This document shows positions 1-64,000 of a stretch of DNA of 64,000 bases, one piece after another. The position numbers and the translations under genes were made by a program. The stretch comes from Pontiella agarivorans (GTDB lineage: Bacteria; Verrucomicrobiota; Kiritimatiellia; Kiritimatiellales; Pontiellaceae), in contig NZ_JARVCO010000010.1 in the NCBI RefSeq assembly GCF_034531395.1, positions 744,001 through 808,000 on the forward strand, read 5' to 3'. Below the pieces are notes generated by a model. The model saw only the letters and a list, made by a program, of their open reading frames with translations, was not told the origin of the DNA and did not search any database. Positions within the stretch are counted from its first letter, which is position 1; the number at the start of each line of letters is the position of its first letter.

Positions 1-2
1 TC

Positions 3-965
3 GAGGCCGGAAAACCGTTCTGCCTGTCGGTCAGTTTTAAAGCTCCGCATAAACCGGCGACACCCGATCCGCGGTTTAATGCCGTGTATAAAGGCAAGAT
101 CTTCAAGAAACCTGAAAACTTTGGGCGTGAGGCGGGGGAACATTTTGCGAAGCAGAGTAAATTGGACCGGCAGTATGACCGGTTTTACAGTTGGAATTAT
201 GCTGATCAGTATGATGAAGTTATGGCCGTTTATCATCAGCAGGTGTATGCAATTGATGTTGCTGTCGGTATGATTCGGGATGCGCTGACTGCGCAGGGTG
301 TTGAAGGAAATACTGTGATTATTTACACCTCGGACAATGGTTTTTTCTGTGGCTCGCACGGCTACGGTTCCAAGGTTCTGCCATATGAGGAATCAACACA
401 TATACCTTTGATTATTTATGATCCCAGACATCCGAACTCCGGAAAAGAAATACGTTGTTCCTCCCTTTCCGGCAATGTGGATATTGCGCCGACGATTCTG
501 GATTTGGCAGGACTTCCAATTCCAGAAAATATGGATGGAAAGAACCTCATGGCTTTGTATGAACATCCTGGCGAGACGCTTCATGAAGCGTTGCCCCTCA
601 TCAACGTCTGGGGGCATCCGGCCAGTCACGTGCTGGGTGTGGTGACTAAAGATTTAAAATATATTAACTGGCTCTATGCCGACGACGGCATGCAACCGGT
701 TGAAGAGTTGTATCATTTGGGAAAAGATCCGGGAGAACTGGTTAACCGGGCCGGGAATCCGGAAGACCGGGGGCGGCTGGAGGCCATGCGTAAACAGTAT
801 GATGCTCTGGTTCAACAGTGGAAGTCGGAGGCTGTTCCTTACAATAGTTATCAGGAATACAGTACGGTCTTTGATCGACATGTCCCATGGAGCACTCGTT
901 CGGAATCCTATCCTGTTCAGTTCGAGAAGGGCGAGGGCGGGCGACTTCCAAAGGCTGGAGAATAG
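3..965 (+). CDS. Family S1 sulfatase, C-terminal part (5' end outside window)
   Basis: The reading frame is open from the first bases, so the gene starts upstream and only about 320 C-terminal codons are present. The visible part begins with the sulfatase-type stretch PFCLSVSFKAPHKP. The metal-site motif SDNG lies at visible residues 110-113, followed by a GSK-type lysine. A typical C-terminal subdomain follows, with the phrases DIAPTILDLAG and ELYHLGKDPGE. Family S1 sulfatases hydrolyse sulfate esters using a formylglycine made from a Cys or Ser in a CxPSR-type motif, which here would lie upstream of the window. The substrate cannot be told. Context suggests sulfated polysaccharide, and the protein is probably exported, although its signal peptide is not visible. 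It is followed after 76 bases by an aldo/keto reductase on the same strand. Confidence 0.93.
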   Translation, partial: EAGKPFCLSVSFKAPHKPATPDPRFNAVYKGKIFKKPENFGREAGEHFAKQSKLDRQYDRFYSWNYADQYDEVMAVYHQQVYAIDVAVGMIRDALTAQGVEGNTVIIYTSDNGFFCGSHGYGSKVLPYEESTHIPLIIYDPRHPNSGKEIRCSSLSGNVDIAPTILDLAGLPIPENMDGKNLMALYEHPGETLHEALPLINVWGHPASHVLGVVTKDLKYINWLYADDGMQPVEELYHLGKDPGELVNRAGNPEDRGRLEAMRKQYDALVQQWKSEAVPYNSYQEYSTVFDRHVPWSTRSESYPVQFEKGEGGRLPKAGE

Positions 966-1041
966 GCGTAGTATTTATCAATAAACATAGTTTGAATCGC
1001 TGTTTGGCTGATACTATGTGCATTTGTACGGGAGATGAAAC

Positions 1042-1950
1042 ATGCCTGAACTGAATCGTAATGAGGCGTTGAAAGCCCTGGCCGGCGTGGTTGTGGCAGG
1101 ATCTGCAATTGCGAAGGCCGAGGGGAAACAGGTGACGACAGCCGGATCGTTGCCTCTTGTTGAGTTGGGGAATACCGGAATTCGAACCTCGCGACTGGCG
1201 CAGGGCACCGGGACCGGCGGGGTGCGACGTCAGTCGAAGCACACCAAGGATGGGTTTGAGAATTTTGTGAACCTGATGATTCATGCCTATGATCGGGGCA
1301 TCCGTTTTTACGATCTGGCCGATCAGTACGGTTCTCATTTTTATTTCAGGGAAGCTCTGCGCACCATTCCGCGTGAACAGGTGACACTGTTGAGTAAAAT
1401 ACAGGTTAATTTTGACAGCGATAATCCAGCGAAGTTAACGCCCGCTGAGCAACGTCGTTTTGCAGCGAATGCGATTGATCGTTTTCGTTTGGAGCTGCAG
1501 GTGGATGTTATTGATGTTCTGCTGTTGCATAATGTTCAATCCGCCAACTGGGATGCGGAACTCGCTGGTTATATGGACGTGATGAGTGAATATAAGCAGC
1601 GCGGTGTGATCCGGGCTACCGGAATGTCCTGCCATACGTTAGTGGCTTTAAAACGCGCGGCTGAACTGGATTGGGTGGACGTTGCTCTGACACGGATAAA
1701 TCCCTATGGAAAGGCAATGGATGGTCCCGTTAACGAAGTCATGCCGGTTCAGCAGAAGCTGAAAGACCGCGGGGCTTCTGTGATCGGGATGAAAATTTTC
1801 GGAGCGGGGCGTTTGGTCGATAAACGAGATGAATGCATGGAGTTTGCTCAGAATCTGGATTATCTGGATGCCATGACCATTGGGTCACTTACTCCGGAAC
1901 AGATTGATGATAATATTCGGTTGATGGAAAAATATCCCGTCGCGATGTAA
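1042..1950 (+). CDS. Aldo/keto reductase family protein
   Basis: A 302-residue protein with an (alpha/beta)8 aldo/keto reductase fold. The catalytic tetrad is readable: D91 and Y96 in FYDLADQYG, K119 in LLSKIQV and H163 in LLLHNVQ. The NADPH-side motif GMKIFGAGRL and the late SLTPEQIDDNI helix are also present. The first 25 residues (EALKALAGVVVAGSAIAKAEG) look like a weak Tat-type or degenerate signal, as in the twin-arginine AKRs common in this phylum, but the arginine pair is missing. The ATG is preceded by GGGAGATG at good spacing. Such AKRs often accompany sulfatases and may reduce or epimerise released sugars. That role is an inference, and the substrate is unknown. Confidence 0.9.
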   Translation: MPELNRNEALKALAGVVVAGSAIAKAEGKQVTTAGSLPLVELGNTGIRTSRLAQGTGTGGVRRQSKHTKDGFENFVNLMIHAYDRGIRFYDLADQYGSHFYFREALRTIPREQVTLLSKIQVNFDSDNPAKLTPAEQRRFAANAIDRFRLELQVDVIDVLLLHNVQSANWDAELAGYMDVMSEYKQRGVIRATGMSCHTLVALKRAAELDWVDVALTRINPYGKAMDGPVNEVMPVQQKLKDRGASVIGMKIFGAGRLVDKRDECMEFAQNLDYLDAMTIGSLTPEQIDDNIRLMEKYPVAM

Positions 1951-1988
1951 ACCGGGTTTCCAATGGTGGGAATTCTGTTTAGTATGCT

Positions 1989-4091
1989 GTGCCGATGAAA
2001 GATGATTTCCATGAAGACCCCGAGGATTGCAGGGAAGAGCCGCTGCGTTTTCTGGGCAGGTTGTACGATGAAGAAAATCAGATTCTGGATGCAGATGAAG
2101 CTGAGGCGCTCAACCCAATTCTTCAGACTCTTCGTCAAAAAGGACCCCATTATTCCGACGAGGAGTTTCTCTGCGAAGGCGGCGAAAAGCGAATCTTTAA
2201 AGTCCGTGATCTGCTGACCGATCGGATTATTGCCATGGCCAAGCCGTTGAGAACCTCAACCGACCTGAGTCGGGAGCGGTTTTTACGGGAGGCCCGCCTG
2301 ACGGCCAATCTGCAGCATCCGAATATTATCAGCGTCTATGAACAGGGGCTTGATGATGAAGGGAATCCCTACTTCACGATGGAATATGTTCCGGGTGATG
2401 ATCTAGGGGAGATTGTTAAAAAGCTGAAGCCTGCGGATGATGCCCGGGCCGGTTCGCAGACCCGCTTGTTGGAAATATTTATTAAGATTTGCGACAGTTT
2501 GGCTTATGCCCACTCGCGCGGGGTGGTGCATTTGGACGTGAAACCGGCCAATATTAAAGTGGGCTCCTTTGGCGAAGCCCTTTTATGCGATTGGGGGTTG
2601 GCCCGGGTTATTACGGGCGGGTTCGATGAAATTGAAGATGTCCCCGGCGACTTGCTTGATGACCGCCCCAACAGTGATCTGCAGAATGATCTGGACGCCA
2701 GCGGACTGGTGAAAGGTACTCCGGGGTTTATGGCACCCGAGCAGGTGAGGCGGGAAGGTGTACTGGATGAGCGGACCGACGTGTATGCACTGGGAGCCGT
2801 GCTTTATTTTATCCTCACACAACGGCCGCCGGTAGATGGAAAATCATCCCATGAGATACTGGATAAAACGCTGTGCGGTCAGATCGATCCTCCATCCCGA
2901 GTAACCGGCCGTTTTATTCCGCGCGGGTTGGAGGCGGTTGTGATGAAGGCGCTGGCGTTGGAGCCTGAAAACCGCTATCCGTCCGTGATTGAGCTCCGGG
3001 ATGAACTCGAGCGTTTCAGTATGGGGTTTGCAACGGATGCCCAGCAGGCGGGGCTGTTGGATCGTCTGGTGTTGTTGATTAAGCGTCGCCCCGTGGTATT
3101 TCGTGTGGTGGCGGCCTCGCTGTGTATATTTACGGTGGTTACCAGTCTGGCTTTTGTTCGGATTATTCAGGAAAAACAGAATGCCGTTGCGGCCCGCCAT
3201 GTTGCAGAAAACCTTCGCCGGAGGGCTGAAGAGAATTTGCGGCTCTATAAAGAGGAAGTCGCGCGTTCACGTATGTTGAGTGACAGCATCGGTACAGCGC
3301 TGGAATCGCTTCAGAAACGGGATAATTATCTGGATGCTGTCAGTAAAATTCATTTGCTGACGGTCCAGCTGGAATCGGAGAAGGATCCGGACATGCAGCA
3401 GCTGTTTCTGAAACAATTGGCGATGCTACATTTTGTGCGCCAGAATTTTTCATTGTCAGTCACCTATTTTGAACAGGTAAAAGAGCCTGCTGAATATCAG
3501 GTTTTTTACGATTTGAGCCGGCGCTATCTGCAGAAGAAACCGGATGATCGTGTCTGGCTTCCGCCAGCTCATGTACGGGAGCTGATTCTCGCGATTCCCA
3601 TGGAATTTAATAATGTGGCCTATTCGCTGGCATTTTATTATTTCGGAACGCCTCCGGCCGATGATCCCGAGGCTATGTTGCCATTGGTTGAAACGCTGCT
3701 GGCCCGGCTGAATGGTCTCGGAAGGCCTAAGCAGAGGATGACAACACTGTATCTCGAGCAGCATCCCGGAGGGACCGGCCTGTCCTTGGCAGGAAAGCCT
3801 TATACGGAGTTTCACCTGCCGCTTCCTGCCCCCAGGAAAACGGTGAACGTCCTGAGTCCGCTGAACCTGTACGCTTTGGATTTCAGCGGCGGAAAAATAA
3901 GCAGTCCGGATCCGTTGGTCGGATTGGACGTTCAGGAGGTCAATTTGACCGGGATTGATGGATGGAGTATATCGCAATTGCACCGCTTAAAGCCGAGAAA
4001 ACTTAAACGGATCTACCATTCATTCGATGTGGACGATGAGCTGCTTCAAAAGATTTCACCCCAAACTGAATTCATTCGCCGCAGTCCGTGA
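1989..4091 (+). CDS. Membrane-bound Hanks-type Ser/Thr protein kinase
   Basis: A 700-residue protein. The kinase domain spans about residues 55-340, with a glycine-loop region (EGGEKRIFKV), the catalytic loop HLDVKPAN (H181, D183, K185, N188), DWG in place of DFG at 201-203, and GTPGFMAPEQ as the activation-segment end. A single transmembrane helix follows at about 365-388, then a coiled or helical stretch and a C-terminal domain rich in leucine. The domain order implies a cytoplasmic kinase with a sensor outside the membrane. HLD and DWG are mild variants seen in bacterial kinases, so activity is plausible. The start shown is GTG, and an ATG two codons later (1995) is equally possible. It converges with an ECF sigma gene nine bases downstream of its stop, a pairing often seen in PVC bacteria, so the kinase may act on that sigma factor (inference). 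Confidence 0.93.
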   Translation: MPMKDDFHEDPEDCREEPLRFLGRLYDEENQILDADEAEALNPILQTLRQKGPHYSDEEFLCEGGEKRIFKVRDLLTDRIIAMAKPLRTSTDLSRERFLREARLTANLQHPNIISVYEQGLDDEGNPYFTMEYVPGDDLGEIVKKLKPADDARAGSQTRLLEIFIKICDSLAYAHSRGVVHLDVKPANIKVGSFGEALLCDWGLARVITGGFDEIEDVPGDLLDDRPNSDLQNDLDASGLVKGTPGFMAPEQVRREGVLDERTDVYALGAVLYFILTQRPPVDGKSSHEILDKTLCGQIDPPSRVTGRFIPRGLEAVVMKALALEPENRYPSVIELRDELERFSMGFATDAQQAGLLDRLVLLIKRRPVVFRVVAASLCIFTVVTSLAFVRIIQEKQNAVAARHVAENLRRRAEENLRLYKEEVARSRMLSDSIGTALESLQKRDNYLDAVSKIHLLTVQLESEKDPDMQQLFLKQLAMLHFVRQNFSLSVTYFEQVKEPAEYQVFYDLSRRYLQKKPDDRVWLPPAHVRELILAIPMEFNNVAYSLAFYYFGTPPADDPEAMLPLVETLLARLNGLGRPKQRMTTLYLEQHPGGTGLSLAGKPYTEFHLPLPAPRKTVNVLSPLNLYALDFSGGKISSPDPLVGLDVQEVNLTGIDGWSISQLHRLKPRKLKRIYHSFDVDDELLQKISPQTEFIRRSP

Positions 4092-4100
4092 TGCGCCGGC

Positions 4101-4724
4101 CTACTGCAAATCCTGTTTCAACTGTTCGACTTCTGCGTAGAAGCTGGTTTTTACGCGGGAGGTCAGCTTTTTCACCGAGCCGACGGTCAGGCCAACCCGT
4201 TGGGCGATTTCTTCATAGGAGATTCCCTGAATGCGGAGTTTGAAAGCTTCTATGGCTTTCCGGCTGAATTGGGTTTGTACTTTTTTCAGCGCAAGATTGG
4301 TTAAATGAACGCGCCATTCCTCCTCGGCAATTTGATCAATTTCCGGCAGGCGGATCGATTGCAGATAGGAGATCGAGTCATCGTGATAGGCTTTGTTTTC
4401 TCTTTCAACCCGCCGGGTGCGTGAACGAATAAACTGGCGAACCTCATTTTTGGTTACCGTGGCCAGGTAACTTCGGAAACGAAGAATTTCCTCGGTGTTC
4501 AGGTCGGGGATCTTTGCCCAGAGTTTCACCATGACTTTTTGATGGATTTCGTCTGCATCGTCTTCCGAAATTCGCATCTGACGGATAATCGAATAGATAT
4601 AGCGGGTATAGAACTCGATAAACTCCTGCCACGCCTGTTCATCGTATTGATCTTTAATTCGCGCAATCAGCGTTTTCCGAGTGGAATAGGTCTTTCGCAT
4701 CTGACTTTTTGGTAGCTCCGGCAT
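4101..4724 (-). CDS. ECF-type RNA polymerase sigma factor
   Basis: A roughly 207-residue protein with region 2 (EFIEFYTRYIYSIIRQM, DADEIHQKVMVKLWAKI) and region 4 helix-turn-helix (ISYEEIAQRVGLTVGSVKKL). The frame extends 39 codons upstream to 4841, but that extension does not look like sigma. Starts at 4724 (MPELPKSQ) or 4700 (MRKTYSTR) fit better, and neither has a clear Shine-Dalgarno. Region 2 has the relaxed DEIHQ sequence typical of ECF groups linked to Ser/Thr kinases in Planctomycetes and Verrucomicrobia. It is convergent with the kinase at 1989-4091 and divergent from the agarase-like gene at 4868, so its promoter shares a 143-base gap with that gene. Its targets cannot be read from the sequence. 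Confidence 0.9.
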   Translation of the reverse strand: MPELPKSQMRKTYSTRKTLIARIKDQYDEQAWQEFIEFYTRYIYSIIRQMRISEDDADEIHQKVMVKLWAKIPDLNTEEILRFRSYLATVTKNEVRQFIRSRTRRVERENKAYHDDSISYLQSIRLPEIDQIAEEEWRVHLTNLALKKVQTQFSRKAIEAFKLRIQGISYEEIAQRVGLTVGSVKKLTSRVKTSFYAEVEQLKQDLQ

Positions 4725-4867
4725 AATTGAAAGATAGTGTAATACGTCATTCGGGTAAAGGTTGCGGCAATGTTTCTGTGTTGAGCATTCCCCTGAAAAT
4801 AGAGGAAACAAATTCATTCCGGGTTGGGCTTCGCGCGGCATCTATTAGGTATTTAAGGGAGAGCGTG

Positions 4868-5956
4868 ATGAGGTTGATATATCATGGACTCGGGGCTTTG
4901 TTCGCCTTTTTGGTCTGTTCGGAAACGTATTCTGCTGAATATATAGGTCTGAAGGTTCTGAATGGCCGCACTACATTGATTGACCCTTCGGGAAAACCGT
5001 TTTTTGCGCATGGTGTGAATCATATCGGAAAAAACGGGCAGGGAGCCGGGCGTGATGCGGTTTCGGAAGCGTGCAAGGCGCTCGGGTTTAATGCGTATGG
5101 CTATGGATGTCCGGAAGCGTTGCGCGATGACATGCCGTATCTGGAAAGCTGGAATGAGCTGATTCCAATGTCGATGCATCGTCCGGCGAGCGTTTTCAGT
5201 TATCGGGATGTCTTTGATCCGGCCGTGATAGAGGATATCCGCAGTCAGATTAAAAAAACCTGCGATGCAAACCGTGAAAATACCAACTTGATCGGTTATC
5301 TCTGGACCGACCTGGCAGCCTGGACGCCGAAAAATAACCATAAAACGGATTTTGTTGCGTTTATGCGCGAATTACCGGCCGATGCGCCCGGCCGAAAGGC
5401 TTATGAGAATTTTGCTGAAAAGAATCAAGGGAATGAGGCCGCATTTATTCGGCAGATTGCCCGGCAATATTTTTCAGTGGTTGGAAAGGCAACCCGGGAG
5501 TTTGATCCGAATCATCTCGTTCTTGGCGATCGCTTAACTTTTCAGACGGCCATTCCGGAAGTGCTGGAGGAAATGCTGCCGTATGTGGACGTGGTCTCGG
5601 TTCAACCGAATTATGTCGCGGGGTTTCCTTCGGCTGATTTTGACCGGCTCCATAAGCAGGCCGGAGGTAAGCCGATTCTGATCTGTGACTTTGCGATTCG
5701 TTTTAAAGACGGGGATAAAAAGATTCGGGGCAGAAAGCTGGAGGAAAATGAGGCCGTGGCTGGCGAACATTATGCCGCTTATATTCGGGCGGCCAAGCAA
5801 ACCTCTTATATCATCGGCGCATTCTGGTGCAACCTGATCGATTCATCTCCGGGTGCAGGCAAGGCGGGTATCAAACAGGGATTGTTTAATCCCGGGCTGG
5901 AGCCGCGCCCGGCACTCAGCACATGTATAAAAAATCTAAACTGTAATCATGATTAG
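4868..5956 (+). CDS. Agarase-like TIM-barrel glycoside hydrolase relative, type C (single copy)
   Basis: A 362-residue exported protein. The signal peptide is residues 1 to about 22 (MRLIYHGLGALFAFLVCS). The frame is open further upstream, but ATG 4868 has AAGGGAGAG before it and begins the signal peptide. The domain is related to agarase-type clan GH-A enzymes: an early LIDPSGKPFFAHGVNHIG strand, IGYLWTDLAAW at strand 4, DPNHLVLGDRL, YVDVVSVQPNY, KPILICDFAI at strand 7, and GAFWCNLID near the end. In clan GH-A the strand-4 motif normally carries Asn-Glu and strand 7 a Glu nucleophile. Here these are Asp148-Leu149 and Asp274, so the usual catalytic pair is absent. It lies ten bases before a longer paralogue at 5966, with which it is probably cotranscribed. 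Enzymatic activity is uncertain. Confidence 0.75.
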   Translation: MRLIYHGLGALFAFLVCSETYSAEYIGLKVLNGRTTLIDPSGKPFFAHGVNHIGKNGQGAGRDAVSEACKALGFNAYGYGCPEALRDDMPYLESWNELIPMSMHRPASVFSYRDVFDPAVIEDIRSQIKKTCDANRENTNLIGYLWTDLAAWTPKNNHKTDFVAFMRELPADAPGRKAYENFAEKNQGNEAAFIRQIARQYFSVVGKATREFDPNHLVLGDRLTFQTAIPEVLEEMLPYVDVVSVQPNYVAGFPSADFDRLHKQAGGKPILICDFAIRFKDGDKKIRGRKLEENEAVAGEHYAAYIRAAKQTSYIIGAFWCNLIDSSPGAGKAGIKQGLFNPGLEPRPALSTCIKNLNCNHD

Positions 5957-5965
5957 GAGCAAAAA

Positions 5966-7357
5966 ATGAAAAGAGTTTTATTCGTTTTAACTATGGCCTT
6001 GCTGGCCGGTGGCATTGCGGAAACGCAGGCGGAGACGCCCCCGCTGGAAGCGACGGGTTTTGTGCGGGTGGAGAACATTGACGGGGTCTGGTGGTTTATC
6101 TCTCCTGAAGGAGAAAAATTTATCAGCATGGGGATCAACCATGTGGAGCCGCACCTGTGGTTGGCTCCGTATAATAAAGAGGCGACGCTGAAACGGTATG
6201 GTGCCGATATGGTGGATGAAAACGGTTATTTTAATACTGATGGGGCGGCCGCGAAAAAATGGATTGACCAACAACTTGTGATGACCCGGGATCTCAATTT
6301 TAATACCTGGGGACGGCATACTCATCCTGAGATCAAGCCTTCATTATACGAGGATCAGATCTATTATTTGGCTTCGTTGCAGACGGGGCCGCTGGCCGGA
6401 TGGCGGGAACGGAATGGAGAAGGTCCGCGCCCGGACGTTTTCTCGGTTGATTTTTACAATTTTCTCGATGATCGAATTCAGAATATCTGTGCAGCGCATC
6501 GGCAGAATAAAACCTGTTTAGGTTATCTTTATACTGATGTGCCGAGTTGGGAACAGCGCAATGCGAAGTATCCGGCCATGAAATATCCCTGGCTGAATGC
6601 CATCCTGACACTGGGTGAAGCGTCACCTGGAAAATGGGCGTGGGTGAAGCATTTGCAGTCGCGCTATGATTCTCCCGTGGAGGCAGCCCAGGTCTGGGGG
6701 ATGCCGATCAGTCCGACCTATGGGATTTCGTGGTATCGGATGGTACGTCAGGTTACCTGGTTTGAACCGGTGGATGCAAAAAGGGCCGATGCGGACATGA
6801 AGAGTTTTATGCCGCAGATTGCAGATCAGTGGTATCGGCTTCATTATGAGCTGATCCGTAAATATGACCCGAATCATTTGATCTTCGGCGATAAAAACTG
6901 GATCACGTGGCATTATCCCTATGTGCTGGATGCGCTGGCCAAATATGTGGATGTGGTGTCGATTCAGGCTTATGGCCGCTGGGCGGATGATAAAAAAGTA
7001 ACCGATCATATCTTTGAGGTTACGGGTAAGCCTATTTTTAATGGAGATGGCTCTCATGGGGTGGCGAATGAACACCAGCAGGAATACGGTGTGAAAGGAT
7101 TCCGTACCGGTGCTGAGAATATCAAAGAGGTCGCCGCGCTATATAAGGAGACCGTAGAGCAGATGATGGCCACACCTTATGTGGTCGGCTGGCACCATTG
7201 CGGATGCCTGCAGCAGTGGGATCCGGCTGAACGGGGCGATTCACCGAAAAATGAAAACGGGTTTATGGACCCCTTCGAAAATTACATTACGGAATGGACC
7301 GATGTTATCCGGGACACGAATGCTAAAGTGGTCCAGCTGCATGAAAAGGCCGAGTGA
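5966..7357 (+). CDS. Agarase-like TIM-barrel protein, type A copy 1
   Basis: A 463-residue protein with a signal peptide (MKRVLFVLTMALLAGGIAET). The fold signature matches the type C protein: VWWFISPEGEKFISMGINHV, LGYLYTDVPSW, DPNHLIFGDKNW, YVDVVSIQAY, KPIFNGDGSHG and GWHHCGCLQQW. The positions where clan GH-A keeps the acid/base Asn-Glu and the nucleophile Glu are D191-V192 and D361. The start ATG has AGGAGC upstream. A close paralogue lies at 34888-36294, and both are followed in the same operon by a type B gene. Its stop overlaps the start of the next gene (ATGA). Secreted or periplasmic location is likely. Agarase-like polysaccharide binding or cleavage is inferred from fold only. Confidence 0.75.
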   Translation: MKRVLFVLTMALLAGGIAETQAETPPLEATGFVRVENIDGVWWFISPEGEKFISMGINHVEPHLWLAPYNKEATLKRYGADMVDENGYFNTDGAAAKKWIDQQLVMTRDLNFNTWGRHTHPEIKPSLYEDQIYYLASLQTGPLAGWRERNGEGPRPDVFSVDFYNFLDDRIQNICAAHRQNKTCLGYLYTDVPSWEQRNAKYPAMKYPWLNAILTLGEASPGKWAWVKHLQSRYDSPVEAAQVWGMPISPTYGISWYRMVRQVTWFEPVDAKRADADMKSFMPQIADQWYRLHYELIRKYDPNHLIFGDKNWITWHYPYVLDALAKYVDVVSIQAYGRWADDKKVTDHIFEVTGKPIFNGDGSHGVANEHQQEYGVKGFRTGAENIKEVAALYKETVEQMMATPYVVGWHHCGCLQQWDPAERGDSPKNENGFMDPFENYITEWTDVIRDTNAKVVQLHEKAE

Positions 7358-8283
7358 TGCGAAAGACCTTGTTTGCCTCCATCATTCTAAATGTGGTGTT
7401 GCTGGTATGGATGGTCCGGTACGACCGTGGCGTGCCGGCCTCATCCCATACGAACGGGGCAGAGCAGAAGGCGGACGATGAGCATGCATCGGTTTCGGAA
7501 GTGAGACCGCATTCGCTTGTTTCTACCGAAGTCGATATTCGTGAAGCTGGTGGTTCCGAGCAGGAAACCCAGCCTTTTCCGCCAGCGGAGACGGTGGAAC
7601 AAAGCAGCCATTCGGTTTTAAGTAATATTACGGAACGCCTTACCCGGCCTGGTGTGAATCGGGAAGTTTGGAATCAACAACGAATTGTACTGACTCATAA
7701 GTATGAAGGCCTGATTCGTGATCTTGGGTTGAGTGATGACGATGCTGATTATTTTCTTGATCTGTTGACCGCCCGTCAAATGCTGTTTACTGATTTGGCG
7801 ATGAAGCAAATGACCGGTGTTCTTACGTCGGAAGAGCAGCAGCTGCTCTGGACTAAAACGATGGAAGCTGCTCTTCCTCTGAATGAAGAGATCAACCAAC
7901 TGCTGGGTACCGAGGAAAATCAAAATAGAATGGCGTGGCACGATCAGACGGAGATGGAGCGCAATGCCGCAAAACGTGTCAGTGAAAAGTGCGACCGTAT
8001 GGGTATGCCTCTGAATGAAGCTGCAGAGCGGGAACTTGTGACCATCATTATGGATGAGCAGGGGAAAACCAGCATGGCGTCCGGTTTTAATGGCGATTTT
8101 GCGCAACTTTCCGATGACGATATTTCCAGACATGTTTCTGAAATGGAGGCCTTGGAACCTTCTGTTCTTGAGCGCGCATCACTCATGTTGACCCCGGAGC
8201 AATTGGAACTTTTTCAGAAGCAGTATGCAGAATATGTACAGAATCAGGCCGACTGGTTCCGGATGATGAAGCAGATGAATTGA
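7357..8283 (+). CDS. Membrane-anchored helical protein of unknown function
   Basis: A 308-residue protein that I do not recognise. Residues 3-20 (KTLFASIILNVVLLVWMV) form an uncleaved signal anchor. A low-complexity acidic linker follows to about residue 90, then a helical, Gln/Glu-rich region. LTSEEQQLLW and LTPEQLELFQKQY resemble the LTxxQ repeats of the Spy/CpxP periplasmic chaperone family, but the similarity is short. ATG 7357 overlaps the stop of the type A gene, so translation is probably coupled; a GTG one codon earlier is the alternative start. No counterpart sits between A and B in the second module. Location is likely the periplasmic face of the inner membrane. Confidence 0.75.
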   Translation: MRKTLFASIILNVVLLVWMVRYDRGVPASSHTNGAEQKADDEHASVSEVRPHSLVSTEVDIREAGGSEQETQPFPPAETVEQSSHSVLSNITERLTRPGVNREVWNQQRIVLTHKYEGLIRDLGLSDDDADYFLDLLTARQMLFTDLAMKQMTGVLTSEEQQLLWTKTMEAALPLNEEINQLLGTEENQNRMAWHDQTEMERNAAKRVSEKCDRMGMPLNEAAERELVTIIMDEQGKTSMASGFNGDFAQLSDDDISRHVSEMEALEPSVLERASLMLTPEQLELFQKQYAEYVQNQADWFRMMKQMN

Positions 8284-8432
8284 TGGTTTGGCGGTCTCTC
8301 GGTTCAGGTTGCCGAAAAACCGGTCAAGACGATACCTGGAAATGGTGAAATTTTTAAAAAAACATTCTCGATTCGGGGGAATGCGGTATCGAGTTAAATG
8401 AGCATACACGTTTACTAAAATAGGGAAAATTA

Positions 8433-9887
8433 ATGAAAAAAAACTGGATTCACACGATAGGCGTATCGATTCTTCTTTTCGTTTCAGGGCCTTCCGTATT
8501 CGGCGTTGAGTTGGATCAATATGGAGGTTGGACGGGCATCAAAGGTGAAAAAACCGGATACTTTCACGTTGAAAAAATAAACGGCCGTGATTGGTTTATA
8601 ACGCCGGACGGAAATGTGTTTTTTGCCGTAGCGCTCAGTCATCTTTACTCCGGCGAAAGTGATGTGGCCTGTCAGAATGTCTATGGGGGAGATAAAGATG
8701 CGTGGATCAAAGGATCTTTTGAAAAAGCGCGGGCTATGGGTTTTAACTGTGCGCTGGGCAGTGTAACCAGTCCGGAGCGCAATCTGAACGGTTTTGTTGA
8801 TATCCCGAAAATTGAGAAGTTTTTTCAGGAGCAGAACTTTCCCTATGCGGTGGGTGTGATTCTGCTGAAGCATCCGTGGGAGTTTGTTGAAGGTGAAAAT
8901 CTGCCTGATATTTTTGAGCCGTCGTATGCGGAAATGATCGAAGAACGGGCGGCAGCGGTGTGTCCGAAGGTCAAGGATGATCCGTTAGTGATGGGGTACT
9001 ATTATGGTTTCGGAGCATTTAATCATTCCGATTACTGGATTAATCAGTATCTGTCGCTTCCTGTGGGCAGTGCCGGCAGGAATGCCATTGTTGATCTGTT
9101 GTCTGAACGCTATGACGATAACGCTGAAAAATTCAATGAAGTATACGGTACATCGGTGGAAAAGATATCCGATTTTAAAACCGATGCGGTATTGGTCTAC
9201 GATAAAGCCTATGAAAAACGCAATTATGAGAAGGTCCGGAAAACACTGGATCCTGTTAAGGTGGATGACTTTGATGCCATTCTTGATCATATGGCGATCA
9301 CGCTCTACAAAATCGGCTATAATGCAATTCGGAAGTGGGATACGAATCACCTGATCTTCGGCAATTTTGTGAAGGAATTTGCAATTTCCGCGAATACATG
9401 GAAAGCAGCGGCACCTTATGTCGACATGATTGCTCCGCAGCATGTGAATAAAGAAATTGATGCGCATGAAATGGCTGCCGCAGCGGGACTCCCGATTCTG
9501 ATGTCGGATGATTATTTCGGATGGCATTATCCGGGCGGGAAAGGCAGCAAGCATGCTGGTCTGTCGTCTCACGATGCTCGTGGTGAGGTATACAAGGCCA
9601 ATCTGATGCGTCAGTGCAAAGACCCTTTGGTGTTGGGCGTGTCGTATTGTGCCTGCATGTATGACCAGGGCGGTAATACACTGAAGAAAAATAATCAGAA
9701 TGGATTGCATGATATTAACGGTAACCCTCGTGAAAAATTGATCCGTGACATCACGAAAATTAATCATGAGATTTATATCCATTCCTCCTATCCGGCATCT
9801 CCTGAAGAGCTGGCAGCTCTGGACAAAAAACTCTACGACACCTGGGCTGAATATCTGGTGGGGAGCACCCTCTGGGATCACAAATAA
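8433..9887 (+). CDS. Agarase-like TIM-barrel protein, type B copy 1
   Basis: A 484-residue protein with a signal peptide (MKKNWIHTIGVSILLFVSG). It belongs to the same superfamily as types A and C: GRDWFITPDGNVFFAVALSHL, a strand-4 segment MGYYYGFGAFN at about residues 185-196, DTNHLIFGNFV, YVDMIAPQHV, LPILMSDDYFG (S358, D359, D360) and GVSYCACMYDQGG. The strand-4 acid/base position holds no acidic residue, and the strand-7 Glu is Asp. A close paralogue is at 36316. It is preceded by AGGGAAAAT at 8422-8430 and a 149-base gap containing a CTCGAT/ATCGAG inverted repeat, so it may have its own promoter. Function is unknown. An exported carbohydrate-active or carbohydrate-binding protein is the best guess. 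Confidence 0.74.
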   Translation: MKKNWIHTIGVSILLFVSGPSVFGVELDQYGGWTGIKGEKTGYFHVEKINGRDWFITPDGNVFFAVALSHLYSGESDVACQNVYGGDKDAWIKGSFEKARAMGFNCALGSVTSPERNLNGFVDIPKIEKFFQEQNFPYAVGVILLKHPWEFVEGENLPDIFEPSYAEMIEERAAAVCPKVKDDPLVMGYYYGFGAFNHSDYWINQYLSLPVGSAGRNAIVDLLSERYDDNAEKFNEVYGTSVEKISDFKTDAVLVYDKAYEKRNYEKVRKTLDPVKVDDFDAILDHMAITLYKIGYNAIRKWDTNHLIFGNFVKEFAISANTWKAAAPYVDMIAPQHVNKEIDAHEMAAAAGLPILMSDDYFGWHYPGGKGSKHAGLSSHDARGEVYKANLMRQCKDPLVLGVSYCACMYDQGGNTLKKNNQNGLHDINGNPREKLIRDITKINHEIYIHSSYPASPEELAALDKKLYDTWAEYLVGSTLWDHK

Positions 9888-9967
9888 CACACGGTCTGGT
9901 TGCGGCCTCCGATGTTTTTCCGGAGGTTCGCAACGAGTGGTGCAGCGGGCGATTGAAAGGGAAAGCC

Positions 9968-11632
9968 ATGAAAATGAGAATCGAGATGAATGATGGAATG
10001 AATAGTCGGTTGATACCGCGCATGCAAAAAATCGTTATGCCGGTCTTTGGTGTGGTGATGTGCAGTGTCCTCGCATCGACTGCTGGTGCTGCTGTACGTC
10101 GCCCCAATGTTATTGTGGTTATGGCCGATGATATCAGCGCGAAAGAATTTCCTGTTTATGGCGCAGACTCTCATTATGACGACGTGGTTGCAAATACGCC
10201 GGTCATTGATCGACTGGCGAACGAAGGATGTTATTTAAGTACAGTGTGGGCATCTACCGTATGCATGCCCACCCGTGCCATGCTGATGAGCGGGCGCTAT
10301 GCCCACCTCACCAAATGGTGGGATAATGGTCAGATTGGAAAAGTTGCACGTGGTGGAGGTTGGCAACTTAATGACAGCTCTCCGCTGACCATTGGAAAGG
10401 TCGCTGAAAAGGCGGGCTATCGGTCGATGTGGGTTGGTAAAACGCATGTCACCAGTGGAATGAATTTTACGGACTTCGGTTTTGATGAATGTCTGTTTTC
10501 TCCGGGAGAACCGGGGGTCCGCGGTAACAGTCCGTATGATCATTTTCTGAATGTGAAAAATAAAAATTTCTGGAATTATCATTCCTTTCTGTGGTGGCCC
10601 GAGATTCAGTTAGCCTTTCATCCGGATTATCCCGACGATCCGAATCATTGGGTCGAGACTGAGATCAATGATTATGGTCCCGATATTGAAATGAAATATA
10701 TCATGGATTTCATGGAGCGGGCCGCGAAACAGGATCAACCTTTCTTTGTTTATCACACCTCTCATCTCGGACATCAGGCCATTGATATGGCCAGTCCGAA
10801 ATTTAATATGACGTGGCCCGGAACACCGAAAATAACCTGGAATCCGGAATCGGAAACGTATACGCGGCACGAGCCGAAAATCATTCCGCAAGGTCCGGTG
10901 AATACACGCGGGACGAAATATATCAAAGAAAACATCACACCGGATAAGATGAGAAATCAGGTGGAGTATCTCGACTATCAGCTATGGCAATATCTCACAA
11001 AACTTGAAGAACTCGATGAGCTGGAAAATACCATTCTTATCTTCACGGCGGATAACGGGAGCAAAGGGTGGAAAGCTTCTGTGGTCCGGCAGCGCGGAGT
11101 CCATGTTCCCTTCGTAGTTTATGCGCCGGGACAGCCTGAGTTTGTTCAGGGCGAGCAGCAGGTCATTGCTGACCTGACGGATGTACTGCCGACCTTGGCC
11201 GAGATTATGGGCACACCGCTTCCGCCTCAGGCGGAGTACGAGCTGAGTGGAAAAAGCCTCTGGCCCTATCTGACGAAACAGGAACAAAAACATCGCGACT
11301 GGATTTATGCCTTCAAAGGCCCTAAGCAGCTGATCCGAAGTGAACATCTGCTGCGGGATGGAAACGGGGACTGGTGGGATGTCAGCTCAACACCCTCTGA
11401 TTTAGATTCATATCCTGAGATTACGGATTTTGAAAAACTCTCCCCGCAACAGCGGAAAGAAAAGAAAATGATGGAACAGGCGATGGCGGGTTTTGCCCGG
11501 GAGGATATCGGGGGCGCTCATTCTTTCCATGCCGATCCGTCCCGCAAACTAACCGAGCAGGAAAAAGAAAAAATGCGCAAAAAAGCAGAGAAGCTCAAGG
11601 CGTATATGGAAAGCCAGGGGCACGGTTCTTAA
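9968..11632 (+). CDS. Family S1 sulfatase
   Basis: A 554-residue exported sulfatase. The N-terminal metal motif is VVMADDISAKEF. The formylglycine motif is CMPTR with C99. The signature continues AMLMSGRYAHL, then VGKTHVTSG, HTSHLGHQ, and ADNGSKGWKASV for the C-terminal metal site. A signal peptide (PVFGVVMCSVLASTAGA) precedes. The frame is open from a TTG at 9953, but ATG 9968 follows GAAAGGGAAAG. The protein is strongly similar throughout to the sulfatase at 31850, including the KWW insertion after the active site. It probably removes sulfate from the same polysaccharide that the agarase-like proteins bind or cut. It is followed after two bases by a lipoprotein gene. Confidence 0.95.
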   Translation: MKMRIEMNDGMNSRLIPRMQKIVMPVFGVVMCSVLASTAGAAVRRPNVIVVMADDISAKEFPVYGADSHYDDVVANTPVIDRLANEGCYLSTVWASTVCMPTRAMLMSGRYAHLTKWWDNGQIGKVARGGGWQLNDSSPLTIGKVAEKAGYRSMWVGKTHVTSGMNFTDFGFDECLFSPGEPGVRGNSPYDHFLNVKNKNFWNYHSFLWWPEIQLAFHPDYPDDPNHWVETEINDYGPDIEMKYIMDFMERAAKQDQPFFVYHTSHLGHQAIDMASPKFNMTWPGTPKITWNPESETYTRHEPKIIPQGPVNTRGTKYIKENITPDKMRNQVEYLDYQLWQYLTKLEELDELENTILIFTADNGSKGWKASVVRQRGVHVPFVVYAPGQPEFVQGEQQVIADLTDVLPTLAEIMGTPLPPQAEYELSGKSLWPYLTKQEQKHRDWIYAFKGPKQLIRSEHLLRDGNGDWWDVSSTPSDLDSYPEITDFEKLSPQQRKEKKMMEQAMAGFAREDIGGAHSFHADPSRKLTEQEKEKMRKKAEKLKAYMESQGHGS

Positions 11633-11634
11633 CA

Positions 11635-13452
11635 GTGAAATTCGTTCATCTAACACAGACTGTGTTGATTGGGGCGGGGCTGGCCGCGTGCGAAAGCATC
11701 GGGGCCGGTCCCGATTCTTTTGCACCGATCAAGCAGTCGGATGTGGTATTGCAGTATCCGGCGAAACAGGCCGTGTATGAGCAATACGATGCGACGGTTG
11801 TAGCCTGGGGATTTCGCCCGTGGAAGTTGAGCGGGGCGGCGCTGGAGCGTGCCTGGGATGAGCAATGTAAAACGGTGCAATTGGCAGGTCTGCGCTATCA
11901 GGCACGGGTTGAGGTCGATGCCGGTTGGAGGGACTGGATTGATTTTGATCCGGATATCGAGGCTTCAACGTGTCGCACCTTAAACGGCACATTGCTGACC
12001 TATCATTTTTGGACCTCCACTTATAAGGGCAAACCAGCCTATTTCGGGTGTACGAATGCGAAGGGCTATCAACGTTTTCTAATCCATCAGGCCCGTGAAG
12101 CGCTGGCCATTAATCCCGATATGCTGATGATCGATGCAATTATGGTGACACCGATGTCGCTTCCGCATGGGGGCTGTTTTTGTGACGCGTGTATGGATGG
12201 TTTTCGGGACTACCTGCAAGCGGACCGGTTCAAAAAGTTGCTGAAGAAGTACGGAATCTCGAAGCCTAGCTCGTTTGATTATGGTGCATTTCTGCGCAAG
12301 TGCGGCGTAACGGATGAGCAATTTGCGAAGGCTACTTATGGGCAGGGAGCACCAATTCCATTGATGCAGGAGTATCGTCTTTATCAGCATGAGGCTGCGC
12401 GCACCTTTATAGCCGAGTTTAAACAAAATGCGGAGCGGATCGCCGGACGTGCCATTCCGTTATGCACCAATTCGCTGTTGGATAAGCCGTCAGACTGGTC
12501 GGCCTATCCGGTGATGGATCATTTTACGGTGGAGACTCCGCTGGATGCGAGCGAACGAAAAATTCCACAGCGTACCATTTTCCGTTATCAGCTGGGGGAG
12601 GCGCTGGGCGTGACCATGGCAGCCACCGGCCTGCCGCATTTAGATTTGAAATTTGTGCGCGATGAGAAACTCAAAGGACTTGTTCGCTGCTGGATTGCGC
12701 AGGCATATGCCTATGGCCAAACCTTCATGGTTCCCCATAGTGCCTGGTGCGGTGAGAATGAGGTGGAGCGGTATGAAAGCGAACCCGGTGACTGTGACGA
12801 TCTTTATCGTTTTGTCCGTGCGCATGCCGACCTGTTTGACGGGTATGAACCGCTGGCCAGGGTGGGACTTTTGTTGGATGTGGATCGGATGGCTGCAGGG
12901 GACTGGCGCATTACTAAGGAGGCCGGCCGATTGCGCCGGTTGAACATTCCCTATCGGCTGCTTGTTAACGGAGGAGCGTGGATTCCGGCATCGCTTGAGT
13001 CCGATGACGTAGAGGGGCTTGAGTCCGTGGTGGTACTCCCGCCTGTGAATACCGCCGATAAAGCGCTGCTGAAAGGTCGAAATCTCAAGATCTATTCCGG
13101 GCAGCAGGACCCTATGCCGACCTCGGCCCGCATCCGGGTGCAGGGGGCTGAAAAGGTTGCCGTAGTGCCGCGGCACAATCCATTGGATCCAAAGGCACCT
13201 ATTGTATGCCACTTGCTGAATGAAAACTATCAGGCCGATCGTGACTCGATGAAGGAGCAACGCAAGTTTACGGTGACGCTTCCGGCATCACTGGTGCCCA
13301 CCGATATTAAGCGGGCAACGCTTTTAAAGCCGGGCGAAGACCCGGTTGAATGTAAGGTGGTTAAAGGGCGAGAGGGCATCCGCGTTACAGTTCCGAGTCT
13401 GGATGTCTGGGCAATGCTTCGATTGGATAAAGGGCGGACCAGTTATCGCTGA
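11635..13452 (+). CDS. Putative lipoprotein with glycoside hydrolase-like TIM barrel
   Basis: A 605-residue protein. The N terminus has a lipobox-like GLAAC ending a short hydrophobic stretch, so outer-membrane or periplasmic anchoring is likely. Residues about 80-380 look like a glycosidase barrel of the hypothetical glycosyl hydrolase/GH42-like kind, with NPDMLMIDAIMVTP followed by the Cys pair CFCDACMDGFRDYL. The remainder, with LARVGLLLDVDRMA, RRLNIPYRLLVNGGAW and a beta-rich end, resembles the trimerisation and C-terminal domains of GH42 enzymes. The start is GTG, two bases after the sulfatase stop, with AGGGG inside the preceding gene. Which residues are catalytic cannot be assigned with confidence. 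It probably belongs to the operon beginning at 8433 or earlier. Confidence 0.6.
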   Translation: MKFVHLTQTVLIGAGLAACESIGAGPDSFAPIKQSDVVLQYPAKQAVYEQYDATVVAWGFRPWKLSGAALERAWDEQCKTVQLAGLRYQARVEVDAGWRDWIDFDPDIEASTCRTLNGTLLTYHFWTSTYKGKPAYFGCTNAKGYQRFLIHQAREALAINPDMLMIDAIMVTPMSLPHGGCFCDACMDGFRDYLQADRFKKLLKKYGISKPSSFDYGAFLRKCGVTDEQFAKATYGQGAPIPLMQEYRLYQHEAARTFIAEFKQNAERIAGRAIPLCTNSLLDKPSDWSAYPVMDHFTVETPLDASERKIPQRTIFRYQLGEALGVTMAATGLPHLDLKFVRDEKLKGLVRCWIAQAYAYGQTFMVPHSAWCGENEVERYESEPGDCDDLYRFVRAHADLFDGYEPLARVGLLLDVDRMAAGDWRITKEAGRLRRLNIPYRLLVNGGAWIPASLESDDVEGLESVVVLPPVNTADKALLKGRNLKIYSGQQDPMPTSARIRVQGAEKVAVVPRHNPLDPKAPIVCHLLNENYQADRDSMKEQRKFTVTLPASLVPTDIKRATLLKPGEDPVECKVVKGREGIRVTVPSLDVWAMLRLDKGRTSYR

Positions 13453-13580
13453 GCGGGAACGGTTCCACTTTGTTTGTCGGGCTGGCATGGTTGAGGCACG
13501 TGAAAATAAATTGAATCAGATCCGGGAAAACCGTCGGTTAAAACGGAAGGAAATCAGGTTCAAATAGGGCTGTTGTTCCG

Positions 13581-13934
13581 TCAGCGCTCAAGTTCCATGG
13601 CAGATACTCCGGAGGCCAGTGTTGTGCCGATTCCCCAGACGGAGGTAAGCATAACGACGGGCATATTGGCCAACTGCTGCACGATCTCGCGGTGAATCTG
13701 TTGAATATTATCTTCCAGGCAACGGCAATGGCGGATCTTGCTGGCGAGGGAAGAGTGTAGTAGGCCAGCCAACTCTTCCGGATGCTCTAGAGCCTGACGA
13801 GCATATGCTTTGAGACGCGGAACTGCTCTTTCCGTGTCGCTACACAGAAAAAACTTTTTTTCATTACATATGCCCCGTCCATTGACATCTATACCTTGGT
13901 TAAATGATAGACGCCGCGAAGCATCTTCTATCAT
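13581..13934 (-). pseudogene. IS110-family transposase remnant
   Basis: A 117-codon minus-strand frame. From about residue 32 on it reads like the C-terminal half of an IS110 (DEDD/transposase 20) recombinase: ERAVPRLKAYARQALEHPEE, KIRHCRCLEDNIQQIH and LTSVWGIGTTLASGVSAMEL, the last matching the family's GIG motif. It stops just after that motif, and the N-terminal DEDD domain is missing, so it is a broken fragment rather than an active element. It lies next to a 13-base inverted repeat and upstream of a GH43-like gene on the other strand, marking a past insertion point. Confidence 0.7.
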
Positions 13935-13940
13935 TTAACC
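13898..13940. promoter_or_regulatory. 13-base perfect inverted repeat upstream of GH43-like gene
   Basis: GGTTAAATGATAG (13898-13910) is mirrored by CTATCATTTAACC (13928-13940) across a 17-base spacer, and the gene start follows 40 bases later. It could be an operator, a leader hairpin or a leftover insertion-sequence end. No T-run follows, so it is not a standard terminator. Confidence 0.5.
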
Positions 13941-13979
13941 TAGAAAGAGCGAGCATTAGCAAAATAACGAGGAATATAA

Positions 13980-14984
13980 ATGAAACCTTTTTTTCTGATA
14001 ACCCTTTTGGGGCTGGCTTCCCTGTCGGCCTCGGCAGCCCCAGAATTCAGTAATCCCATTACCACCGATTTTTTCACAGCCGATCCCGCGCCCTTTATCG
14101 GCGGCGATGGTAAGCTATGGCTCTATACGAGTCATGACCAACCGGATGCAGACATCTTTAATATGGTCGACTATTGTGCCTTTTCGACCGAAAACATGCA
14201 CGACTGGGAATTTCATGGCTATGTGCTTCACACGAATGATGTGCCTTGGGTCGATGGCTATTTTTGGGCGCCTGCTGGACTTTATCGGGATGGAACGTAT
14301 TATCTCTACTTCCCCATCGGCGGACTTGGAAAAACAGGGGTCGTTACCAGTAAATCACCCACCGGCCCGTGGACGGATCCCATCGGCGGCCCTATGGATA
14401 CCGCCACCATGGACCCCTATGTATTTACAGATGATGACGGCCAAGCGTACATGGTTGGATCCATCCCCAAACAGCAATTGGAACCACAACCAGGCTGCCT
14501 TCGTACCCCTTTCGTCGTAAAGATGCGTGATGACCTGCTTGGGTATGAAGGAGAAAAACGACTCCTCGAACCGCATGAATATGAAAAGCACGTGGAAGCG
14601 GCTTGGTTGCATAAACACAACGGAAAATATTATTATACGCACAAAGGAAAAGGAGGCCTGCTTTATAGCATGAGTGATAGTCCCATGGGCCCCTACAAAA
14701 ATATGGGCTACTTTATGCCCGGAAAATATTTAAATCATCAGGGGATTATTAAATATAAAAACGAGTGGTATATCTTTTTCCAAACCTATCCCGTTTCTAA
14801 CTACCTGAAACGCCGGAATGTCTCGCTCACTCGACTGGAATACAATAGCGATGGCTCCATCAAAACCGTCGAAGAACCCGTCTATGATCCGGTTAAAGTT
14901 CAAAACGGAAAAGATAAATACGGACACATCCCGCAGAACAAAAAGAAACGATGGAAAAATAAGAAGCAAGAACCAAAGAAATAA
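13980..14984 (+). CDS. GH43-like secreted glycoside hydrolase
   Basis: A 334-residue five-bladed propeller enzyme of clan GH-F type. The signal peptide is residues 1 to about 19 (KPFFLITLLGLASLSASA). Candidate catalytic residues fit GH43: D35 in FTADPAPFIG (base), D145 in TATMDPYVFTDDDG (pKa modulator) and E206 in KHVEAAWLHK (acid). Blade repeats such as YRDGTYYLYFPI and YKNEWYIFFQTY are present. The C terminus is very basic and lysine-rich (KKKRWKNKKQEPKK), which is unusual. GH43 enzymes cut arabinosides, xylosides or galactosides, and the specificity here cannot be read. It stands alone between an IS remnant and a strong terminator at 15080. Confidence 0.85.
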   Translation: MKPFFLITLLGLASLSASAAPEFSNPITTDFFTADPAPFIGGDGKLWLYTSHDQPDADIFNMVDYCAFSTENMHDWEFHGYVLHTNDVPWVDGYFWAPAGLYRDGTYYLYFPIGGLGKTGVVTSKSPTGPWTDPIGGPMDTATMDPYVFTDDDGQAYMVGSIPKQQLEPQPGCLRTPFVVKMRDDLLGYEGEKRLLEPHEYEKHVEAAWLHKHNGKYYYTHKGKGGLLYSMSDSPMGPYKNMGYFMPGKYLNHQGIIKYKNEWYIFFQTYPVSNYLKRRNVSLTRLEYNSDGSIKTVEEPVYDPVKVQNGKDKYGHIPQNKKKRWKNKKQEPKK

Positions 14985-15079
14985 GCTGGGTTTTTCCGCT
15001 GTGATACCCCTTGAATGGGAGCTTGAAATCACCCCATTCGGAGCGACCTCGGTTTACTCTCGGTTAATACCCATTAGTT

Positions 15080-15119
15080 GACATGAAAAAAGCGCCTAAG
15101 CAGGCGCTTTTTTCATGTC
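15080..15119. terminator. Strong intrinsic terminator hairpin
   Basis: An 18-base perfect stem, GACATGAAAAAAGCGCCT paired with AGGCGCTTTTTTCATGTC around loop AAGC. The A-run and T-run inside the stem make it able to act in both directions. It ends the GH43-like transcript. Confidence 0.9.
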
Positions 15120-15163
15120 CGCCGTGCCGCTACTTTGGACTGTCTGGGGCGATCACAATTTTA

Positions 15164-15292
15164 AATGTCCCCGTTTATCAAGAGTTAGCCCGCAGGATTG
15201 GGTTAAAGCAGATGAAGGATAATGTAACTCAATTCACGTATGGGAATGGTGAGATCGGAACAGCAGCCGGTAGGAAATGGTTCCAGAGGGGT
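15164..15292 (+). pseudogene. Class D (OXA-type) beta-lactamase fragment
   Basis: About 43 codons in one frame read VPVYQELARRIGLKQM, then YGNGEIG. These match a consecutive stretch of class D beta-lactamases: the VPVYQE-ARxIG helix, the conserved YGN motif, and a following position where FWL is normal but KWFQ is found. The catalytic STFK Lys region and the KTG motif are absent, so this is a non-functional leftover. It sits between the terminator and the LacI-type gene. The assignment rests on two motifs at correct spacing. Confidence 0.6.
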
Positions 15293-15430
15293 CGGCAATC
15301 CGCAAACCACGGTCCGAAAAAAAAGCTATAATTCGGTCAGGTTTTATGCCGAGCGAGCGAAGGTTGCGAGAGGGCCTGGTTGGGTCATCACGCTACCCGC
15401 CGTTCAAGTAGGGGCTTTTACAGCGGTTCG

Positions 15431-15460
15431 TTGCCGACCCTATTTTATTTTACCTATAAA
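15431..15460 (+). promoter_or_regulatory. Promoter of the LacI-type gene with overlapping TTTACCTATAAA box
   Basis: A possible -35 TTGCCG (15431-15436) and -10 TATAAA (15455-15460) are separated by 18 bases. The 12-base box TTTACCTATAAA (15449-15460) covers the -10. The same 12 bases recur at 20791 and 24683 near minus-strand promoters. Its position over the -10 fits autorepression, by inference. Confidence 0.5.
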
Positions 15461-15482
15461 GCTTATGCTATACAGTGATGCG

Positions 15483-16502
15483 ATGCGTTCAAAAATGATT
15501 ACTCAAAAAGATATCGCCGAGAAACTGGGTTTAAGCAAGCAGGCCGTCTCATTGGCACTGCGCGGTAGCCTGAAAGTCTCCGAAGCCACGCGTCAACGGG
15601 TGAAGGAAACCGCGGCGGCGATGGGGTATCAACCGGATCCAGCTCTATCGGCGCTCGTCAACCTGCGAACAGGTCTGGGCCGCGTGGCCACACGATGGAA
15701 CCAGTTCGCTCTCCTGCATAACTGGCCAACGGAGAGGGGGGTGCGGCAATCCGACTTCTACTCGCAGTGGCTGCAAAGCCTGCACAAAGCCGCCGCCGCC
15801 CGAGGCATCACGATCGAGGAGTATTGGACCGGTGCAAATGGCGAGAACCATAACGCCGTGTTCCGGAAGCTTCGACATCGCAATATCACCGGTATTTTTA
15901 TTGCCCCGCCCCCGCAGATCCCGGATGTGCAAGCCCTTGAGATTTCGAATCAAAACTTCCAGTTCGTCACGTTTGGACCGGAGCACTTTTATCCCAACCT
16001 GCATACGATCCAGTTCGACTTCTATGAAAACCTACGGCTGGCCTGGTCGGTACTCAGCGAACGCGGTTTCCAACGCATTGGACTGGTCTTTGCAAACTAT
16101 CAAAGCGAACGAACCGGCTACGCCTGGCGCGCCGCTTATCACATCGAAAAGATGCTCTCCGGGTGTCCGGTTGGAACGCGCATGCCGCTGGAGCTGGAAA
16201 GCGAAACCTCTCGAGCCAGTTGCGATGCCTATCAGAAATGGGTTCAGGAAAATGAAATCGATGCTGTCATTTCCAGTGTGTATGACGTCGAAAAATGGAA
16301 CCAAGAGCTGGCGACTCCCGCAGAAGTCGCCATCTTTAATGTAAACCATCCGGCGCAGCAAGGCATCGATATCAACCTGCCTCAAATGGCGGAGACGGCC
16401 ATCGAGTTGCTTTTGATCGAGATGCAACGTTCACAGTTAGCCCACACCAAACACCCTTATCGAATTCACATCCCCGGAAAATGGGTTGATAGACAGTCAT
16501 AG
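15483..16502 (+). CDS. LacI-family transcriptional regulator
   Basis: A 339-residue protein. The N-terminal LacI helix-turn-helix is residues 5-25 (ITQKDIAEKLGLSKQAVSLA), followed by the hinge-side VKETAAAMGYQPDPALSAL. The rest is a periplasmic-binding-protein-like effector domain (ITGIFIAPPPQIPDV, RIGLVFANYQSERTGYAW, and INLPQMAETAIELLL near the end). The frame is open upstream to 15240, but that extension is not LacI-like, and ATG 15483 starts the HTH at its usual place. No Shine-Dalgarno is visible and the proposed promoter leaves a very short leader. It probably senses a sugar and controls the adjacent minus-strand cluster, whose promoters carry the box that overlaps its own -10. Confidence 0.93.
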   Translation: MRSKMITQKDIAEKLGLSKQAVSLALRGSLKVSEATRQRVKETAAAMGYQPDPALSALVNLRTGLGRVATRWNQFALLHNWPTERGVRQSDFYSQWLQSLHKAAAARGITIEEYWTGANGENHNAVFRKLRHRNITGIFIAPPPQIPDVQALEISNQNFQFVTFGPEHFYPNLHTIQFDFYENLRLAWSVLSERGFQRIGLVFANYQSERTGYAWRAAYHIEKMLSGCPVGTRMPLELESETSRASCDAYQKWVQENEIDAVISSVYDVEKWNQELATPAEVAIFNVNHPAQQGIDINLPQMAETAIELLLIEMQRSQLAHTKHPYRIHIPGKWVDRQS

Positions 16503-16591
16503 ACGGTCAAGTTTGACTACGGAAAAATTATCGTCGTTTCGTCACAACCTGTGGTTAATGCCATACGCATAAAGCGGATACCTGATTAGCT

Positions 16592-18880
16592 TCAGGCTCC
16601 GCCGTAAACGCGTAGGCCGAACAGGGCTGCGGGAACACGGTCTGAGGGGTGTTTCAGCTCAATGGAGAGTCCCCGGGTACAAACCGGTGTATCAAAACGG
16701 ATGCGATTGATGGTTTGGTGATTATCGGTGCAGCGGTGCAGTTCTTTTCCATTTGCGTCGCGGATCACATAGTCCCGAATACAAAACGGCGCTACATGTT
16801 CCGGATGGCCCCACTGAACCGTCTCCATTGCGTTATCGAAATCGGCATCAAAGTGCAGCACAATTTCACGCAACGTCTGCGGTGCATTCCAGTTCAACTC
16901 CAGGCGCGGATTTTCATCTTCATACGTCGCCACCCAGGCATTCGAGGCCGTAGTTGGCCGGAACCAGCCATTACGGAGTTGCTCGATTCCGAACGCCTTA
17001 AGCGGTGTGGAGAGCTTAAAGGCCAGATTGTGCCCTGCCGGGCGCCGCTCCGGCACCCAAAACTCAAACCGGTCAATGCCGATCCCTTCCGGAGGAACCT
17101 GCTCCCCGGTATTGGAAACCGCATGGTTGAATTTTTTCTGCACGGTCAACAGCCCGGTCACCCGCTGCTCCGAACAGGCCACCTTGATGGCTTCATTTCC
17201 ATCCAGCGTCAGGAATCCGTAGCGGTTTTGATCGACCCCTTCCGTGATCGGGAATGCTATAGTTTGCTCGCCCTCCACCAACGAAAAGACCTGCTCGCAA
17301 AGCGTCCTTTCCGGCGTGAAATTTTCCGGCTTATCGCTGACCCGCAGAGCCACGCGGATCTCAGAGGGCTGTTTGGCGCGAACCCGAAACTCCACGGTCG
17401 GCCGATCTCTCGGCGTCAATGGAATGAGCTGTGCCACCGGATAGGTCAGATTCAGCCAAGGGCCGTCAGCGGCCAGCTCGGTCAGTACGCATGTCGACGA
17501 GGTACTCACCGTTGCGGACTGCACCAAGTCCCCGTCGTCCGCGAGCGGGATGCCGGGGATAGACTGCCCGGCGCGATTGAGTGCGGTCTGAAGGGCGCTC
17601 ATGCGGTTGGGCTCGGTTAGGTCGCGCGGCTGCAGTGCATCGCGCTGACAGTGCGCGGCTGCCATTCCAACGGCCGTGCCACCGTGTGCACTGGTCAGCA
17701 TGACGCGCGTGGACCCGAAGGCGACGTGCGAGGCACTGATAATGCGGCCGGCCAAAAACAGGTTGCTTATGTTGCGGCTGTAATAGCAGCGGTACGGAAT
17801 TCCGAAAGCCCCTTTGCTGTGCCACTGATTGCAGGGCGATTTTTCGCTGTAAACCGCATCCGATGGATGGAGATCCAACGACCACCCGCCAACCGCGACG
17901 GCGTCAGCGTGCACGCGCTGTTCGATGACATCCTGCTGGCACAGCATGATGTCGCCTTCGAAGCGACGGCTTTCCCGCTTACCGGGAATCGTACCGACCC
18001 ATTCCAGGGTCATATTTTCCGCGTCGGGAAATTCGCCGGAATTTTTGATATGATCCCAGACCCCGTAAACCACTTTCCACAGCTCCCATTTGATGGCTTC
18101 GGTGTCGTGTACCGTGTCCAACCGGCCGCCGTATTCAATCCACCAATACTTGCAGCCATGCTCCCGCTCGTTGACCGCGCGAAAACGCGGAATTTCGGTG
18201 ATGTCCTTCAAGGCATAATCGGGGGCTACAAACTTGACCGGCTTCCCGGTATCCTTGCTGTAGAAATAAATCGTGTGCCCTAACAGTTCGCCATAGCCCT
18301 CGTCCGGCGCAAATCTCTCGCCGAATTCGTCGGCCCGCTCCGCGCCCATCCGAAAAGCGGCTCCGGCCTGAAACCCGACGATTCCGTCGCCGGACGCATC
18401 ACAGAACAGAGGTGCTTCCACGGTGTAGCGGGTTGCATTTTGCGAGCAAAATGCCGTCACCCCGGCGATCGTGTCGGGGGCGGATTTCCGGACTTCGTAG
18501 ACCGCTGTATTCAACAGAAGACGAATGTTCGATTCGCGGGCGACAACATCGAGCAGCACCGTATCAAAGATCAGTGGATTGCCCTCTTTGTTGCGGTAGA
18601 GATTTTCCACCAGGATTTCATCGACCAGCCCGCCTTCGCGCGCCCAGCGGTTATTGTTGCCCATATGCGACGTGGCTCCCAGTGCCCACAGGCGCACTTC
18701 GCTCGATGCGTTGCCGCCCAGCACCGGTCGGTCCTGAATAAGGGTTACACGGAGGCCCTGCCGCGCAGCGGTAACCGCCGCACAAACACCGGCCAAGCCG
18801 CCGCCGATTACCGCAAAATCTACAGAAATGGTCTCGTGCCGCAGTTCGCGGAGATCTGAAACAGGTTTACTAACAAGCAT
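16592..18880 (-). CDS. FAD-dependent oxidoreductase with C-terminal beta-rich extension
   Basis: A 762-residue protein. The N-terminal dinucleotide-binding motif is FAVIGGGLAGVCAAVTAARQ at about 22-41, followed by LGGNASSEVRLWALGA and LFCDASGDGIVGFQAGA, as in the FAD_oxidored (PF12831) family. The FAD domain ends near residue 410 (TRVMLTSAHGGTAVGMAAAH). The C-terminal third is beta-sandwich-like and resembles galactose-binding modules. There is no signal peptide, so it should act in the cytoplasm. Its start overlaps the stop of the upstream symporter gene by one base (TAATG), so the two are translationally coupled. It probably oxidises a sugar or sugar acid imported by that symporter (inference from context). 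Confidence 0.9.
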   Translation of the reverse strand: MLVSKPVSDLRELRHETISVDFAVIGGGLAGVCAAVTAARQGLRVTLIQDRPVLGGNASSEVRLWALGATSHMGNNNRWAREGGLVDEILVENLYRNKEGNPLIFDTVLLDVVARESNIRLLLNTAVYEVRKSAPDTIAGVTAFCSQNATRYTVEAPLFCDASGDGIVGFQAGAAFRMGAERADEFGERFAPDEGYGELLGHTIYFYSKDTGKPVKFVAPDYALKDITEIPRFRAVNEREHGCKYWWIEYGGRLDTVHDTEAIKWELWKVVYGVWDHIKNSGEFPDAENMTLEWVGTIPGKRESRRFEGDIMLCQQDVIEQRVHADAVAVGGWSLDLHPSDAVYSEKSPCNQWHSKGAFGIPYRCYYSRNISNLFLAGRIISASHVAFGSTRVMLTSAHGGTAVGMAAAHCQRDALQPRDLTEPNRMSALQTALNRAGQSIPGIPLADDGDLVQSATVSTSSTCVLTELAADGPWLNLTYPVAQLIPLTPRDRPTVEFRVRAKQPSEIRVALRVSDKPENFTPERTLCEQVFSLVEGEQTIAFPITEGVDQNRYGFLTLDGNEAIKVACSEQRVTGLLTVQKKFNHAVSNTGEQVPPEGIGIDRFEFWVPERRPAGHNLAFKLSTPLKAFGIEQLRNGWFRPTTASNAWVATYEDENPRLELNWNAPQTLREIVLHFDADFDNAMETVQWGHPEHVAPFCIRDYVIRDANGKELHRCTDNHQTINRIRFDTPVCTRGLSIELKHPSDRVPAALFGLRVYGGA

Positions 18881-20568
18881 TAAATATCCTCTTCTTGTTT
18901 CTTCATTCGTTTTGATAAAGCAAAAAGCAACGCGGCCAGTACCAGTAAGCCCAGTCCGAATCCGGCCAGCATGCCGCGGTTGGTATCATTCAGCGGAATC
19001 ATGCCAAACAGCGTACACGCGCAAGCTGCCAGGCTGATGCTGACGATCAACGCGGGGAACGCGCTCGATTGCGGCGGTTCGCGGTTTGCTTCGCGATCGG
19101 TCAGGTCGCGGATGGTGCTCCAGCCGGGGGCTTTTTTGCGTGAAAACAGCACCATTACCCCAATGATAAGGAGCGGAAGAATGACGCCCGTAACGGTGCT
19201 GTCCGCCAGCCAGGTGCCGGTCAGCACCGTGCTGAACTTTGCCAGCAGTCCCAGCGGGAAACAGACGCCAACGGTGGCCCAGATGGTACTGACCCCCAGG
19301 CGTGGAATAAACAGCGCCAACAAGGTCGGTGCCAGCAACGGGGTCACCATCACCTGCGTAACTGCAATAATCATCTTGGCCGCACCGCCCATATAGGGCG
19401 TGGCAATCGCAATGCCGGCAACAATCAGTCCGAGGATGCAGGTGAAGACCCGCCCCATATGAACCATCCGTTTTTCAGAGGGATTTCCCGCCAGCGGTTT
19501 ATAGATGTTTTCCGTCAGCACGCCGGAGAAGACATTCAGTTGGGAACTGATCATACTGGCGGTGGCTGAAAAGAGCGCGGCCAACATCAGCCCCAGCATG
19601 CCAATCGGCAAGACGGCCTTGCAGGAGAGAATATAGGCGGTTTCCGCCAGCTTGGTGACGGTTTCTGCATCGGCTCCAACCGGAATAGGCTGCTGAATGC
19701 GCCAGAGCAACGGCGGCAACAGCCAGAGAAACGGACTGAACAGATAGAGCCCGCCGAACAAGAAAGTGCTTTTGCGCGCATCTTTCGGTGTTGGTACGCA
19801 GAGGTAGCGCTGCACAAAGGCCCACTCCGCTCCGATCATGAAATAGTGAATCGCCACCCAGCCGGCGAGGAACAGAAACGTGTATTTGTCATTGGTGGCC
19901 GACAGGAACCCGTCCGGTGCTTTATCCAGAATGTTGGAAAAACCGCCGCTGCGGGCGAGGGACAGCGGAATCACAAACAGCACGGCCAGATTCAGGATGA
20001 CGAACTGCAGGGTATCGGTCATCAGCACGGCCCACAGGCCGCCGATCATCGTGTAACCCACCACAATCAGCGCAAAGATCAGGATGGCGATATTTAAATC
20101 CGCCCCGGAAAGACTGCCTTCGCCTCCCGCGATCACTGCCAGTGTCAACCGCGCTATCGCATAGAGTGCACCCCCCGTTCCGATAATCCGGAAGGTCATC
20201 ATAAACCAAGTATAAAAATGGAGGGCCCCGCGGCCAAACCGCTTATCGATATACTCGGCCGGGGTTCGAATCCCCATCTTCTTCCATTTACCGGCCACCG
20301 TAAATCCGGCCGCAATGGCCGCAATGCCGTAGCAGAGGTTGATCACAATCGCGACGACCCCGTGTTCATAGGCGATGCCGCCCCATACCACAAAGGTATT
20401 GGCGGAAAACATCGTCATAAAAGCACTCAGCCCGCTGATCCACCACGGCGACTGCCCGCCCGCGGCAAACATGTCGGATGAGTTTTTAATAAAGCGCCCC
20501 AGGAAAACGCCGATAAACACCGTGCCTGCCAAATACAGCGCCAGGACTGTCCAATCTGAAAAATGCAT
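18880..20568 (-). CDS. Sodium:solute symporter (SSS family)
   Basis: A 562-residue polytopic membrane protein with about 13 hydrophobic segments. Family hallmarks are WTVLALYLAGTVFIGVFLG at the start, SPWWISGLSAFMTMFSANTF, the AALFSATASMISSQLNVFSG motif of the sodium site, and a long cytoplasmic stretch near residue 460. It is an inner-membrane, sodium-driven importer, probably of a monosaccharide or small acid released by the surrounding hydrolases. It is the only transporter seen in the window. Its promoter is likely at 20749-20777, with the TTTACCTATAAA box beside it, which links it to the LacI-type regulator. It is cotranscribed with the FAD oxidoreductase. Confidence 0.95.
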   Translation of the reverse strand: MHFSDWTVLALYLAGTVFIGVFLGRFIKNSSDMFAAGGQSPWWISGLSAFMTMFSANTFVVWGGIAYEHGVVAIVINLCYGIAAIAAGFTVAGKWKKMGIRTPAEYIDKRFGRGALHFYTWFMMTFRIIGTGGALYAIARLTLAVIAGGEGSLSGADLNIAILIFALIVVGYTMIGGLWAVLMTDTLQFVILNLAVLFVIPLSLARSGGFSNILDKAPDGFLSATNDKYTFLFLAGWVAIHYFMIGAEWAFVQRYLCVPTPKDARKSTFLFGGLYLFSPFLWLLPPLLWRIQQPIPVGADAETVTKLAETAYILSCKAVLPIGMLGLMLAALFSATASMISSQLNVFSGVLTENIYKPLAGNPSEKRMVHMGRVFTCILGLIVAGIAIATPYMGGAAKMIIAVTQVMVTPLLAPTLLALFIPRLGVSTIWATVGVCFPLGLLAKFSTVLTGTWLADSTVTGVILPLLIIGVMVLFSRKKAPGWSTIRDLTDREANREPPQSSAFPALIVSISLAACACTLFGMIPLNDTNRGMLAGFGLGLLVLAALLFALSKRMKKQEEDI

Positions 20569-20748
20569 TTTCTATTCCTTATGAATCATTGTTTTCAATG
20601 TCCCTTGATCCGCCCGATAGAGGGTGTGGCAGCATCCGTATCCGATGAAAAAGAGATCCGGCTGATGCATCGCAGCCGGACCCAGTATTCACCCAACCCT
20701 CGGGATGGGTAACTTCTCCCGCAGGAAATCTGAATCTCCAACAACCGG

Positions 20749-20802
20749 AATGTAATCTTTCGTCCTTTCGCCCCCAAATCTGAAAATAGATTTACCTATA
20801 AA
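20749..20802 (-). promoter_or_regulatory. Minus-strand promoter with upstream TTTACCTATAAA element
   Basis: Read on the minus strand, -35 TTGGGG (20772-20777) and -10 TACATT (20749-20754) are 17 bases apart. Upstream lie the inverted repeat AAATCT/AGATTT and the box TTTATAGGTAAA (20791-20802 on the plus strand as TTTACCTATAAA). The same arrangement recurs at 24641-24694. It drives the symporter gene, leaving a leader of roughly 170 bases. The rest of the 343-base gap from 20569 to 20911 holds nothing else I can support. Confidence 0.55.
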
Positions 20803-20911
20803 ACTGAAGTTGGCTACTCAGGCACATCTTTTGCGGCTGAGTGTCTATTCGGAAACAATGTGTCCGGGCGGTGAGCCCCCGGTCACAGGTGGGTGAATAC
20901 CATGCAGAGCC

Positions 20912-23194
20912 CTACAGACGGACGGCGTGTTTAAAATATCCATAGCCGTAGGACACTTCGGTAACGTCGTTTAAGTCGACTCCAGACACAGACAGCCAAG
21001 CCGCGTTTTCACCCTCTTCAATCAGCTCAAGGTTTTCCACCACGCCGTTGCGAACGACCTGCACCGTTGCTTTCTCTGCCGTGTCATAATCAAAGTTCAA
21101 CGGAGCTTTCAGACGAATCGTACGGGATTGTTTATCAACCTTCAACTCGGTGTCATCATAGGCCATGTAGGCCAGGCTCAGGTTAAATGCGACATTGAAC
21201 TGAACCCATCCCTCCGTCCAGCCGACATTGCCTGCGTCGGGATTATAAGGATAGTGCTCGTTCTTCGGCGCGCCATCAAAAACAAAGGGTGTGTTGGCGA
21301 GTTGTCCGATCCCCCCGCGATGATAGCTGTACCAACCAAGTTCGCATCCCTCGATCTCGCGCGGCGCATCGTACGAGAAATGACGCCCCGTGGGGTTACG
21401 CCCAAATGCATTATCCATCTGAGATTTTGAAATTTCGCGCAGACGTTCATTTTGCTCACTGTCCGGGGTTGCGGATAGGGCCGCCAGAACACAGGAGGGG
21501 AAGCCCAACAGATTTCCCGGCTCGTTCCACATGGTTTTTTTGGGACCCGTCAGGCACCACTGCGTATCGGACACCTTACGAAAATCCCACATATTGGCCG
21601 AACGGGCAATGGCGACTGTTTTCCATGCTTCAATTTTATCCGCCAGTCCCTCGGGAGCGCGATTAGCGTACTTAGATAGCATTAGCCCTAAACCAGTCAT
21701 GGTAATATGCTCAGACATCCGCTGCCCTTTGGTGGTTAAAGGATCATTCCAATCCAGATGCTGAATCATCCACTCAACCTGATTATAGGCCGCCTCAAAA
21801 TAGCGTTGAGCATCCGTACAGTTCTCACGTTTTGCCACTTCATACATCAGAAGATTCGGCAATACGCTATGCCCCGGCGGAAGCTCGCCCTTATTTGTTC
21901 CAATCAAGGTTTTCGTTTCAAATAAATTGTGATCTTTGACCAAATCATACGGGTATTCGAAGCCAACGCTTTCTTTGCCCCAGACATTAAATACATAATC
22001 GCGAATCACCCTGTAATTCTGTTCAGGCAGCCATTGTTTGAGTGCAGGCCACGCATAGACGAAGTAAGCCAGCTGTTCCTTGAGAAAGGCGTGATCCGCT
22101 TTTTGAGTCACGATGACATCGGCGCCAAAATGGATCAATTTGACGATATCGGGTGCATTTTCATTGAAGGGTTCAAGTACCCCGTTAAAACCATCCAGTT
22201 GCTCATATTCAATGGTGTTGGGCATCCGCTCATAAGCGCTCGGGTTCGATAGATATTGGGGAACCAGGGTATTGAGTTCCCAACCAAAGTGATGATCATC
22301 GCGCCAACCAAATGAACCGCGACACTTCTTTTTATAATTTCCGAAATAGTGTCGGCTCTGATCCATAAAAGTCACGGCGTTCTGATAGGTAACCTTCTCC
22401 AGCCACCAGTGCCCGATTCTGAACGGAAACGATGTGTGTGGTCCGATTTTTACGATAAATTCGTCCTGACTATCTGGGTTGAACGCGGAAAAATCTCCAA
22501 TATGATTCAACACGGTGCCTGAAAATACGGATTCATGGGTTCGTTTATTAACCAGGTTAAAAGGCGTTCCATCTTCAACGGTCGGTGCGGTAAAACGCTT
22601 GGGCTTATTCAGGTTAAATCCGCTTTGGTTGAGGTAAACTAAAGGAGCCTCAACCGCCGGTTTTTGAGATTTTTCCGCTACAGCTACAGGCTTTTCAAGC
22701 GGCGGTAATGCCTGACCGGTCTCCGGCCAGAGAACAATCTCTTTTATTCGGGCCAAATCCATTTTGGTCTTCGTGACCACCAGGCGTAGTGTGTCGGTTT
22801 TTACATCCAGCGTGGAGTCGAAAGGAAGGCTCAAGGCGGTCGAGCGGTTTCCTGTAATTACCGATGAGGGGACCACGATCCACTCACCGACGCCGTTTTT
22901 AAATTCAAAATGGAAATCGGTGATCGCATCTTTATTTCCGTATCCACTATACAGGTGAACACCACTTATTTGCTGTACCTGTGCCAGCTTTAATTCCAGC
23001 CAAATGGCGCCATCATGGTCTTTGGAGCCAATCCAACGCGATTCATTTGATATTTTTCCATCACAGGCGAAGGATGCCGCATATTTCCTGTAGGTTTGCG
23101 AAGCTCGTGCCTGCTCAACGGTTAACCTGTTTTCTTGCGCCAATACATTCGTCGCTAAGAGTGCAGATAGCAGCACTATGATCTCTTTGTTCAT
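20912..23194 (-). CDS. GH9-like glycoside hydrolase with F5/8 and CelD_N-type domains
   Basis: A 760-residue exported protein. After a signal peptide (KEIIVLLSALLATNVLA), residues about 25-160 form an F5/8 type C (discoidin/CBM32-like) module (RIKEIVLWPE at its end). Next come a linker and an Ig-like domain starting PLVYLNQSGFNLNKPKRF, as in the N-terminal domain of GH9 enzymes. An (alpha/alpha)6 barrel follows, from about 275 to 670, with HFGADVIV, FGRNPTGRHFSYDAP and SYHRGGIGQL. The FGRNPTG motif matches the conserved GH9 C-terminal loop. The acidic catalytic residues cannot be assigned reliably. ATG 23194 follows AAGGTG; a GTG two codons earlier is less likely. It probably shares the promoter at 24641 with the sulfatase upstream. 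Confidence 0.75.
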   Translation of the reverse strand: MNKEIIVLLSALLATNVLAQENRLTVEQARASQTYRKYAASFACDGKISNESRWIGSKDHDGAIWLELKLAQVQQISGVHLYSGYGNKDAITDFHFEFKNGVGEWIVVPSSVITGNRSTALSLPFDSTLDVKTDTLRLVVTKTKMDLARIKEIVLWPETGQALPPLEKPVAVAEKSQKPAVEAPLVYLNQSGFNLNKPKRFTAPTVEDGTPFNLVNKRTHESVFSGTVLNHIGDFSAFNPDSQDEFIVKIGPHTSFPFRIGHWWLEKVTYQNAVTFMDQSRHYFGNYKKKCRGSFGWRDDHHFGWELNTLVPQYLSNPSAYERMPNTIEYEQLDGFNGVLEPFNENAPDIVKLIHFGADVIVTQKADHAFLKEQLAYFVYAWPALKQWLPEQNYRVIRDYVFNVWGKESVGFEYPYDLVKDHNLFETKTLIGTNKGELPPGHSVLPNLLMYEVAKRENCTDAQRYFEAAYNQVEWMIQHLDWNDPLTTKGQRMSEHITMTGLGLMLSKYANRAPEGLADKIEAWKTVAIARSANMWDFRKVSDTQWCLTGPKKTMWNEPGNLLGFPSCVLAALSATPDSEQNERLREISKSQMDNAFGRNPTGRHFSYDAPREIEGCELGWYSYHRGGIGQLANTPFVFDGAPKNEHYPYNPDAGNVGWTEGWVQFNVAFNLSLAYMAYDDTELKVDKQSRTIRLKAPLNFDYDTAEKATVQVVRNGVVENLELIEEGENAAWLSVSGVDLNDVTEVSYGYGYFKHAVRL

Positions 23195-23271
23195 GGTCAC
23201 ACCTTATTTCATTTATTCATACATAAAGACTTCATTCAGCAGGATTATTTATCACGTTGTTTTTCTAATTT

Positions 23272-24345
23272 TTATTGGGTCAAATAGGTTGCCCGGCTCT
23301 TAACGAGAGGGCTGAGCGCGGCCCATTCTGCATTCTTGATAACTGAAGGATCAACCTGCACTCCGGCTGCATCGCGCAGTAGAACGACACTGTTGAGGAT
23401 GAGATTGACCTCGATCGGATCGGTGGTTTTGTTCAGCACGTCGTAAATGACCGGCATGGGGTCAGCCACTTCGACGAGGCCGAGAAATTCAGCGGCACGC
23501 ACACGTACAAGTCCATAAGGATCGGACGCGGCGAGTTGTTTGGCCGTCTCGTAGAACGGTGTAGCTTGAGTTCCAAAGACGGCGCAGGAGATCAGACCCC
23601 AGTATCGTTCCTGTGGCTGGCTGGAATAGAGCGCTTTTGCAAGCTGATTCCGGGCCTCCGGGAAGGGATGGAGCTGGAGATCGGCAATATCGATCAGTTT
23701 CGCGATTTGCACCTTATTTTTCCGGCCGAATGCATCGCCGTCGCCCTTGCTTTCAATAAGCATGACCGATTCGTCCCAAACTCCTTTTTTATCCGCGGAG
23801 CTGTAATTATAGTCCTCTTTAGAGTTGTTCGTGGTGTAATAGCCCGCCTGACGGAGGTAGTACGGAAACAACTTCAGCCCCTTCGGCATTTTCGCTGAGA
23901 TCTGACTCCGGTGGTGCTGAGCCCCGGTACGCGGACCATGGCATCCGGAAATAATCGTACTGCGTGCCACTGAACAAACAGGACCGCAGGAATAGGCATG
24001 GTTAAACACAATTCCATGTTTGGCCAACCGCTCGATATTCGGCATGGGTGCACCGTGTTCAGTGTTGTAGAGTCGGTACCAGCATGCAGAGTTGTCCTCG
24101 GAAGTGAGCCAGACCACATTCGGCCGTTGCTGTTTTGTCTTTGTCGGAATGGACTGGTGATTTTTTTCTTTTACCGTAAGAGACGTCTTCAGATGTGCCT
24201 TAAATGTATCTGTATCTTCGGTGATCGAGTCGTCAAGGCAGGGGGGCATTGGCGATTTAGAGGTTTCGGCTGAAACTTTTAGCGCCGGGGCGCACAAGGC
24301 CGTAGCTGCCAATATGCACGCAACAATCGATCCTTTAATTTTCAT
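23272..24345 (-). CDS. Internally deleted family S1 sulfatase
   Basis: An intact frame of about 357 codons that is not a normal sulfatase. Residues 75-195 are a sulfatase N-terminal half: RPNVVWLTSEDNSACW, the active-site motif CSVAR (C124, instead of CxPSR) and the LRQAGYYTTNNSKEDYNYSS stretch. After GVWDES the sequence jumps to a HEAT-like helical C terminus (ERYWGLISCAVFG, VRVRAAEFLGLVE) like the end of the sulfatase at 42427. Roughly 250-300 residues with the second metal site are missing, so sulfatase activity is unlikely. It has a signal peptide (KIKGSIVACILAATALCAPA). The start is ATG 24345 or 24351; a GTG at 24381 is also in frame. Confidence 0.75.
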   Translation of the reverse strand: MKIKGSIVACILAATALCAPALKVSAETSKSPMPPCLDDSITEDTDTFKAHLKTSLTVKEKNHQSIPTKTKQQRPNVVWLTSEDNSACWYRLYNTEHGAPMPNIERLAKHGIVFNHAYSCGPVCSVARSTIISGCHGPRTGAQHHRSQISAKMPKGLKLFPYYLRQAGYYTTNNSKEDYNYSSADKKGVWDESVMLIESKGDGDAFGRKNKVQIAKLIDIADLQLHPFPEARNQLAKALYSSQPQERYWGLISCAVFGTQATPFYETAKQLAASDPYGLVRVRAAEFLGLVEVADPMPVIYDVLNKTTDPIEVNLILNSVVLLRDAAGVQVDPSVIKNAEWAALSPLVKSRATYLTQ

Positions 24346-24640
24346 TATCATTTCATTTAACCCGTGCTCTTGCTTCAGCACCTATTATGTCTTTTTTCTC
24401 GAACGTGAAATAACGAAAGCTGATACAACAGCTGGTTTCATAATTTACCCGAAGGGTTAAAAGGGCTCTCGGCACCGTGACCTTCTTTCTCTTCGCCAAA
24501 CTCACATCCTCCGCTCGTGATGCACGAAAAAGAAACGCTATAAAAGATCACTGCCACAACAGAACGAATAGAACGCTGTTTCATACAACCATCTTCCAGG
24601 TATCCGTTAAACTTTTCTGCAGGGAGACTCTAAAAACAGG

Positions 24641-24694
24641 AATGTAACCGCTGGCAACCCCGATCCCAAATCTCAAAACTGATTTACCTATAAA
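24641..24694 (-). promoter_or_regulatory. Second minus-strand promoter with TTTACCTATAAA element
   Basis: Read on the minus strand, -35 TTGGGA (24664-24669) and -10 TACATT (24641-24646) are 17 bases apart. Upstream lie AAATC/GATTT arms and the box at 24683-24694. The layout matches 20749-20802 base for base in the key parts, including the GGAATGTAA context. It likely drives the deleted sulfatase and the GH9-like gene. The gap 24346-24640 holds nothing else recognisable. Confidence 0.55.
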
Positions 24695-24823
24695 CCCATG
24701 CCTGTTTGCCGGATGATAGCGGCTCTTACGTTCCATCCACCGTTTCCAAACATTGAAATAAGTGTACCGCAAAAGCTCCGGGGGCTGGGTAACGGTACCG
24801 GACTTAAGATTCTATCTGGACTG

Positions 24824-24988
24824 AGGTCGCATTCCGTTTATCAATATCTGGTCAGTCGCTATGGTTTGAACAGGGCCGGCGTGCATTGGGAGCCGGAGGA
24901 ATATCCGACCGCCGATCAGTGGAGCGAGCTGAACGATCAGCAGGACGCACATCCGGCTAAAATCATGCTGAGGGAAGGTGAACTGCTT
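24824..24988 (+). pseudogene. Fragment of a zinc/metal ABC transporter substrate-binding protein
   Basis: Within a 145-codon plus-strand frame, residues 43-97 read SHSVYQYLVSRYGLNRAGVH, then WEPEEYPTADQWSEL and HPAKIMLREGE. This matches a consecutive stretch of ZnuA-like metal-binding lipoproteins (YxYLxxRYGLN, VHWEPDE, HPAKxMxxEGEP). The sequence on both sides does not belong to that family, so this is a fragment about 55 codons long. Confidence 0.6.
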
Positions 24989-25000
24989 AAGCAGACCCGT

Positions 25001-25159
25001 GCGCCGCATTTCATCGAGGTCCCGATCGGCCGATGGAATTATATCGGTCGCCCGGTTTGCGCCGCTTGGGGGAAGCTCGGTGTTGCGATAGGTGTACCAA
25101 ACACAATAGATGCCATCGACCTTGATTATTTTTGATGAATCCCGCCGGTTTCCGGGTAC
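25001..25159 (-). pseudogene. Fragment of a GH117-like glycoside hydrolase
   Basis: On the minus strand a short stretch reads GNRRDSSKIIKVDGIYCVWY, then TYRNTELPPSGANRATDIIP and SADRDLDEM. It resembles the N-terminal blade of GH117-type enzymes (RRDPSxIIKVxGxYYVWYT, then an acidic WDL motif). GH117 removes 3,6-anhydro-L-galactose from agar oligosaccharides. The normal W of WDL is R here, and the frame loses similarity straight after, so this is a dead piece. It abuts the transporter fragment on the other strand. The rest of the 25160-25322 gap shows nothing. Confidence 0.5.
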
Positions 25160-25322
25160 TGAATAAAAAACACATTTCATTGTTTTCAGCGGGCGCTTCA
25201 TTTTTTCACGAAAGGTGTTCCATGATCGTGAATATGCGGCATCTGATAATTGGAAACGGATCACTTTGGAGTTAGGTGTACTGCCGGCGATCTTAAAATG
25301 GATAACGATGAGGATATGCTGA

Positions 25323-27863
25323 ATGAAAGCATTATGTAGGAGTTTGAAGACAATTGTGCTGGCGATGACTGTTGCCGGTGGAGCTTTGGGGCATGTGCCT
25401 CATGATATTATTTATTCCCTGGACCCAAGTCCTGATTTTGCAGAAACCGGCATGATTCTGGCCTCCTCCACCCAGTTCGGAGAGTGTCATATGGTTTCTC
25501 ATAATCATGGGGCTACCTTCTCGGAATCGCACCGCGGTATTCAGGAACGTTCGCTGGCTTTGGGGCATACTTATTCTCCGAATTTTTCCAAAGACGGAAT
25601 CGTTTTTATGGCGATGAAGAAAGGGTACTATAAATCGACTGATCGCGCCGAAAACTGGGTGAAGCAGCCGGCTTTTGGCCATGAGCCGGTATTGAATATC
25701 TGCCTTGCTTCTGATTTTACGAAGACTGGAAAACACTATGTGCTGACATCCAAAGGGGTGTTCCTCGTCAGTAAGGATGGAGTGGCTGAGTCGCTGTTGC
25801 CGAAGGATGAGGTCACATTCGGTAAAATCATCATTTCGGGCGGAAAACTTTATGTGCATTGCGTCTATTACAAGAAACAGAAGATGATCAAAGGGATGGA
25901 GCACATTGACTATCTTTCGGGTACTGTCGATGTGCTGAACCTGAAGACCGGAAAATGGTCGGCGTTGAGTACAGGCGTTGACGGTGCGGTTATTGCAGAC
26001 TTCGATATTTCCGGCCAGAATCAGGTGGTTTCACTGAAAGATGGTTCAATATGGTTGAAAGGAGCGGGCGGCGGGCCATGGAAAAAGGTGTTTTCCCGCG
26101 ATAATGGCGATTTTGCATCTGTGGTGAAATTTTCTCCCGAGTATGCAGATGACGGGGTTCTGATTGCGGGGACCGCGTGGGGCTTCACCTTTATGTCGGA
26201 AGATGGCGGCCGGAATTGGGAGCTGCGTTCCAATGGCCAGAGCCGTTGGGTGCATCATTTTGATATCCTTACAAAGAGCATTGTATTCTCTCCGGATTAT
26301 AAGAATGACCAAACGATCATGATGGGCAAGACCACCGGATTCTATAAGACCACGGACAATGGCCGCTACTGGCGTCATATTAATATCTGGAACCAGAAGT
26401 GGGGCTACTATGCTCTGCCGGCACCGGGAGGATCGCAGGATGTTTTTACGGCCTGTTATAACGGCGGAATTTCACGCTCGTCGGACAACGGTTCAACTTG
26501 GGAATCAGCAAACATCGGTATCACGGCCGGGTTTGCAAACGGCATGGTGTTGTCGCCGAACTATGAGAATGACCACTCTATCTTTGTGGTGGATATTGCA
26601 ACCGGACCGTATCGCTCAACTGACGGCGGTCGAAGCTGGGGACGCATTCCTGAGCTGGATCCGAAGAAACTGCATAACCAGCCGACGCTCTTCAGAGAAT
26701 TAGGAATTTCGAATGACTTTAAAGAAGACGGTACGATTCTGGTTTTTCTGGTACCGCGCCATATACTGGGTAAAAGAGGTGCCAATATGGTCTTTAAGTT
26801 TAACGACAAGACCAAAGAGGTGAAGCGGGTCAATGTTGTGAAAAGCGGTCGTGCCTATGTCAACAGCTTTGCCTTTGATCCTGCTGGGTCAAAACTGGGT
26901 CGTATGTTCTGTGCTTCGAGTTCCGGAGTGTCGATGTCGACAGACAAAGGGGATACCTGGAAAATGATTTTTACGGACGTTGGCATTCAGCAGATTTTCA
27001 TTTCTCCCAATGTGGATCAGGATGGAACCCTCTATCTGATGGATAAAGATGGTAAAATTCACCGTTCCACCGATAACGGAAAGTCATTCCAGATGCCTGA
27101 TATGAACCTTGGCGGGCAATATGTGAATAACCTGACGTTCTCGCCAACCTACAATAAAGACCATGCGATCTATGTAACCACGTTCGGTGAAGGCGTGTTG
27201 AAGTCGACGGATAATGGGAAGACCTGGGTTCCGTTCGGACTGAAAGGAAAGTTTCTTTATACCGGCCTGACTTTCTCTGCCGATTATGAGCAGGATCAGA
27301 CCATTTTTGCGCCGGCTGTTGATGGAATATTCCGCAGCACCGATAACGGAAAAACGTGGAAAAATGTGCTGGATCATTCGCAGTTGCTGCCGAAGGAAGT
27401 CTTTTTCACGGTGCTTGATCCGAAGGGTAAGGAAATACCCCAGATGCTGCAGGCCGTGAAGTTAATGAAAGAATACGGCATGTATGATGAAGAGGTGGTT
27501 AAAGAGCTCTATGGCGGGAAAAAAGTGTTCAAAAAGATGTTCAGCCCGCACGCGTATCTTGCAACGTACTACACGCTGAATGGCGGCCCCGGTTATATGT
27601 TTGAAATCGACTTCTATGGCTATGCCGCAGAACTGAAATGTATGAAGGGACCGAATATGGGCCTGGCAGACATCGTGGTGGATGGCGAAAAAGTCGCGAC
27701 GGTTGACTTGTATGCTGAAACGGAAACCTTCGATGTGACAGTTTATAATGATCAGTCGATGGAGTTGAAAGAGCACTTCATCCAGATTGTTGAGACCGGA
27801 AAGAAAAATTCAAAGTCCTCGGGAACCGCAGTGAACTTTAATGCCCTGAATATTAAGAACTAA
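25323..27863 (+). CDS. Secreted BNR/sortilin-type beta-propeller protein
   Basis: An 846-residue protein with an N-terminal signal peptide (KTIVLAMTVAGGALG). It is built of repeated blades ending in BNR/Asp-box-like motifs such as STDNGRYW, SSDNGSTWESAN, STDGGRSWGRIP, STDKGDTWKMIF and STDNGKTWKNV. Blades also carry the phrase SPNYENDHSIFV or close variants, as in VPS10/sortilin-like propellers. The last 150 residues are a separate beta domain (YMFEIDFYGYAAELKCMKGP onwards). No catalytic residues can be assigned. A large carbohydrate-binding or lyase-like propeller is possible. It stands first in a plus-strand run and is followed by a hairpin at 27881. Confidence 0.8.
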   Translation: MKALCRSLKTIVLAMTVAGGALGHVPHDIIYSLDPSPDFAETGMILASSTQFGECHMVSHNHGATFSESHRGIQERSLALGHTYSPNFSKDGIVFMAMKKGYYKSTDRAENWVKQPAFGHEPVLNICLASDFTKTGKHYVLTSKGVFLVSKDGVAESLLPKDEVTFGKIIISGGKLYVHCVYYKKQKMIKGMEHIDYLSGTVDVLNLKTGKWSALSTGVDGAVIADFDISGQNQVVSLKDGSIWLKGAGGGPWKKVFSRDNGDFASVVKFSPEYADDGVLIAGTAWGFTFMSEDGGRNWELRSNGQSRWVHHFDILTKSIVFSPDYKNDQTIMMGKTTGFYKTTDNGRYWRHINIWNQKWGYYALPAPGGSQDVFTACYNGGISRSSDNGSTWESANIGITAGFANGMVLSPNYENDHSIFVVDIATGPYRSTDGGRSWGRIPELDPKKLHNQPTLFRELGISNDFKEDGTILVFLVPRHILGKRGANMVFKFNDKTKEVKRVNVVKSGRAYVNSFAFDPAGSKLGRMFCASSSGVSMSTDKGDTWKMIFTDVGIQQIFISPNVDQDGTLYLMDKDGKIHRSTDNGKSFQMPDMNLGGQYVNNLTFSPTYNKDHAIYVTTFGEGVLKSTDNGKTWVPFGLKGKFLYTGLTFSADYEQDQTIFAPAVDGIFRSTDNGKTWKNVLDHSQLLPKEVFFTVLDPKGKEIPQMLQAVKLMKEYGMYDEEVVKELYGGKKVFKKMFSPHAYLATYYTLNGGPGYMFEIDFYGYAAELKCMKGPNMGLADIVVDGEKVATVDLYAETETFDVTVYNDQSMELKEHFIQIVETGKKNSKSSGTAVNFNALNIKN

Positions 27864-27880
27864 GTCAATGGGTCAGAATC

Positions 27881-27924
27881 AGAAGGTCAATGTTCTAACG
27901 TTCGTTTTGGAGCTTTGACCTTCT
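27881..27924 (+). terminator. Hairpin after the propeller gene
   Basis: AGAAGGTCAA (27881-27890) is mirrored by TTGACCTTCT (27915-27924) around a 24-base loop. There is no following T-run, so it may be a weak terminator or an mRNA-stabilising hairpin between 25323-27863 and the next gene. Confidence 0.4.
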
Positions 27925-27958
27925 GCATATTGGTTCGATCGGGAGAAGGAGTTTGGAG

Positions 27959-28675
27959 ATGAGCAGGACCGGATTTAAAATCAGCTCTTTGAGTGGCACG
28001 TGTCTGAAGGGCGAACGGCGCATGCTTCTTTTGGGGACTTTGGGCTGTATGCTCAGCATTTCGGCGGTGCGGGCAACTCCCCGTTTGGAAAATGCATTTG
28101 AAGGTGCGTTTGAAAAAAAGGTTTCCGTTAAAGTTTCCGGAGATTGGAAACGTAAAGTCTACTATGGGGATTGGTCGGTGCAGGCCGACGGTTCGATGAA
28201 GGCCGTCAATCTTCCGGAAGAAGGGCATGGGCCGTTGATGACCTTTTCGGCACCGATCGATGATGCGGTGATTGAATGCGAATTTATGCTTCCGCCGGGG
28301 GATGAGCCCGATCGTCATTTGCGGGTCTTTCTGGCCTGCCCTGAGTATCCGGGGCACACGGCTGGTGCTGTAGCCAACATTTCTACGAAAAGTTTTCCTT
28401 CGGGCCTGAAGCTGTATCATCAGCGCAAGGGGAAGAATAGAAAGGTGGAGGAAGAGATCGAATTTGGAACGAATCCTATGAAGATTCCAGGAGGAACCTG
28501 GCATGTTCTGAAGCTGATACTCCATGGAGACCGGATTCGTTTTATGGTTAACGGGGAAGAGGTCGATGGCCGGAATGAGGTGCTGGATATTCAAAAAGAC
28601 CGGGTGTCTCTGAATTTTGGAAAGGCCGGAGGTCACGTTCGGAATTTTAAGGTTAGGTCGCTAAGTGATAAATAA
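27959..28675 (+). CDS. Exported DUF1080/LamG-like jelly-roll protein
   Basis: A 238-residue protein. A long basic N terminus precedes a hydrophobic signal segment (RRMLLLGTLGCMLSISAVRA). The mature part is a beta-sandwich like DUF1080 (3-keto-disaccharide hydrolase family)/concanavalin-like domains: YYGDWSVQADGSMKAVNLPE, DDAVIECEFMLPPG, GGTWHVLKLILHGDRIRFMV and the end VSLNFGKAGGHVRNFKVRSL. The GTWH and NGEEV phrases are the usual strands of this fold. Catalytic identity is not clear, and binding is as likely as hydrolysis. ATG 27959 has GGGAGAAGGAG upstream; a TTG two codons earlier is less likely. A GH29 gene follows after 16 bases, probably in the same transcript. Confidence 0.75.
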   Translation: MSRTGFKISSLSGTCLKGERRMLLLGTLGCMLSISAVRATPRLENAFEGAFEKKVSVKVSGDWKRKVYYGDWSVQADGSMKAVNLPEEGHGPLMTFSAPIDDAVIECEFMLPPGDEPDRHLRVFLACPEYPGHTAGAVANISTKSFPSGLKLYHQRKGKNRKVEEEIEFGTNPMKIPGGTWHVLKLILHGDRIRFMVNGEEVDGRNEVLDIQKDRVSLNFGKAGGHVRNFKVRSLSDK

Positions 28676-28691
28676 CCATAGGGGTGTGAAT

Positions 28692-30197
28692 ATGGAAAAA
28701 TGGTTGTTAGTAATGCTCTCTTTTTTGGTTATTGGTTCAACGTTGGCTGCGGGACATGCTGACAGAACATTTGAAGGAACCGTTGAATCATTACAACAGT
28801 ATGAATGCCCGGATTGGTTCCGCGACGCAAAGTTCGGTATTTATCTGCACTGGGGGGCGTATTCGGTTGCCGAGCAGGGGGAGTGGTATGCCCGGAAACT
28901 GTATGACGAAAATACCAGGGAATATCAGCACCATCTGAAAACCTATGGTCATCCGTCGGAATTCGGCTACGCCGACTTTATCCCGATGTGGAAAGCCGAG
29001 AACTTTGATCCCGATGCCTTGCTGGCGCTTTTTAAACAATCCGGCGCAAAATATTTTACGCCCTGTGCGGTGCATCACGATAATTTTGATTTATGGGATT
29101 CAAAATACCAGCCGTGGAATTCGGTGAATATGGGCCCGAAAAAAGACCTCATTCAGCTGTGGAAAGACGCTACGCTGAAGGCCGGACTGCGCTTCGGGGT
29201 AACCACCCATTTGTCGCGCTCGTACAGCTGGCTGAATACGGCCAATCAGGCTGATACCAAAGGTCCAAAAGCCGGGGTTCCTTATGACGGTGCGCAGGGT
29301 AAAGCGAAAGGACTTTATCCTCCGAATAATGGACAAAGTACCCATCCGCGTGCGCCTTACGAAACGACAGAAGCCTGGCGGGAAAACTGGGCCGCCCGAA
29401 TCAAACAGCTGGTCGATGATTATGCCCCGGATCATCTGTATTTTGATTGTGCCATTCCGTTTCGGGGAGAAGATGCCGGAAAGACCGGGATGGAGGTTAT
29501 TGCCCATTTTTACAACGAGCGCAAAGAAGGCGTCATGTGCATTAAAGAGCGTCCATGGCAGGGCTTGTATGATGATGGCATGGCCACGCTGGATTATGAG
29601 CGGGGCAAGGCATCCGGTATTCTTTCCGAACCCTGGCAGACGGATGATTCGATAGGTTCGTGGGGATATAACCCGGATACGCCCTATATGGAACCGGGGC
29701 TCGTTGTAGATAAAATCATCGATATTGTATCAAAAAACGGAAACATGCTGCTGAATATACCGATCAAGGCCGACGGTACATTGGATCAGGAATCGACTGA
29801 TTTGCTGATTAAGGTGGGCCAGTGGTTTGATGTGAATGGAGAAGGCATTTACGGCACACGTCCCTGGTATCGCTATGGAGAGGGGCACGGCGAAATCGGC
29901 AAACACGATAAGCGTTCTTCGCTGACATTTAAGGACATACGTTACACCCGCAAGGGCGATGTGCTCTATGCCTTCGTGATGGGGCCGCCGCGAAAACACA
30001 ACCGGGAAATTGTCCTGGAGTTTATTACCGCGATGAACCCGAAGGTTGGAAAAGTAAAATCGGTCGAATTGCTGGGATACGATAAAGAGATGGAATGGGA
30101 GGCAACGGGAGACGGGCTGAAAGTTCAGATGCCGAATTCTTTGCCGAGTGATTTTGCGCATGGCCTGAAAATCGAGTTTGAAGGCGGAATGAGATAG
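28692..30197 (+). CDS. GH29 alpha-L-fucosidase
   Basis: A 501-residue exported enzyme (signal peptide MEKWLLVMLSFLVIGSTLAA). GH29 hallmarks appear in order: WFRDAKFGIYLHWGAYSVAE, FKQSGAKYFTPCAVHHDNFD with the conserved HHD, DHLYFDCAIPFRG where the Asp after YF is the expected nucleophile, SEPWQTDDSIGSWGY, and VSKNGNMLLNIPIKADGTL. The usual second His-rich segment and the C-terminal beta-sandwich are present. It releases terminal alpha-L-fucose from fucosylated or fucoidan-type glycans. Paired with neighbouring sulfatases, it fits digestion of a sulfated fucose-bearing polysaccharide. The start has GGGGTGTG upstream; an in-frame upstream ATG (28665) overlaps the previous gene and is less likely. 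Confidence 0.93.
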   Translation: MEKWLLVMLSFLVIGSTLAAGHADRTFEGTVESLQQYECPDWFRDAKFGIYLHWGAYSVAEQGEWYARKLYDENTREYQHHLKTYGHPSEFGYADFIPMWKAENFDPDALLALFKQSGAKYFTPCAVHHDNFDLWDSKYQPWNSVNMGPKKDLIQLWKDATLKAGLRFGVTTHLSRSYSWLNTANQADTKGPKAGVPYDGAQGKAKGLYPPNNGQSTHPRAPYETTEAWRENWAARIKQLVDDYAPDHLYFDCAIPFRGEDAGKTGMEVIAHFYNERKEGVMCIKERPWQGLYDDGMATLDYERGKASGILSEPWQTDDSIGSWGYNPDTPYMEPGLVVDKIIDIVSKNGNMLLNIPIKADGTLDQESTDLLIKVGQWFDVNGEGIYGTRPWYRYGEGHGEIGKHDKRSSLTFKDIRYTRKGDVLYAFVMGPPRKHNREIVLEFITAMNPKVGKVKSVELLGYDKEMEWEATGDGLKVQMPNSLPSDFAHGLKIEFEGGMR

Positions 30198-30312
30198 CCG
30201 GACTCTGAGAACCGGTTTTTACGGGAGCATGTTGTTCATTACCGCCGTGATAACGGCATCCGTATAACAGATCGTGATTATTGTGGGTGTTGTTTGATGA
30301 ACAGGAGTGGGA

Positions 30313-31716
30313 ATGAACTTTCGAATATTGCAGTGGAGTGTTTTATTCTGTGTTTGGCTACAGGCCGTTGTTTGCAGTGCCGGTAAACCGAATTTTGTCT
30401 TTTTTCTGAGTGATGATCAGTTGAAAGCGGACTATGGCTGTTATGGGCTGCCGCTTGATTTAACACCCGTCACGGACCAGTTGGCAAAACAGGGCCTGGT
30501 TTTTGAAAAGATGTTTACCGCTGAGCCGATCTGCGCCCCGAGCCGGGCGATGTTGTTTACCGGTCAGTATCCTGTTCGTAACGGACTTTTTGTGCAGCAT
30601 ACGGCATCGCGCGACGGAACGCAAACGGTGTATGATGCGCTCACTCCGCTGGGGTATGATGTTACCCTGATCGGCAAGGTTCATGTGAAGCCGGACTCCG
30701 TATTTCGCTGGAGTTCTCCGACGACAAAACAAAACCAAAAAGCACTTCCGATGGAAGATGTGGACGCCTATTTCGCGAAGAACAAAGAGCACCCGTTTTG
30801 TCTGTTTCTCGCCTCGCATTATCCGCACGGCCCGTATCCTGCAAAACCGAAATTTCCGCAGGATCAGGTGGTGGTCCATCCCTACATGACGGGGGGATCG
30901 AAAAAAGGGTTGGCGGGATATTATGACCATATTGCCAAAAAGGAAAAAGAACTGGCGCAGGTTCTCCAACTGTTGGAAAAATATGATCTGGATGAAAATA
31001 CCGTCTTTATTTATTCATCCGATCATGGGAACGGCATGGGCGCCAAATATACCGTGTACGATCGCGGTCTGAACGTACCGTTCATTGTGCGCTGGCCGGG
31101 AAAAGTGAAGCCGGGACGCACCAAAGCGCTTGCCAGCTATGCGGATGTGCTGCCGACCTTTGTGGAGCTGGCCGGAGGTAAACCGTTTGATGGGGTGGAT
31201 GGAAAAAGCTTTGCGCCTGTACTTATGAATCCGGAAGCGAAACACCAGATGTATGTCTATGGCGTAATGACACAACAGGGCGTCTGGGGCACGCATGTCT
31301 TTCCTCGTCGTTCTGCTCATAACGGACGTTTTCATTATATCTATAATTTTAATACACTCGAAAAAATCGCCAGAGATGAAGCGGCCGGGAAGGAGATTGA
31401 TCCTTTCCACCGCATCGGTGCAACAATGCATCCGGAGGTCCCCGAAGAAGAATTGTACGATACCGATTCGGATCCGTGGGAACTTAACAATCTGGCAAAA
31501 GATCCAACCTTTGGAAAAATCAAGGCGGAGCTGAAGCGCGAGTTGTTCCAGTGGATGGAAAGTCAGCATGATTTTCTGACGGAAGGCGGCCCAATTCCTT
31601 ATCTCAAGAGCAAGCATCCGGTCGATCAGTCCAGCGAAAAATATACCTGTCCGCCCGAGCTGGAGGGGACGGTTAAGGAGTACCTCGACCCGCATGTGCT
31701 TACGGCCGGGGATTAA
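30313..31716 (+). CDS. Family S1 sulfatase
   Basis: A 467-residue exported sulfatase. The signal peptide is LQWSVLFCVWLQAVVCSA. Metal motif FVFFLSDDQLKADYGCYG, formylglycine site CAPSR (C74), LIGKVHV, SHYPHGPY, and SSDHGNGMGAKYTVYDRGLN as the C-terminal metal site, all in the usual order. VRWPGKVKPG and LPTFVELAGG are typical of the heparan-type or S1_8/S1_16-like branches, but the subfamily cannot be fixed by eye. ATG 30313 is preceded by AGGAG; a GTG two codons earlier is possible. It begins a run of three sulfatases that continues into the second agarase-like module. Confidence 0.94.
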   Translation: MNFRILQWSVLFCVWLQAVVCSAGKPNFVFFLSDDQLKADYGCYGLPLDLTPVTDQLAKQGLVFEKMFTAEPICAPSRAMLFTGQYPVRNGLFVQHTASRDGTQTVYDALTPLGYDVTLIGKVHVKPDSVFRWSSPTTKQNQKALPMEDVDAYFAKNKEHPFCLFLASHYPHGPYPAKPKFPQDQVVVHPYMTGGSKKGLAGYYDHIAKKEKELAQVLQLLEKYDLDENTVFIYSSDHGNGMGAKYTVYDRGLNVPFIVRWPGKVKPGRTKALASYADVLPTFVELAGGKPFDGVDGKSFAPVLMNPEAKHQMYVYGVMTQQGVWGTHVFPRRSAHNGRFHYIYNFNTLEKIARDEAAGKEIDPFHRIGATMHPEVPEEELYDTDSDPWELNNLAKDPTFGKIKAELKRELFQWMESQHDFLTEGGPIPYLKSKHPVDQSSEKYTCPPELEGTVKEYLDPHVLTAGD

Positions 31717-31849
31717 GGGAACGAGCTATATTTTCAAGTGGGATTTCGTAAAGAAAAACTTTCGGAAACCTTAAACGAGATGCCCCGGAAATGTGCGGTG
31801 TTTTATGAGGCGGTGGGGCGAAGGAATGCATTTTTCAGGAAATAGTTGA

Positions 31850-33427
31850 ATGAAAGTACGGTATATTTTGTTTTTGTGTATGGTGTGCGTTTTTCGTATC
31901 AGGGCGGCTGAAAAACCGAACATTATTTTGCTGATGGCGGATGATATCAGTGCACGTGAATTCTCTTTTTACGGCTCGGATTCCTGCACGGGCGGTGAAT
32001 GGGCACAAACCCCGGTTCTGGATCGATTGGCTCATGAGGGCTGTTTTCTCAATACGGTGTGGGCCTCTACAGTCTGCATGCCGACCCGTGCGATGTTGAT
32101 GAGTGGCCGTTATGCGCACCTGACAAAATGGTGGTACAACGGTGAAATGGGCCGGAATGAAAAAAACGGTAATTATGCCGTACCCGAAAGTTCGCCGCTG
32201 ACGTTGGGGCAACTCGCCAAACAGGCGGGTTATCGTTCCATTTGGGTGGGGAAAACACACGTTACCACCGGGGATAATCATGCCCAGTTTGGTTTTGATG
32301 AATCCGTCTTTTCACCGGGAGAGCGCAAGGTGCGGGGTACGAGCCCTGAGCATTTCCAGAATGTAAAAGATCCTTCTTTTTGGAATCATGATTCTTTCTA
32401 TTGGTGGCCCGAGATGCAATTGGTGAATCATCCCGATGAAGAGCCGTGGGTGAAAACGGGCATAAGCGATTTCGGGCCCGACCTTGAGATGGAATATATT
32501 TTTGACTTCATCGAGCGCTCGAAGGAAGAGGAGCAGCCGTTCTTTGTCTATCATGCTTCGCACCTGGGGCATAACGCGATTGATATGGCCGATCCTGAGT
32601 TTGAGCTCACCTGGCCGGGTACGCCCGTGATTACATGGGATGCCGATACGCAGTCCTATTCCCGGGCTGTACCGAAAATTACGCCAAACGGTCCCGTGAA
32701 TACGGTGACGACAACCTATCGAAAAGAAAACATCACGCCGAATAAACTGAAGCATCACGTGGAGTATCTGGATTATCAGGTGTGGCAATATATCACGAAG
32801 CTCGAAGCGATGGGCGAATTGGAGAATACGGTTTTTTTCTTTTTTTCGGATAATGGAACCTATGGGTGGAAGGCGTCGGTTTTACGCCAGCGGGGTGTGC
32901 ACGTTCCGATGGTGATTTATGCACCGGGACAGCCTAAGAGGGTGACCGGAGCGCAGGATATCATTTCGGATCTAACCGATATTTTACCCACCGTGGCGGA
33001 GATCATGGGTTTGCCATTACCGACACAGGAAGAGTATGAGCTGAATGGAAAAAGCCTTTGGCCCTATTTAACACAACAACAGACAACGCATCGTGATTGG
33101 ATTTATGCGTACCGGGGAAATAAGCAGATGGTACGCGGTCAGGAATTGATGCGGGATGGAAAAGGAAATTGGTGGGATACCCGCACGATTCCTCCGGACC
33201 TGGATGCATTTCCGGTGATTACGGATTTTGAAACGCTTTCGACGAAACAGCAACGGGAGAAGGAGTTGATTGAGCAGGCACTGCGTCGGTTTGCCCGCGA
33301 AGATATCGGCGGACCGAACTCTTTTCATGCGACACCGAGTATTAAACTTTCAGAAAAACAGATCGAAAAAATGCGTAAAAACGAAGCGTCTCTCGAGGCC
33401 TCCCTCAAGGCTTCGGGGGAGTCTTAG
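31850..33427 (+). CDS. Family S1 sulfatase, paralogue of the one at 9968
   Basis: A 525-residue exported sulfatase with a short signal (VRYILFLCMVCVFRIRAAE). Motifs: IILLMADDISAREF, CMPTR (C76), AMLMSGRYAHLTKWW, VGKTHVTTGDNHAQ, YHASHLGHNAIDM and SDNGTYGWKASVLRQRGVHV. The alignment with the 9968 sulfatase runs over the whole length, including the KWW loop after the active site, the long insert around the FYWWPEMQL segment and the FAREDIGG C terminus, so they are recent duplicates. It sits upstream of the second type A/type B pair, whereas the first copy sits downstream of its pair, so gene order in the two modules differs. Confidence 0.94.
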   Translation: MKVRYILFLCMVCVFRIRAAEKPNIILLMADDISAREFSFYGSDSCTGGEWAQTPVLDRLAHEGCFLNTVWASTVCMPTRAMLMSGRYAHLTKWWYNGEMGRNEKNGNYAVPESSPLTLGQLAKQAGYRSIWVGKTHVTTGDNHAQFGFDESVFSPGERKVRGTSPEHFQNVKDPSFWNHDSFYWWPEMQLVNHPDEEPWVKTGISDFGPDLEMEYIFDFIERSKEEEQPFFVYHASHLGHNAIDMADPEFELTWPGTPVITWDADTQSYSRAVPKITPNGPVNTVTTTYRKENITPNKLKHHVEYLDYQVWQYITKLEAMGELENTVFFFFSDNGTYGWKASVLRQRGVHVPMVIYAPGQPKRVTGAQDIISDLTDILPTVAEIMGLPLPTQEEYELNGKSLWPYLTQQQTTHRDWIYAYRGNKQMVRGQELMRDGKGNWWDTRTIPPDLDAFPVITDFETLSTKQQREKELIEQALRRFAREDIGGPNSFHATPSIKLSEKQIEKMRKNEASLEASLKASGES

Positions 33428-33469
33428 AGATGATGAACGTCCACAGATCGATTAGCTACGGAAGATAAT

Positions 33470-34891
33470 ATGAATAGAACGATGAAAATGTTGAGCCAGG
33501 TGGGGTTCATAGTACTGATGGGCGTATCCTTGGTCTCGGAGGCTGCAGCACGTAAGCCCAACGTAATTTTGGTGATGGCGGATGATATGGGATTGGAATG
33601 CCTGTCTGTGTATGGCGGTGCACCATATAAAACGCCGCATTTAGACCGGATGGCGAAACAGGGGGTACTGTTTACCGATGCCTATTCCAATGCTATGTGT
33701 ACGCCGACGCGGGTCAAGCTGATGAGCGGGCGCTATAACTTCCGTAACTATGAAATGTTCGCCTATATGAACCCGGATATTTATACGATCGGCAATCTGA
33801 TGAAGGATGCGGGTTATGCGACGGCAATAATTGGAAAGCATCAGCTGAACGGCTATGGCAAATATGCTGTTCCGATGGAGGAGAGGTGGCCGCGTTTTAA
33901 GAAAAACGGATTTGATGAATTCTGTATGTGGAATGCCAAGCTGGATTTTAATACGACGCCGGATCAATATCACAAACCGGTCATTGAACAAAATGGTCAG
34001 GTTCTGCGTTACGACGGGGAATTAAAAGGGCGGTTCGGTCCCGATGTCTTAATGGAATATGCCTGCGACTTTATCCATCGTAAAAAGGCGGAACCGTTCT
34101 TTGTTTATTATCCCATGATGCTGCCGCATGCACCGTTTATTCCTACGCCGGATTCCGAGGATCCGAATTGTACGGATAGAGATAAAAACCAGCAGGACAT
34201 GGTGGCCTATGTGGATAAGCTCATGGGGCGTCTGCTTGCTCACCTCGAGGCAGAGGGGGTGCTGGATAATACGTTGGTGCTGTTTTGCGGCGACAATGGG
34301 ACCTATCACCGAATCAACCGCTCCCTGAACGGACGCAAGTTGACCACCGGTAAAATGTATTTAACCGATGACGGCACCCGCGCCATTTTACTGGCCTATT
34401 GGAAGGGCGGTATGAAAGGGGGCCAGGTATGCGGCGATTTGATCGATTTTTCCGACTTTATGCCGACGCTGGCCGATGTCGCTGGCGTAGCTCCTCCGGC
34501 AGATACGGATGGGGTGAGTTTTCTGCCGCAGATTAAAGGAGAGAAGGGAACGCCGCGTGAATGGATTCTGGTGGAACATGATCCGGGAATGGCTCCTCAA
34601 TATGACTATTTGGGGCGCTGGGTGCGGAATCATACGCATAAGTTGTATCAGGATGGGCGTGTCTATAATTCCAAAGTGGATCCCGATGAGACGAACGATC
34701 TGGCGCAATCGACCGATCCTGAAGATCGGGCGGCCATTGAACTGCTGACTGCGGCGATGAATACCCTGCCGGCGTGGAATCCAAAAACGCCGAAAGAAGA
34801 TGCCAAATCACGTCGGTTGGCCCGTCAAAAGGCGGAGCGCGAAAAAAAGAAACAGGCTCAACAATCAAAGCAGAATGAGGATGTGAAATGA
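33470..34891 (+). CDS. Family S1 sulfatase
   Basis: A 473-residue exported sulfatase. Signal peptide MNRTMKMLSQVGFIVLMG. Metal motif VILVMADDMGLECLSVYGG, active site CTPTR (C77), GRYNFRNYE, IIGKHQLNGYG, VYYPMMLPHAPFIPTP and FCGDNGTYHRINRSL as the second metal site. It resembles the branch with N-acetylglucosamine-6-sulfatase and arylsulfatase-like members. The subfamily is not certain. The C terminus is an unusual lysine/glutamine-rich charged tail (KAEREKKKQAQQSKQNEDVK). Its stop overlaps the ATG of the following type A gene (ATGA), so the two are translationally coupled. No matching sulfatase lies in the first module, so this is an addition to the repeated unit. Confidence 0.93.
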   Translation: MNRTMKMLSQVGFIVLMGVSLVSEAAARKPNVILVMADDMGLECLSVYGGAPYKTPHLDRMAKQGVLFTDAYSNAMCTPTRVKLMSGRYNFRNYEMFAYMNPDIYTIGNLMKDAGYATAIIGKHQLNGYGKYAVPMEERWPRFKKNGFDEFCMWNAKLDFNTTPDQYHKPVIEQNGQVLRYDGELKGRFGPDVLMEYACDFIHRKKAEPFFVYYPMMLPHAPFIPTPDSEDPNCTDRDKNQQDMVAYVDKLMGRLLAHLEAEGVLDNTLVLFCGDNGTYHRINRSLNGRKLTTGKMYLTDDGTRAILLAYWKGGMKGGQVCGDLIDFSDFMPTLADVAGVAPPADTDGVSFLPQIKGEKGTPREWILVEHDPGMAPQYDYLGRWVRNHTHKLYQDGRVYNSKVDPDETNDLAQSTDPEDRAAIELLTAAMNTLPAWNPKTPKEDAKSRRLARQKAEREKKKQAQQSKQNEDVK

Positions 34892-36294
34892 ATATGGGGC
34901 TGAAGGTGAAGATGGGAGCCTGTTTGCTGGGCATGGCATTGGGAACGGTTGGGGTGACGCAAGCAACCACGGCAACGGGGTTTGTGCATGTGGAGCAGAT
35001 TGACGGCGTTTGGTGGTTTATTTCGCCAACGGGTGAAAAATTTATCAGCATGGGGGTGAATCACATTGAACCGCATCTTTGGTTGGCACCTTATAATAAA
35101 CAGGCCACGCTTGATCGGTATGGTAACGATATGGTTGATGAAAACGGCCGTTTTGATACATCCAGTGAGGGGGCGGAAAAATGGATTAACCGGCAGGTGG
35201 AAATTTGCGACGACCTTCATTTCAACACGTTTGGCAAGCATACGCATGAATCGATTGATGACGCACTCTACCGCGATCAGGTCTATTATATGGCCTCTTT
35301 CAAAACGGCGCCGACGGCCTATTGGCGCGAGCAGGCCGGCGAAGGGCCGCTACCCGATGTTTTTGCTCCGGGTTTTAGAGATTTTGTAGAAATCCGTGCT
35401 GAGGAGGTTTGTGCCGCGCATAAAGATAGTCCGAATATGCTGGGTTACATGTACACAGACATTCCGAATTGGATCATGCCCAAATATCAGCGTCGAGCCG
35501 TGAAGGAAGAGGTCATGGTTTATCCCTGGGTGAATGCAATGCTGCGCCAAGGGGTGACCACGCCCGGCAAACAGCGGTGGATCAAACTTTTGCAGGACCG
35601 CTATTCAACCCCCGAAGAAGCAGCGACCGTGTGGGGGCTTCCGGTTTCGGCTGACTATGGAATCACCTGGGAACAGATGGCTCGCTTATTTACGTGGTTT
35701 AAACCGGCGGATCTCAAGAAAGCGGATGCCGATATGGTTGCATTCATGGAACAGATTGCGAATCAGTGGTATCGTATTCACTATGAGGCCATCAAAAAAC
35801 GCGATGCTCATCATCTGATTTTCGGGGATAAAAGTATGGTGGAGTCGTACCGGAAATTTCTCGTTCCCGCGTTGCGGCAATATGTCGATGTGGTGGTGAT
35901 TCAGGCGTACAACCCATTTTCCAAAGATGCACCAACGACCGATTGGATCTATGAAGAAATCGGAAAGCCTATTTTTAATGGCGATGGATCATTTGCCAAT
36001 ATCCGGCCGAATCAGACCAAGTATAAAGTAAAGGGTTGGTGGACCGGTGCGAAGAGTATTGAGGAGGTGGCTCGGATGTATAAAACCTCGCTCGAGGACA
36101 TGATGGCCAAACCTTACATGATTGGCTGGCATCATTGTGGATGTATGGAGCAGTGGGATACCGCTGCGCGCGGCGATGTGGACAGCAATGAAACCGGTTT
36201 TATGGATCCCTTTGAAAACTACCATACGGTCTTTACCGATGTGATTAGGGACACGAATGCCAGGGTGAATAAACTGCACGAAGCGGCGAAGTAA
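34888..36294 (+). CDS. Agarase-like TIM-barrel protein, type A copy 2
   Basis: A 468-residue exported protein with a signal peptide (KVKMGACLLGMALGTVGVTQ). It is clearly a duplicate of 5966-7357: GVWWFISPTGEKFISMGVNH, MLGYMYTDIPNW, HLIFGDKSM, YVDVVVIQAY, KPIFNGDGSFA and GWHHCGCMEQW. The TD(V/I)P motif (D191) and GDG (D366) hold Asp where clan GH-A retains the acid/base Glu region and the nucleophile Glu. Conservation of these Asp residues between copies suggests they are kept by selection. Translation is probably coupled with the sulfatase before it. The next gene is a type B protein 21 bases on. The enzymatic role is unproven. Confidence 0.75.
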   Translation: MNMGLKVKMGACLLGMALGTVGVTQATTATGFVHVEQIDGVWWFISPTGEKFISMGVNHIEPHLWLAPYNKQATLDRYGNDMVDENGRFDTSSEGAEKWINRQVEICDDLHFNTFGKHTHESIDDALYRDQVYYMASFKTAPTAYWREQAGEGPLPDVFAPGFRDFVEIRAEEVCAAHKDSPNMLGYMYTDIPNWIMPKYQRRAVKEEVMVYPWVNAMLRQGVTTPGKQRWIKLLQDRYSTPEEAATVWGLPVSADYGITWEQMARLFTWFKPADLKKADADMVAFMEQIANQWYRIHYEAIKKRDAHHLIFGDKSMVESYRKFLVPALRQYVDVVVIQAYNPFSKDAPTTDWIYEEIGKPIFNGDGSFANIRPNQTKYKVKGWWTGAKSIEEVARMYKTSLEDMMAKPYMIGWHHCGCMEQWDTAARGDVDSNETGFMDPFENYHTVFTDVIRDTNARVNKLHEAAK

Positions 36295-36315
36295 CGATTA
36301 ACGAGGAATGTTTAA

Positions 36316-37812
36316 ATGAAAAATTTATTGAGAAATTGTGCGTTTGCTTTGGTTGCTGGAGTGATGTCGGCCGGGGCTGCGGAATTGGATTCCTATGGCG
36401 GCCTGAAATCCATTAAAGGAAAAAAAACAGGCTTTTTTCATGTGGAAAAAATTGATGGGCGTGACTGGTTTGTGACGCCGGAAGGAAATGCTTTTTATGC
36501 GGTTGCTCTGAGCCACCTTTTTTCGGGCGATTCCGATGTGGCCTGCTCGAATGTATATGGGGGCGATTACGACGCATGGCTACGGGACTCATTTGATAAG
36601 GTTAAAGCACTTGGCTATAACTGCGCCCTGGGTAGTGCCACTAGTCCCGAGCGAAATTTGAATGGCTTTGTGGATATGGATAAAGCGGAAGCTATTTTCC
36701 GGGAGCATAATTTCCCGTTTTCCGTGGGCGTGATTTTGATTAAGCACCCATGGGAATTTGTAGAAGGCGAAACGCTGCCGGACATCTTTGAGCCGGCCTA
36801 TAAAAAAATGATCGAAGCGCGCGCCGAAGCGGTGTGTCCGAAATATAAAGACGATCCTTTGGTGATGGGCTATTTCTATGGGTTTGGTGCCTTTAATTCG
36901 GCGGCCACCTGGGTGAATCATCATCTCTCGCTGCCGGCCGGTGCGGCGGGGCGGGAAGCAATCGTCGATTTACTTGCGCAGCGTTATGGCGGCGACATTG
37001 CCCGATTTAATGCCATCTATGAAACAAACCTTTCCTCTTTTGACCAACTGAAACAGAGCAAAGTCCTCGAGTATGCAGAAGACTATGAGCTACGGAATTA
37101 TCCGGAGGTGCGAGCCGTGCTCGATCAGGATCTCTTGAATGACTTTGAGGCCATCATTTCACTGATGTGTACCACGCTGTATAAAACGGGGCATGATGCC
37201 ATTCGTAAGTGGGATTCCAATCACCTGATTCTGGGTTCTTTTGTGAAGGAGTGGGCGCTGTCGATTGATTCATGGAAAGCGGTGGCTCCGTATGTCGATG
37301 TGGCTGCTCCGCAACATCTCAATAAAGATATTTCGGTGAATGCCATTGGTAAGGCGGTGGATTTACCGGTGATTGTTTCCGACGATGAATTTGGCTTTGG
37401 GTATCCTAAAGGCCACGGGTATGCCTGTGTGAAAACGCACGATGCACGCGGCGAAATTTATCAGGCGCATCTGATGCGCTGTTATAAAGATCCAACTATT
37501 ATTGGTTCGAGCTATTGCGCCTGCATGTATGATCAAGGCGGAAAGGCGATGAAGTATGGCAAGCAGGAGGGGTTCTATGATCTGAATGGGAAGCCGCGCC
37601 CGTATCTCATTGAAACCGTGACAGAGATAAATAACGCGGTCTATCTGCATACCCCTCATCCCGCGAGTTCCGCTACATTGGATCATTTGTCGGCCAGTTA
37701 TTTTTCCAAATGGGATAATTATAAAGTGCTCTCGAGTTGGGAAAAGCAGCAGCACGCTAAACTGGAAAGCTTGAAGAAAAAGAAAGCTAAAAAGACCGCA
37801 ACGGTTCAATAA
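36316..37812 (+). CDS. Agarase-like TIM-barrel protein, type B copy 2
   Basis: A 498-residue exported protein (signal peptide NLLRNCAFALVAGVMSAGA). It is a duplicate of 8433-9887, with the same blocks: GRDWFVTPEGNAFYAVALSH, VACSNVYGGDYDAWLRDSF, a strand-4 segment GYFYGFGAFN from about Y186, NHLILGSFVKEW, VSDDEFGFGYPKG (D356, D357, E358) and GSSYCACMYDQGG. The usual acid/base site is again non-acidic, as in copy 1. The C terminus ends in a lysine-rich tail (ESLKKKKAKKTATVQ) that copy 1 lacks. It closes the operon: a stem with a T-rich run follows at 37890. It is probably secreted or periplasmic. Confidence 0.74.
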   Translation: MKNLLRNCAFALVAGVMSAGAAELDSYGGLKSIKGKKTGFFHVEKIDGRDWFVTPEGNAFYAVALSHLFSGDSDVACSNVYGGDYDAWLRDSFDKVKALGYNCALGSATSPERNLNGFVDMDKAEAIFREHNFPFSVGVILIKHPWEFVEGETLPDIFEPAYKKMIEARAEAVCPKYKDDPLVMGYFYGFGAFNSAATWVNHHLSLPAGAAGREAIVDLLAQRYGGDIARFNAIYETNLSSFDQLKQSKVLEYAEDYELRNYPEVRAVLDQDLLNDFEAIISLMCTTLYKTGHDAIRKWDSNHLILGSFVKEWALSIDSWKAVAPYVDVAAPQHLNKDISVNAIGKAVDLPVIVSDDEFGFGYPKGHGYACVKTHDARGEIYQAHLMRCYKDPTIIGSSYCACMYDQGGKAMKYGKQEGFYDLNGKPRPYLIETVTEINNAVYLHTPHPASSATLDHLSASYFSKWDNYKVLSSWEKQQHAKLESLKKKKAKKTATVQ

Positions 37813-37889
37813 GACCCGGTGAACCTGAAAAAAGATGAAGGATGGGCGATGAGGAGTCCTTCTTGCTGATTTTAATTCACAAATCTGAA

Positions 37890-37928
37890 GTCGCCTAGGG
37901 AGTGTCCCGGGCGGCTTTTAATTTTATG
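37890..37928 (+). terminator. Rho-independent terminator after the second module
   Basis: GTCGCC (37890-37895) pairs with GGCGGC (37910-37915) with one wobble, and GGGA pairs with TCCC inside it. The T-rich run TTTTAATTTTAT follows. It terminates the sulfatase/type A/type B transcript. Confidence 0.7.
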
Positions 37929-37993
37929 AGCAGGATACTGCGCGTCCCTTTTTTTCATATTTATTTTCGATAGATGTAAACCTTTTCTTCTTC

Positions 37994-38266
37994 GTGAGCG
38001 TTACACCCTTAAACCGATCAGAATCGGTTGCGATTGCTGGGGCGGTGATGGGTATGTTGTTGATTGTGGTCGCTCCGCCGTTATTGACGCGCTCGGAAGC
38101 GGTGGTGCAGCAGGATACAGATTTCCCGATTGAAACGGCAGAGCCGGAAAGTCTCTTTGAAATAATAGATGCGTTGGGGGAAATGGAAGGCGAGGAGTTT
38201 TCGTTGGATGAATTAGAGGCTGTTTTACGAGCCTTGGATGAGGAAGAGGAGCTCGCCTTGCTGTAG
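37994..38266 (+). CDS. Small single-pass membrane protein with acidic tail, unknown
   Basis: A 90-residue reading frame starting at GTG. Residues 12-32 (VAIAGAVMGMLLIVVAPPLL) form one transmembrane helix. The rest is acidic (ESLFEIIDALGEMEGEEFSL, LDEEEEL), a cytoplasm- or periplasm-facing tail. Codon usage and third-base pattern look coding, and the frame is closed upstream at 37919. No Shine-Dalgarno is visible, and I recognise no family. It is preceded by a terminator, so it should have its own promoter. A chance ORF cannot be excluded. Confidence 0.4.
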   Translation: MSVTPLNRSESVAIAGAVMGMLLIVVAPPLLTRSEAVVQQDTDFPIETAEPESLFEIIDALGEMEGEEFSLDELEAVLRALDEEEELALL

Positions 38267-38466
38267 GCAAAATGCACCTTTGTTTAGAAAGAAACGGCTG
38301 TATTCGCTGTAGCATGATATTGATCTCTTTGTGCTAATACCCCGATCACCTGAAAAGCGATGGCCTATCAATTTATAGTGAAATGCGTTCTTTTTCTGCT
38401 GAGGGCGGCATCGATTCTTATGAAACGTGACCTTCACTCACTTTTGTTAAACGAGGAGTTTCTGTG

Positions 38467-39969
38467 ATGCAACCAAAGAGGGTACGCATGAAGAACAAGA
38501 GACGCAGCATTCTTAAAAGCTCAATGTGTGGTGGTGGCATGCTGTTGGTGCCAAATCTTGTAACCGGAAAAAGCACCTCCCTCTCCCCAAAACCGATGAC
38601 CCGCAGTTTTGGTCGCATTGAACACAATGTCACCACCATGGGGCTCGGAGGGCAGGCGTCGCTGATGTGGACCCCGGCAGATGTAAACCCCGAAGCGATC
38701 ATCCATAAAGCACTGGATCGGGGCATTAACTATTTTGATACGTCCAATATCTATGGTCAAAGTCAGACCTTGATCGGTAAGGTTTTCCGAGAGCATGGAC
38801 TGGTCGCGGGCCTGCCCGGCTATAGCGAAAGCAAGCGGCGCTCCATTTTTCTGACCAGTAAAACGGGCCTGCGTCTGGCGAAAGGGTATATTAATGGAAA
38901 TGTTATCGGATCGACGGACGGCCCGAAGGGGTCCCATGCCTTGGATGATGTGCGCAGAACGTTAACGCAGGTGTTTGGTGACGGGAAAGGGTATTACCCT
39001 CCGGGCAGTTATGTGGATATGGTGCTCATTCATTATACCGGTTATCCTCAAATTGATAAATACCTCTACCTAGGTATGGACCGCCCCGACCCAGCCGATG
39101 AAATGATCGGGGCTTTTGCAGGTTTGCGCGATCTGCGAGATGGAACCAACCTGACGGGATTGAATCCCAAACATGAAAAGCTGATTCGGTATATCGGTAT
39201 CTCGGGCCACTCTGATCCGATGCAAATGATGAAGATTATTCAACAGGACCAATACGGCCTGTTGGATGGCATTCTTGTTCCCGCTAACGCCAACGATAAA
39301 CTGCATAAAAACATGCAAAACAATGTAATTCCTGTAGCGAAAGCCAAGGGGCTTGGTGTTGTCGGGATGAAAGTGTTTTCAGATGGGGCGATGTATTCAA
39401 AGGACGCGAAATTCACGGAAGTTCCTGATGAAGTTGTTCGATCCGTAGGCAGTAAATATATGCCCAGCGAATCGTTGGTTAAATATTCGCTGACGGTTCC
39501 CGGAGTGGATGTAGTGATCATGGGAATTGGTCAGATTGACAACACGGATTCCAGGAATTGCCAGCTCGAGCAAAACCTGCAGGCCGCGCAAATAGGGCGC
39601 AATGGATTGAGTCAACTCGATCGAGAAGAAATCGAACAAATGGCCGGTCGAATCAAAGATGGAAAGACGAATTATTTTCAGTTGCCTCAGGAGAGCATGA
39701 GCGCTCCCAACCACTTAAAAATGGAACAGAAATCAAATCAAATCACCTTTACCTGGGACACGGCCTTTGCCGATAAACACATCATCACACATTACGATAT
39801 TGTGAAAAACGACGTGAAAATTGCTCAGGTCAAACATACGCCGCAAATCAATGAGACTCCGTTCCACTTCAAGGATACAAGAGGGCAAAACAATGAGGTC
39901 TATAAAATCGTAACCGTAGATGCTGCCGGCCATACCGCCGAATCAAAAGAGTTTATCGCCAAATGGTAA
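38467..39969 (+). CDS. Aldo/keto reductase with C-terminal FN3-like extension
   Basis: A 500-residue protein. The N-terminal stretch (KNKRRSILKSSMCGGGMLLV) resembles a degraded twin-arginine signal. Residues about 45-380 form the AKR barrel: MGLGGQASLMW, GINYFDTSNIYGQSQ with the tetrad Asp and Tyr, LTSKTGLRLAKG with the Lys, and DMVLIHYTGYPQ with the His. The insertions after the Lys and in the loop with DPADEMIGAFAGLRDL make it longer than usual. The last 110 residues look like a fibronectin type III-like beta-sandwich (NQITFTWDTAFADKHIITHY, DAAGHTAESKEF). ATG 38467 or GTG 38464, after GAGGAG. Substrate is unknown; it is secreted if the signal works. Confidence 0.85.
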   Translation: MQPKRVRMKNKRRSILKSSMCGGGMLLVPNLVTGKSTSLSPKPMTRSFGRIEHNVTTMGLGGQASLMWTPADVNPEAIIHKALDRGINYFDTSNIYGQSQTLIGKVFREHGLVAGLPGYSESKRRSIFLTSKTGLRLAKGYINGNVIGSTDGPKGSHALDDVRRTLTQVFGDGKGYYPPGSYVDMVLIHYTGYPQIDKYLYLGMDRPDPADEMIGAFAGLRDLRDGTNLTGLNPKHEKLIRYIGISGHSDPMQMMKIIQQDQYGLLDGILVPANANDKLHKNMQNNVIPVAKAKGLGVVGMKVFSDGAMYSKDAKFTEVPDEVVRSVGSKYMPSESLVKYSLTVPGVDVVIMGIGQIDNTDSRNCQLEQNLQAAQIGRNGLSQLDREEIEQMAGRIKDGKTNYFQLPQESMSAPNHLKMEQKSNQITFTWDTAFADKHIITHYDIVKNDVKIAQVKHTPQINETPFHFKDTRGQNNEVYKIVTVDAAGHTAESKEFIAKW

Positions 39970-40019
39970 GGACTTGATTGCTATTGATTTCTCAATCCGC
40001 TCATTTCAGCGACCTTGGA

Positions 40020-40051
40020 AAACAGGCCGTTGAGACCTGTTTCTGTTTTTT
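40020..40051. terminator. Intrinsic terminator between convergent genes
   Basis: AAACAGG (40020-40026) pairs with CCTGTTT (40036-40042), followed by CTGTTTTTT. It lies between the AKR at 38467 (plus) and the GH43 at 40053 (minus). Confidence 0.7.
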
Positions 40052-40052
40052 A

Positions 40053-41711
40053 TTAATGAATAGAAAAATGATCTACATTTAACTGAGCCTGTCCTTGCTC
40101 GGTTGAAAGACAGAACAAACCTACACGTGCCCCGATCCATGCTCCGGCTCTGGCTTTAAATTTCTCTCCCAAGGGATGATATGTTTCGCCATCCAATGAA
40201 TAAGAAAATTGGCAGAATACATCCCCCCTGTTTTCGTCTCCCTTGAATTTTAAGGGGAATGGATGCTCGCCATTCGCGACGAGTTTGAGGAACACTTCGT
40301 TTTGCTGTATCTCAATAGCTGCATCGAGTTCATTGCCATGTCTAACCGATAAGATTAGCTTGCCTGACTTGCTCTCCATGCCAATGTCAAAGCAGGTTCT
40401 ACCCATAACAGCCATTCCGCCTCGTGTAACTCCATTTTCATTGCTATGCAGTTTCACTTTGGTCGTGGCTTCAAATTTAAAATCAGGAAACATCTGTGTA
40501 ATTACATTGGGTGCATCCTGTAATGTCAGCTCAGGACTTAGGTGTGAATTGATTGTCAGGGATCCATTCTTTTGGGAACAATATCCTTTTCCTGAGTTAG
40601 CCGGCCACTGCCATTGCAGGCCAATATCTTTTCCTTCAAAATCATCACTTTTCTGAATTTTGAATGGTTTTCCATTATAACCTGTATTTGGCACTTTATA
40701 GGTGAGAACTGGGTTGCCGATACCATCGTTATTTTCATCAACACCAATTACAGGCCAATTATCCACCCATTTTGATGGCTGTAAATGTACGATTCGACCG
40801 AGTACGTTTACCGACTGAAAATGAATAAACCACCATTCTCCATTTGGGGTATCAAACAAACCGCCCTGATGGGGGCCGTTCACATTCGTATTTCCTCTTT
40901 CGCATATGACTCTGATTTCGTACGGCCCTTCCGGATTTTCTGACCTCAACGCGGTTTGCCAACCTGAAGCAACTCCCCCTGCAGGCGCTAATATATAGAA
41001 GAAGCCATTTCGCTTCATGAACTTACAACCCTCAATCGTTTTATGTATTTTGTCGGCCGGATATTTTTCCGGATCATCGGCATCAAAGACTATTTTATCT
41101 TCTGAAATAACCTTTGTTCCTTCCCAGTTCATTTCGACCAACGCTACTTTGGAGCTGATTCCGGCGCGCGACCTGGCATATGCATGCGCTACCCATGCCC
41201 GGCCTGTTTCTTCATCCCAGATCGGAGTTGTATCGATCCAGCCTTTTGCTTTTTTTACCAAGTGGGGCTTGCTCCATGGGCCTTCAGGATTTTTTGCCTT
41301 AACCATGTACATTCCTGCATCAGGATCCCCCCAGAAAATCCAGAAATATCCTTCATGATAACGAATGCATGGCGCAAATACTCCTTGTCCAGGCCTTGGA
41401 AGGTCATAGCTCAAGTCTTTTGCTTTTCGTTTTTTGGTGGTGTACAACGCATCGGGTAATTCCTGAACGCCATGTCCAATGATCTTCCAGTTGATCAAGT
41501 CCTTGGAATGTAAGATGGGTAAACCCGGCACCATATTGAAACTGGAGGCCGTCATGTAATAATCCTCCCCTACACGAATTACATCCGGGTCAGAATAATC
41601 AGCAGGAATAATCGGATTCGTATAGGTCATTTCAGCAAGTACGCTCTCGGAACCGAGAAGTATTAAACCGGATATAATTAGGGTGTAAAAACTGCACATC
41701 TGATTATTCAT
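40053..41711 (-). CDS. GH43 family glycoside hydrolase with C-terminal beta-sandwich
   Basis: A 552-residue exported enzyme. Signal peptide CSFYTLIISGLILLGSESVLA. GH43 residues: the base in IPADYSDPDVIRVGEDYYMT, the pKa modulator near DTTPIWDEETG, and the acid in HKTIEGCKFMKRNGFFYI. Further signatures are GHGVQEL, GVFAPCIRYHEGYFWIF and GPHQGGLFDTPNGEWWFIHF, as in subfamily GH43_12-like beta-xylosidase/arabinofuranosidase proteins. The last 190 residues form a concanavalin-like domain (GH43_C2 type), ending QAQLNVDHFSIH. ATG 41711 has AGAAGG six bases upstream; an ATG nine codons earlier (41738) is less likely. The promoter is the CATAC box at 41761. It probably trims side chains of the target polysaccharide. 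Confidence 0.93.
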   Translation of the reverse strand: MNNQMCSFYTLIISGLILLGSESVLAEMTYTNPIIPADYSDPDVIRVGEDYYMTASSFNMVPGLPILHSKDLINWKIIGHGVQELPDALYTTKKRKAKDLSYDLPRPGQGVFAPCIRYHEGYFWIFWGDPDAGMYMVKAKNPEGPWSKPHLVKKAKGWIDTTPIWDEETGRAWVAHAYARSRAGISSKVALVEMNWEGTKVISEDKIVFDADDPEKYPADKIHKTIEGCKFMKRNGFFYILAPAGGVASGWQTALRSENPEGPYEIRVICERGNTNVNGPHQGGLFDTPNGEWWFIHFQSVNVLGRIVHLQPSKWVDNWPVIGVDENNDGIGNPVLTYKVPNTGYNGKPFKIQKSDDFEGKDIGLQWQWPANSGKGYCSQKNGSLTINSHLSPELTLQDAPNVITQMFPDFKFEATTKVKLHSNENGVTRGGMAVMGRTCFDIGMESKSGKLILSVRHGNELDAAIEIQQNEVFLKLVANGEHPFPLKFKGDENRGDVFCQFSYSLDGETYHPLGEKFKARAGAWIGARVGLFCLSTEQGQAQLNVDHFSIH

Positions 41712-41760
41712 AATAAACCTTCTGTTATTTTCGCGCATTAAAACATAACTGAAGACATAA

Positions 41761-41780
41761 CGTACCTATACGATCGTATG
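41761..41780 (-). promoter_or_regulatory. CATAC-N4-GTAT box, site 1 (GH43 promoter)
   Basis: On the minus strand it reads CATACGATCGTATAGG, containing the perfect palindrome ATACGATCGTAT. Three bases beyond GTAT lies a -35-like TACGTT, and 16 bases later TTTAAT (41737-41742). The predicted start point is about 20 bases before the GH43 ATG. The rest of the gap to 42038 holds nothing firm apart from a short minus-strand stretch at 41877-41969, treated as a finding. Confidence 0.5.
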
Positions 41781-42038
41781 GATCAACAAGGATGCCGGCC
41801 GGTTCTGTTGAGATCAGCAGTCCCGGCGCATGGCGCGCTTTTTATTGGTTTTTTCTTTCGAGAAAACGCGATAACTCTATTTCTGTTTATTTTCGATTAC
41901 GGAAAAAATAAGTTTGAGATTCTCGGCTTTTAATTCCGGCGGGGACATCATCAAGAGCTTACGCTTCACGCGTTTATGTTAAACGCTGAACGTGTCGGAA
42001 GGGCGCTGCGTTGAACACGTATTCCGAGCATAATTATG

Positions 42039-42082
42039 CATACCATCGTATAGGTTGGCTCGCTTCTGAAGCGTGTTATATT
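42039..42082 (+). promoter_or_regulatory. CATAC-N4-GTAT box, site 2, with -35/-10
   Basis: CATACCATCGTATAGG (42039-42054) is followed directly by -35 TTGGCT (42055-42060), a 16-base spacer and -10 TATATT (42077-42082). This is the best promoter match of the five sites. It drives the broken gene at 42122 and perhaps the sulfatase after it. Confidence 0.6.
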
Positions 42083-42121
42083 TTCCGGACATTGGAAAAA
42101 TAGATTCAGATGCAAAAGTAA

Positions 42122-42304
42122 ATGAAACAACTCGTGTTAAGTTCAGCCCTCTCAGGGCTGCCGATTTTGTCGTCAGCAATGAGCTTCGCCCATGGCGATT
42201 TCGAGTGTGTATCCTCATCTGGTAATGAAGCATGCCGAGGGGAGTGTGGAACCGGTGCTCTGTTTTATGGATATCCATTCCCTTGCCGCTCCTTTTATGC
42301 GTGA
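42122..42304 (+). pseudogene. Frameshifted N-terminal remnant of a propeller protein (family of 56779-59169)
   Basis: One frame gives a signal peptide (KQLVLSSALSGLPILSSAMS). The next frame then gives ISSVYPHLVM, and the first frame again gives RGECGTGALF. The same order, ISGVYPHLAM then EGECGTGAVV, is found at the start of the intact protein at 56779. Similarity switches frame twice, so the gene is dead. It keeps the site-2 promoter in front of it. Confidence 0.65.
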
Positions 42305-42426
42305 TGGTAGCAAGAAGGACTCGGATAGGGAGCCGGCTTTTATGAATTCATTTGTTCAGGTCCAACCGGGGGCCATTTCAGTGGGGAGCTTTGATAAAAA
42401 AGAACGTAATATGGAGAACGCAGAAA

Positions 42427-44325
42427 ATGACAAGATGTAGACAACGCTATCTTTTTTTAGCGATTAGCATTGCCATGGCTTGGGGCGTCCGAGCGGAGGA
42501 GAAGGATCGTCCAAATATTCTTTGGTTGACCTGTGAGGACAATAATGTGGATTGGGTGGGGTGTTACGGGAATCCGCATGCGGAGACTCCAAATATTGAT
42601 GCTCTAGCGGCTGAAGGATTTCAATATATGCATTGCTATGCAAATGCTCCGGTTTGCGCGCCTTCCCGTTCTACGTGGATTACAGGCATTCATGCCGTCT
42701 CCAGCGGGACGCACGCGATGAGAAGCCGTAATAAAATTCCATTTGATCTCGTTCAATATTATCCAGATAATCTGAAGGAAAACGGATATTATGTAGGGAA
42801 CGATAGTAAGACGGATTATAATATCGGCGGCCGCAATGATAAAGCGTGTTGGGATAACCCCGGGCGGGTTAACTGGGATCAGTTGAAGGCGAATCAACCT
42901 TTTTTTCAGGTCATCAATAATTTGAATTCGCACGAGAGCCGGGCGCAGGGCGATGTGGAGCATACAGATCATGATCCGGCAGATGTTTCTTTGCGAAAAT
43001 ATCATCCAGATCTTCCTGATATCCGAAAAACGTACGCAAAATATCATGATGCCATGAAAAAAATGGATTCCGGCATCGGGGCAGCTTTGGCCCAGTTAGA
43101 GAAGAGCGGGCTGGCGGAAAATACGATTGTTGTTTACAACTCCGACCATGGCGGGGTGATGCCGCGGAGTAAACGGTATATCTTCAACAGCGGACTGCAT
43201 TGTCCGCTGATTATTCGGATTCCTGAACGATACAGGCATCTGTGGCCGGAGGAAGAGCCCGGGATGAAGGTCGATCGTTTGGTTGGTTTGATCGATATGC
43301 CGAAAACCTGGCTTAGCCTGACGGGGACAAAAGTTCCTGAAGTCATGCAGGGGCACATATTCTTGGGAGCGCAGGCTGAAGAAGAGCCGGCGTATCATTT
43401 TGCTTATCGAGGCCGAATGGATGAGCGGTGTGAGAGTGCACGTGCTGTTTGTGATAAGCAGTACCTTTATATTCGAAACTACATGCCGCAGATACCCTGG
43501 ATGCAGAATTTGGAGTTTCTGTGGCGAATGAAGGCGATGAAGGCATGGGATGAATACGTAAAATCGGGTCGGGCCACGGAAGTACAAAGCCGATTCTTCA
43601 GGCCGAAGGGGTTTCGCGAAGAGTTATATGATAACGTGAATGATCCGGATAATGTGAATAACTTGATCGAAAACGAGGCATACTCCGCCGTGGCCAGCCG
43701 CATGAGAGCGGAATTGCGAAAGTGGCAGCTTCAAGTTCATGATGCGGGCTTGCTGCCTGAGTTTGATATGATCAAACGCGCGGCGGACAATCATACTACG
43801 ATTTATGAGATGGTGCGTGATCCGGAACTCTACGATCTTCCCGCTTTACTAGATGCGGCGGATGTGGCGCTGATGCAAGAACCCTCAAATAGACCAATCT
43901 TAACGGACATGCTGTCGAATCCGGATTCTGGGATTCGGTATTGGGGGGTGGTCGGGCTTTTCCTGCTCAATGAGAATCCGGCAGCAGTGGACGCTCTTTT
44001 AACGGATGAATCACATGAAGTCCGCGCCATGGCGGCCTGGTTAACTATTCGATGTGGTGATCGAGATAAAGGATTGGATACGTTGAAGCAAATGTTGGAG
44101 CAGCGTTCGTATGCCACGCTGAAAATTCTAAATATTCTGGATTGGATTGGGGATGATGCCAAGAGCTTGCTGCCTACGGTGAAACAGGTAGACCATAACC
44201 GCTATGAAAACGATATGCGCGATAATCTTTTGTACAAATATGGACTGATCGAGTCCAAACTTGTTCGCTTGCAAAAAGCACGTGATAAAATGAAGAAAAA
44301 AGGATCGGGTCAGGCAGAAAAATAA
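42427..44325 (+). CDS. Family S1 sulfatase with HEAT-like C-terminal domain
   Basis: A 632-residue exported sulfatase (signal peptide YLFLAISIAMAWGVRAEE). Motifs: NILWLTCEDNNVDWVGCYGN, CAPSR (C77), VGNDSKTDYNIGG, NLNSHESR and VVYNSDHGGVMPRSKRYIFN as the second metal site. After about residue 450 a helical extension with repeats (IRYWGVVGLFLLNENPAAVD, HEVRAMAAWLTIRCG) resembles HEAT repeats and matches the C terminus of the deleted sulfatase at 23272. The frame is open to 42352, but ATG 42427 follows GGAGAA and begins the signal peptide. The protein sits between the N-terminal and C-terminal remnants of a dead propeller gene. The subfamily is uncertain. Confidence 0.93.
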   Translation: MTRCRQRYLFLAISIAMAWGVRAEEKDRPNILWLTCEDNNVDWVGCYGNPHAETPNIDALAAEGFQYMHCYANAPVCAPSRSTWITGIHAVSSGTHAMRSRNKIPFDLVQYYPDNLKENGYYVGNDSKTDYNIGGRNDKACWDNPGRVNWDQLKANQPFFQVINNLNSHESRAQGDVEHTDHDPADVSLRKYHPDLPDIRKTYAKYHDAMKKMDSGIGAALAQLEKSGLAENTIVVYNSDHGGVMPRSKRYIFNSGLHCPLIIRIPERYRHLWPEEEPGMKVDRLVGLIDMPKTWLSLTGTKVPEVMQGHIFLGAQAEEEPAYHFAYRGRMDERCESARAVCDKQYLYIRNYMPQIPWMQNLEFLWRMKAMKAWDEYVKSGRATEVQSRFFRPKGFREELYDNVNDPDNVNNLIENEAYSAVASRMRAELRKWQLQVHDAGLLPEFDMIKRAADNHTTIYEMVRDPELYDLPALLDAADVALMQEPSNRPILTDMLSNPDSGIRYWGVVGLFLLNENPAAVDALLTDESHEVRAMAAWLTIRCGDRDKGLDTLKQMLEQRSYATLKILNILDWIGDDAKSLLPTVKQVDHNRYENDMRDNLLYKYGLIESKLVRLQKARDKMKKKGSGQAEK

Positions 44326-44503
44326 GCCGTGTTCGTGTTTTCTTGAGGCGGTTTGGTGATTTACGCGGACAGGAAACAAACAGAAGGAGAGTGCCCATGA
44401 CGGGACGAAAAAGGATCTTGATGCGAGGGATTCTCCAATCTGTATTTTTCTGAAAGTATGCACTTAAAGTGCATGCGCATCCCTTGTTTAGGGCGAACTC
44501 GTC

Positions 44504-44680
44504 ACTGACGTACCGCCTTTTTGCGAGAGCATTGTTACAGCCTGCAACACCGCATTCATTAAAGAAAGCGGCACGCGCATCCTCAACAAACAGACCGTCA
44601 TCGGACTCAAAAACCTCGACTCCGATGGAGACGGTCTGAATAACCTCGTAGACTATGTGTTGGGCAGGGCCCCGTTTATC
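44504..44680 (+). pseudogene. Fragment with calcium-binding EF-hand-like/TSP3 repeat
   Basis: About 59 codons read in one frame TDVPPFCESIVTACNTAFIK and LDSDGDGLNNLVDYVLG. The DSDGDGLNNLVDYVLG part is the C-terminal calcium-binding repeat found in many Verrucomicrobia and Kiritimatiellota secreted proteins, also seen as DPDGDGVTNIAEFGLG at the end of 59683-63000. There is no start and no sensible continuation, so it is a leftover. The rest of 44326-45018 holds no other gene I can support, apart from the promoter box at 44920. Confidence 0.45.
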
Positions 44681-44919
44681 GCCGCACTCCTGAGGGAATC
44701 GAACCGAAATGGTCAATCAGGGTGGAGTATTGGAATATATTTATCGCCGTTGAACCGATGTTGCCAGCCGTGGGCTCTCATACCGGATCGAGCAGACCGA
44801 TAACCTGCTTTCCAATAAAAGCAGCCGCCGAGCGGCGAGGAGAACAGGGCGTTTCCTGAGAGCTTGAGAGCAGGGTTTAATCTTCTGAGCTCTCTGCACC
44901 TTGACTCAGAGGAGGGCGC

Positions 44920-44963
44920 CATACGTTCGTATAGGTTGCTGGTATCAAGAAGTGTGGTAAGCA
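44920..44963 (+). promoter_or_regulatory. CATAC-N4-GTAT box, site 3
   Basis: CATACGTTCGTATAGG (44920-44935) is followed by -35 TTGCTG (44936-44941), 16 bases and TAAGCA (44958-44963). Gene start 45019 is 56 bases further. Confidence 0.5.
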
Positions 44964-45018
44964 GATAGATAACGGTTTTTTTAGGGTCAGTCGGCACCCG
45001 GATGGAGATTGAAACGCT

Positions 45019-45705
45019 ATGAAAATGATGATTGCGGCAATGGTATTATCAGGCTTGAGCATCACGTATGCCGGAAACCTGACTATAGATAATACGAGAC
45101 CATTTGGTGAGCAAGACTATCTGGTGAATGTGCTGGATGTGGAAGGAGCGAGGATAATAGGTGCACCGGTTCGTCGTAACGATGACGAGAAGCCCGAAAA
45201 GGAGGCGAGTGTCAGCCGGACGGTAGGACAAACCTTTATGCTGAACTACGATTATACCTTAGACTCCATCGTGGTCAGGAGTGCCGGAGAGCATGACTTG
45301 AGCGGGATCTCATATCCGAAACTCTGGGTGAAAATCATTGATGTGGACAGATCCACTCAGCTCTATGAGGACACGTTTGATTTCTCGGGACAGAAAATTG
45401 AGGCGGGATGCTATCTGACACTGACCTTTCAGGAGCGGCTTAACCTGGTTCGGAGAAAAAAATATTTGATGGCGTTTTGGTTCGATAATGACAACGACGA
45501 GACCTTTCTTTTGGCACGCACCCAGACAGATAAATCAGGAACTTTTTCCGGGGGGTTATATTATGAAAGCGGTCAGCAACCTGCTATGAAACCGTCGCAG
45601 TTCGGACTGGAGTATCCCGTGAGATTTGAAGGGAATTTCAGTCGTGATCTGTGTTTTGGATTAGTGGGCAATGCCGAATATGAAACCTTAGGACTCATTT
45701 TTTAG
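45019..45705 (+). CDS. Exported protein of unknown function
   Basis: A 228-residue protein that I do not recognise. Signal peptide KMMIAAMVLSGLSITYAG. The mature part is beta-rich, with LDSIVVRSAGEHDLSGI, KLWVKIIDVDRSTQLYEDTF, FLLARTQTDKSGTFSGGLYY and a final FEGNFSRDLCFGLVGNAEYE. The alternating strands look like a carbohydrate-binding beta-sandwich, but this is shape only. It stands alone, with the site-3 CATAC box directly upstream and a gene remnant downstream. Codon use matches its neighbours. Confidence 0.7.
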   Translation: MKMMIAAMVLSGLSITYAGNLTIDNTRPFGEQDYLVNVLDVEGARIIGAPVRRNDDEKPEKEASVSRTVGQTFMLNYDYTLDSIVVRSAGEHDLSGISYPKLWVKIIDVDRSTQLYEDTFDFSGQKIEAGCYLTLTFQERLNLVRRKKYLMAFWFDNDNDETFLLARTQTDKSGTFSGGLYYESGQQPAMKPSQFGLEYPVRFEGNFSRDLCFGLVGNAEYETLGLIF

Positions 45706-45820
45706 CCGCTGACCATCGAGGTGGAATCACAGAAATATGATGCGTGTTCATCGCTGAGTTGCTGGAAAAAATATTTTTCAGTTCCCTGATTGATGACGGG
45801 CAGTAACAAAAAATATCGAA

Positions 45821-45925
45821 ATGACCACAGTCCGTGCGGCGTTAAGCTCGGGTTCTACTGCCTACTGGATTCGCGCGACCGGTGAGTGCTCCGCCATCGC
45901 GGCCGTATTATCAATATATGAGTGA
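45821..45925 (+). pseudogene. C-terminal remnant of the propeller protein family of 56779-59169
   Basis: About 34 codons and a stop: TTVRAALSSGSTAYWIRATG, then ECSAIAAVLSIYE and TGA. This corresponds to the end of the intact protein at 59169 (FSAYWVRAVCHSDTTATVQF, VYE). The earlier part is lost. It lies about 3.5 kb downstream of the matching N-terminal remnant at 42122. The stretch 45706-45820 may hold further decayed remains, but nothing clear. Confidence 0.6.
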
Positions 45926-45996
45926 TAACCCCCCGGGCGAATCAGCAGAAGTGTTGCGCCTTGATCCATATCATCACTCTGTTTCAGGAGAATCCT

Positions 45997-47517
45997 ATGT
46001 GCAGAAATCATCTCATCGCCGCGATACTTTGTGCGAGCGGCCTGCTTGCGGGAATACCGTCGGCATCGGGGGCAGTTTCCAAGGATTGGAAATGCTCGGT
46101 CCCGGTTCCTGTTTTTGACCGGGAGCCAGGCTATGTAGAGTTGTATTGGAAGGCCTGGGAGCTGGCGCACGAACAGATCAAAGAACAGAACGGGCTTCCT
46201 CAGCCCCGGTATATCGATGAGGCATTCTGGGATGATACGATCTGGATCTGGGACACCTGCTTCATGGTTATGTTCTGCAAGTATGCTCCGGATGAGTTTC
46301 CCGGAGTTGAGAGTTTGAATAATTTTTATTTTCCTCTTCATGACCCGTCGGTTGAGAAGGGGACTTTTCCGCTGAATATCCAGCATCCGGATAATCCGCC
46401 ACTTTTTGCCTGGGTTGAATATGAAAACTTTATGGTCACGGGAGACCGTGCTCATGCTGTTAACCTGCTGATCGGGACGAAGTATCTTCAGAAACACTAT
46501 AAGTGGTTTGATAAGGCACCTACCGGATGGCGATTTTATTCCAAGGCGCAGCGACGAAAAAAAAGCGTACCTGTTCGGTTGAAGAAAACTGAAAACGGAT
46601 TCCAGTGGAGCGGGGTTCAAAGCGGCATGGATAACACGCCACGCAAGGGCGGGCTCTGGATTGATGCCATTTCCCAGCAGGCACTCTCTGCGCTGTATAT
46701 AAGTCGTATGGCGGAGCAGATTGGGCAAACTGAGATCGCCGAATCCTGGAATGAAACGTATCAGGAAATCAAAGACCAGGTTAACGAACTGTATTGGAAT
46801 GAAGAAGATGGCATATACTATGATGTTGATCCCTCGACCGGCAGGCATCTTAAGGTTAAAACGCCCGCTTCATATTGGGCGATGCTTGCGGAATTATGCA
46901 GTCCGGAACAGGCCGGTAAAATGGTTGAACACATTCGAAATCCGGAAGCATTCGGCGGGGAGCGGCCCTGGGTGACGGTGGCGCGCAGTGATCCCGGTTT
47001 CACAACACCGGATGGAAACTATTGGCGTGGCGGTATCTGGCTTCCGACGGCCTACATGGGGACGAAGGCGCTGGAGAAATACGGTTATTTTGACGAGGCG
47101 GATGAGGCTGCAGAGCGGCTTTTATCGCATATGCTTCGCACCTATGAAGGCTATAAACCGAGCTCCATTTGGGAGTGCTACAGCCCGACGCGCGATACGC
47201 CCGCTGATCATAATGGAAAACTGGTTCGCCCCGACTTTTGCGGTTGGTCGGCACTGGGACCGATTTCTCTCTTCATCGAGAATGTGCTTGGATTCCATGT
47301 TATCGATGCGCCGGGAAAAAAGATTGAGTGGCGTCTGCATCAGGATGGCCGGCATGGAATCAGAAATCTGAAATTCGGCCATATTGTGACGGATATCCTG
47401 TTTGATGGTGAACGGACGGTGACGGTTAAGAGCAGCGCTCCCTACACCCTCGTAATTAATGAGCGTAAACACAGGATCGAGTCCGGGCTGACTACGATTG
47501 ATACAGAGCGCGAATGA
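45997..47517 (+). CDS. GH63-like (trehalase-clan) glycoside hydrolase
   Basis: A 506-residue exported enzyme with an (alpha/alpha)6 barrel. Signal peptide RNHLIAAILCASGLLAGIPS. Blocks: FWDDTIWIWDTCFMVMFCKY, QWSGVQSGMDNTPRKG with the typical GMDNTPR, YWRGGIWLPTAYMGTKALEK, and FCGWSALGPISLFIENVLG. GMDNTPR, WRGGIW and GWSALGP are hallmarks of the GH37/GH63 group (alpha-glucosidase, mannosylglycerate hydrolase and trehalase relatives). Substrate is unknown. It is probably an alpha-exo-hydrolase in the polysaccharide pathway. ATG 45997 follows CAGGAG six bases upstream; the frame is open to 45922. It probably has its own promoter in the gap before it. Confidence 0.85.
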   Translation: MCRNHLIAAILCASGLLAGIPSASGAVSKDWKCSVPVPVFDREPGYVELYWKAWELAHEQIKEQNGLPQPRYIDEAFWDDTIWIWDTCFMVMFCKYAPDEFPGVESLNNFYFPLHDPSVEKGTFPLNIQHPDNPPLFAWVEYENFMVTGDRAHAVNLLIGTKYLQKHYKWFDKAPTGWRFYSKAQRRKKSVPVRLKKTENGFQWSGVQSGMDNTPRKGGLWIDAISQQALSALYISRMAEQIGQTEIAESWNETYQEIKDQVNELYWNEEDGIYYDVDPSTGRHLKVKTPASYWAMLAELCSPEQAGKMVEHIRNPEAFGGERPWVTVARSDPGFTTPDGNYWRGGIWLPTAYMGTKALEKYGYFDEADEAAERLLSHMLRTYEGYKPSSIWECYSPTRDTPADHNGKLVRPDFCGWSALGPISLFIENVLGFHVIDAPGKKIEWRLHQDGRHGIRNLKFGHIVTDILFDGERTVTVKSSAPYTLVINERKHRIESGLTTIDTERE

Positions 47518-47579
47518 GCGAATGGATGGGCGTGTTCATCGTCTGGCCGAATCTCCGGATCCGGACCTGTGCTTTCACA

Positions 47580-47623
47580 CATACTTTCGTCTAGCTATCC
47601 GAAAAGGATACATCCGTTACTTT
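47580..47623 (+). promoter_or_regulatory. CATAC-N4-GTAT box, site 4 (degenerate)
   Basis: CATACTTTCGTCTAGC (47580-47595) differs from the others mainly by GTCT for GTAT. In the same slots follow TATCCG, a 16-base spacer and TACTTT (47618-47623). The sulfatase ATG is 46 bases downstream. Confidence 0.35.
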
Positions 47624-47668
47624 ACTAAGGACTCGGGGGATAAGGCTGCCCCTTTAGAAAGGAGTGTC

Positions 47669-49090
47669 ATGAAGAAAAACTGTATTTCAACTCTGTTATC
47701 GGTTTGCGCGTTGGCTGCTGCGACAGCGCTTGCCGCGGATAAACCAAACATTCTCTTTATTGCGATCGACGACTTGCGTCCCCAGCTGGGGTGTTACGGT
47801 GAGCCGGAGCCGATCACGCCGAATATCGACCGGCTGGCGGCTGAAGGAACACGGTTCGATCGTGCCTATGTGTGTTATCCCCTTTGTCTGCCTTCGCGCG
47901 CGGCACTTAATATCGGAAAGCGGGTGACAAATAATAAATTGCCGGATGGAACCTCGGGTAAATTTCACGACATGATCGCGGTGCAGCAGACTTTGCCGAA
48001 AACGCTTCGCAATGCGGGGTACTACACAGCAGTGCATGGTAAATTTTATCATGGCGGTGTGCCGAAAGCCGATGTGGAGGCCTGGGATGTTCCTGGGGAA
48101 TTCTGGATCGATGATATCCATGACTGGTCACCGGAAATTGAATCGAAGATGGTGGAGTGGGGCGGTCGTCAGGATCAGATGGACAAGATGAATCAGGACC
48201 GGAAAGGTAACGGTGCATTGGTTTGGGCATCCATTGACGGGCCGGACAATCTGCTTAACGACGGCAAGGTGGCTGATAAAACGATCGAACTGTTGCGCAA
48301 CCGGCCGAAAAATAGACCGTTCTTCATTGTGGCCGGTTTCTCCCGTCCGCATATGCCGTGGGTGGCTCCGAAAAAATATTTTGATATGTACCCTGAAGAT
48401 GCCGGTAAACTGGCCTATGTGCCTGAGGGGCGCCGTGTTCTCGACAAACAGGACCTGAAGTCCGGCGTCGGTGCCAATGGAGAATGGAACGAGGGGGTTA
48501 CGGATGAGCAGGCGCAGAAGCTGATCCGAGGTTACATGGCCAGCACGACCTACGTCGATGCGCAGGTGGGAAAACTGCTCGCTGAATTAAAGGTGCTGGG
48601 ACTGGAGAAGGACACGATTGTGGTTCTGTGGGGCGATCATGGCTACCATTTGACCGACCACGGGCTTTGGCGAAAGAATACACCTTATCACGTATCCCTT
48701 CGGTGCCCGCTTATTTTTCGTGTGCCGGGAACGAAGTCCGGACAGGTGGTGGAACGGGTGGTTGAAAATATTGATATCTACCCGACCTTGCTGGAGTTGG
48801 CAGAAACTTCTGTGCCGTCCTGTGTACAACTTGATGGGAAAAGCCTGGTCCCTTTGTTGAAAAATCCAGTGGCGAATATTGGAGGAGAGGCATTTACCAG
48901 TGCGGGGAATCATTACGGGCTGGTGACTGATCAGTACCGCTTTACGATTCTCAAGAATAACAAGGGATATAAGTTATTTGACCTGAAAAAGGATCCCGGT
49001 GAGTGGAATAATCTCGCGGAAGATCCCAAATACAAAGAATTGATTGAAAAATATGCGGCAAAGGTTCGTACGGCATGGGGTTTAAATTAA
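47669..49090 (+). CDS. Family S1 sulfatase, iduronate-2-sulfatase-like branch
   Basis: A 473-residue exported sulfatase. Signal peptide MKKNCISTLLSVCALAAAT. Motifs: ILFIAIDDLRPQLGCYGEPE, CLPSR (C73), AALNIGKRVTNN, VHGKFYHGGVP, VAGFSRPHMPWVAPKKYFDM and LWGDHGYHLTDHGLWRKNTP. The IDDLRPQLGCYG, FSRPHMPW and GDHGYHLGEH-type motifs are typical of the iduronate-2-sulfatase branch (S1_7-like). ATG 47669 is preceded by AAAGGAGTGT; the frame is open to 47498, but the extension overlaps the previous gene. It starts a run with the GH29, another sulfatase and the GH2. Confidence 0.94.
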   Translation: MKKNCISTLLSVCALAAATALAADKPNILFIAIDDLRPQLGCYGEPEPITPNIDRLAAEGTRFDRAYVCYPLCLPSRAALNIGKRVTNNKLPDGTSGKFHDMIAVQQTLPKTLRNAGYYTAVHGKFYHGGVPKADVEAWDVPGEFWIDDIHDWSPEIESKMVEWGGRQDQMDKMNQDRKGNGALVWASIDGPDNLLNDGKVADKTIELLRNRPKNRPFFIVAGFSRPHMPWVAPKKYFDMYPEDAGKLAYVPEGRRVLDKQDLKSGVGANGEWNEGVTDEQAQKLIRGYMASTTYVDAQVGKLLAELKVLGLEKDTIVVLWGDHGYHLTDHGLWRKNTPYHVSLRCPLIFRVPGTKSGQVVERVVENIDIYPTLLELAETSVPSCVQLDGKSLVPLLKNPVANIGGEAFTSAGNHYGLVTDQYRFTILKNNKGYKLFDLKKDPGEWNNLAEDPKYKELIEKYAAKVRTAWGLN

Positions 49091-49111
49091 CGACGTAGGA
49101 TAAAACATCAT

Positions 49112-50575
49112 ATGAATATAAAAATGATTTCTCTAGGGATTTTTGTTGTTGCTGCTGCTGGAGCGAAGGCCGCGGAGCATTATAAACCGACCTATGATTC
49201 GCTCAATGCACACCAAACACCGGAATGGTTCAGGGATGCCAAGCTGGGTATTTATACGCACTGGACACCGACCACCGTGGGAAATGAAAATGTGGGTTGC
49301 GGCTGGTATCCGTTTCATATGTATTGCCGCGATGAAAAACTCAACGGTCATCTGGAAGTTAAGGGTAAGGGACCGCATCCAGCCTACACAGGGCATGTGG
49401 AGAAGTATGGTGATCCGGCGGAGTTTGGATGGAAGGATGTTATAAAAACCTTTAAACCCACGCAGTTTGATGCCGCGGAGTGGGCGGATCTGTTTTTGGA
49501 GGCCGGTGCCCGTTTTGCGGGACCGGTAGCCATTCATCACGACGGCTATCCGATGTGGGCGTCCGACGTCACGCGCTGGAATGCCGGCGATATGGCGGGT
49601 CAGGATTTTTCCGCCGAGCTGGAGCGTGAAATCCGCAAGCGCGGGATGAAGTTTGTCGCTTCATTTCACCACAGCCACACTTGGCGGTATTTTATTCCGT
49701 CCTATGAATTTGATGGCGCTGATCCGGCTAATGTGGATCTCTATTTCGAGCCGCATGAAATGGGTGATCCGCTTTCGCCTCGTTTCCGGAAATGGTGGAG
49801 AGGATTACTGAATGAGTATATTGAGAAATATGATCCGGACATGGTCTGGCTCGATATGGGGACTCGCGATATTCCTGACGATCTGATGTATCCCTTCCTC
49901 GCTGACTATTATAATCATGGACTGAAAGAGGGTAAGGAGGTCGCCACGACCGTGAAAAACTATTCTCCTTATCTGCCGGGTGCGATCATTGACTATGAAA
50001 AGGGTCGGGTTAAGGATATGCAGAAAAACCCTTGGTTGACCGATGATACGGCACAACCGGGTTGGTTCTTTTCGAATCGTGATATGGATAAAACGGCTGA
50101 TGAACTGGTGGATGAGCTGGTGGATATTGTCAGTAAGAATGGCTGTTTGTTGCTTAATGTCGGCCCGAATTCCGATGGGGTTATTCCTGAAGCCCAGAAG
50201 GATCTGTTACGTGGATTGGGCGCCTGGATGAAAGTGAACGGGGAAGCAATCTATGATACGCGACCTTGGAACGTGGCGGGAGAAGGTCCGACGAAACTCC
50301 GGAAAGAAGGCAGTTTTTCCGGCAAGTTGAAATATACCGAGAAGGACATTCGCTACACGAAAAGTAAAGATGGCTCAACCGTCTACGCGATGGTGCTGGC
50401 CCGACCGGACCGCGAAGTGGTTCTGACGGGGGTCAATGGTAAAAAGGTCTGTACGGTCGAACTGATTGGCTATGCAGGCGATCTTAAATGGAGTCAGTCT
50501 GACTCCGAACTCCGCATCATGTTCCCTTCCGGTGCCGCTGATTCCGCCGCTTATGCTTTCCGGATTACGTTATAG
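49112..50575 (+). CDS. GH29 alpha-L-fucosidase
   Basis: A 487-residue exported enzyme. Signal peptide [21 protein letters not shown]29 blocks: [39 protein letters not shown] with [17 protein letters not shown] with the candidate nucleophile D in the WLD motif, [11 protein letters not shown], and [20 protein letters not shown]. It differs clearly from the GH29 at 28692 in the strand-4 and nucleophile neighbourhood and is likely a different subfamily. It acts on terminal alpha-L-fucose. It lies 21 bases after a sulfatase and 70 before another, and is probably in the same operon. The start has AGGATAAAA upstream. Confidence 0.93.
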
Positions 50576-50645
50576 GAAGAGGGGACTGATAATGGGGAGA
50601 AGTACGGGCGGTTCACGCTGTAGAAAAATCTATGAGGATTAAAGG

Positions 50646-52016
50646 ATGATAAGACATACGATAAAATTTTTTCTGAACATTGCAGGCTTGCTTTGCGTCG
50701 TCACTCAAGCTGCTGAGCCGCCTAATATTCTGATTATTCTCACTGATGATTACGGGTATGGGATTACCACTTCGTATGGTGGGGATAGCAAATGGGCCTC
50801 TACCCCGAACATTGATCGGATAGGAGCTGAAGGGGCTTGTTTTACTGAAGCCTATGTGACCTGTTCCGTATGCGGCCCGTCACGGGCCGGTATTATGACC
50901 GGCCGTTATCCGCAGCGCTTTGGCTATTACACCAACAAGGATGCTCAGGCTGGAGGGGTCCCGGCCGACCAATCCATGATGGCGGGCTATTTTAAGGAGG
51001 CAGGATATGCCACCGCTATGATCGGCAAGTGGCATCTGGGATCAACAACGCCTGGGCAGCATCCATTGGAAAAAGGATTCGACGAATATTTTGGTTTCGA
51101 TAATGCCCAGACGGACTACTTTAAATCGCCTATCCTTTTTGATGGGCGCAAGAAAGTGAAGCAACATGATTATTTGACTCGCGCGTTTACCGAACGTGCG
51201 GTGGATTTCATGGAGCGCAGCGGCGACAAACCTTTCTTTCTTTATCTGGCCTACAATGCGGTTCATGGCCCATCACAGGCTCCTCAGGAAACGGTCGATC
51301 GATACCCTAACCTTCCAGAGAGAGATGCTGTTCGGGTGGCCATGGTTGAAGAGCTTGATAATGGAGTGGGTCAGGTTCTTGATGCGTTAAAACAAATCGG
51401 TAAAGAAGATAATACGCTGGTCTTTTTCCTGAGTGATAACGGCGGACTGCCTGTTTGGTGGGAAGGCAGCAACGGAGACTTGCGCGGATTTAAGCGAGCT
51501 CAGTTTGATGGCGGAGTTAAAGTGCCCATGATGGTTCGCTGGCCTCAACGTATTCCGGCCGGCCAGGTCCGCGAACAATTGGCCATTGCGCTCGATATTC
51601 TGCCTACAGCTCTCGATGCATCGGGTATTGCTGCACCGGAGGATGAACTCCTCGATGGAATGAATCTGCTGCCGGCGCTGGAATCTGCTCAAGACCTGAA
51701 TCCGGAACGGAAACTGTTCTGGGCAGGGTCGCATTTTGATGACATAACGATGCAAACACCGGGCTATGACATGGCCGGTCCGCCTCCCTCCTGGGCGGTA
51801 CGTCAAGGTCCGTGGAAGTTGGTTCAGATTATGGAGATGGGACCGCCGATGTTATTCAATATCGAGCAGGATCCGGGGGAAACGGAAAATGTGATCGCGC
51901 AGCATCCGGAGACCTCCAGTAAAATGACGGAAGCTTTTTGCAACTGGTTTAAACTCGGGGTTCCGCCGATCGGCTGGAAGTCCGAATACTACGAACAACT
52001 TAAAAGCGTGGAATAA
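50646..52016 (+). CDS. Family S1 sulfatase, arylsulfatase A-like
   Basis: A 456-residue exported sulfatase. Signal peptide RHTIKFFLNIAGLLCVVTQA. Motifs: ILIILTDDYGYGITTSYGG, CGPSR (C76), GIMTGRYPQRFGYYT, MIGKWHLGSTTPGQHP, YLAYNAVHGPSQAP and FLSDNGGLPVWWEGSNGDLR as the second metal site. DDYGYG and GKWHLG place it in the arylsulfatase A/N-acetylgalactosamine-6-sulfatase branch. It is shorter than most. The exact subfamily is not certain. It sits between a GH29 and a GH2 on the same strand and probably in one transcript. Confidence 0.94.
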   Translation: MIRHTIKFFLNIAGLLCVVTQAAEPPNILIILTDDYGYGITTSYGGDSKWASTPNIDRIGAEGACFTEAYVTCSVCGPSRAGIMTGRYPQRFGYYTNKDAQAGGVPADQSMMAGYFKEAGYATAMIGKWHLGSTTPGQHPLEKGFDEYFGFDNAQTDYFKSPILFDGRKKVKQHDYLTRAFTERAVDFMERSGDKPFFLYLAYNAVHGPSQAPQETVDRYPNLPERDAVRVAMVEELDNGVGQVLDALKQIGKEDNTLVFFLSDNGGLPVWWEGSNGDLRGFKRAQFDGGVKVPMMVRWPQRIPAGQVREQLAIALDILPTALDASGIAAPEDELLDGMNLLPALESAQDLNPERKLFWAGSHFDDITMQTPGYDMAGPPPSWAVRQGPWKLVQIMEMGPPMLFNIEQDPGETENVIAQHPETSSKMTEAFCNWFKLGVPPIGWKSEYYEQLKSVE

Positions 52017-52073
52017 CGGATCCCGATCACGACTTTGACATGCACTTTAATACGACTCATGTGAGAGGATGGC

Positions 52074-54509
52074 ATGACTATGAACAGAAGAAGGTTTATT
52101 GATGCCGCAATAGCCTGTTCGGTTTTAACGACTGTGGCGAAGGGCGGACGAGTGGATTCTGATTTTTCCGGGATGCGGAAATCATTCAATACCGATTGGC
52201 GCTTTCACAAAGGCGAAGCGCCCGGTGCCGAAGCATCCGGGTTCGACGATTCATCCTGGCGTCCGCTCGATCTTCCGCATGACTGGGCGATCGAGGGCCC
52301 TTTTGATATCAAATACAACGCCCGGTGCGGTGGCCTGCCATTTCACGGAACGGGATGGTATCGAAAATCATTTGATGTATCTGCCGAGCTTAAAGGCAAG
52401 GTAATCTCGATTGTTTTTGATGGGGCCATGTATAACGCGCATGTCTGGATTAACGGCCATTTTCTGGGGAACCGTCCGTTTGGTTATATTGAATTTCAAT
52501 ACGATATCAGTTCGTATCTGAACTATGGCGGATCAAATGAGATCGCTGTACAACTGAAACCGGAAGATCTCTCTTCGCGGTGGTATCCGGGCGCCGGTCT
52601 TTATCGTAATGTCTGGTTGGATGTTCGCGATTCAACGCATGTGGCGCAGTGGGGTACTTTTGTAACCACGCCGGAGGTTTCCGATGCATGGGCAACGGTG
52701 AATGTGGAAACTGCGTTGGTCGGTAGCGGATCCTGTGAATATGAAGTCGTGGATCCGGACGGCCAGATCGTGGCCCGTGGCACGTCATCTGAACTGCGTA
52801 TTAAAAACCCGAAACGATGGGATATCGATTCTCCCAATCTTTATCTGCTTCGGACTACGGTTTATGTCCGGGGTGAAGTGGTGGATCAAACGGTGACCCG
52901 GTTTGGAATTAGGACCTTGAAGTTTAGCAAAGAAGGCTTTTGGCTGAACGGCAGGAAAGTACGTATTCAGGGTGTCTGCCTGCATCATGATAATGGTCCG
53001 TTAGGTGCAGTGGTTAACCGCCGGGCGATTGAGCGCAAGTTACAGATTATGAAGGCGATGGGCGCAAATTCGATTCGCACAAGTCATAATCCGCCTTCAA
53101 ATGAATTGCTTGATCTTTGTGATGAACTGGGTCTGTTGGTGATGGACGAGGCCTTTGATGTCTGGGAACGACAGAAGGTGAAGAACGGCTATAATAAATT
53201 TTTCAAGCAATGGGCTGAGCGGGATCTTAAGGATATGGTGCGGCGCGATCGCAACCATCCGAGTGTTTTTATGTGGAGTATCGGTAATGAAATCGGAGAG
53301 CAAAGGGATTCCGTTGAGGGTCCGGCCATTGCGCGCAGGTTAGACGGTTATGTGAAGGAACTGGATACAACCCGTCCAACCACCTGCGGCTTTAACAAGT
53401 GGCCGACTCCCTATAAAAACGGTATGGCCGCTCAGATCGATATCGCCGGGATGAACTATAAGCCGTTGGACTATGGGGAAGCGGTGAATGCGTACCTGCC
53501 TAACAATCCGGTGGTGGGTTCTGAGACTTCATCGTGTACCAGCAGTCGCGGGGTTTATCATCTTCCGATTAAAAAATATAAAACGCATTCTTCGAAGCAG
53601 GTCAGCAGTTACGATCTGATCGGTCCTCCATGGGCTTATCCGCCGGATGTTGAATTCGATGCGTTGGAACGTAATCCGGAAATTCTCGGCGAATACATCT
53701 GGACCGGTTTCGACTATCTGGGTGAGCCGACGCCCTACGGAGGAAAGGACAACAGCACGAATGGTTATTGGAACGGTGACTGGCCGGCACGCAGTTCGTA
53801 TTTCGGTGCGGTTGATCTTTGCGGTTTCCCGAAGGATCGATTCTACCTCTACCAAAGCCAGTGGACCAAAAAGCCGATGGTGCATGTACTGCCGCACTGG
53901 AACTGGGAGGGCTCGGGCCACGAAAATATTCCGGTCTACGCGTATACCAACTGTGAAGAGGTGGAGCTTTTTGTTAATGGGAAGTCATTCGGGCGCAAGA
54001 TCAAGGGCAAGGATTTGACGAAGCTTTTGGTTAAGTTTAACCGATATAAATCAAACCATTTTATGTCGAAGTACCGCTTGTCATGGGAGGTGCCGTACGC
54101 ACCGGGCAGCTTGAAAGTGGTCGGATATATCGGAGGTAAGCCGGTAGCGGAAAAGGAAATAAAGACGGCGGGCAAGCCGGCTCAAATTGCGCTGTCTCCT
54201 GACCGTTCGGACCTTTCTGCCGATGGAGTTGACCTGTCGTATGTCACCGTTCGAATCGAGGATGCCGACGGAAATCTGTGTCCATTGGCCGACAATCTGG
54301 TTCGGTTTCAGGTTGAAGGAGCAGGAAAGATAGTCGGTGTGGGTAATGGCAATGCCGCTACGACCGAACCGTTTGTTGCAGATTACCGTACCGCTTTCAA
54401 TGGCCTTTGCATGCTGATTGTGAAGGCGGGAATGTTCGGCGGGCCGATTCGCATATCGGCAGTATCGGAAGGTCTGAAATCATCGCGGTGCAGTCTGCTG
54501 GTCAGGTAA
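52074..54509 (+). CDS. GH2 beta-galactosidase-type enzyme
   Basis: An 811-residue protein with the five-part GH2 architecture: sugar-binding jelly roll (to about 170), immunoglobulin-like domain, TIM barrel (about 285-580) and two C-terminal beta domains. The acid/base is E406 in WSIGNEIGEQ and the nucleophile is E484 in VVGSETSS. The Arg-Tyr type motifs NHPSVFMW and TGFDYLGEPTPYGG support it. A twin-arginine signal (NRRRFIDAAIACSVL) suggests Tat export. ATG 52074 or 52080, after GAGAGG. Specificity is beta-galactosidase-like or related (inference). A dead copy of its last 41 codons is at 63766. Confidence 0.93.
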   Translation: MTMNRRRFIDAAIACSVLTTVAKGGRVDSDFSGMRKSFNTDWRFHKGEAPGAEASGFDDSSWRPLDLPHDWAIEGPFDIKYNARCGGLPFHGTGWYRKSFDVSAELKGKVISIVFDGAMYNAHVWINGHFLGNRPFGYIEFQYDISSYLNYGGSNEIAVQLKPEDLSSRWYPGAGLYRNVWLDVRDSTHVAQWGTFVTTPEVSDAWATVNVETALVGSGSCEYEVVDPDGQIVARGTSSELRIKNPKRWDIDSPNLYLLRTTVYVRGEVVDQTVTRFGIRTLKFSKEGFWLNGRKVRIQGVCLHHDNGPLGAVVNRRAIERKLQIMKAMGANSIRTSHNPPSNELLDLCDELGLLVMDEAFDVWERQKVKNGYNKFFKQWAERDLKDMVRRDRNHPSVFMWSIGNEIGEQRDSVEGPAIARRLDGYVKELDTTRPTTCGFNKWPTPYKNGMAAQIDIAGMNYKPLDYGEAVNAYLPNNPVVGSETSSCTSSRGVYHLPIKKYKTHSSKQVSSYDLIGPPWAYPPDVEFDALERNPEILGEYIWTGFDYLGEPTPYGGKDNSTNGYWNGDWPARSSYFGAVDLCGFPKDRFYLYQSQWTKKPMVHVLPHWNWEGSGHENIPVYAYTNCEEVELFVNGKSFGRKIKGKDLTKLLVKFNRYKSNHFMSKYRLSWEVPYAPGSLKVVGYIGGKPVAEKEIKTAGKPAQIALSPDRSDLSADGVDLSYVTVRIEDADGNLCPLADNLVRFQVEGAGKIVGVGNGNAATTEPFVADYRTAFNGLCMLIVKAGMFGGPIRISAVSEGLKSSRCSLLVR

Positions 54510-54617
54510 ACGACACACGGCGGAAGAGATGATTTGAAAAAAAACTCAGATTCGGTGTGTCAACATGGAGGTATCTGACCATTTAGGGTATAGATTGCAG
54601 TAACCTGGATTGGACGT

Positions 54618-55169
54618 ATGGAAGACGCTGAGCTTATTGTGAGGTCACAAAATGATGATCTCGATGCATTTTCGGAGCTGGTAATTCGTTACCAATCCAA
54701 TGTGCGTGCGTGTTTGAGTGTGCGGCTTTCCTCCGCCCACGAAGCAGATGACTTGGCTCAGGATGCCTTTATTATTGCTTTCCGAAAGCTGGATCAATTC
54801 AATCCGGAAAAGCCGTTTGGACCTTGGATTCGTACGATTGCGCTCAATCTGTTGAAAAATTATTTTCGTAAGCATCGGGCCCATCCTGTCGGTGGTGCTG
54901 TTGAGCTTGAAGAGCTGATCAATCTGCAAGTTAAGCATCAATGTTCCGCCAAGACCGAATCTGAGATGATGACCGCCCTTAAACGGTGCATGACTAAACT
55001 CGATGGTCCAATGGCCGGCCTTCTCCAATTACGCTATTACGAAGGACTTTCTATTAAAGAAATTACCGAAACGATGAACGTTCGGCACTCCACGATGACC
55101 ATGCGGCTACATCGTTTGCGGGATCAGCTCCGCCGCTGTATTGAACAAAAAAGCGAAGGGGTGTCATGA
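54618..55169 (+). CDS. ECF-type RNA polymerase sigma factor
   Basis: A 183-residue sigma factor. Region 2: AFSELVIRYQSNVRACLSVR, HEADDLAQDAFIIAFRKLDQ and RTIALNLLKNYFRKHR. Region 4: LLQLRYYEGLSIKEITETMN and MTMRLHRLRDQLRR. It overlaps the next gene, a FecR-type protein, by four bases (ATGA), so both are translated together. This is the sigma/anti-sigma layout common in Verrucomicrobiota carbohydrate loci. It probably responds to a cell-surface signal relayed by the FecR-LamG protein. Its target promoters are unknown. Confidence 0.94.
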   Translation: MEDAELIVRSQNDDLDAFSELVIRYQSNVRACLSVRLSSAHEADDLAQDAFIIAFRKLDQFNPEKPFGPWIRTIALNLLKNYFRKHRAHPVGGAVELEELINLQVKHQCSAKTESEMMTALKRCMTKLDGPMAGLLQLRYYEGLSIKEITETMNVRHSTMTMRLHRLRDQLRRCIEQKSEGVS

Positions 55170-56713
55170 ACAAACAAAATGAACAGCTCATTGCTGCTTA
55201 TATGGCCGGAGAACCGGTTGCAGAAGACCTTTTAGAAGCCTGTCGGAAGGACCCTCAATTACTGAGCCGGGTGACTGACCTTACCATCATTGACCGCTTA
55301 CTGGCTCATTGCAGTGAAGATGATTGCTCGCTGTTTAGTGCTGAAGTTATTCAGCGCCTTAAAATAAAAGACGGGGAACTGTTTGCGGAAAAAGTACGTC
55401 ATCAAATTGCTTTCAGGAAAGTGAACTATATAAAACCACTTGCCTGGTTTGCGGCGGCAGCCTGCCTGGCAATAAGTCTTCTGTTCATTTTTAAACCGAA
55501 TCCGCAAGCTTTCGGACATATCACAATGACGACTGATGCTGTATGGGGGACGGATCAATTGAGTCCGGGCGAAAAACTTCCAGGCGATTTGCTTGAACTC
55601 ACGCATGGCTATTCAGAGGTGACCATGGATAACGGTGTGAAGCTAATTCTGGAAGCGCCGATAGAGTTTGAGGTTCGTTCTTCCGATCTTGTCGTTGTGC
55701 ATCAGGGGCGTTTGGTGGCGCGAGTTCCTGAACAGGCCATTGGTTTTACTGTCCTGACTCCGAATGCTGAAGTTATCGATCTCGGAACCGAATTCGGTAT
55801 CTCCGTTACGCCATCAGGAGGTTCTGAAGTTCATGTGCTGGAAGGGGAGGTGAAAGCCCGTTCTTTACAGCGGGGGCCTTTTGCTAATCTGGTAAAAAAT
55901 GAAGCTATGGTTTTTAATGCGCATGAGCAGGCTAAACTGATTACCAGTAATCCGCAGCTTTTTCGCAGGGCTTTGCCGGGGCGTTCCGCGAACCATCCGG
56001 AATATTTGCACTGGTCTTTCAACAACACCACTCACATTGCGCATTGCGGTGGAACCGGTATTGCCGGTCAGCACTATCCTGGCACGCTCAAATCAATGAC
56101 TGATAACGGATCCGGTCCCTCGGTCGTTGAGGGTGTCTTTGATCGTGCGTTGTATTTCAACGGAAAAGATAGTTATGTCACCACCGATTTTCCGGGAATT
56201 GGCGATAATCATCCCCGTACGGTGGCTTTTTGGTCAAAAATCCCGGCAGATTTTTCCATCAATGAGGGGTATGGCATGCTGGGCTGGGGGCTCATGGAAC
56301 CGGGGTCGGCTTGGCAGATTTCACCCAACCCGGATGAGAAAGAAGGTCCTCTGGGCTGCCTCCGTATTGGGACCATGAGTGCCCCGGTTATAGGAACTAC
56401 GGATCTTCGTGATAATCAGTGGCATCACATTGCTATCGTCATGTATGGCGGAGATCAGGCTGATGTTTCCACCCACATTCTTCTTTATGTAGATGGTCAG
56501 CTCGAAATGACCGCCCGCAAATCGGTGGCGCCGATATCCACCCGTCTGGATGCTCCGAAATCGCATGCTCTAACGTTTGGGCGCAATATCGGATATAAAA
56601 AATCTCCTAATCGGAAATTGTTCAGAGGCGCCCTTGATGAAATCTATCTCTTTGATACCGCGCTGGATCAGGAAAAAATCCAGTGCCTCATGAAAACGAA
56701 TCGTCTCAATTAA
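55166..56713 (+). CDS. FecR-type membrane sensor with C-terminal LamG domain
   Basis: A 515-residue protein. Residues 1-85 are cytoplasmic and resemble an anti-sigma domain. A transmembrane helix spans about 90-108 (PLAWFAAAACLAISLLFIF). The FecR domain follows, with FTVLTPNAEVIDLGTEFGIS and SEVHVLEGEVKAR at about 195-230. The C-terminal half is a LamG/concanavalin-like fold (RALYFNGKDSYVTTDFPG, HHIAIVMYGG, LYVDGQLEMTARKS, LFRGALDEIYLFDTALDQEK). In this phylum such proteins bind an extracellular glycan and control the cognate sigma factor. It is overlapped by the ECF gene and followed by the propeller gene. Confidence 0.92.
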   Translation: MNKQNEQLIAAYMAGEPVAEDLLEACRKDPQLLSRVTDLTIIDRLLAHCSEDDCSLFSAEVIQRLKIKDGELFAEKVRHQIAFRKVNYIKPLAWFAAAACLAISLLFIFKPNPQAFGHITMTTDAVWGTDQLSPGEKLPGDLLELTHGYSEVTMDNGVKLILEAPIEFEVRSSDLVVVHQGRLVARVPEQAIGFTVLTPNAEVIDLGTEFGISVTPSGGSEVHVLEGEVKARSLQRGPFANLVKNEAMVFNAHEQAKLITSNPQLFRRALPGRSANHPEYLHWSFNNTTHIAHCGGTGIAGQHYPGTLKSMTDNGSGPSVVEGVFDRALYFNGKDSYVTTDFPGIGDNHPRTVAFWSKIPADFSINEGYGMLGWGLMEPGSAWQISPNPDEKEGPLGCLRIGTMSAPVIGTTDLRDNQWHHIAIVMYGGDQADVSTHILLYVDGQLEMTARKSVAPISTRLDAPKSHALTFGRNIGYKKSPNRKLFRGALDEIYLFDTALDQEKIQCLMKTNRLN

Positions 56714-56778
56714 TCCGTTTTGAAAAATAATTGTATTTTTTTGTGTCCGATTCAAATTTCGAAACCATATCAGGTATC

Positions 56779-59169
56779 ATGAAAAAATTAACCACAAGAG
56801 TTCTCGTCGGTGCCTCCACTATACTGTTGGCAGTTCAAATAACTAAAGCAGCAGAACCTATTAATATTTCAGGCGTCTATCCGCACCTCGCCATGTGGAA
56901 TGATGAAGGTGAATGCGGCACAGGTGCCGTCGTTCCATGGCTGGGCAATCTTTATGCCATCACCTATGCTCCGCACCTTCCAGGCGGTTCTTCTGACAAG
57001 CTCTATATTATTTCCCCCGATTTAAAGCAGACGATTTTTGAGGGAAGTGTGGGGGGAACTCCGGCCAATCGCATGATTCATAAAGAATCAAAGCAACTGC
57101 TGATCGGCCCGTATCTGGTGGATACGCAAGCGAACGTTCGGGTGATTCCGCCCTCGAAAATGTATGGCCGACTCACTGGAACCGCTCGCCACCTTAAAGA
57201 TCCGATAAACCACGTCTACTACGCCACAATGGAGGAAGGGCTTTACTCCGTAAATATTCATACACTTGAGGTGGAAACACTTATTCGGGACGGAAATGGA
57301 AAAGCTCCTAAAGCCGGAATCCGGAGCAAGCTTCCCGGGTATCACGGAAAAGGACTCTATACCGGCCAAGGCCGCCTGATCTATTCAAACAATGGTCAGC
57401 ACAGTCCGGAAGCCCGGAAGGATCCAACTACAGAATCTGGAGCATTGGCCCAATGGTTTGGGGAAGGCGACTGGGAATTGGTCCGTCGCAACCAGTTTAC
57501 TGAAATTACAGGCGCCGGAGGTCTTGAGGGGAATGCTTTTTCCCAGGATCCCGTTTGGTCAATGGGGTGGGATGCACGCTCTGTTCTGCTCGCTCTGCTT
57601 GAAGATGAAGAATGGACATTTTACCGTTTGCCTAAGGGAAGCCATAGCTATGATGGCGCTCATGGCTGGAATACCGAGTGGCCGCGTATTCGTGATATTG
57701 GGGAGTCAGATTATCTGGCCACTATGCACGGAACCTTTTGGTCTTTTCCTCCTACGTTTACAAAAGCCAATTCTGCCGGGATTGCCCCTCGTTCCAACTA
57801 CCTGAAAGTAATCGGTGACTTTTGTCTGTGGAATAACCGGCTGGTGCTGGGATGCGATGACTCTGCGCGATCTGAATTCCTCAACAAGCGTTCGTTCAAG
57901 CCTCGCGAAAGTGCCGCACAGGAATCCAACTCCAACCTATGGTTTATTAATCCAAAACAGCTGGACCACTTTGGAGTCGCAATCGGCCGTGGTTCGGTTT
58001 GGTTGAATGATTCCATTGAAAAAGGGGCCGTCAGTGATCCCTATCTCTTCTCCGGTTACGACTATCGCCTGCTTCAGCTTAAGCATGATGCCGCGACACC
58101 GATTACTTTTGTGCTGGAAGTTGACCGTGAAGGCACCAATGAATGGACGCCGCTTCGTTCTATAACGGTGCCCGCAAAAGGTGCGGTATCGCATCTCTTT
58201 TCCGCTGATGAAGCAGGCAGTTGGATTCGTTTGAAATCGGAAGGGGCGGCAAGCGGGGTTACGGCTCATTTCCATTATCGTAACCGGGATACGCGTTCGG
58301 CTTTAAACAGTCCGCTGTTTGCTGGAATAGTCACACAGTATCAGGAGGCCTCTCTAAAGGGCGTCATGCGCAGTATGGACCATAAAACGCTGGGGCTGGC
58401 TCTTTCTGAAAATGAGTACTATGAGCTCAATTCCAGAATGGAATGGGTTAAGATTAACGATGCTAAAAAAGCGACGGAACTGATGCGCTCAGTGAAACAG
58501 CCCAAGCATTCGTATCGAGTCGATGATGCATCGGTGATTGTGGAAGAAGATGGACAGCGGTGGCGTTTCCCTAAAAACGACGCTTACTCTAATGACGGCT
58601 CGCGCGTCTGTCGTGAGGTCGCAACCGAACGGGACCTTTTAAATCTGCATGGCACGTTCTATGAGCTCCCGGCACGAAATGCGCAGGGCATGGCTAAGGT
58701 TCGTCCGATCGCGACGCATAACCTGGTTATTCACGACTTTTGCTCACATGCCGGATTACTTTTGTTTACGGGGCTGGATATCGCTACGGAAAGTGACCAT
58801 ATCTTTCGCAGTTCCGATGGTAAAGCGGCCGTTTGGGCAGGCGTTGTAGATGATCTCTGGAAACTCGGAAAAGTACGCGGTCATGGCGGGCCATGGAAAA
58901 ACAGCCGCGTAAAAGAGGGCATCCCTTCCGATCCGTATATCATGACCGCCTATGACAAAAAGAGCGTGACGCTTGAGAGTGCAACTCCGACTGAGATTTC
59001 GCTTGAAGTGGATGTGGATGGCACCGGAATTTGGGTTCCTTATCGCTCATTTAAAACGGAAGCCGGCAAAGCGGTAACGCATACCTTCCCGGAAGGCTTC
59101 AGTGCATACTGGGTTCGAGCGGTCTGTCATTCAGATACCACTGCAACGGTTCAGTTTGTTTATGAGTAA
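56779..59169 (+). CDS. Secreted protein with internal duplication, probable beta-propeller
   Basis: A 796-residue exported protein (signal peptide KKLTTRVLVGASTILLAVQI). The first third has propeller-like strands (VVPWLGNLYAITYAPHLPGG, HVYYATMEEGLYSVN). Then a unit appears twice: SDYLATMHGTFWSFPP with DFCLWNNRLVLGCDDSA and VSDPYLFSGYDY, and later RDLLNLHGTFYELPA with DFCSHAGLLLFTGLDIA and PSDPYIMTAYDK. Each unit ends in an EVDxxGTxxWxPxRS beta-sandwich. The frame is open to 56731; ATG 56779 begins the signal peptide. I recognise no known enzyme, so glycan binding or hydrolysis is a guess. Remnants of a second copy lie at 42122 and 45821. Confidence 0.7.
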   Translation: MKKLTTRVLVGASTILLAVQITKAAEPINISGVYPHLAMWNDEGECGTGAVVPWLGNLYAITYAPHLPGGSSDKLYIISPDLKQTIFEGSVGGTPANRMIHKESKQLLIGPYLVDTQANVRVIPPSKMYGRLTGTARHLKDPINHVYYATMEEGLYSVNIHTLEVETLIRDGNGKAPKAGIRSKLPGYHGKGLYTGQGRLIYSNNGQHSPEARKDPTTESGALAQWFGEGDWELVRRNQFTEITGAGGLEGNAFSQDPVWSMGWDARSVLLALLEDEEWTFYRLPKGSHSYDGAHGWNTEWPRIRDIGESDYLATMHGTFWSFPPTFTKANSAGIAPRSNYLKVIGDFCLWNNRLVLGCDDSARSEFLNKRSFKPRESAAQESNSNLWFINPKQLDHFGVAIGRGSVWLNDSIEKGAVSDPYLFSGYDYRLLQLKHDAATPITFVLEVDREGTNEWTPLRSITVPAKGAVSHLFSADEAGSWIRLKSEGAASGVTAHFHYRNRDTRSALNSPLFAGIVTQYQEASLKGVMRSMDHKTLGLALSENEYYELNSRMEWVKINDAKKATELMRSVKQPKHSYRVDDASVIVEEDGQRWRFPKNDAYSNDGSRVCREVATERDLLNLHGTFYELPARNAQGMAKVRPIATHNLVIHDFCSHAGLLLFTGLDIATESDHIFRSSDGKAAVWAGVVDDLWKLGKVRGHGGPWKNSRVKEGIPSDPYIMTAYDKKSVTLESATPTEISLEVDVDGTGIWVPYRSFKTEAGKAVTHTFPEGFSAYWVRAVCHSDTTATVQFVYE

Positions 59170-59560
59170 AAAAACAGTATTGAAGGCTCCGTGAAATGCG
59201 CGAGGTGCAGCGGGTAAGTTTCAGGTTCTGCTGAATGGGATGCCGCTTAAGCAGATCGTCGTAATAGAGGGTGCTGACCGGCGGTCTGGTTGAGGGGGCA
59301 GAAAGTCTCTCAATTATGCCCATGACTTCGCCGGATTGAAGGCCGCTGTACCTCTTGTGGTTTTTATTAGGCGTATTTGCCTAAGCTGATGAAGAACCGA
59401 AAGAGGGGGGGCCGATGTGTCGGAAACTCAGCTGATTAATGACAGAGCGCATCGGTGCCCGGTAAAAAAAATGAAGGCCTGGACGGGTTCGGAAGAACTC
59501 GTACATCGTTTGATAAAACGGTTTGGGTTCCAATTCCTTTAGCAATAGACAGGTCTGTCG
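59170..59560. other. Long non-coding gap, no gene supported
   Basis: About 390 bases between the propeller gene and the box at 59561. Small frames exist on both strands (such as 59099-59323 minus), but they lack start sites and recognisable motifs. No repeat or terminator is evident. Confidence 0.5.
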
Positions 59561-59609
59561 CAATGCATACTTTTGTATGCATTGTCGGAAATGAAAATCG
59601 TGGTAAACC
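59561..59609 (+). promoter_or_regulatory. CATAC-N4-GTAT box, site 5, within a 24-base palindrome
   Basis: CAATGCATAC, TTTT and GTATGCATTG (59561-59584) form a perfect inverted repeat containing CATAC-N4-GTAT (59566-59578). The -35 slot is TTGTCG (59582-59587), and 16 bases later comes TAAACC (59604-59609). The spacing is the same as at sites 2 and 3. It serves the gene starting at 59683. Confidence 0.5.
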
Positions 59610-59682
59610 TCATATAACAGTTGAGTTAAAAGAGTTCCACATGGGCCTGTGGGAGTCGCGAGACTGAAATAGGGAGATGAGC

Positions 59683-62600
59683 ATGAAAAAAAAGAGACTA
59701 ATGCTGTCCATATGTGCAGGTATAGCATCCTGTGCAATAGCGCAAACTACACTCTTAGACGTGCAGTTTAGCACCGGCGAAGGATATGCCGATGGAGAAT
59801 TGGCAGGTCAGAACAACTGGGTAGAGCTTAATGTTTCTTCAAATGCGATAGGTGATACCGCGTTTGATGTGGATGCGACAGCAGCCGTTTTGAGCTCAAC
59901 AGATGCGACTTATACCAACGCAAGTTATGTTTATTTGGATACGGAATCCGCAGGAAACGAGGCCGGAGACGAGTGGACTGGGGTGATGGACTTCAAGTTG
60001 AATATGACGGATGCCGGGCAAGGCTATGGCGAAGATTATTCAGTAAATACGACCATTTTCTTGGCCGGATTGACCGCGAGTGATACGAATCTTCCTTCTC
60101 GCTCTGGAAGTGATTGCGTGATGGTGAACTTGCGAGTTCGAGCTGCTACAGGTCGCTTGGAAGCTTATCTGGCATCTGAAGATGACGGGGAGCTATGCTT
60201 CATGCAGGTTGCTCATGGAACCAACCTGGGCTGGAATGTAGAGAGTGCGGATATTCAGGATTTCGAAACCGATGATTTGCGGTTTTATTGGACCGTGCGA
60301 AAGTCGCTCGGGTCGGATACCTATGTTGCTTGGGGTGGTCTAACCAATTTGAACAGTGGATATACCGTTACAGGAAGAACGCTGGGGGCGTTGGCTGATC
60401 CAGATGCAAAAGCGGTGTCCACGGATCGTACGAAAATTTATGCGGCGACTGATCCGATATTTTCCATGGGATATATGGGACAGCACAGCATCAATTCAGA
60501 AGGTGATGAAATCCATGTTGATATTGAGATCGATTCACTTTCAGTGGTGAAAAACAGTGGTGTCGCACCGGTTATTATTGCTCCTGAAGGAGTGATGGCC
60601 AGTTCATATGACCAAGAAGTTACGGTTACATGGAATCCTGTTGTTGAGGCTTCTGACTATTCGGTGAAGCGATCTGAAACGATGGGGGGGCCGTATACAA
60701 CGGTTGCGACGACCAATGGAACCTCTTTTTTAGATCTTAACCTGATGAATGACACAACCTATTATTATGTCGTTGCTGCTAATTATGAGGGGTATGGGTC
60801 TAGTAATTCTTTGGAAGTGGCTGCCACTCCCAAAGAAATCCATGTGGGAACAATTGTTGATACAGAATTTACGGCTGCTGATGGCTATGTGGACGGTAAC
60901 CTTGCCGGACAGCAACGGTGGGTGTGGATTGAGTCGACTTCGAATCAGGCTTTTAATGTGATTGATACGGCCGGAAACGGGGCGGCGGATACCGTTTCCA
61001 CGAGAGATTCGTTTGATACGCAGGTCGGAAATAGTGTCTATCTCGATAAACTGATGGATAATGTTGAGGACAATGAGTGGAGTGGCTCTCTTGATTTTAA
61101 ATTAACAGCGGACCCGGTTGAAGGGGGAACGGTTGCTACCTTTGGCAATCAAACGGTATTTTTGTTGGGACTAACCTCAGATCCCTCGAAAGGGCTGGAC
61201 GCTAATGATGGCAGTATGGGCTTAATTAACATATACACTCGCGCAACAGGGAATCTGGAGATTCTCTTTGCTTCATCGGGAAACAGCCTTCGGATGTTGT
61301 CGACGGTAGGGCAGACCAGCTTAGGTTGGGATCCAAAAACCGGTGAAGATATGGTGACGGATGAGTTGAACTTGGAGTGGTCGATTCGTAAGACGCGGGA
61401 TCAGGATGTCTATATTGCATCGGCAACCGTATCCAATAAGGTGACAGGATTAACCTATAGCGAGTCCAGTCCGGTGGTTTACTCACGTTCAGAATTATAT
61501 AATTCGTCAACGGCATACTTTGGAATGGCGCATCATGAAGATGCGGATGATATTCACGATGCACCTACCCCGCGAACCAATTCATTGGTCCATGTGACGA
61601 TTGATGCGTTGCGCGTTGAAAAAATAGAGAGTGTTTTGCCGGTTGCAGCGGCTGTTACGGACCTTGAGGCGGTTGGCAGCGATCGAACGGTTACCTTGTC
61701 CTGGACGGAGCCGTTGGAATCGATCGGCTTTAATATCTATTTTTCTGAGCAATCCGGGGGGCCTTACTCCTTGCTGGCAAATCAGGTAGATGCCACATAT
61801 ACCGATTTGCCTCGGTATAATGGGCAGACAAATTATTACTATGTGGAGTCTGTTTTTGATGCGGATGTGGGAGCGGCTGATTCTGCTGAAGTCTTCGGAG
61901 TGCCTGCCGCGATCTCAACAGTATTTCATTGGGATTATTTCCCAGGCTTTACGTACTACTTCGACCTGTCAAATAAATCAACGGTTGATGGCATTACCAC
62001 CGTAGTGGCCCATGATACACCGTTCGCATTTAATTATGGCGGCGGTGAAGGAGAGGGGGTTTATGGCGTTCTTCAGGGTTCGACAGAAAACCTGCGCGGA
62101 GGAACCGGAAGTAACGGCTATGCACCGCGATTGAACAGCGGAGGCAATGGTGCCGCCGGACAGGAAGTCATTGATTGGGACATCCGCAATGGAGCCACCG
62201 GCGTGGGCATGATCTACTTCAAAGAAGAGGATTGGGCTACACCAGGAGCTGTTGATGCAACTGAGTTTCAGGTTGGCTACGAATTAAATGCATTTGTTTT
62301 TGCGGGGAGTGGCGGCAGAAAACTGCGTGCGATGATTCGGAACGGGGATACATGGTATGCGAGTGAGACTGCCGCAACTGCAAATGGACAGATGATCACG
62401 ATTCCGGATGTGATGGCTGAATCTTGGGCGGTTATTCCAGATGTAGCGGAACTGGGAGCGACGGCGTATATGAATGAGGTTTCAGGTTTCAGTACGGCAA
62501 ACAATTCGACCTTTACCAATATTAATGCGGTCGGTTTCTTTAAAGGGAACGTTGAGGATGGTGGTTTCCGTTGGCGTATTCTGGGACTCAAGCTTACTGT

Positions 62601-63000
62601 TGCGAATTCGCCCAGCTCCTACGACTTCTGGACTGCGCAATATGGCCTCAGTGGTGATGACGCTCTGGAAACGGCCGATCCTGATGGGGATGGGGTAACT
62701 AATATCGCAGAGTTCGGATTAGGCGGTGATCCGCTGGATCCACTGAGTGCGGGAACGCGTGAGATGGTGAGCGATACGGTCAACGGAGTAGATGGATTTA
62801 TTTATTCCTATGTGAAAACGCGCGACCCTGTAGCTGATCTGACGTATACGTTTAAGACTACGGAAAATTTGATGATGCCGTTTACAGATACGGGGTATAC
62901 CGTGCTTGATGAAGTGGTGTTGGATTATTACTGGATTGGGGTGACTAACTTTGTTCCAGCTGATGTTGATGCCCGTTTCATGCGTTTAGATATTGAATAA
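59683..63000 (+). CDS. Large secreted LamG/FN3 repeat protein
   Basis: An 1105-residue exported protein (signal peptide KRLMLSICAGIASCAIAQ). A beta-sandwich unit appears twice: STGEGYADGELAGQNNW at about 28-44, and TAADGYVDGNLAGQQRW at about 400. Each is followed by a fibronectin type III domain (DQEVTVTWNPVVEASDY, and SDRTVTLSWTEPLESIGFNI). A third beta-rich domain precedes the calcium-binding repeat DPDGDGVTNIAEFGLGGD and the end MRLDIE. This is the architecture of surface or secreted glycan-binding proteins in this phylum. No catalytic motif was found. ATG 59683 fits AGGGAGATG upstream better than ATG 59677. A terminator follows at 63012, and the CATAC box (site 5) precedes it. Confidence 0.75.
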   Translation: MKKKRLMLSICAGIASCAIAQTTLLDVQFSTGEGYADGELAGQNNWVELNVSSNAIGDTAFDVDATAAVLSSTDATYTNASYVYLDTESAGNEAGDEWTGVMDFKLNMTDAGQGYGEDYSVNTTIFLAGLTASDTNLPSRSGSDCVMVNLRVRAATGRLEAYLASEDDGELCFMQVAHGTNLGWNVESADIQDFETDDLRFYWTVRKSLGSDTYVAWGGLTNLNSGYTVTGRTLGALADPDAKAVSTDRTKIYAATDPIFSMGYMGQHSINSEGDEIHVDIEIDSLSVVKNSGVAPVIIAPEGVMASSYDQEVTVTWNPVVEASDYSVKRSETMGGPYTTVATTNGTSFLDLNLMNDTTYYYVVAANYEGYGSSNSLEVAATPKEIHVGTIVDTEFTAADGYVDGNLAGQQRWVWIESTSNQAFNVIDTAGNGAADTVSTRDSFDTQVGNSVYLDKLMDNVEDNEWSGSLDFKLTADPVEGGTVATFGNQTVFLLGLTSDPSKGLDANDGSMGLINIYTRATGNLEILFASSGNSLRMLSTVGQTSLGWDPKTGEDMVTDELNLEWSIRKTRDQDVYIASATVSNKVTGLTYSESSPVVYSRSELYNSSTAYFGMAHHEDADDIHDAPTPRTNSLVHVTIDALRVEKIESVLPVAAAVTDLEAVGSDRTVTLSWTEPLESIGFNIYFSEQSGGPYSLLANQVDATYTDLPRYNGQTNYYYVESVFDADVGAADSAEVFGVPAAISTVFHWDYFPGFTYYFDLSNKSTVDGITTVVAHDTPFAFNYGGGEGEGVYGVLQGSTENLRGGTGSNGYAPRLNSGGNGAAGQEVIDWDIRNGATGVGMIYFKEEDWATPGAVDATEFQVGYELNAFVFAGSGGRKLRAMIRNGDTWYASETAATANGQMITIPDVMAESWAVIPDVAELGATAYMNEVSGFSTANNSTFTNINAVGFFKGNVEDGGFRWRILGLKLTVANSPSSYDFWTAQYGLSGDDALETADPDGDGVTNIAEFGLGGDPLDPLSAGTREMVSDTVNGVDGFIYSYVKTRDPVADLTYTFKTTENLMMPFTDTGYTVLDEVVLDYYWIGVTNFVPADVDARFMRLDIE

Positions 63001-63011
63001 TAAGGCTTAAA

Positions 63012-63050
63012 AATCTCTCACCCTCCAGCTGGGGTGAGAGATTGATTTTT
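63012..63050 (+). terminator. Intrinsic terminator after 59683-63000
   Basis: AATCTCTCACCC (63012-63023) pairs with GGGTGAGAGATT (63032-63043), and GATTTTT follows. The stem is 12 bases with loop TCCAGCTG. From 63051 to 63420 no gene is supported. Confidence 0.85.
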
Positions 63051-63420
63051 CTGTCTTCGGGCAGTTTTTTTGTATCTGATAAAAGTGTATTTTTTTCGAC
63101 GACTGCATTGACCGGTTCAGGAAAAGTATTTTCGCGGTTTGATCGTCTGAGAGCGGGCCCCCGCCGGCTGCTCGGATTGATTATAAGTCGGAAAAACTTC
63201 GAGGATTTCACGAGGGCAGGGTGCCGTATTTCCGGATAAAGATTGAGCGGATCTCAGTGCCAGATAGTGTGTTTGTGACTGTTCTGAAGTTGTTCTTCTG
63301 AAGTTCCCGGGGACTACCCGGTTTCGAGAATGAATTTTATTCCCTTCCAAACGGCGATCGGTTCTGGACAGTTCTTAGCTTGTCGATGAATTAGATTCGG
63401 ATATGAGATGAGTTACGGTT

Positions 63421-63635
63421 AACAGTGTTGGAAACGTACGGGTACTTTTCTGAAAAGTCGCTTGCGCCTGCGTCTCCAAACCGCGCTTATAATTTTCTGC
63501 GCGGGTGTCAACCCGGTCTGGTTGCGCTCGTAGTTGCTTTGATCCGTACTACGGGACGTCTGCTTTGGCATCGAGCAGGCTATTGAGCATCTCTTCTGCC
63601 GAGCTGCGCACTTCGGTATCGTTGATTTCGTTGAC
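63421..63635 (-). pseudogene. IS256 (Mutator)-family transposase N-terminal remnant
   Basis: On the minus strand, one frame reads NDTEVRSSAEEMLNSLLDAK, another NYERNQTG, and the third DTRAENYKRGLETQA. Together they mimic the order L-LLxAEAD, RYERxxxR, DTRAGxYxR in IS256-type transposases. The frame changes and the missing DDE domain show it is a decayed fragment. It lies 131 bases before the GH2 remnant. Confidence 0.5.
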
Positions 63636-63765
63636 CTTTTACGTGATGTTGTCCGTCTCTTTCCGGCTTTTTTCTGTGTGTTTGGTTACACTGACTGGTT
63701 GTATCAGCCGGAGGACCTCCTATTCAAATGTGCGAATTTATTGGTACGTTATCGTTGCTGTCTGC

Positions 63766-63888
63766 CGCACCGCTCTTAACGGCCTTTGCATGCTGATTGT
63801 GAAGGCGGATAAAACCGGTGGATCTGTAAGCATGACGGCAACTGGGGAAGGTTTGAAGCCTTGGAAATGTAAGCTCACGGTTGGCTGA
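63766..63888 (+). pseudogene. C-terminal fragment of a GH2 enzyme (copy of 54509 end)
   Basis: The last 40 codons of a plus-strand frame read RTALNGLCMLIVKADKTGGS and VSMTATGEGLKPWKCKLTVG, then stop. They match the end of the GH2 at 54509 (RTAFNGLCMLIVKAGMFGG, then RISAVSEGLKSSRCSLLV). In the DNA, about 28 bases in a row from GGCCTTTGCATGCTGATTG onwards are identical. The rest of the gene is gone. The remaining bases to 64000 hold no gene. Confidence 0.75.
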
Positions 63889-64000
63889 GAGAATTCCAGC
63901 TGTTTTATAACCGTTCTGCGACGTGCCATGAAGGTGGTTGGGGGGGGGACCGCCGAAGTATATGCTCCGGCGGTCTGATTATTACTCGATGTAACTTACA

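Follow-up and report, generated by a model that had tools for sequence, protein, structure and literature searches.

The protein of interest (796 aa), from a marine bacterium that degrades seaweed, is encoded at positions 56779–59169 of the window, by which we mean the whole 64-kb stretch of DNA analysed. From its predicted structure, the best reading of this protein is that of a seven-bladed propeller from a sugar locus, bearing a partial copy of itself, and the glycan that it cuts or binds is probably algal or from plants. The family is undescribed: none of the curated libraries searched has a model for it, and by sequence it leads to no relative of known structure. We predict with moderate confidence, on the strength of the modelled fold, that its members are propeller carbohydrate-active enzymes that act on an oligo- or polysaccharide and that are similar in kind to PL25 and GH145, without being members of either.

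Gene and Immediate Locus

Upstream of the gene, a row on the same strand comprises genes of sulfatase and GH29 type, a GH2 gene, an ECF sigma factor and a FecR-LamG gene. The features of this row that matter here are as follows.

49112–50575 (+), GH29-type protein, same gene row (Alpha_L_fucos, 3.6e-85)
50646–52016 (+), sulfatase-like protein, same gene row (clusters with sulfatase genes, cluster c1)
52074–54509 (+), GH2 (beta-galactosidase-like) protein, upstream of the sigma gene (Pfam GH2 domains)
54618–55169 (+), ECF sigma factor (TIGR02989, 130 bits; cut-off 124.55)
55166–56713 (+), FecR-LamG protein, FecR-like and then Laminin_G_3 (Pfam; 4-base overlap with the sigma gene)
56779–59169 (+), gene of interest, 796 aa (open frame, ATG start)
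56779–56850 (+), signal-peptide-like start, residues 1–24 (hydrophobic stretch; low pLDDT at residues 1–12)

The original prediction, made from the DNA alone, described a secreted protein directly behind an ECF/FecR-LamG pair, and both points are supported. The protein begins MKKLTTRVLVGASTILLAVQITKAAEP, which by look resembles a signal peptide (maximum mean hydropathy over nine residues, 2.27), and only 65 bp separate its gene from the FecR-LamG gene. Within the FecR-LamG protein the Laminin_G_3 match (46.5 bits) is above its cut-off and the FecR match (23.8 bits) is marginally below its cut-off of 24 bits; with FecR taken at that score, the sigma factor and the FecR-like gene stand in one row, as in an ECF/FecR-type cell-surface signalling locus. 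No TonB receptor was found among the window proteins scanned, which cover part of the 64 kb. Promoter and terminator scans gave a signal no higher than in shuffled sequence.

The window as a whole holds sulfatase, GH29, GH2 and GH43 genes (Pfam scan). Downstream of the gene, at 59677–63000 (+), is a 1107-aa protein without a clear Pfam match; by eye it contains a secreted domain twice, with fibronectin-like stretches in between. In the clustering of neighbour genes it groups with three proteins found close to the relative in L003. A 127-aa frame at 63505–63888 (+) has an end that by eye resembles the C-terminus of the GH2 protein at 52074–54509 (the two stretches compared, one from each protein, begin TALNGLCMLIVKA and TAFNGLCMLIVKA), and is perhaps the remnant of a second GH2 gene. 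Two adjoining proteins of 468 and 498 aa (34888–36294 and 36316–37812, both +) have no Pfam match at E 1e-5.

Strain NLcol2 of the species, Pontiella agarivorans, is described in PMC10880615 as an anaerobe whose growth is supported by agar and carrageenan. According to the growth section of that paper, L-fucose, L-rhamnose and a fucoidan did not support growth, whereas the species description lists fucoidan among the growth substrates (PMC10880615). Passage searches of the Pontiella papers PMC10880615 and PMC7356697 found no mention of a sigma factor, FecR, laminin or a propeller.

Predicted Fold

The long form was modelled with AlphaFold2 from 38 sequences (mean pLDDT 91.3, pTM 0.90), and the model divides behind the signal-like start into four parts.

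56854–58017 (+), complete seven-bladed beta-propeller, residues 26–413 (pLDDT 91.3 model; VIA-align)
58063–58281 (+), first beta-sandwich, residues 429–501 (model strands)
58291–58911 (+), partial propeller copy, residues 505–711, about 3.5–4 blades (model strand order)
58960–59163 (+), second beta-sandwich, residues 728–795 (model strands)

Seven sets of four strands fill residues 47–413, and the strands of the partial propeller follow in the order 529–559, 586–597, 611–646 and 654–711. When the long model was compared with known structures by VIA-align, residues 26–400 matched seven-bladed propellers at Z of about 21, including virginiamycin B lyase (Vgb, 2z2o; Z 21.2, rmsd 3.9, 270 residues). 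Vgb is tied in Z with WDR33, the sensor BT3049 and others, among which are many pure binders and some sensors; for a predicted model, such a tie shows what the fold is likely to be, not the function. PL24, PL25 and GH145 are absent among the VIA-align matches listed, an absence that is no evidence against them.

Searches with the whole long model were less specific. Among the best 50 Foldseek matches listed, the TM-score normalised by query length is at most 0.27, the top rank being held by the periplasmic sensor BT4663, and a search of BFVD returned only poor whole-model matches, many of them to phage proteins. A model of the short, single-copy form of the family (14 sequences, five of them first parts of long forms; pLDDT 79.7) has seven blades and one sandwich, and matches seven-bladed propellers at Z of about 20 (VIA-align).

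Internal Repeat

The original prediction included an internal duplication of about 170 residues. The duplication is real, but it is longer, at about 200–215 residues, because it starts some 35–40 residues earlier. Segments around the two blocks first noticed align at 30% identity over 161 columns (E 1e-20, BLASTP); with wider segments, residues 272–484 align with 585–780 at 28.4% identity (E 1e-23), and the length of 170 was replaced accordingly by that of the wider alignment.

57592–58230 (+), repeat copy 1, residues 272–484: end of blade 5, blades 6 and 7 and most of the sandwich (BLASTP, profile–profile)
58531–59118 (+), repeat copy 2, residues 585–780 (BLASTP; copy tree)

Without composition correction the repeat alignment scores 85.9 bits; when the second half was shuffled 500 times, the highest score was 27.3. 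A profile–profile comparison of first with second halves gives 99.9% (E 4e-35). The motifs said to be shared are present in both copies, namely DFC (347/653), SDPY (419/717) and EVD (447/743), and so are SDYLATMHGTFW at residue 310 and RDLLNLHGTFYE at residue 618. The repeat is also found in the predicted structure, in which copy 2 would form a second set of the elements that make up copy 1.

Family Distribution and History

A family match at E 1e-10 occurs in 52 of the 288 genomes searched from the source phylum (18%, source genome included) and in 25 of 294 genomes (9%) of a second phylum, Planctomycetota; its members are situated in or close to loci for sulfated polysaccharides. One of the six other genomes of the same genus in the 288-genome set has a member, and so, in another collection, does Pontiella sulfatireligans. 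The family is found in a single one of 72,556 plasmid records, from Spirosoma oryzicola.

Long forms carry two copies of the repeat, and short forms (459–468 aa, nine loci) carry one. In five forms, of 950–976 aa, additional sequence is inserted where the two halves meet. A third repeat was rejected as its explanation, since in four of the five the insert is an F5/8 type C domain; that of the fifth (L034) has no Pfam match. A shortened clade (612–617 aa, plus L049) has lost most of copy 2. A hydrophobic start is present in 55 of 61 longer forms and in none of the nine short forms, which begin 4–16 residues ahead of the fold; the short-form start codons were chosen by script, and the open frame of L047 continues upstream over a length in which a signal peptide could lie.

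Several members depart from these forms. Three long members (L038, L058, L059) are short of part of the first sandwich and have copy 2 whole, and three genomes have two family members close together at one locus (L055, L056, L057). In L183, L184, L187, L188, L189 and L051, all of the shortened clade, a domain resembling M14 carboxypeptidases precedes the family region in frame; in L051, L183 and L187 its score does not reach the Pfam cut-off, in L189 it has no match, and in the others it was recognized by eye. L186 has an unrecognised extension behind the family region, instead of an M14-like domain ahead of it.

A tree of 113 copies (52 first, 52 second and 9 single) was built without an outgroup, and its bootstrap was not fully settled. 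Ten of 71 proteins were left out: one fragment, two that run off a contig, four that have lost most of copy 2 and three in which copy 1 is partial. The two-copy proteins, 52 in number, were thus selected for having both copies, and all 52 of their first copies fall on one branch and all 52 second copies on another, each with 100/100 support. First and second copies thus form separate clades, and therefore a single duplication preceded the spread of these long forms. Within each of the 52 proteins the copies are 25.8–39.3% identical, which together with the two clades rules out a recent or local event; by these comparisons the repeat is ancient and family-wide, not peculiar to the 796-aa protein. 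The nine single copies are placed on the path between the two clades, a position that favours the short forms as the ancestral state, although a tree without an outgroup cannot decide this alone. Single-copy forms beside duplicated ones offer a testable case of propeller growth by partial self-copying.

The loss of copy 2 in four members of one clade (L049, L050, L051, L054) would suit a second half that is a decaying remnant without function, the first propeller alone being of importance. This is very improbable, given that copy 2 is intact in 55 of the 59 longer proteins that no contig end truncates (both copies are whole in 52, and three miss part of copy 1), and that copy 2 has invariant residues of its own across 38 aligned long forms: R596, R609, R612, E613, E617, R618, D653 and D691.

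Association With FecR-LamG Genes

We counted FecR-LamG and ECF genes on the same strand within 3.5 kb upstream of 39 long-type places, each with at least 3 kb of upstream sequence. A FecR-LamG homologue is present at eight of the 39, an ECF match at seven and both at six. Two of the eight places share one operon, leaving seven loci, that of the 796-aa protein included; one of the ECF matches (26%) looks unrelated, and the sigma gene of L002 lies barely beyond the limit. Seen from the other side, the six best non-self matches to the FecR-LamG protein in the 288 genomes are in G172, G211, G194, G235, G215 and G254, and five of these stand 18–1382 bases upstream of a family member. The sixth, G235, has no family match in the 288-genome search, and the next-best FecR-LamG matches (G178, a second place in G254, and G066) are away from any family gene. 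The source genome has no second FecR-LamG match at E 1e-5, and its nearest other ECF factor is 31% identical.

Judged from these gene positions, the pairing exceeds local chance. The co-occurrence with FecR-LamG is borne out for the closest FecR-LamG relatives but fails as a general rule, with no FecR-LamG gene within 3.5 kb upstream at 31 of the 39 long-type places or at any of the nine short forms. Because most long-type places and all short forms are without it, FecR-LamG is a genuine partner that can nonetheless be exchanged for others, which is what one would expect of the regulator of a catabolic gene. Directly upstream of six of the nine short forms lies a gene of cluster c3 in divergent orientation; both c3 genes that were scanned are LacI-type. 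One short form comes after an IclR-type gene.

A stronger version of this partnership would make the 796-aa protein a co-sensor, whose propeller binds the outside glycan and presents it to FecR-LamG, as a separate-protein analogue of a hybrid two-component system. The 65-bp gap, the five of six best FecR-LamG relatives that travel with the family and the first Foldseek rank of BT4663 all agree with such a role. We consider it unlikely, since most long-type places and every short form do without the partner, and since the whole-model TM-scores are so low among the Foldseek matches listed. That FecR-LamG and the 796-aa protein would recognise one and the same glycan, as had been suggested originally, is a reasonable inference, and the ECF/FecR-LamG pair might serve as a reporter in a search for the glycan that induces the locus.

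Links to Sugar-Degradation Genes

One link to sugar metabolism is a fusion at L049:4234-8523, on one contig, in which a GH2 protein is joined in frame to a family member. Its GH2 part is 36.7% identical to the GH2 protein of the window (52074–54509) over 837 columns, and the propeller part does not itself begin with a signal-like stretch. Elsewhere, a beta-galactosidase-type GH2 gene lies 111 bases after one short form, and a heparinase-like gene and a sulfatase gene adjoin two others. The Spirosoma oryzicola member lies 44 bases behind a RagB/SusD gene, itself after a TonB receptor (SusC/SusD).

Neighbours were tallied from 100 same-strand genes that stand first or second from the family gene on each side. 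Excluded from these were one duplicate, two members of the family itself and eight genes set aside by length or without a rule, and the FecR-LamG and ECF genes of L060, one place further out, were added, which raised the LamG and ECF counts by one each. Among the resulting 91 neighbour proteins the only recurrent families are LamG, ECF and sulfatase (6/91); a GH78 domain occurs in 3/91, and no glycoside hydrolase family is frequent enough among the 91 to name a substrate.

Conserved Residues and Predicted Function

In the 38 long forms, nine of the ten polar residues on the innermost propeller strands are at least 90% conserved (R98, H101, R137, H189, K191, Q239, R303, R305 and D347), compared with 8 of 27 on other strands (Fisher p 0.002). 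With loops included the contrast is weak (23/184 for inner strands plus one face vs. 12/203 elsewhere, p 0.03). In a 19-row alignment of the nine short, four shortened and five insert-bearing forms with the 796-aa protein, seven of the nine inner-strand residues are invariant, R137 and Q239 being the exceptions. R131, H138, E152, H295 and E300 are invariant as well, so that the invariant set contains H and R residues; it also contains Y.

A propeller enzyme is the reading that we favour, because the conserved polar inner strands, the GH2 fusion, the F5/8 type C inserts and the sugar-locus neighbours point to one, and because short forms without a hydrophobic start suit a cytosolic enzyme better than a surface binder. 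A pocket kept in secreted and apparently cytosolic forms alike favours catalysis over surface binding. The central propeller pocket would be catalytic, in the manner of the PL25 and GH145 lyases and glycosidases, and the substrate would be anionic, sulfated or uronate-bearing, as suggested by the abundance of Arg, Lys and His among the conserved residues. A large extracellular substrate would be held with the help of the extra half-propeller and second sandwich, and FecR-LamG would sense that glycan or a fragment of it, releasing the ECF sigma factor for expression of the locus.

Several observations weaken the enzyme reading. Family searches gave no sequence relation to any enzyme, the structural neighbours tied in Z with Vgb include pure binders and sensors, recurrent neighbours are few, the GH2 fusion is on one contig, and the short-form starts were script-chosen. 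Conserved pockets also occur in binding propellers. A non-catalytic role is possible, though less probable: the protein would be a surface or periplasmic lectin whose propeller and two sandwiches hold polysaccharide for the neighbouring GH2, GH29 and sulfatase enzymes. Surface glycan-binding proteins are often located after SusC/SusD, as the Spirosoma member is, and the F5/8 type C insertions, the modular repeats and the signal-like starts of the longer forms would all fit. Against a lectin are the nine short forms, all of which look cytosolic, where a surface binder makes little sense, and the better conservation of polar residues on the innermost strands.

A bolder form of the enzyme reading, which we regard as rather doubtful, is that of a new enzyme family of CAZy rank in which one ancient duplication of the last blades and the sandwich gave a second, smaller propeller of about four blades, with a conserved charged cluster of its own. 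One secreted protein would then bear two different sugar sites and be induced by a dedicated ECF/FecR-LamG glycan sensor. Should the family prove to be enzymatic, it would fill a gap in the known activities that degrade algal and plant glycans.

Comparison With Known Families and Systems

That the family was unrecognised, as first claimed, agrees with the sequence searches. At E up to 1 neither Pfam nor NCBIfam has a family that matches the 796-aa protein, and the PDB has no matching sequence at E up to 10, so that no confident match to a characterised family emerged. Profiles of the 39 long and nine short members likewise have no hits at E up to 10 among 177635 distinct PDB sequences, the solved PL24, PL25 and GH145 members included. 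Against Pfam, the 39 long members match nine families, all weakly (the commonest, PLipase_C_C, in 6/39, best E 3e-4), and the nine short members match none; against NCBIfam, 19 mixed members match one family (2/19, E 5e-4). PMC open-access papers yielded nothing on point for FecR-LamG pairs or for a propeller–sandwich duplication.

Membership of two propeller families was rejected by profile–profile comparison. BNR_4, which is near to the PL25 and GH145 families, reaches a probability of 0.1–0.2%. PL22 (Pectate_lyase22) oligogalacturonide lyase is a cytosolic seven-bladed propeller and in both respects resembles the short forms as they appear, but the hhalign probability is 0.9% for short and 1.8% for long forms, measured against a set of five PL22 matches, two parts of which found each other at 100% as a positive control. 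Three BNR_4 propeller proteins are clustered at 892–911 kb of the same contig, about 90–110 kb from the gene. Of the four PL22-bearing genomes among 145 searched, three (G077, G128, G140) also carry the family, too few to weigh.

Among structural relatives, Vgb shares the seven-bladed propeller over the 270 aligned residues but is 11% identical, acts on an unrelated substrate class and is tied with many non-enzyme propellers. The GH43 and GH32 glycosidases have a propeller followed by a sandwich and stand high in the Foldseek lists of both models; their propellers are five-bladed, however, the TM-score by query length is about 0.15–0.32, and there is no sequence match. The hybrid two-component sensors BT4663, BT4673 and BT3049 likewise have extramembrane, glycan-related propellers (Z 19–21 over one propeller). 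Such sensors consist of two full propellers, a sandwich and a kinase, whereas in the 796-aa protein a single full propeller is joined by a partial one and a kinase domain is absent; the Pfam scan and the model show no fused histidine kinase or regulator, as the frame stops after the second sandwich.

The closest parallel in kind is with the PL25 ulvan lyases and GH145 (BT3686-type), which act on sulfated or uronate-rich glycans. PL24 and PL25 ulvan lyases share one seven-bladed propeller fold (PMC12915356), and GH145 and PL25 carry a catalytic set of His, Tyr and Arg on the anterior face of theirs (PMC8406133). Our models predict a seven-bladed propeller here too, and the family's alignment has conserved His, Tyr and Arg to set beside the catalytic ones (PMC8406133). 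The two groups differ in that no sequence relation joins them, and in that the present family adds a C-terminal sandwich and a duplicated half to the propeller.
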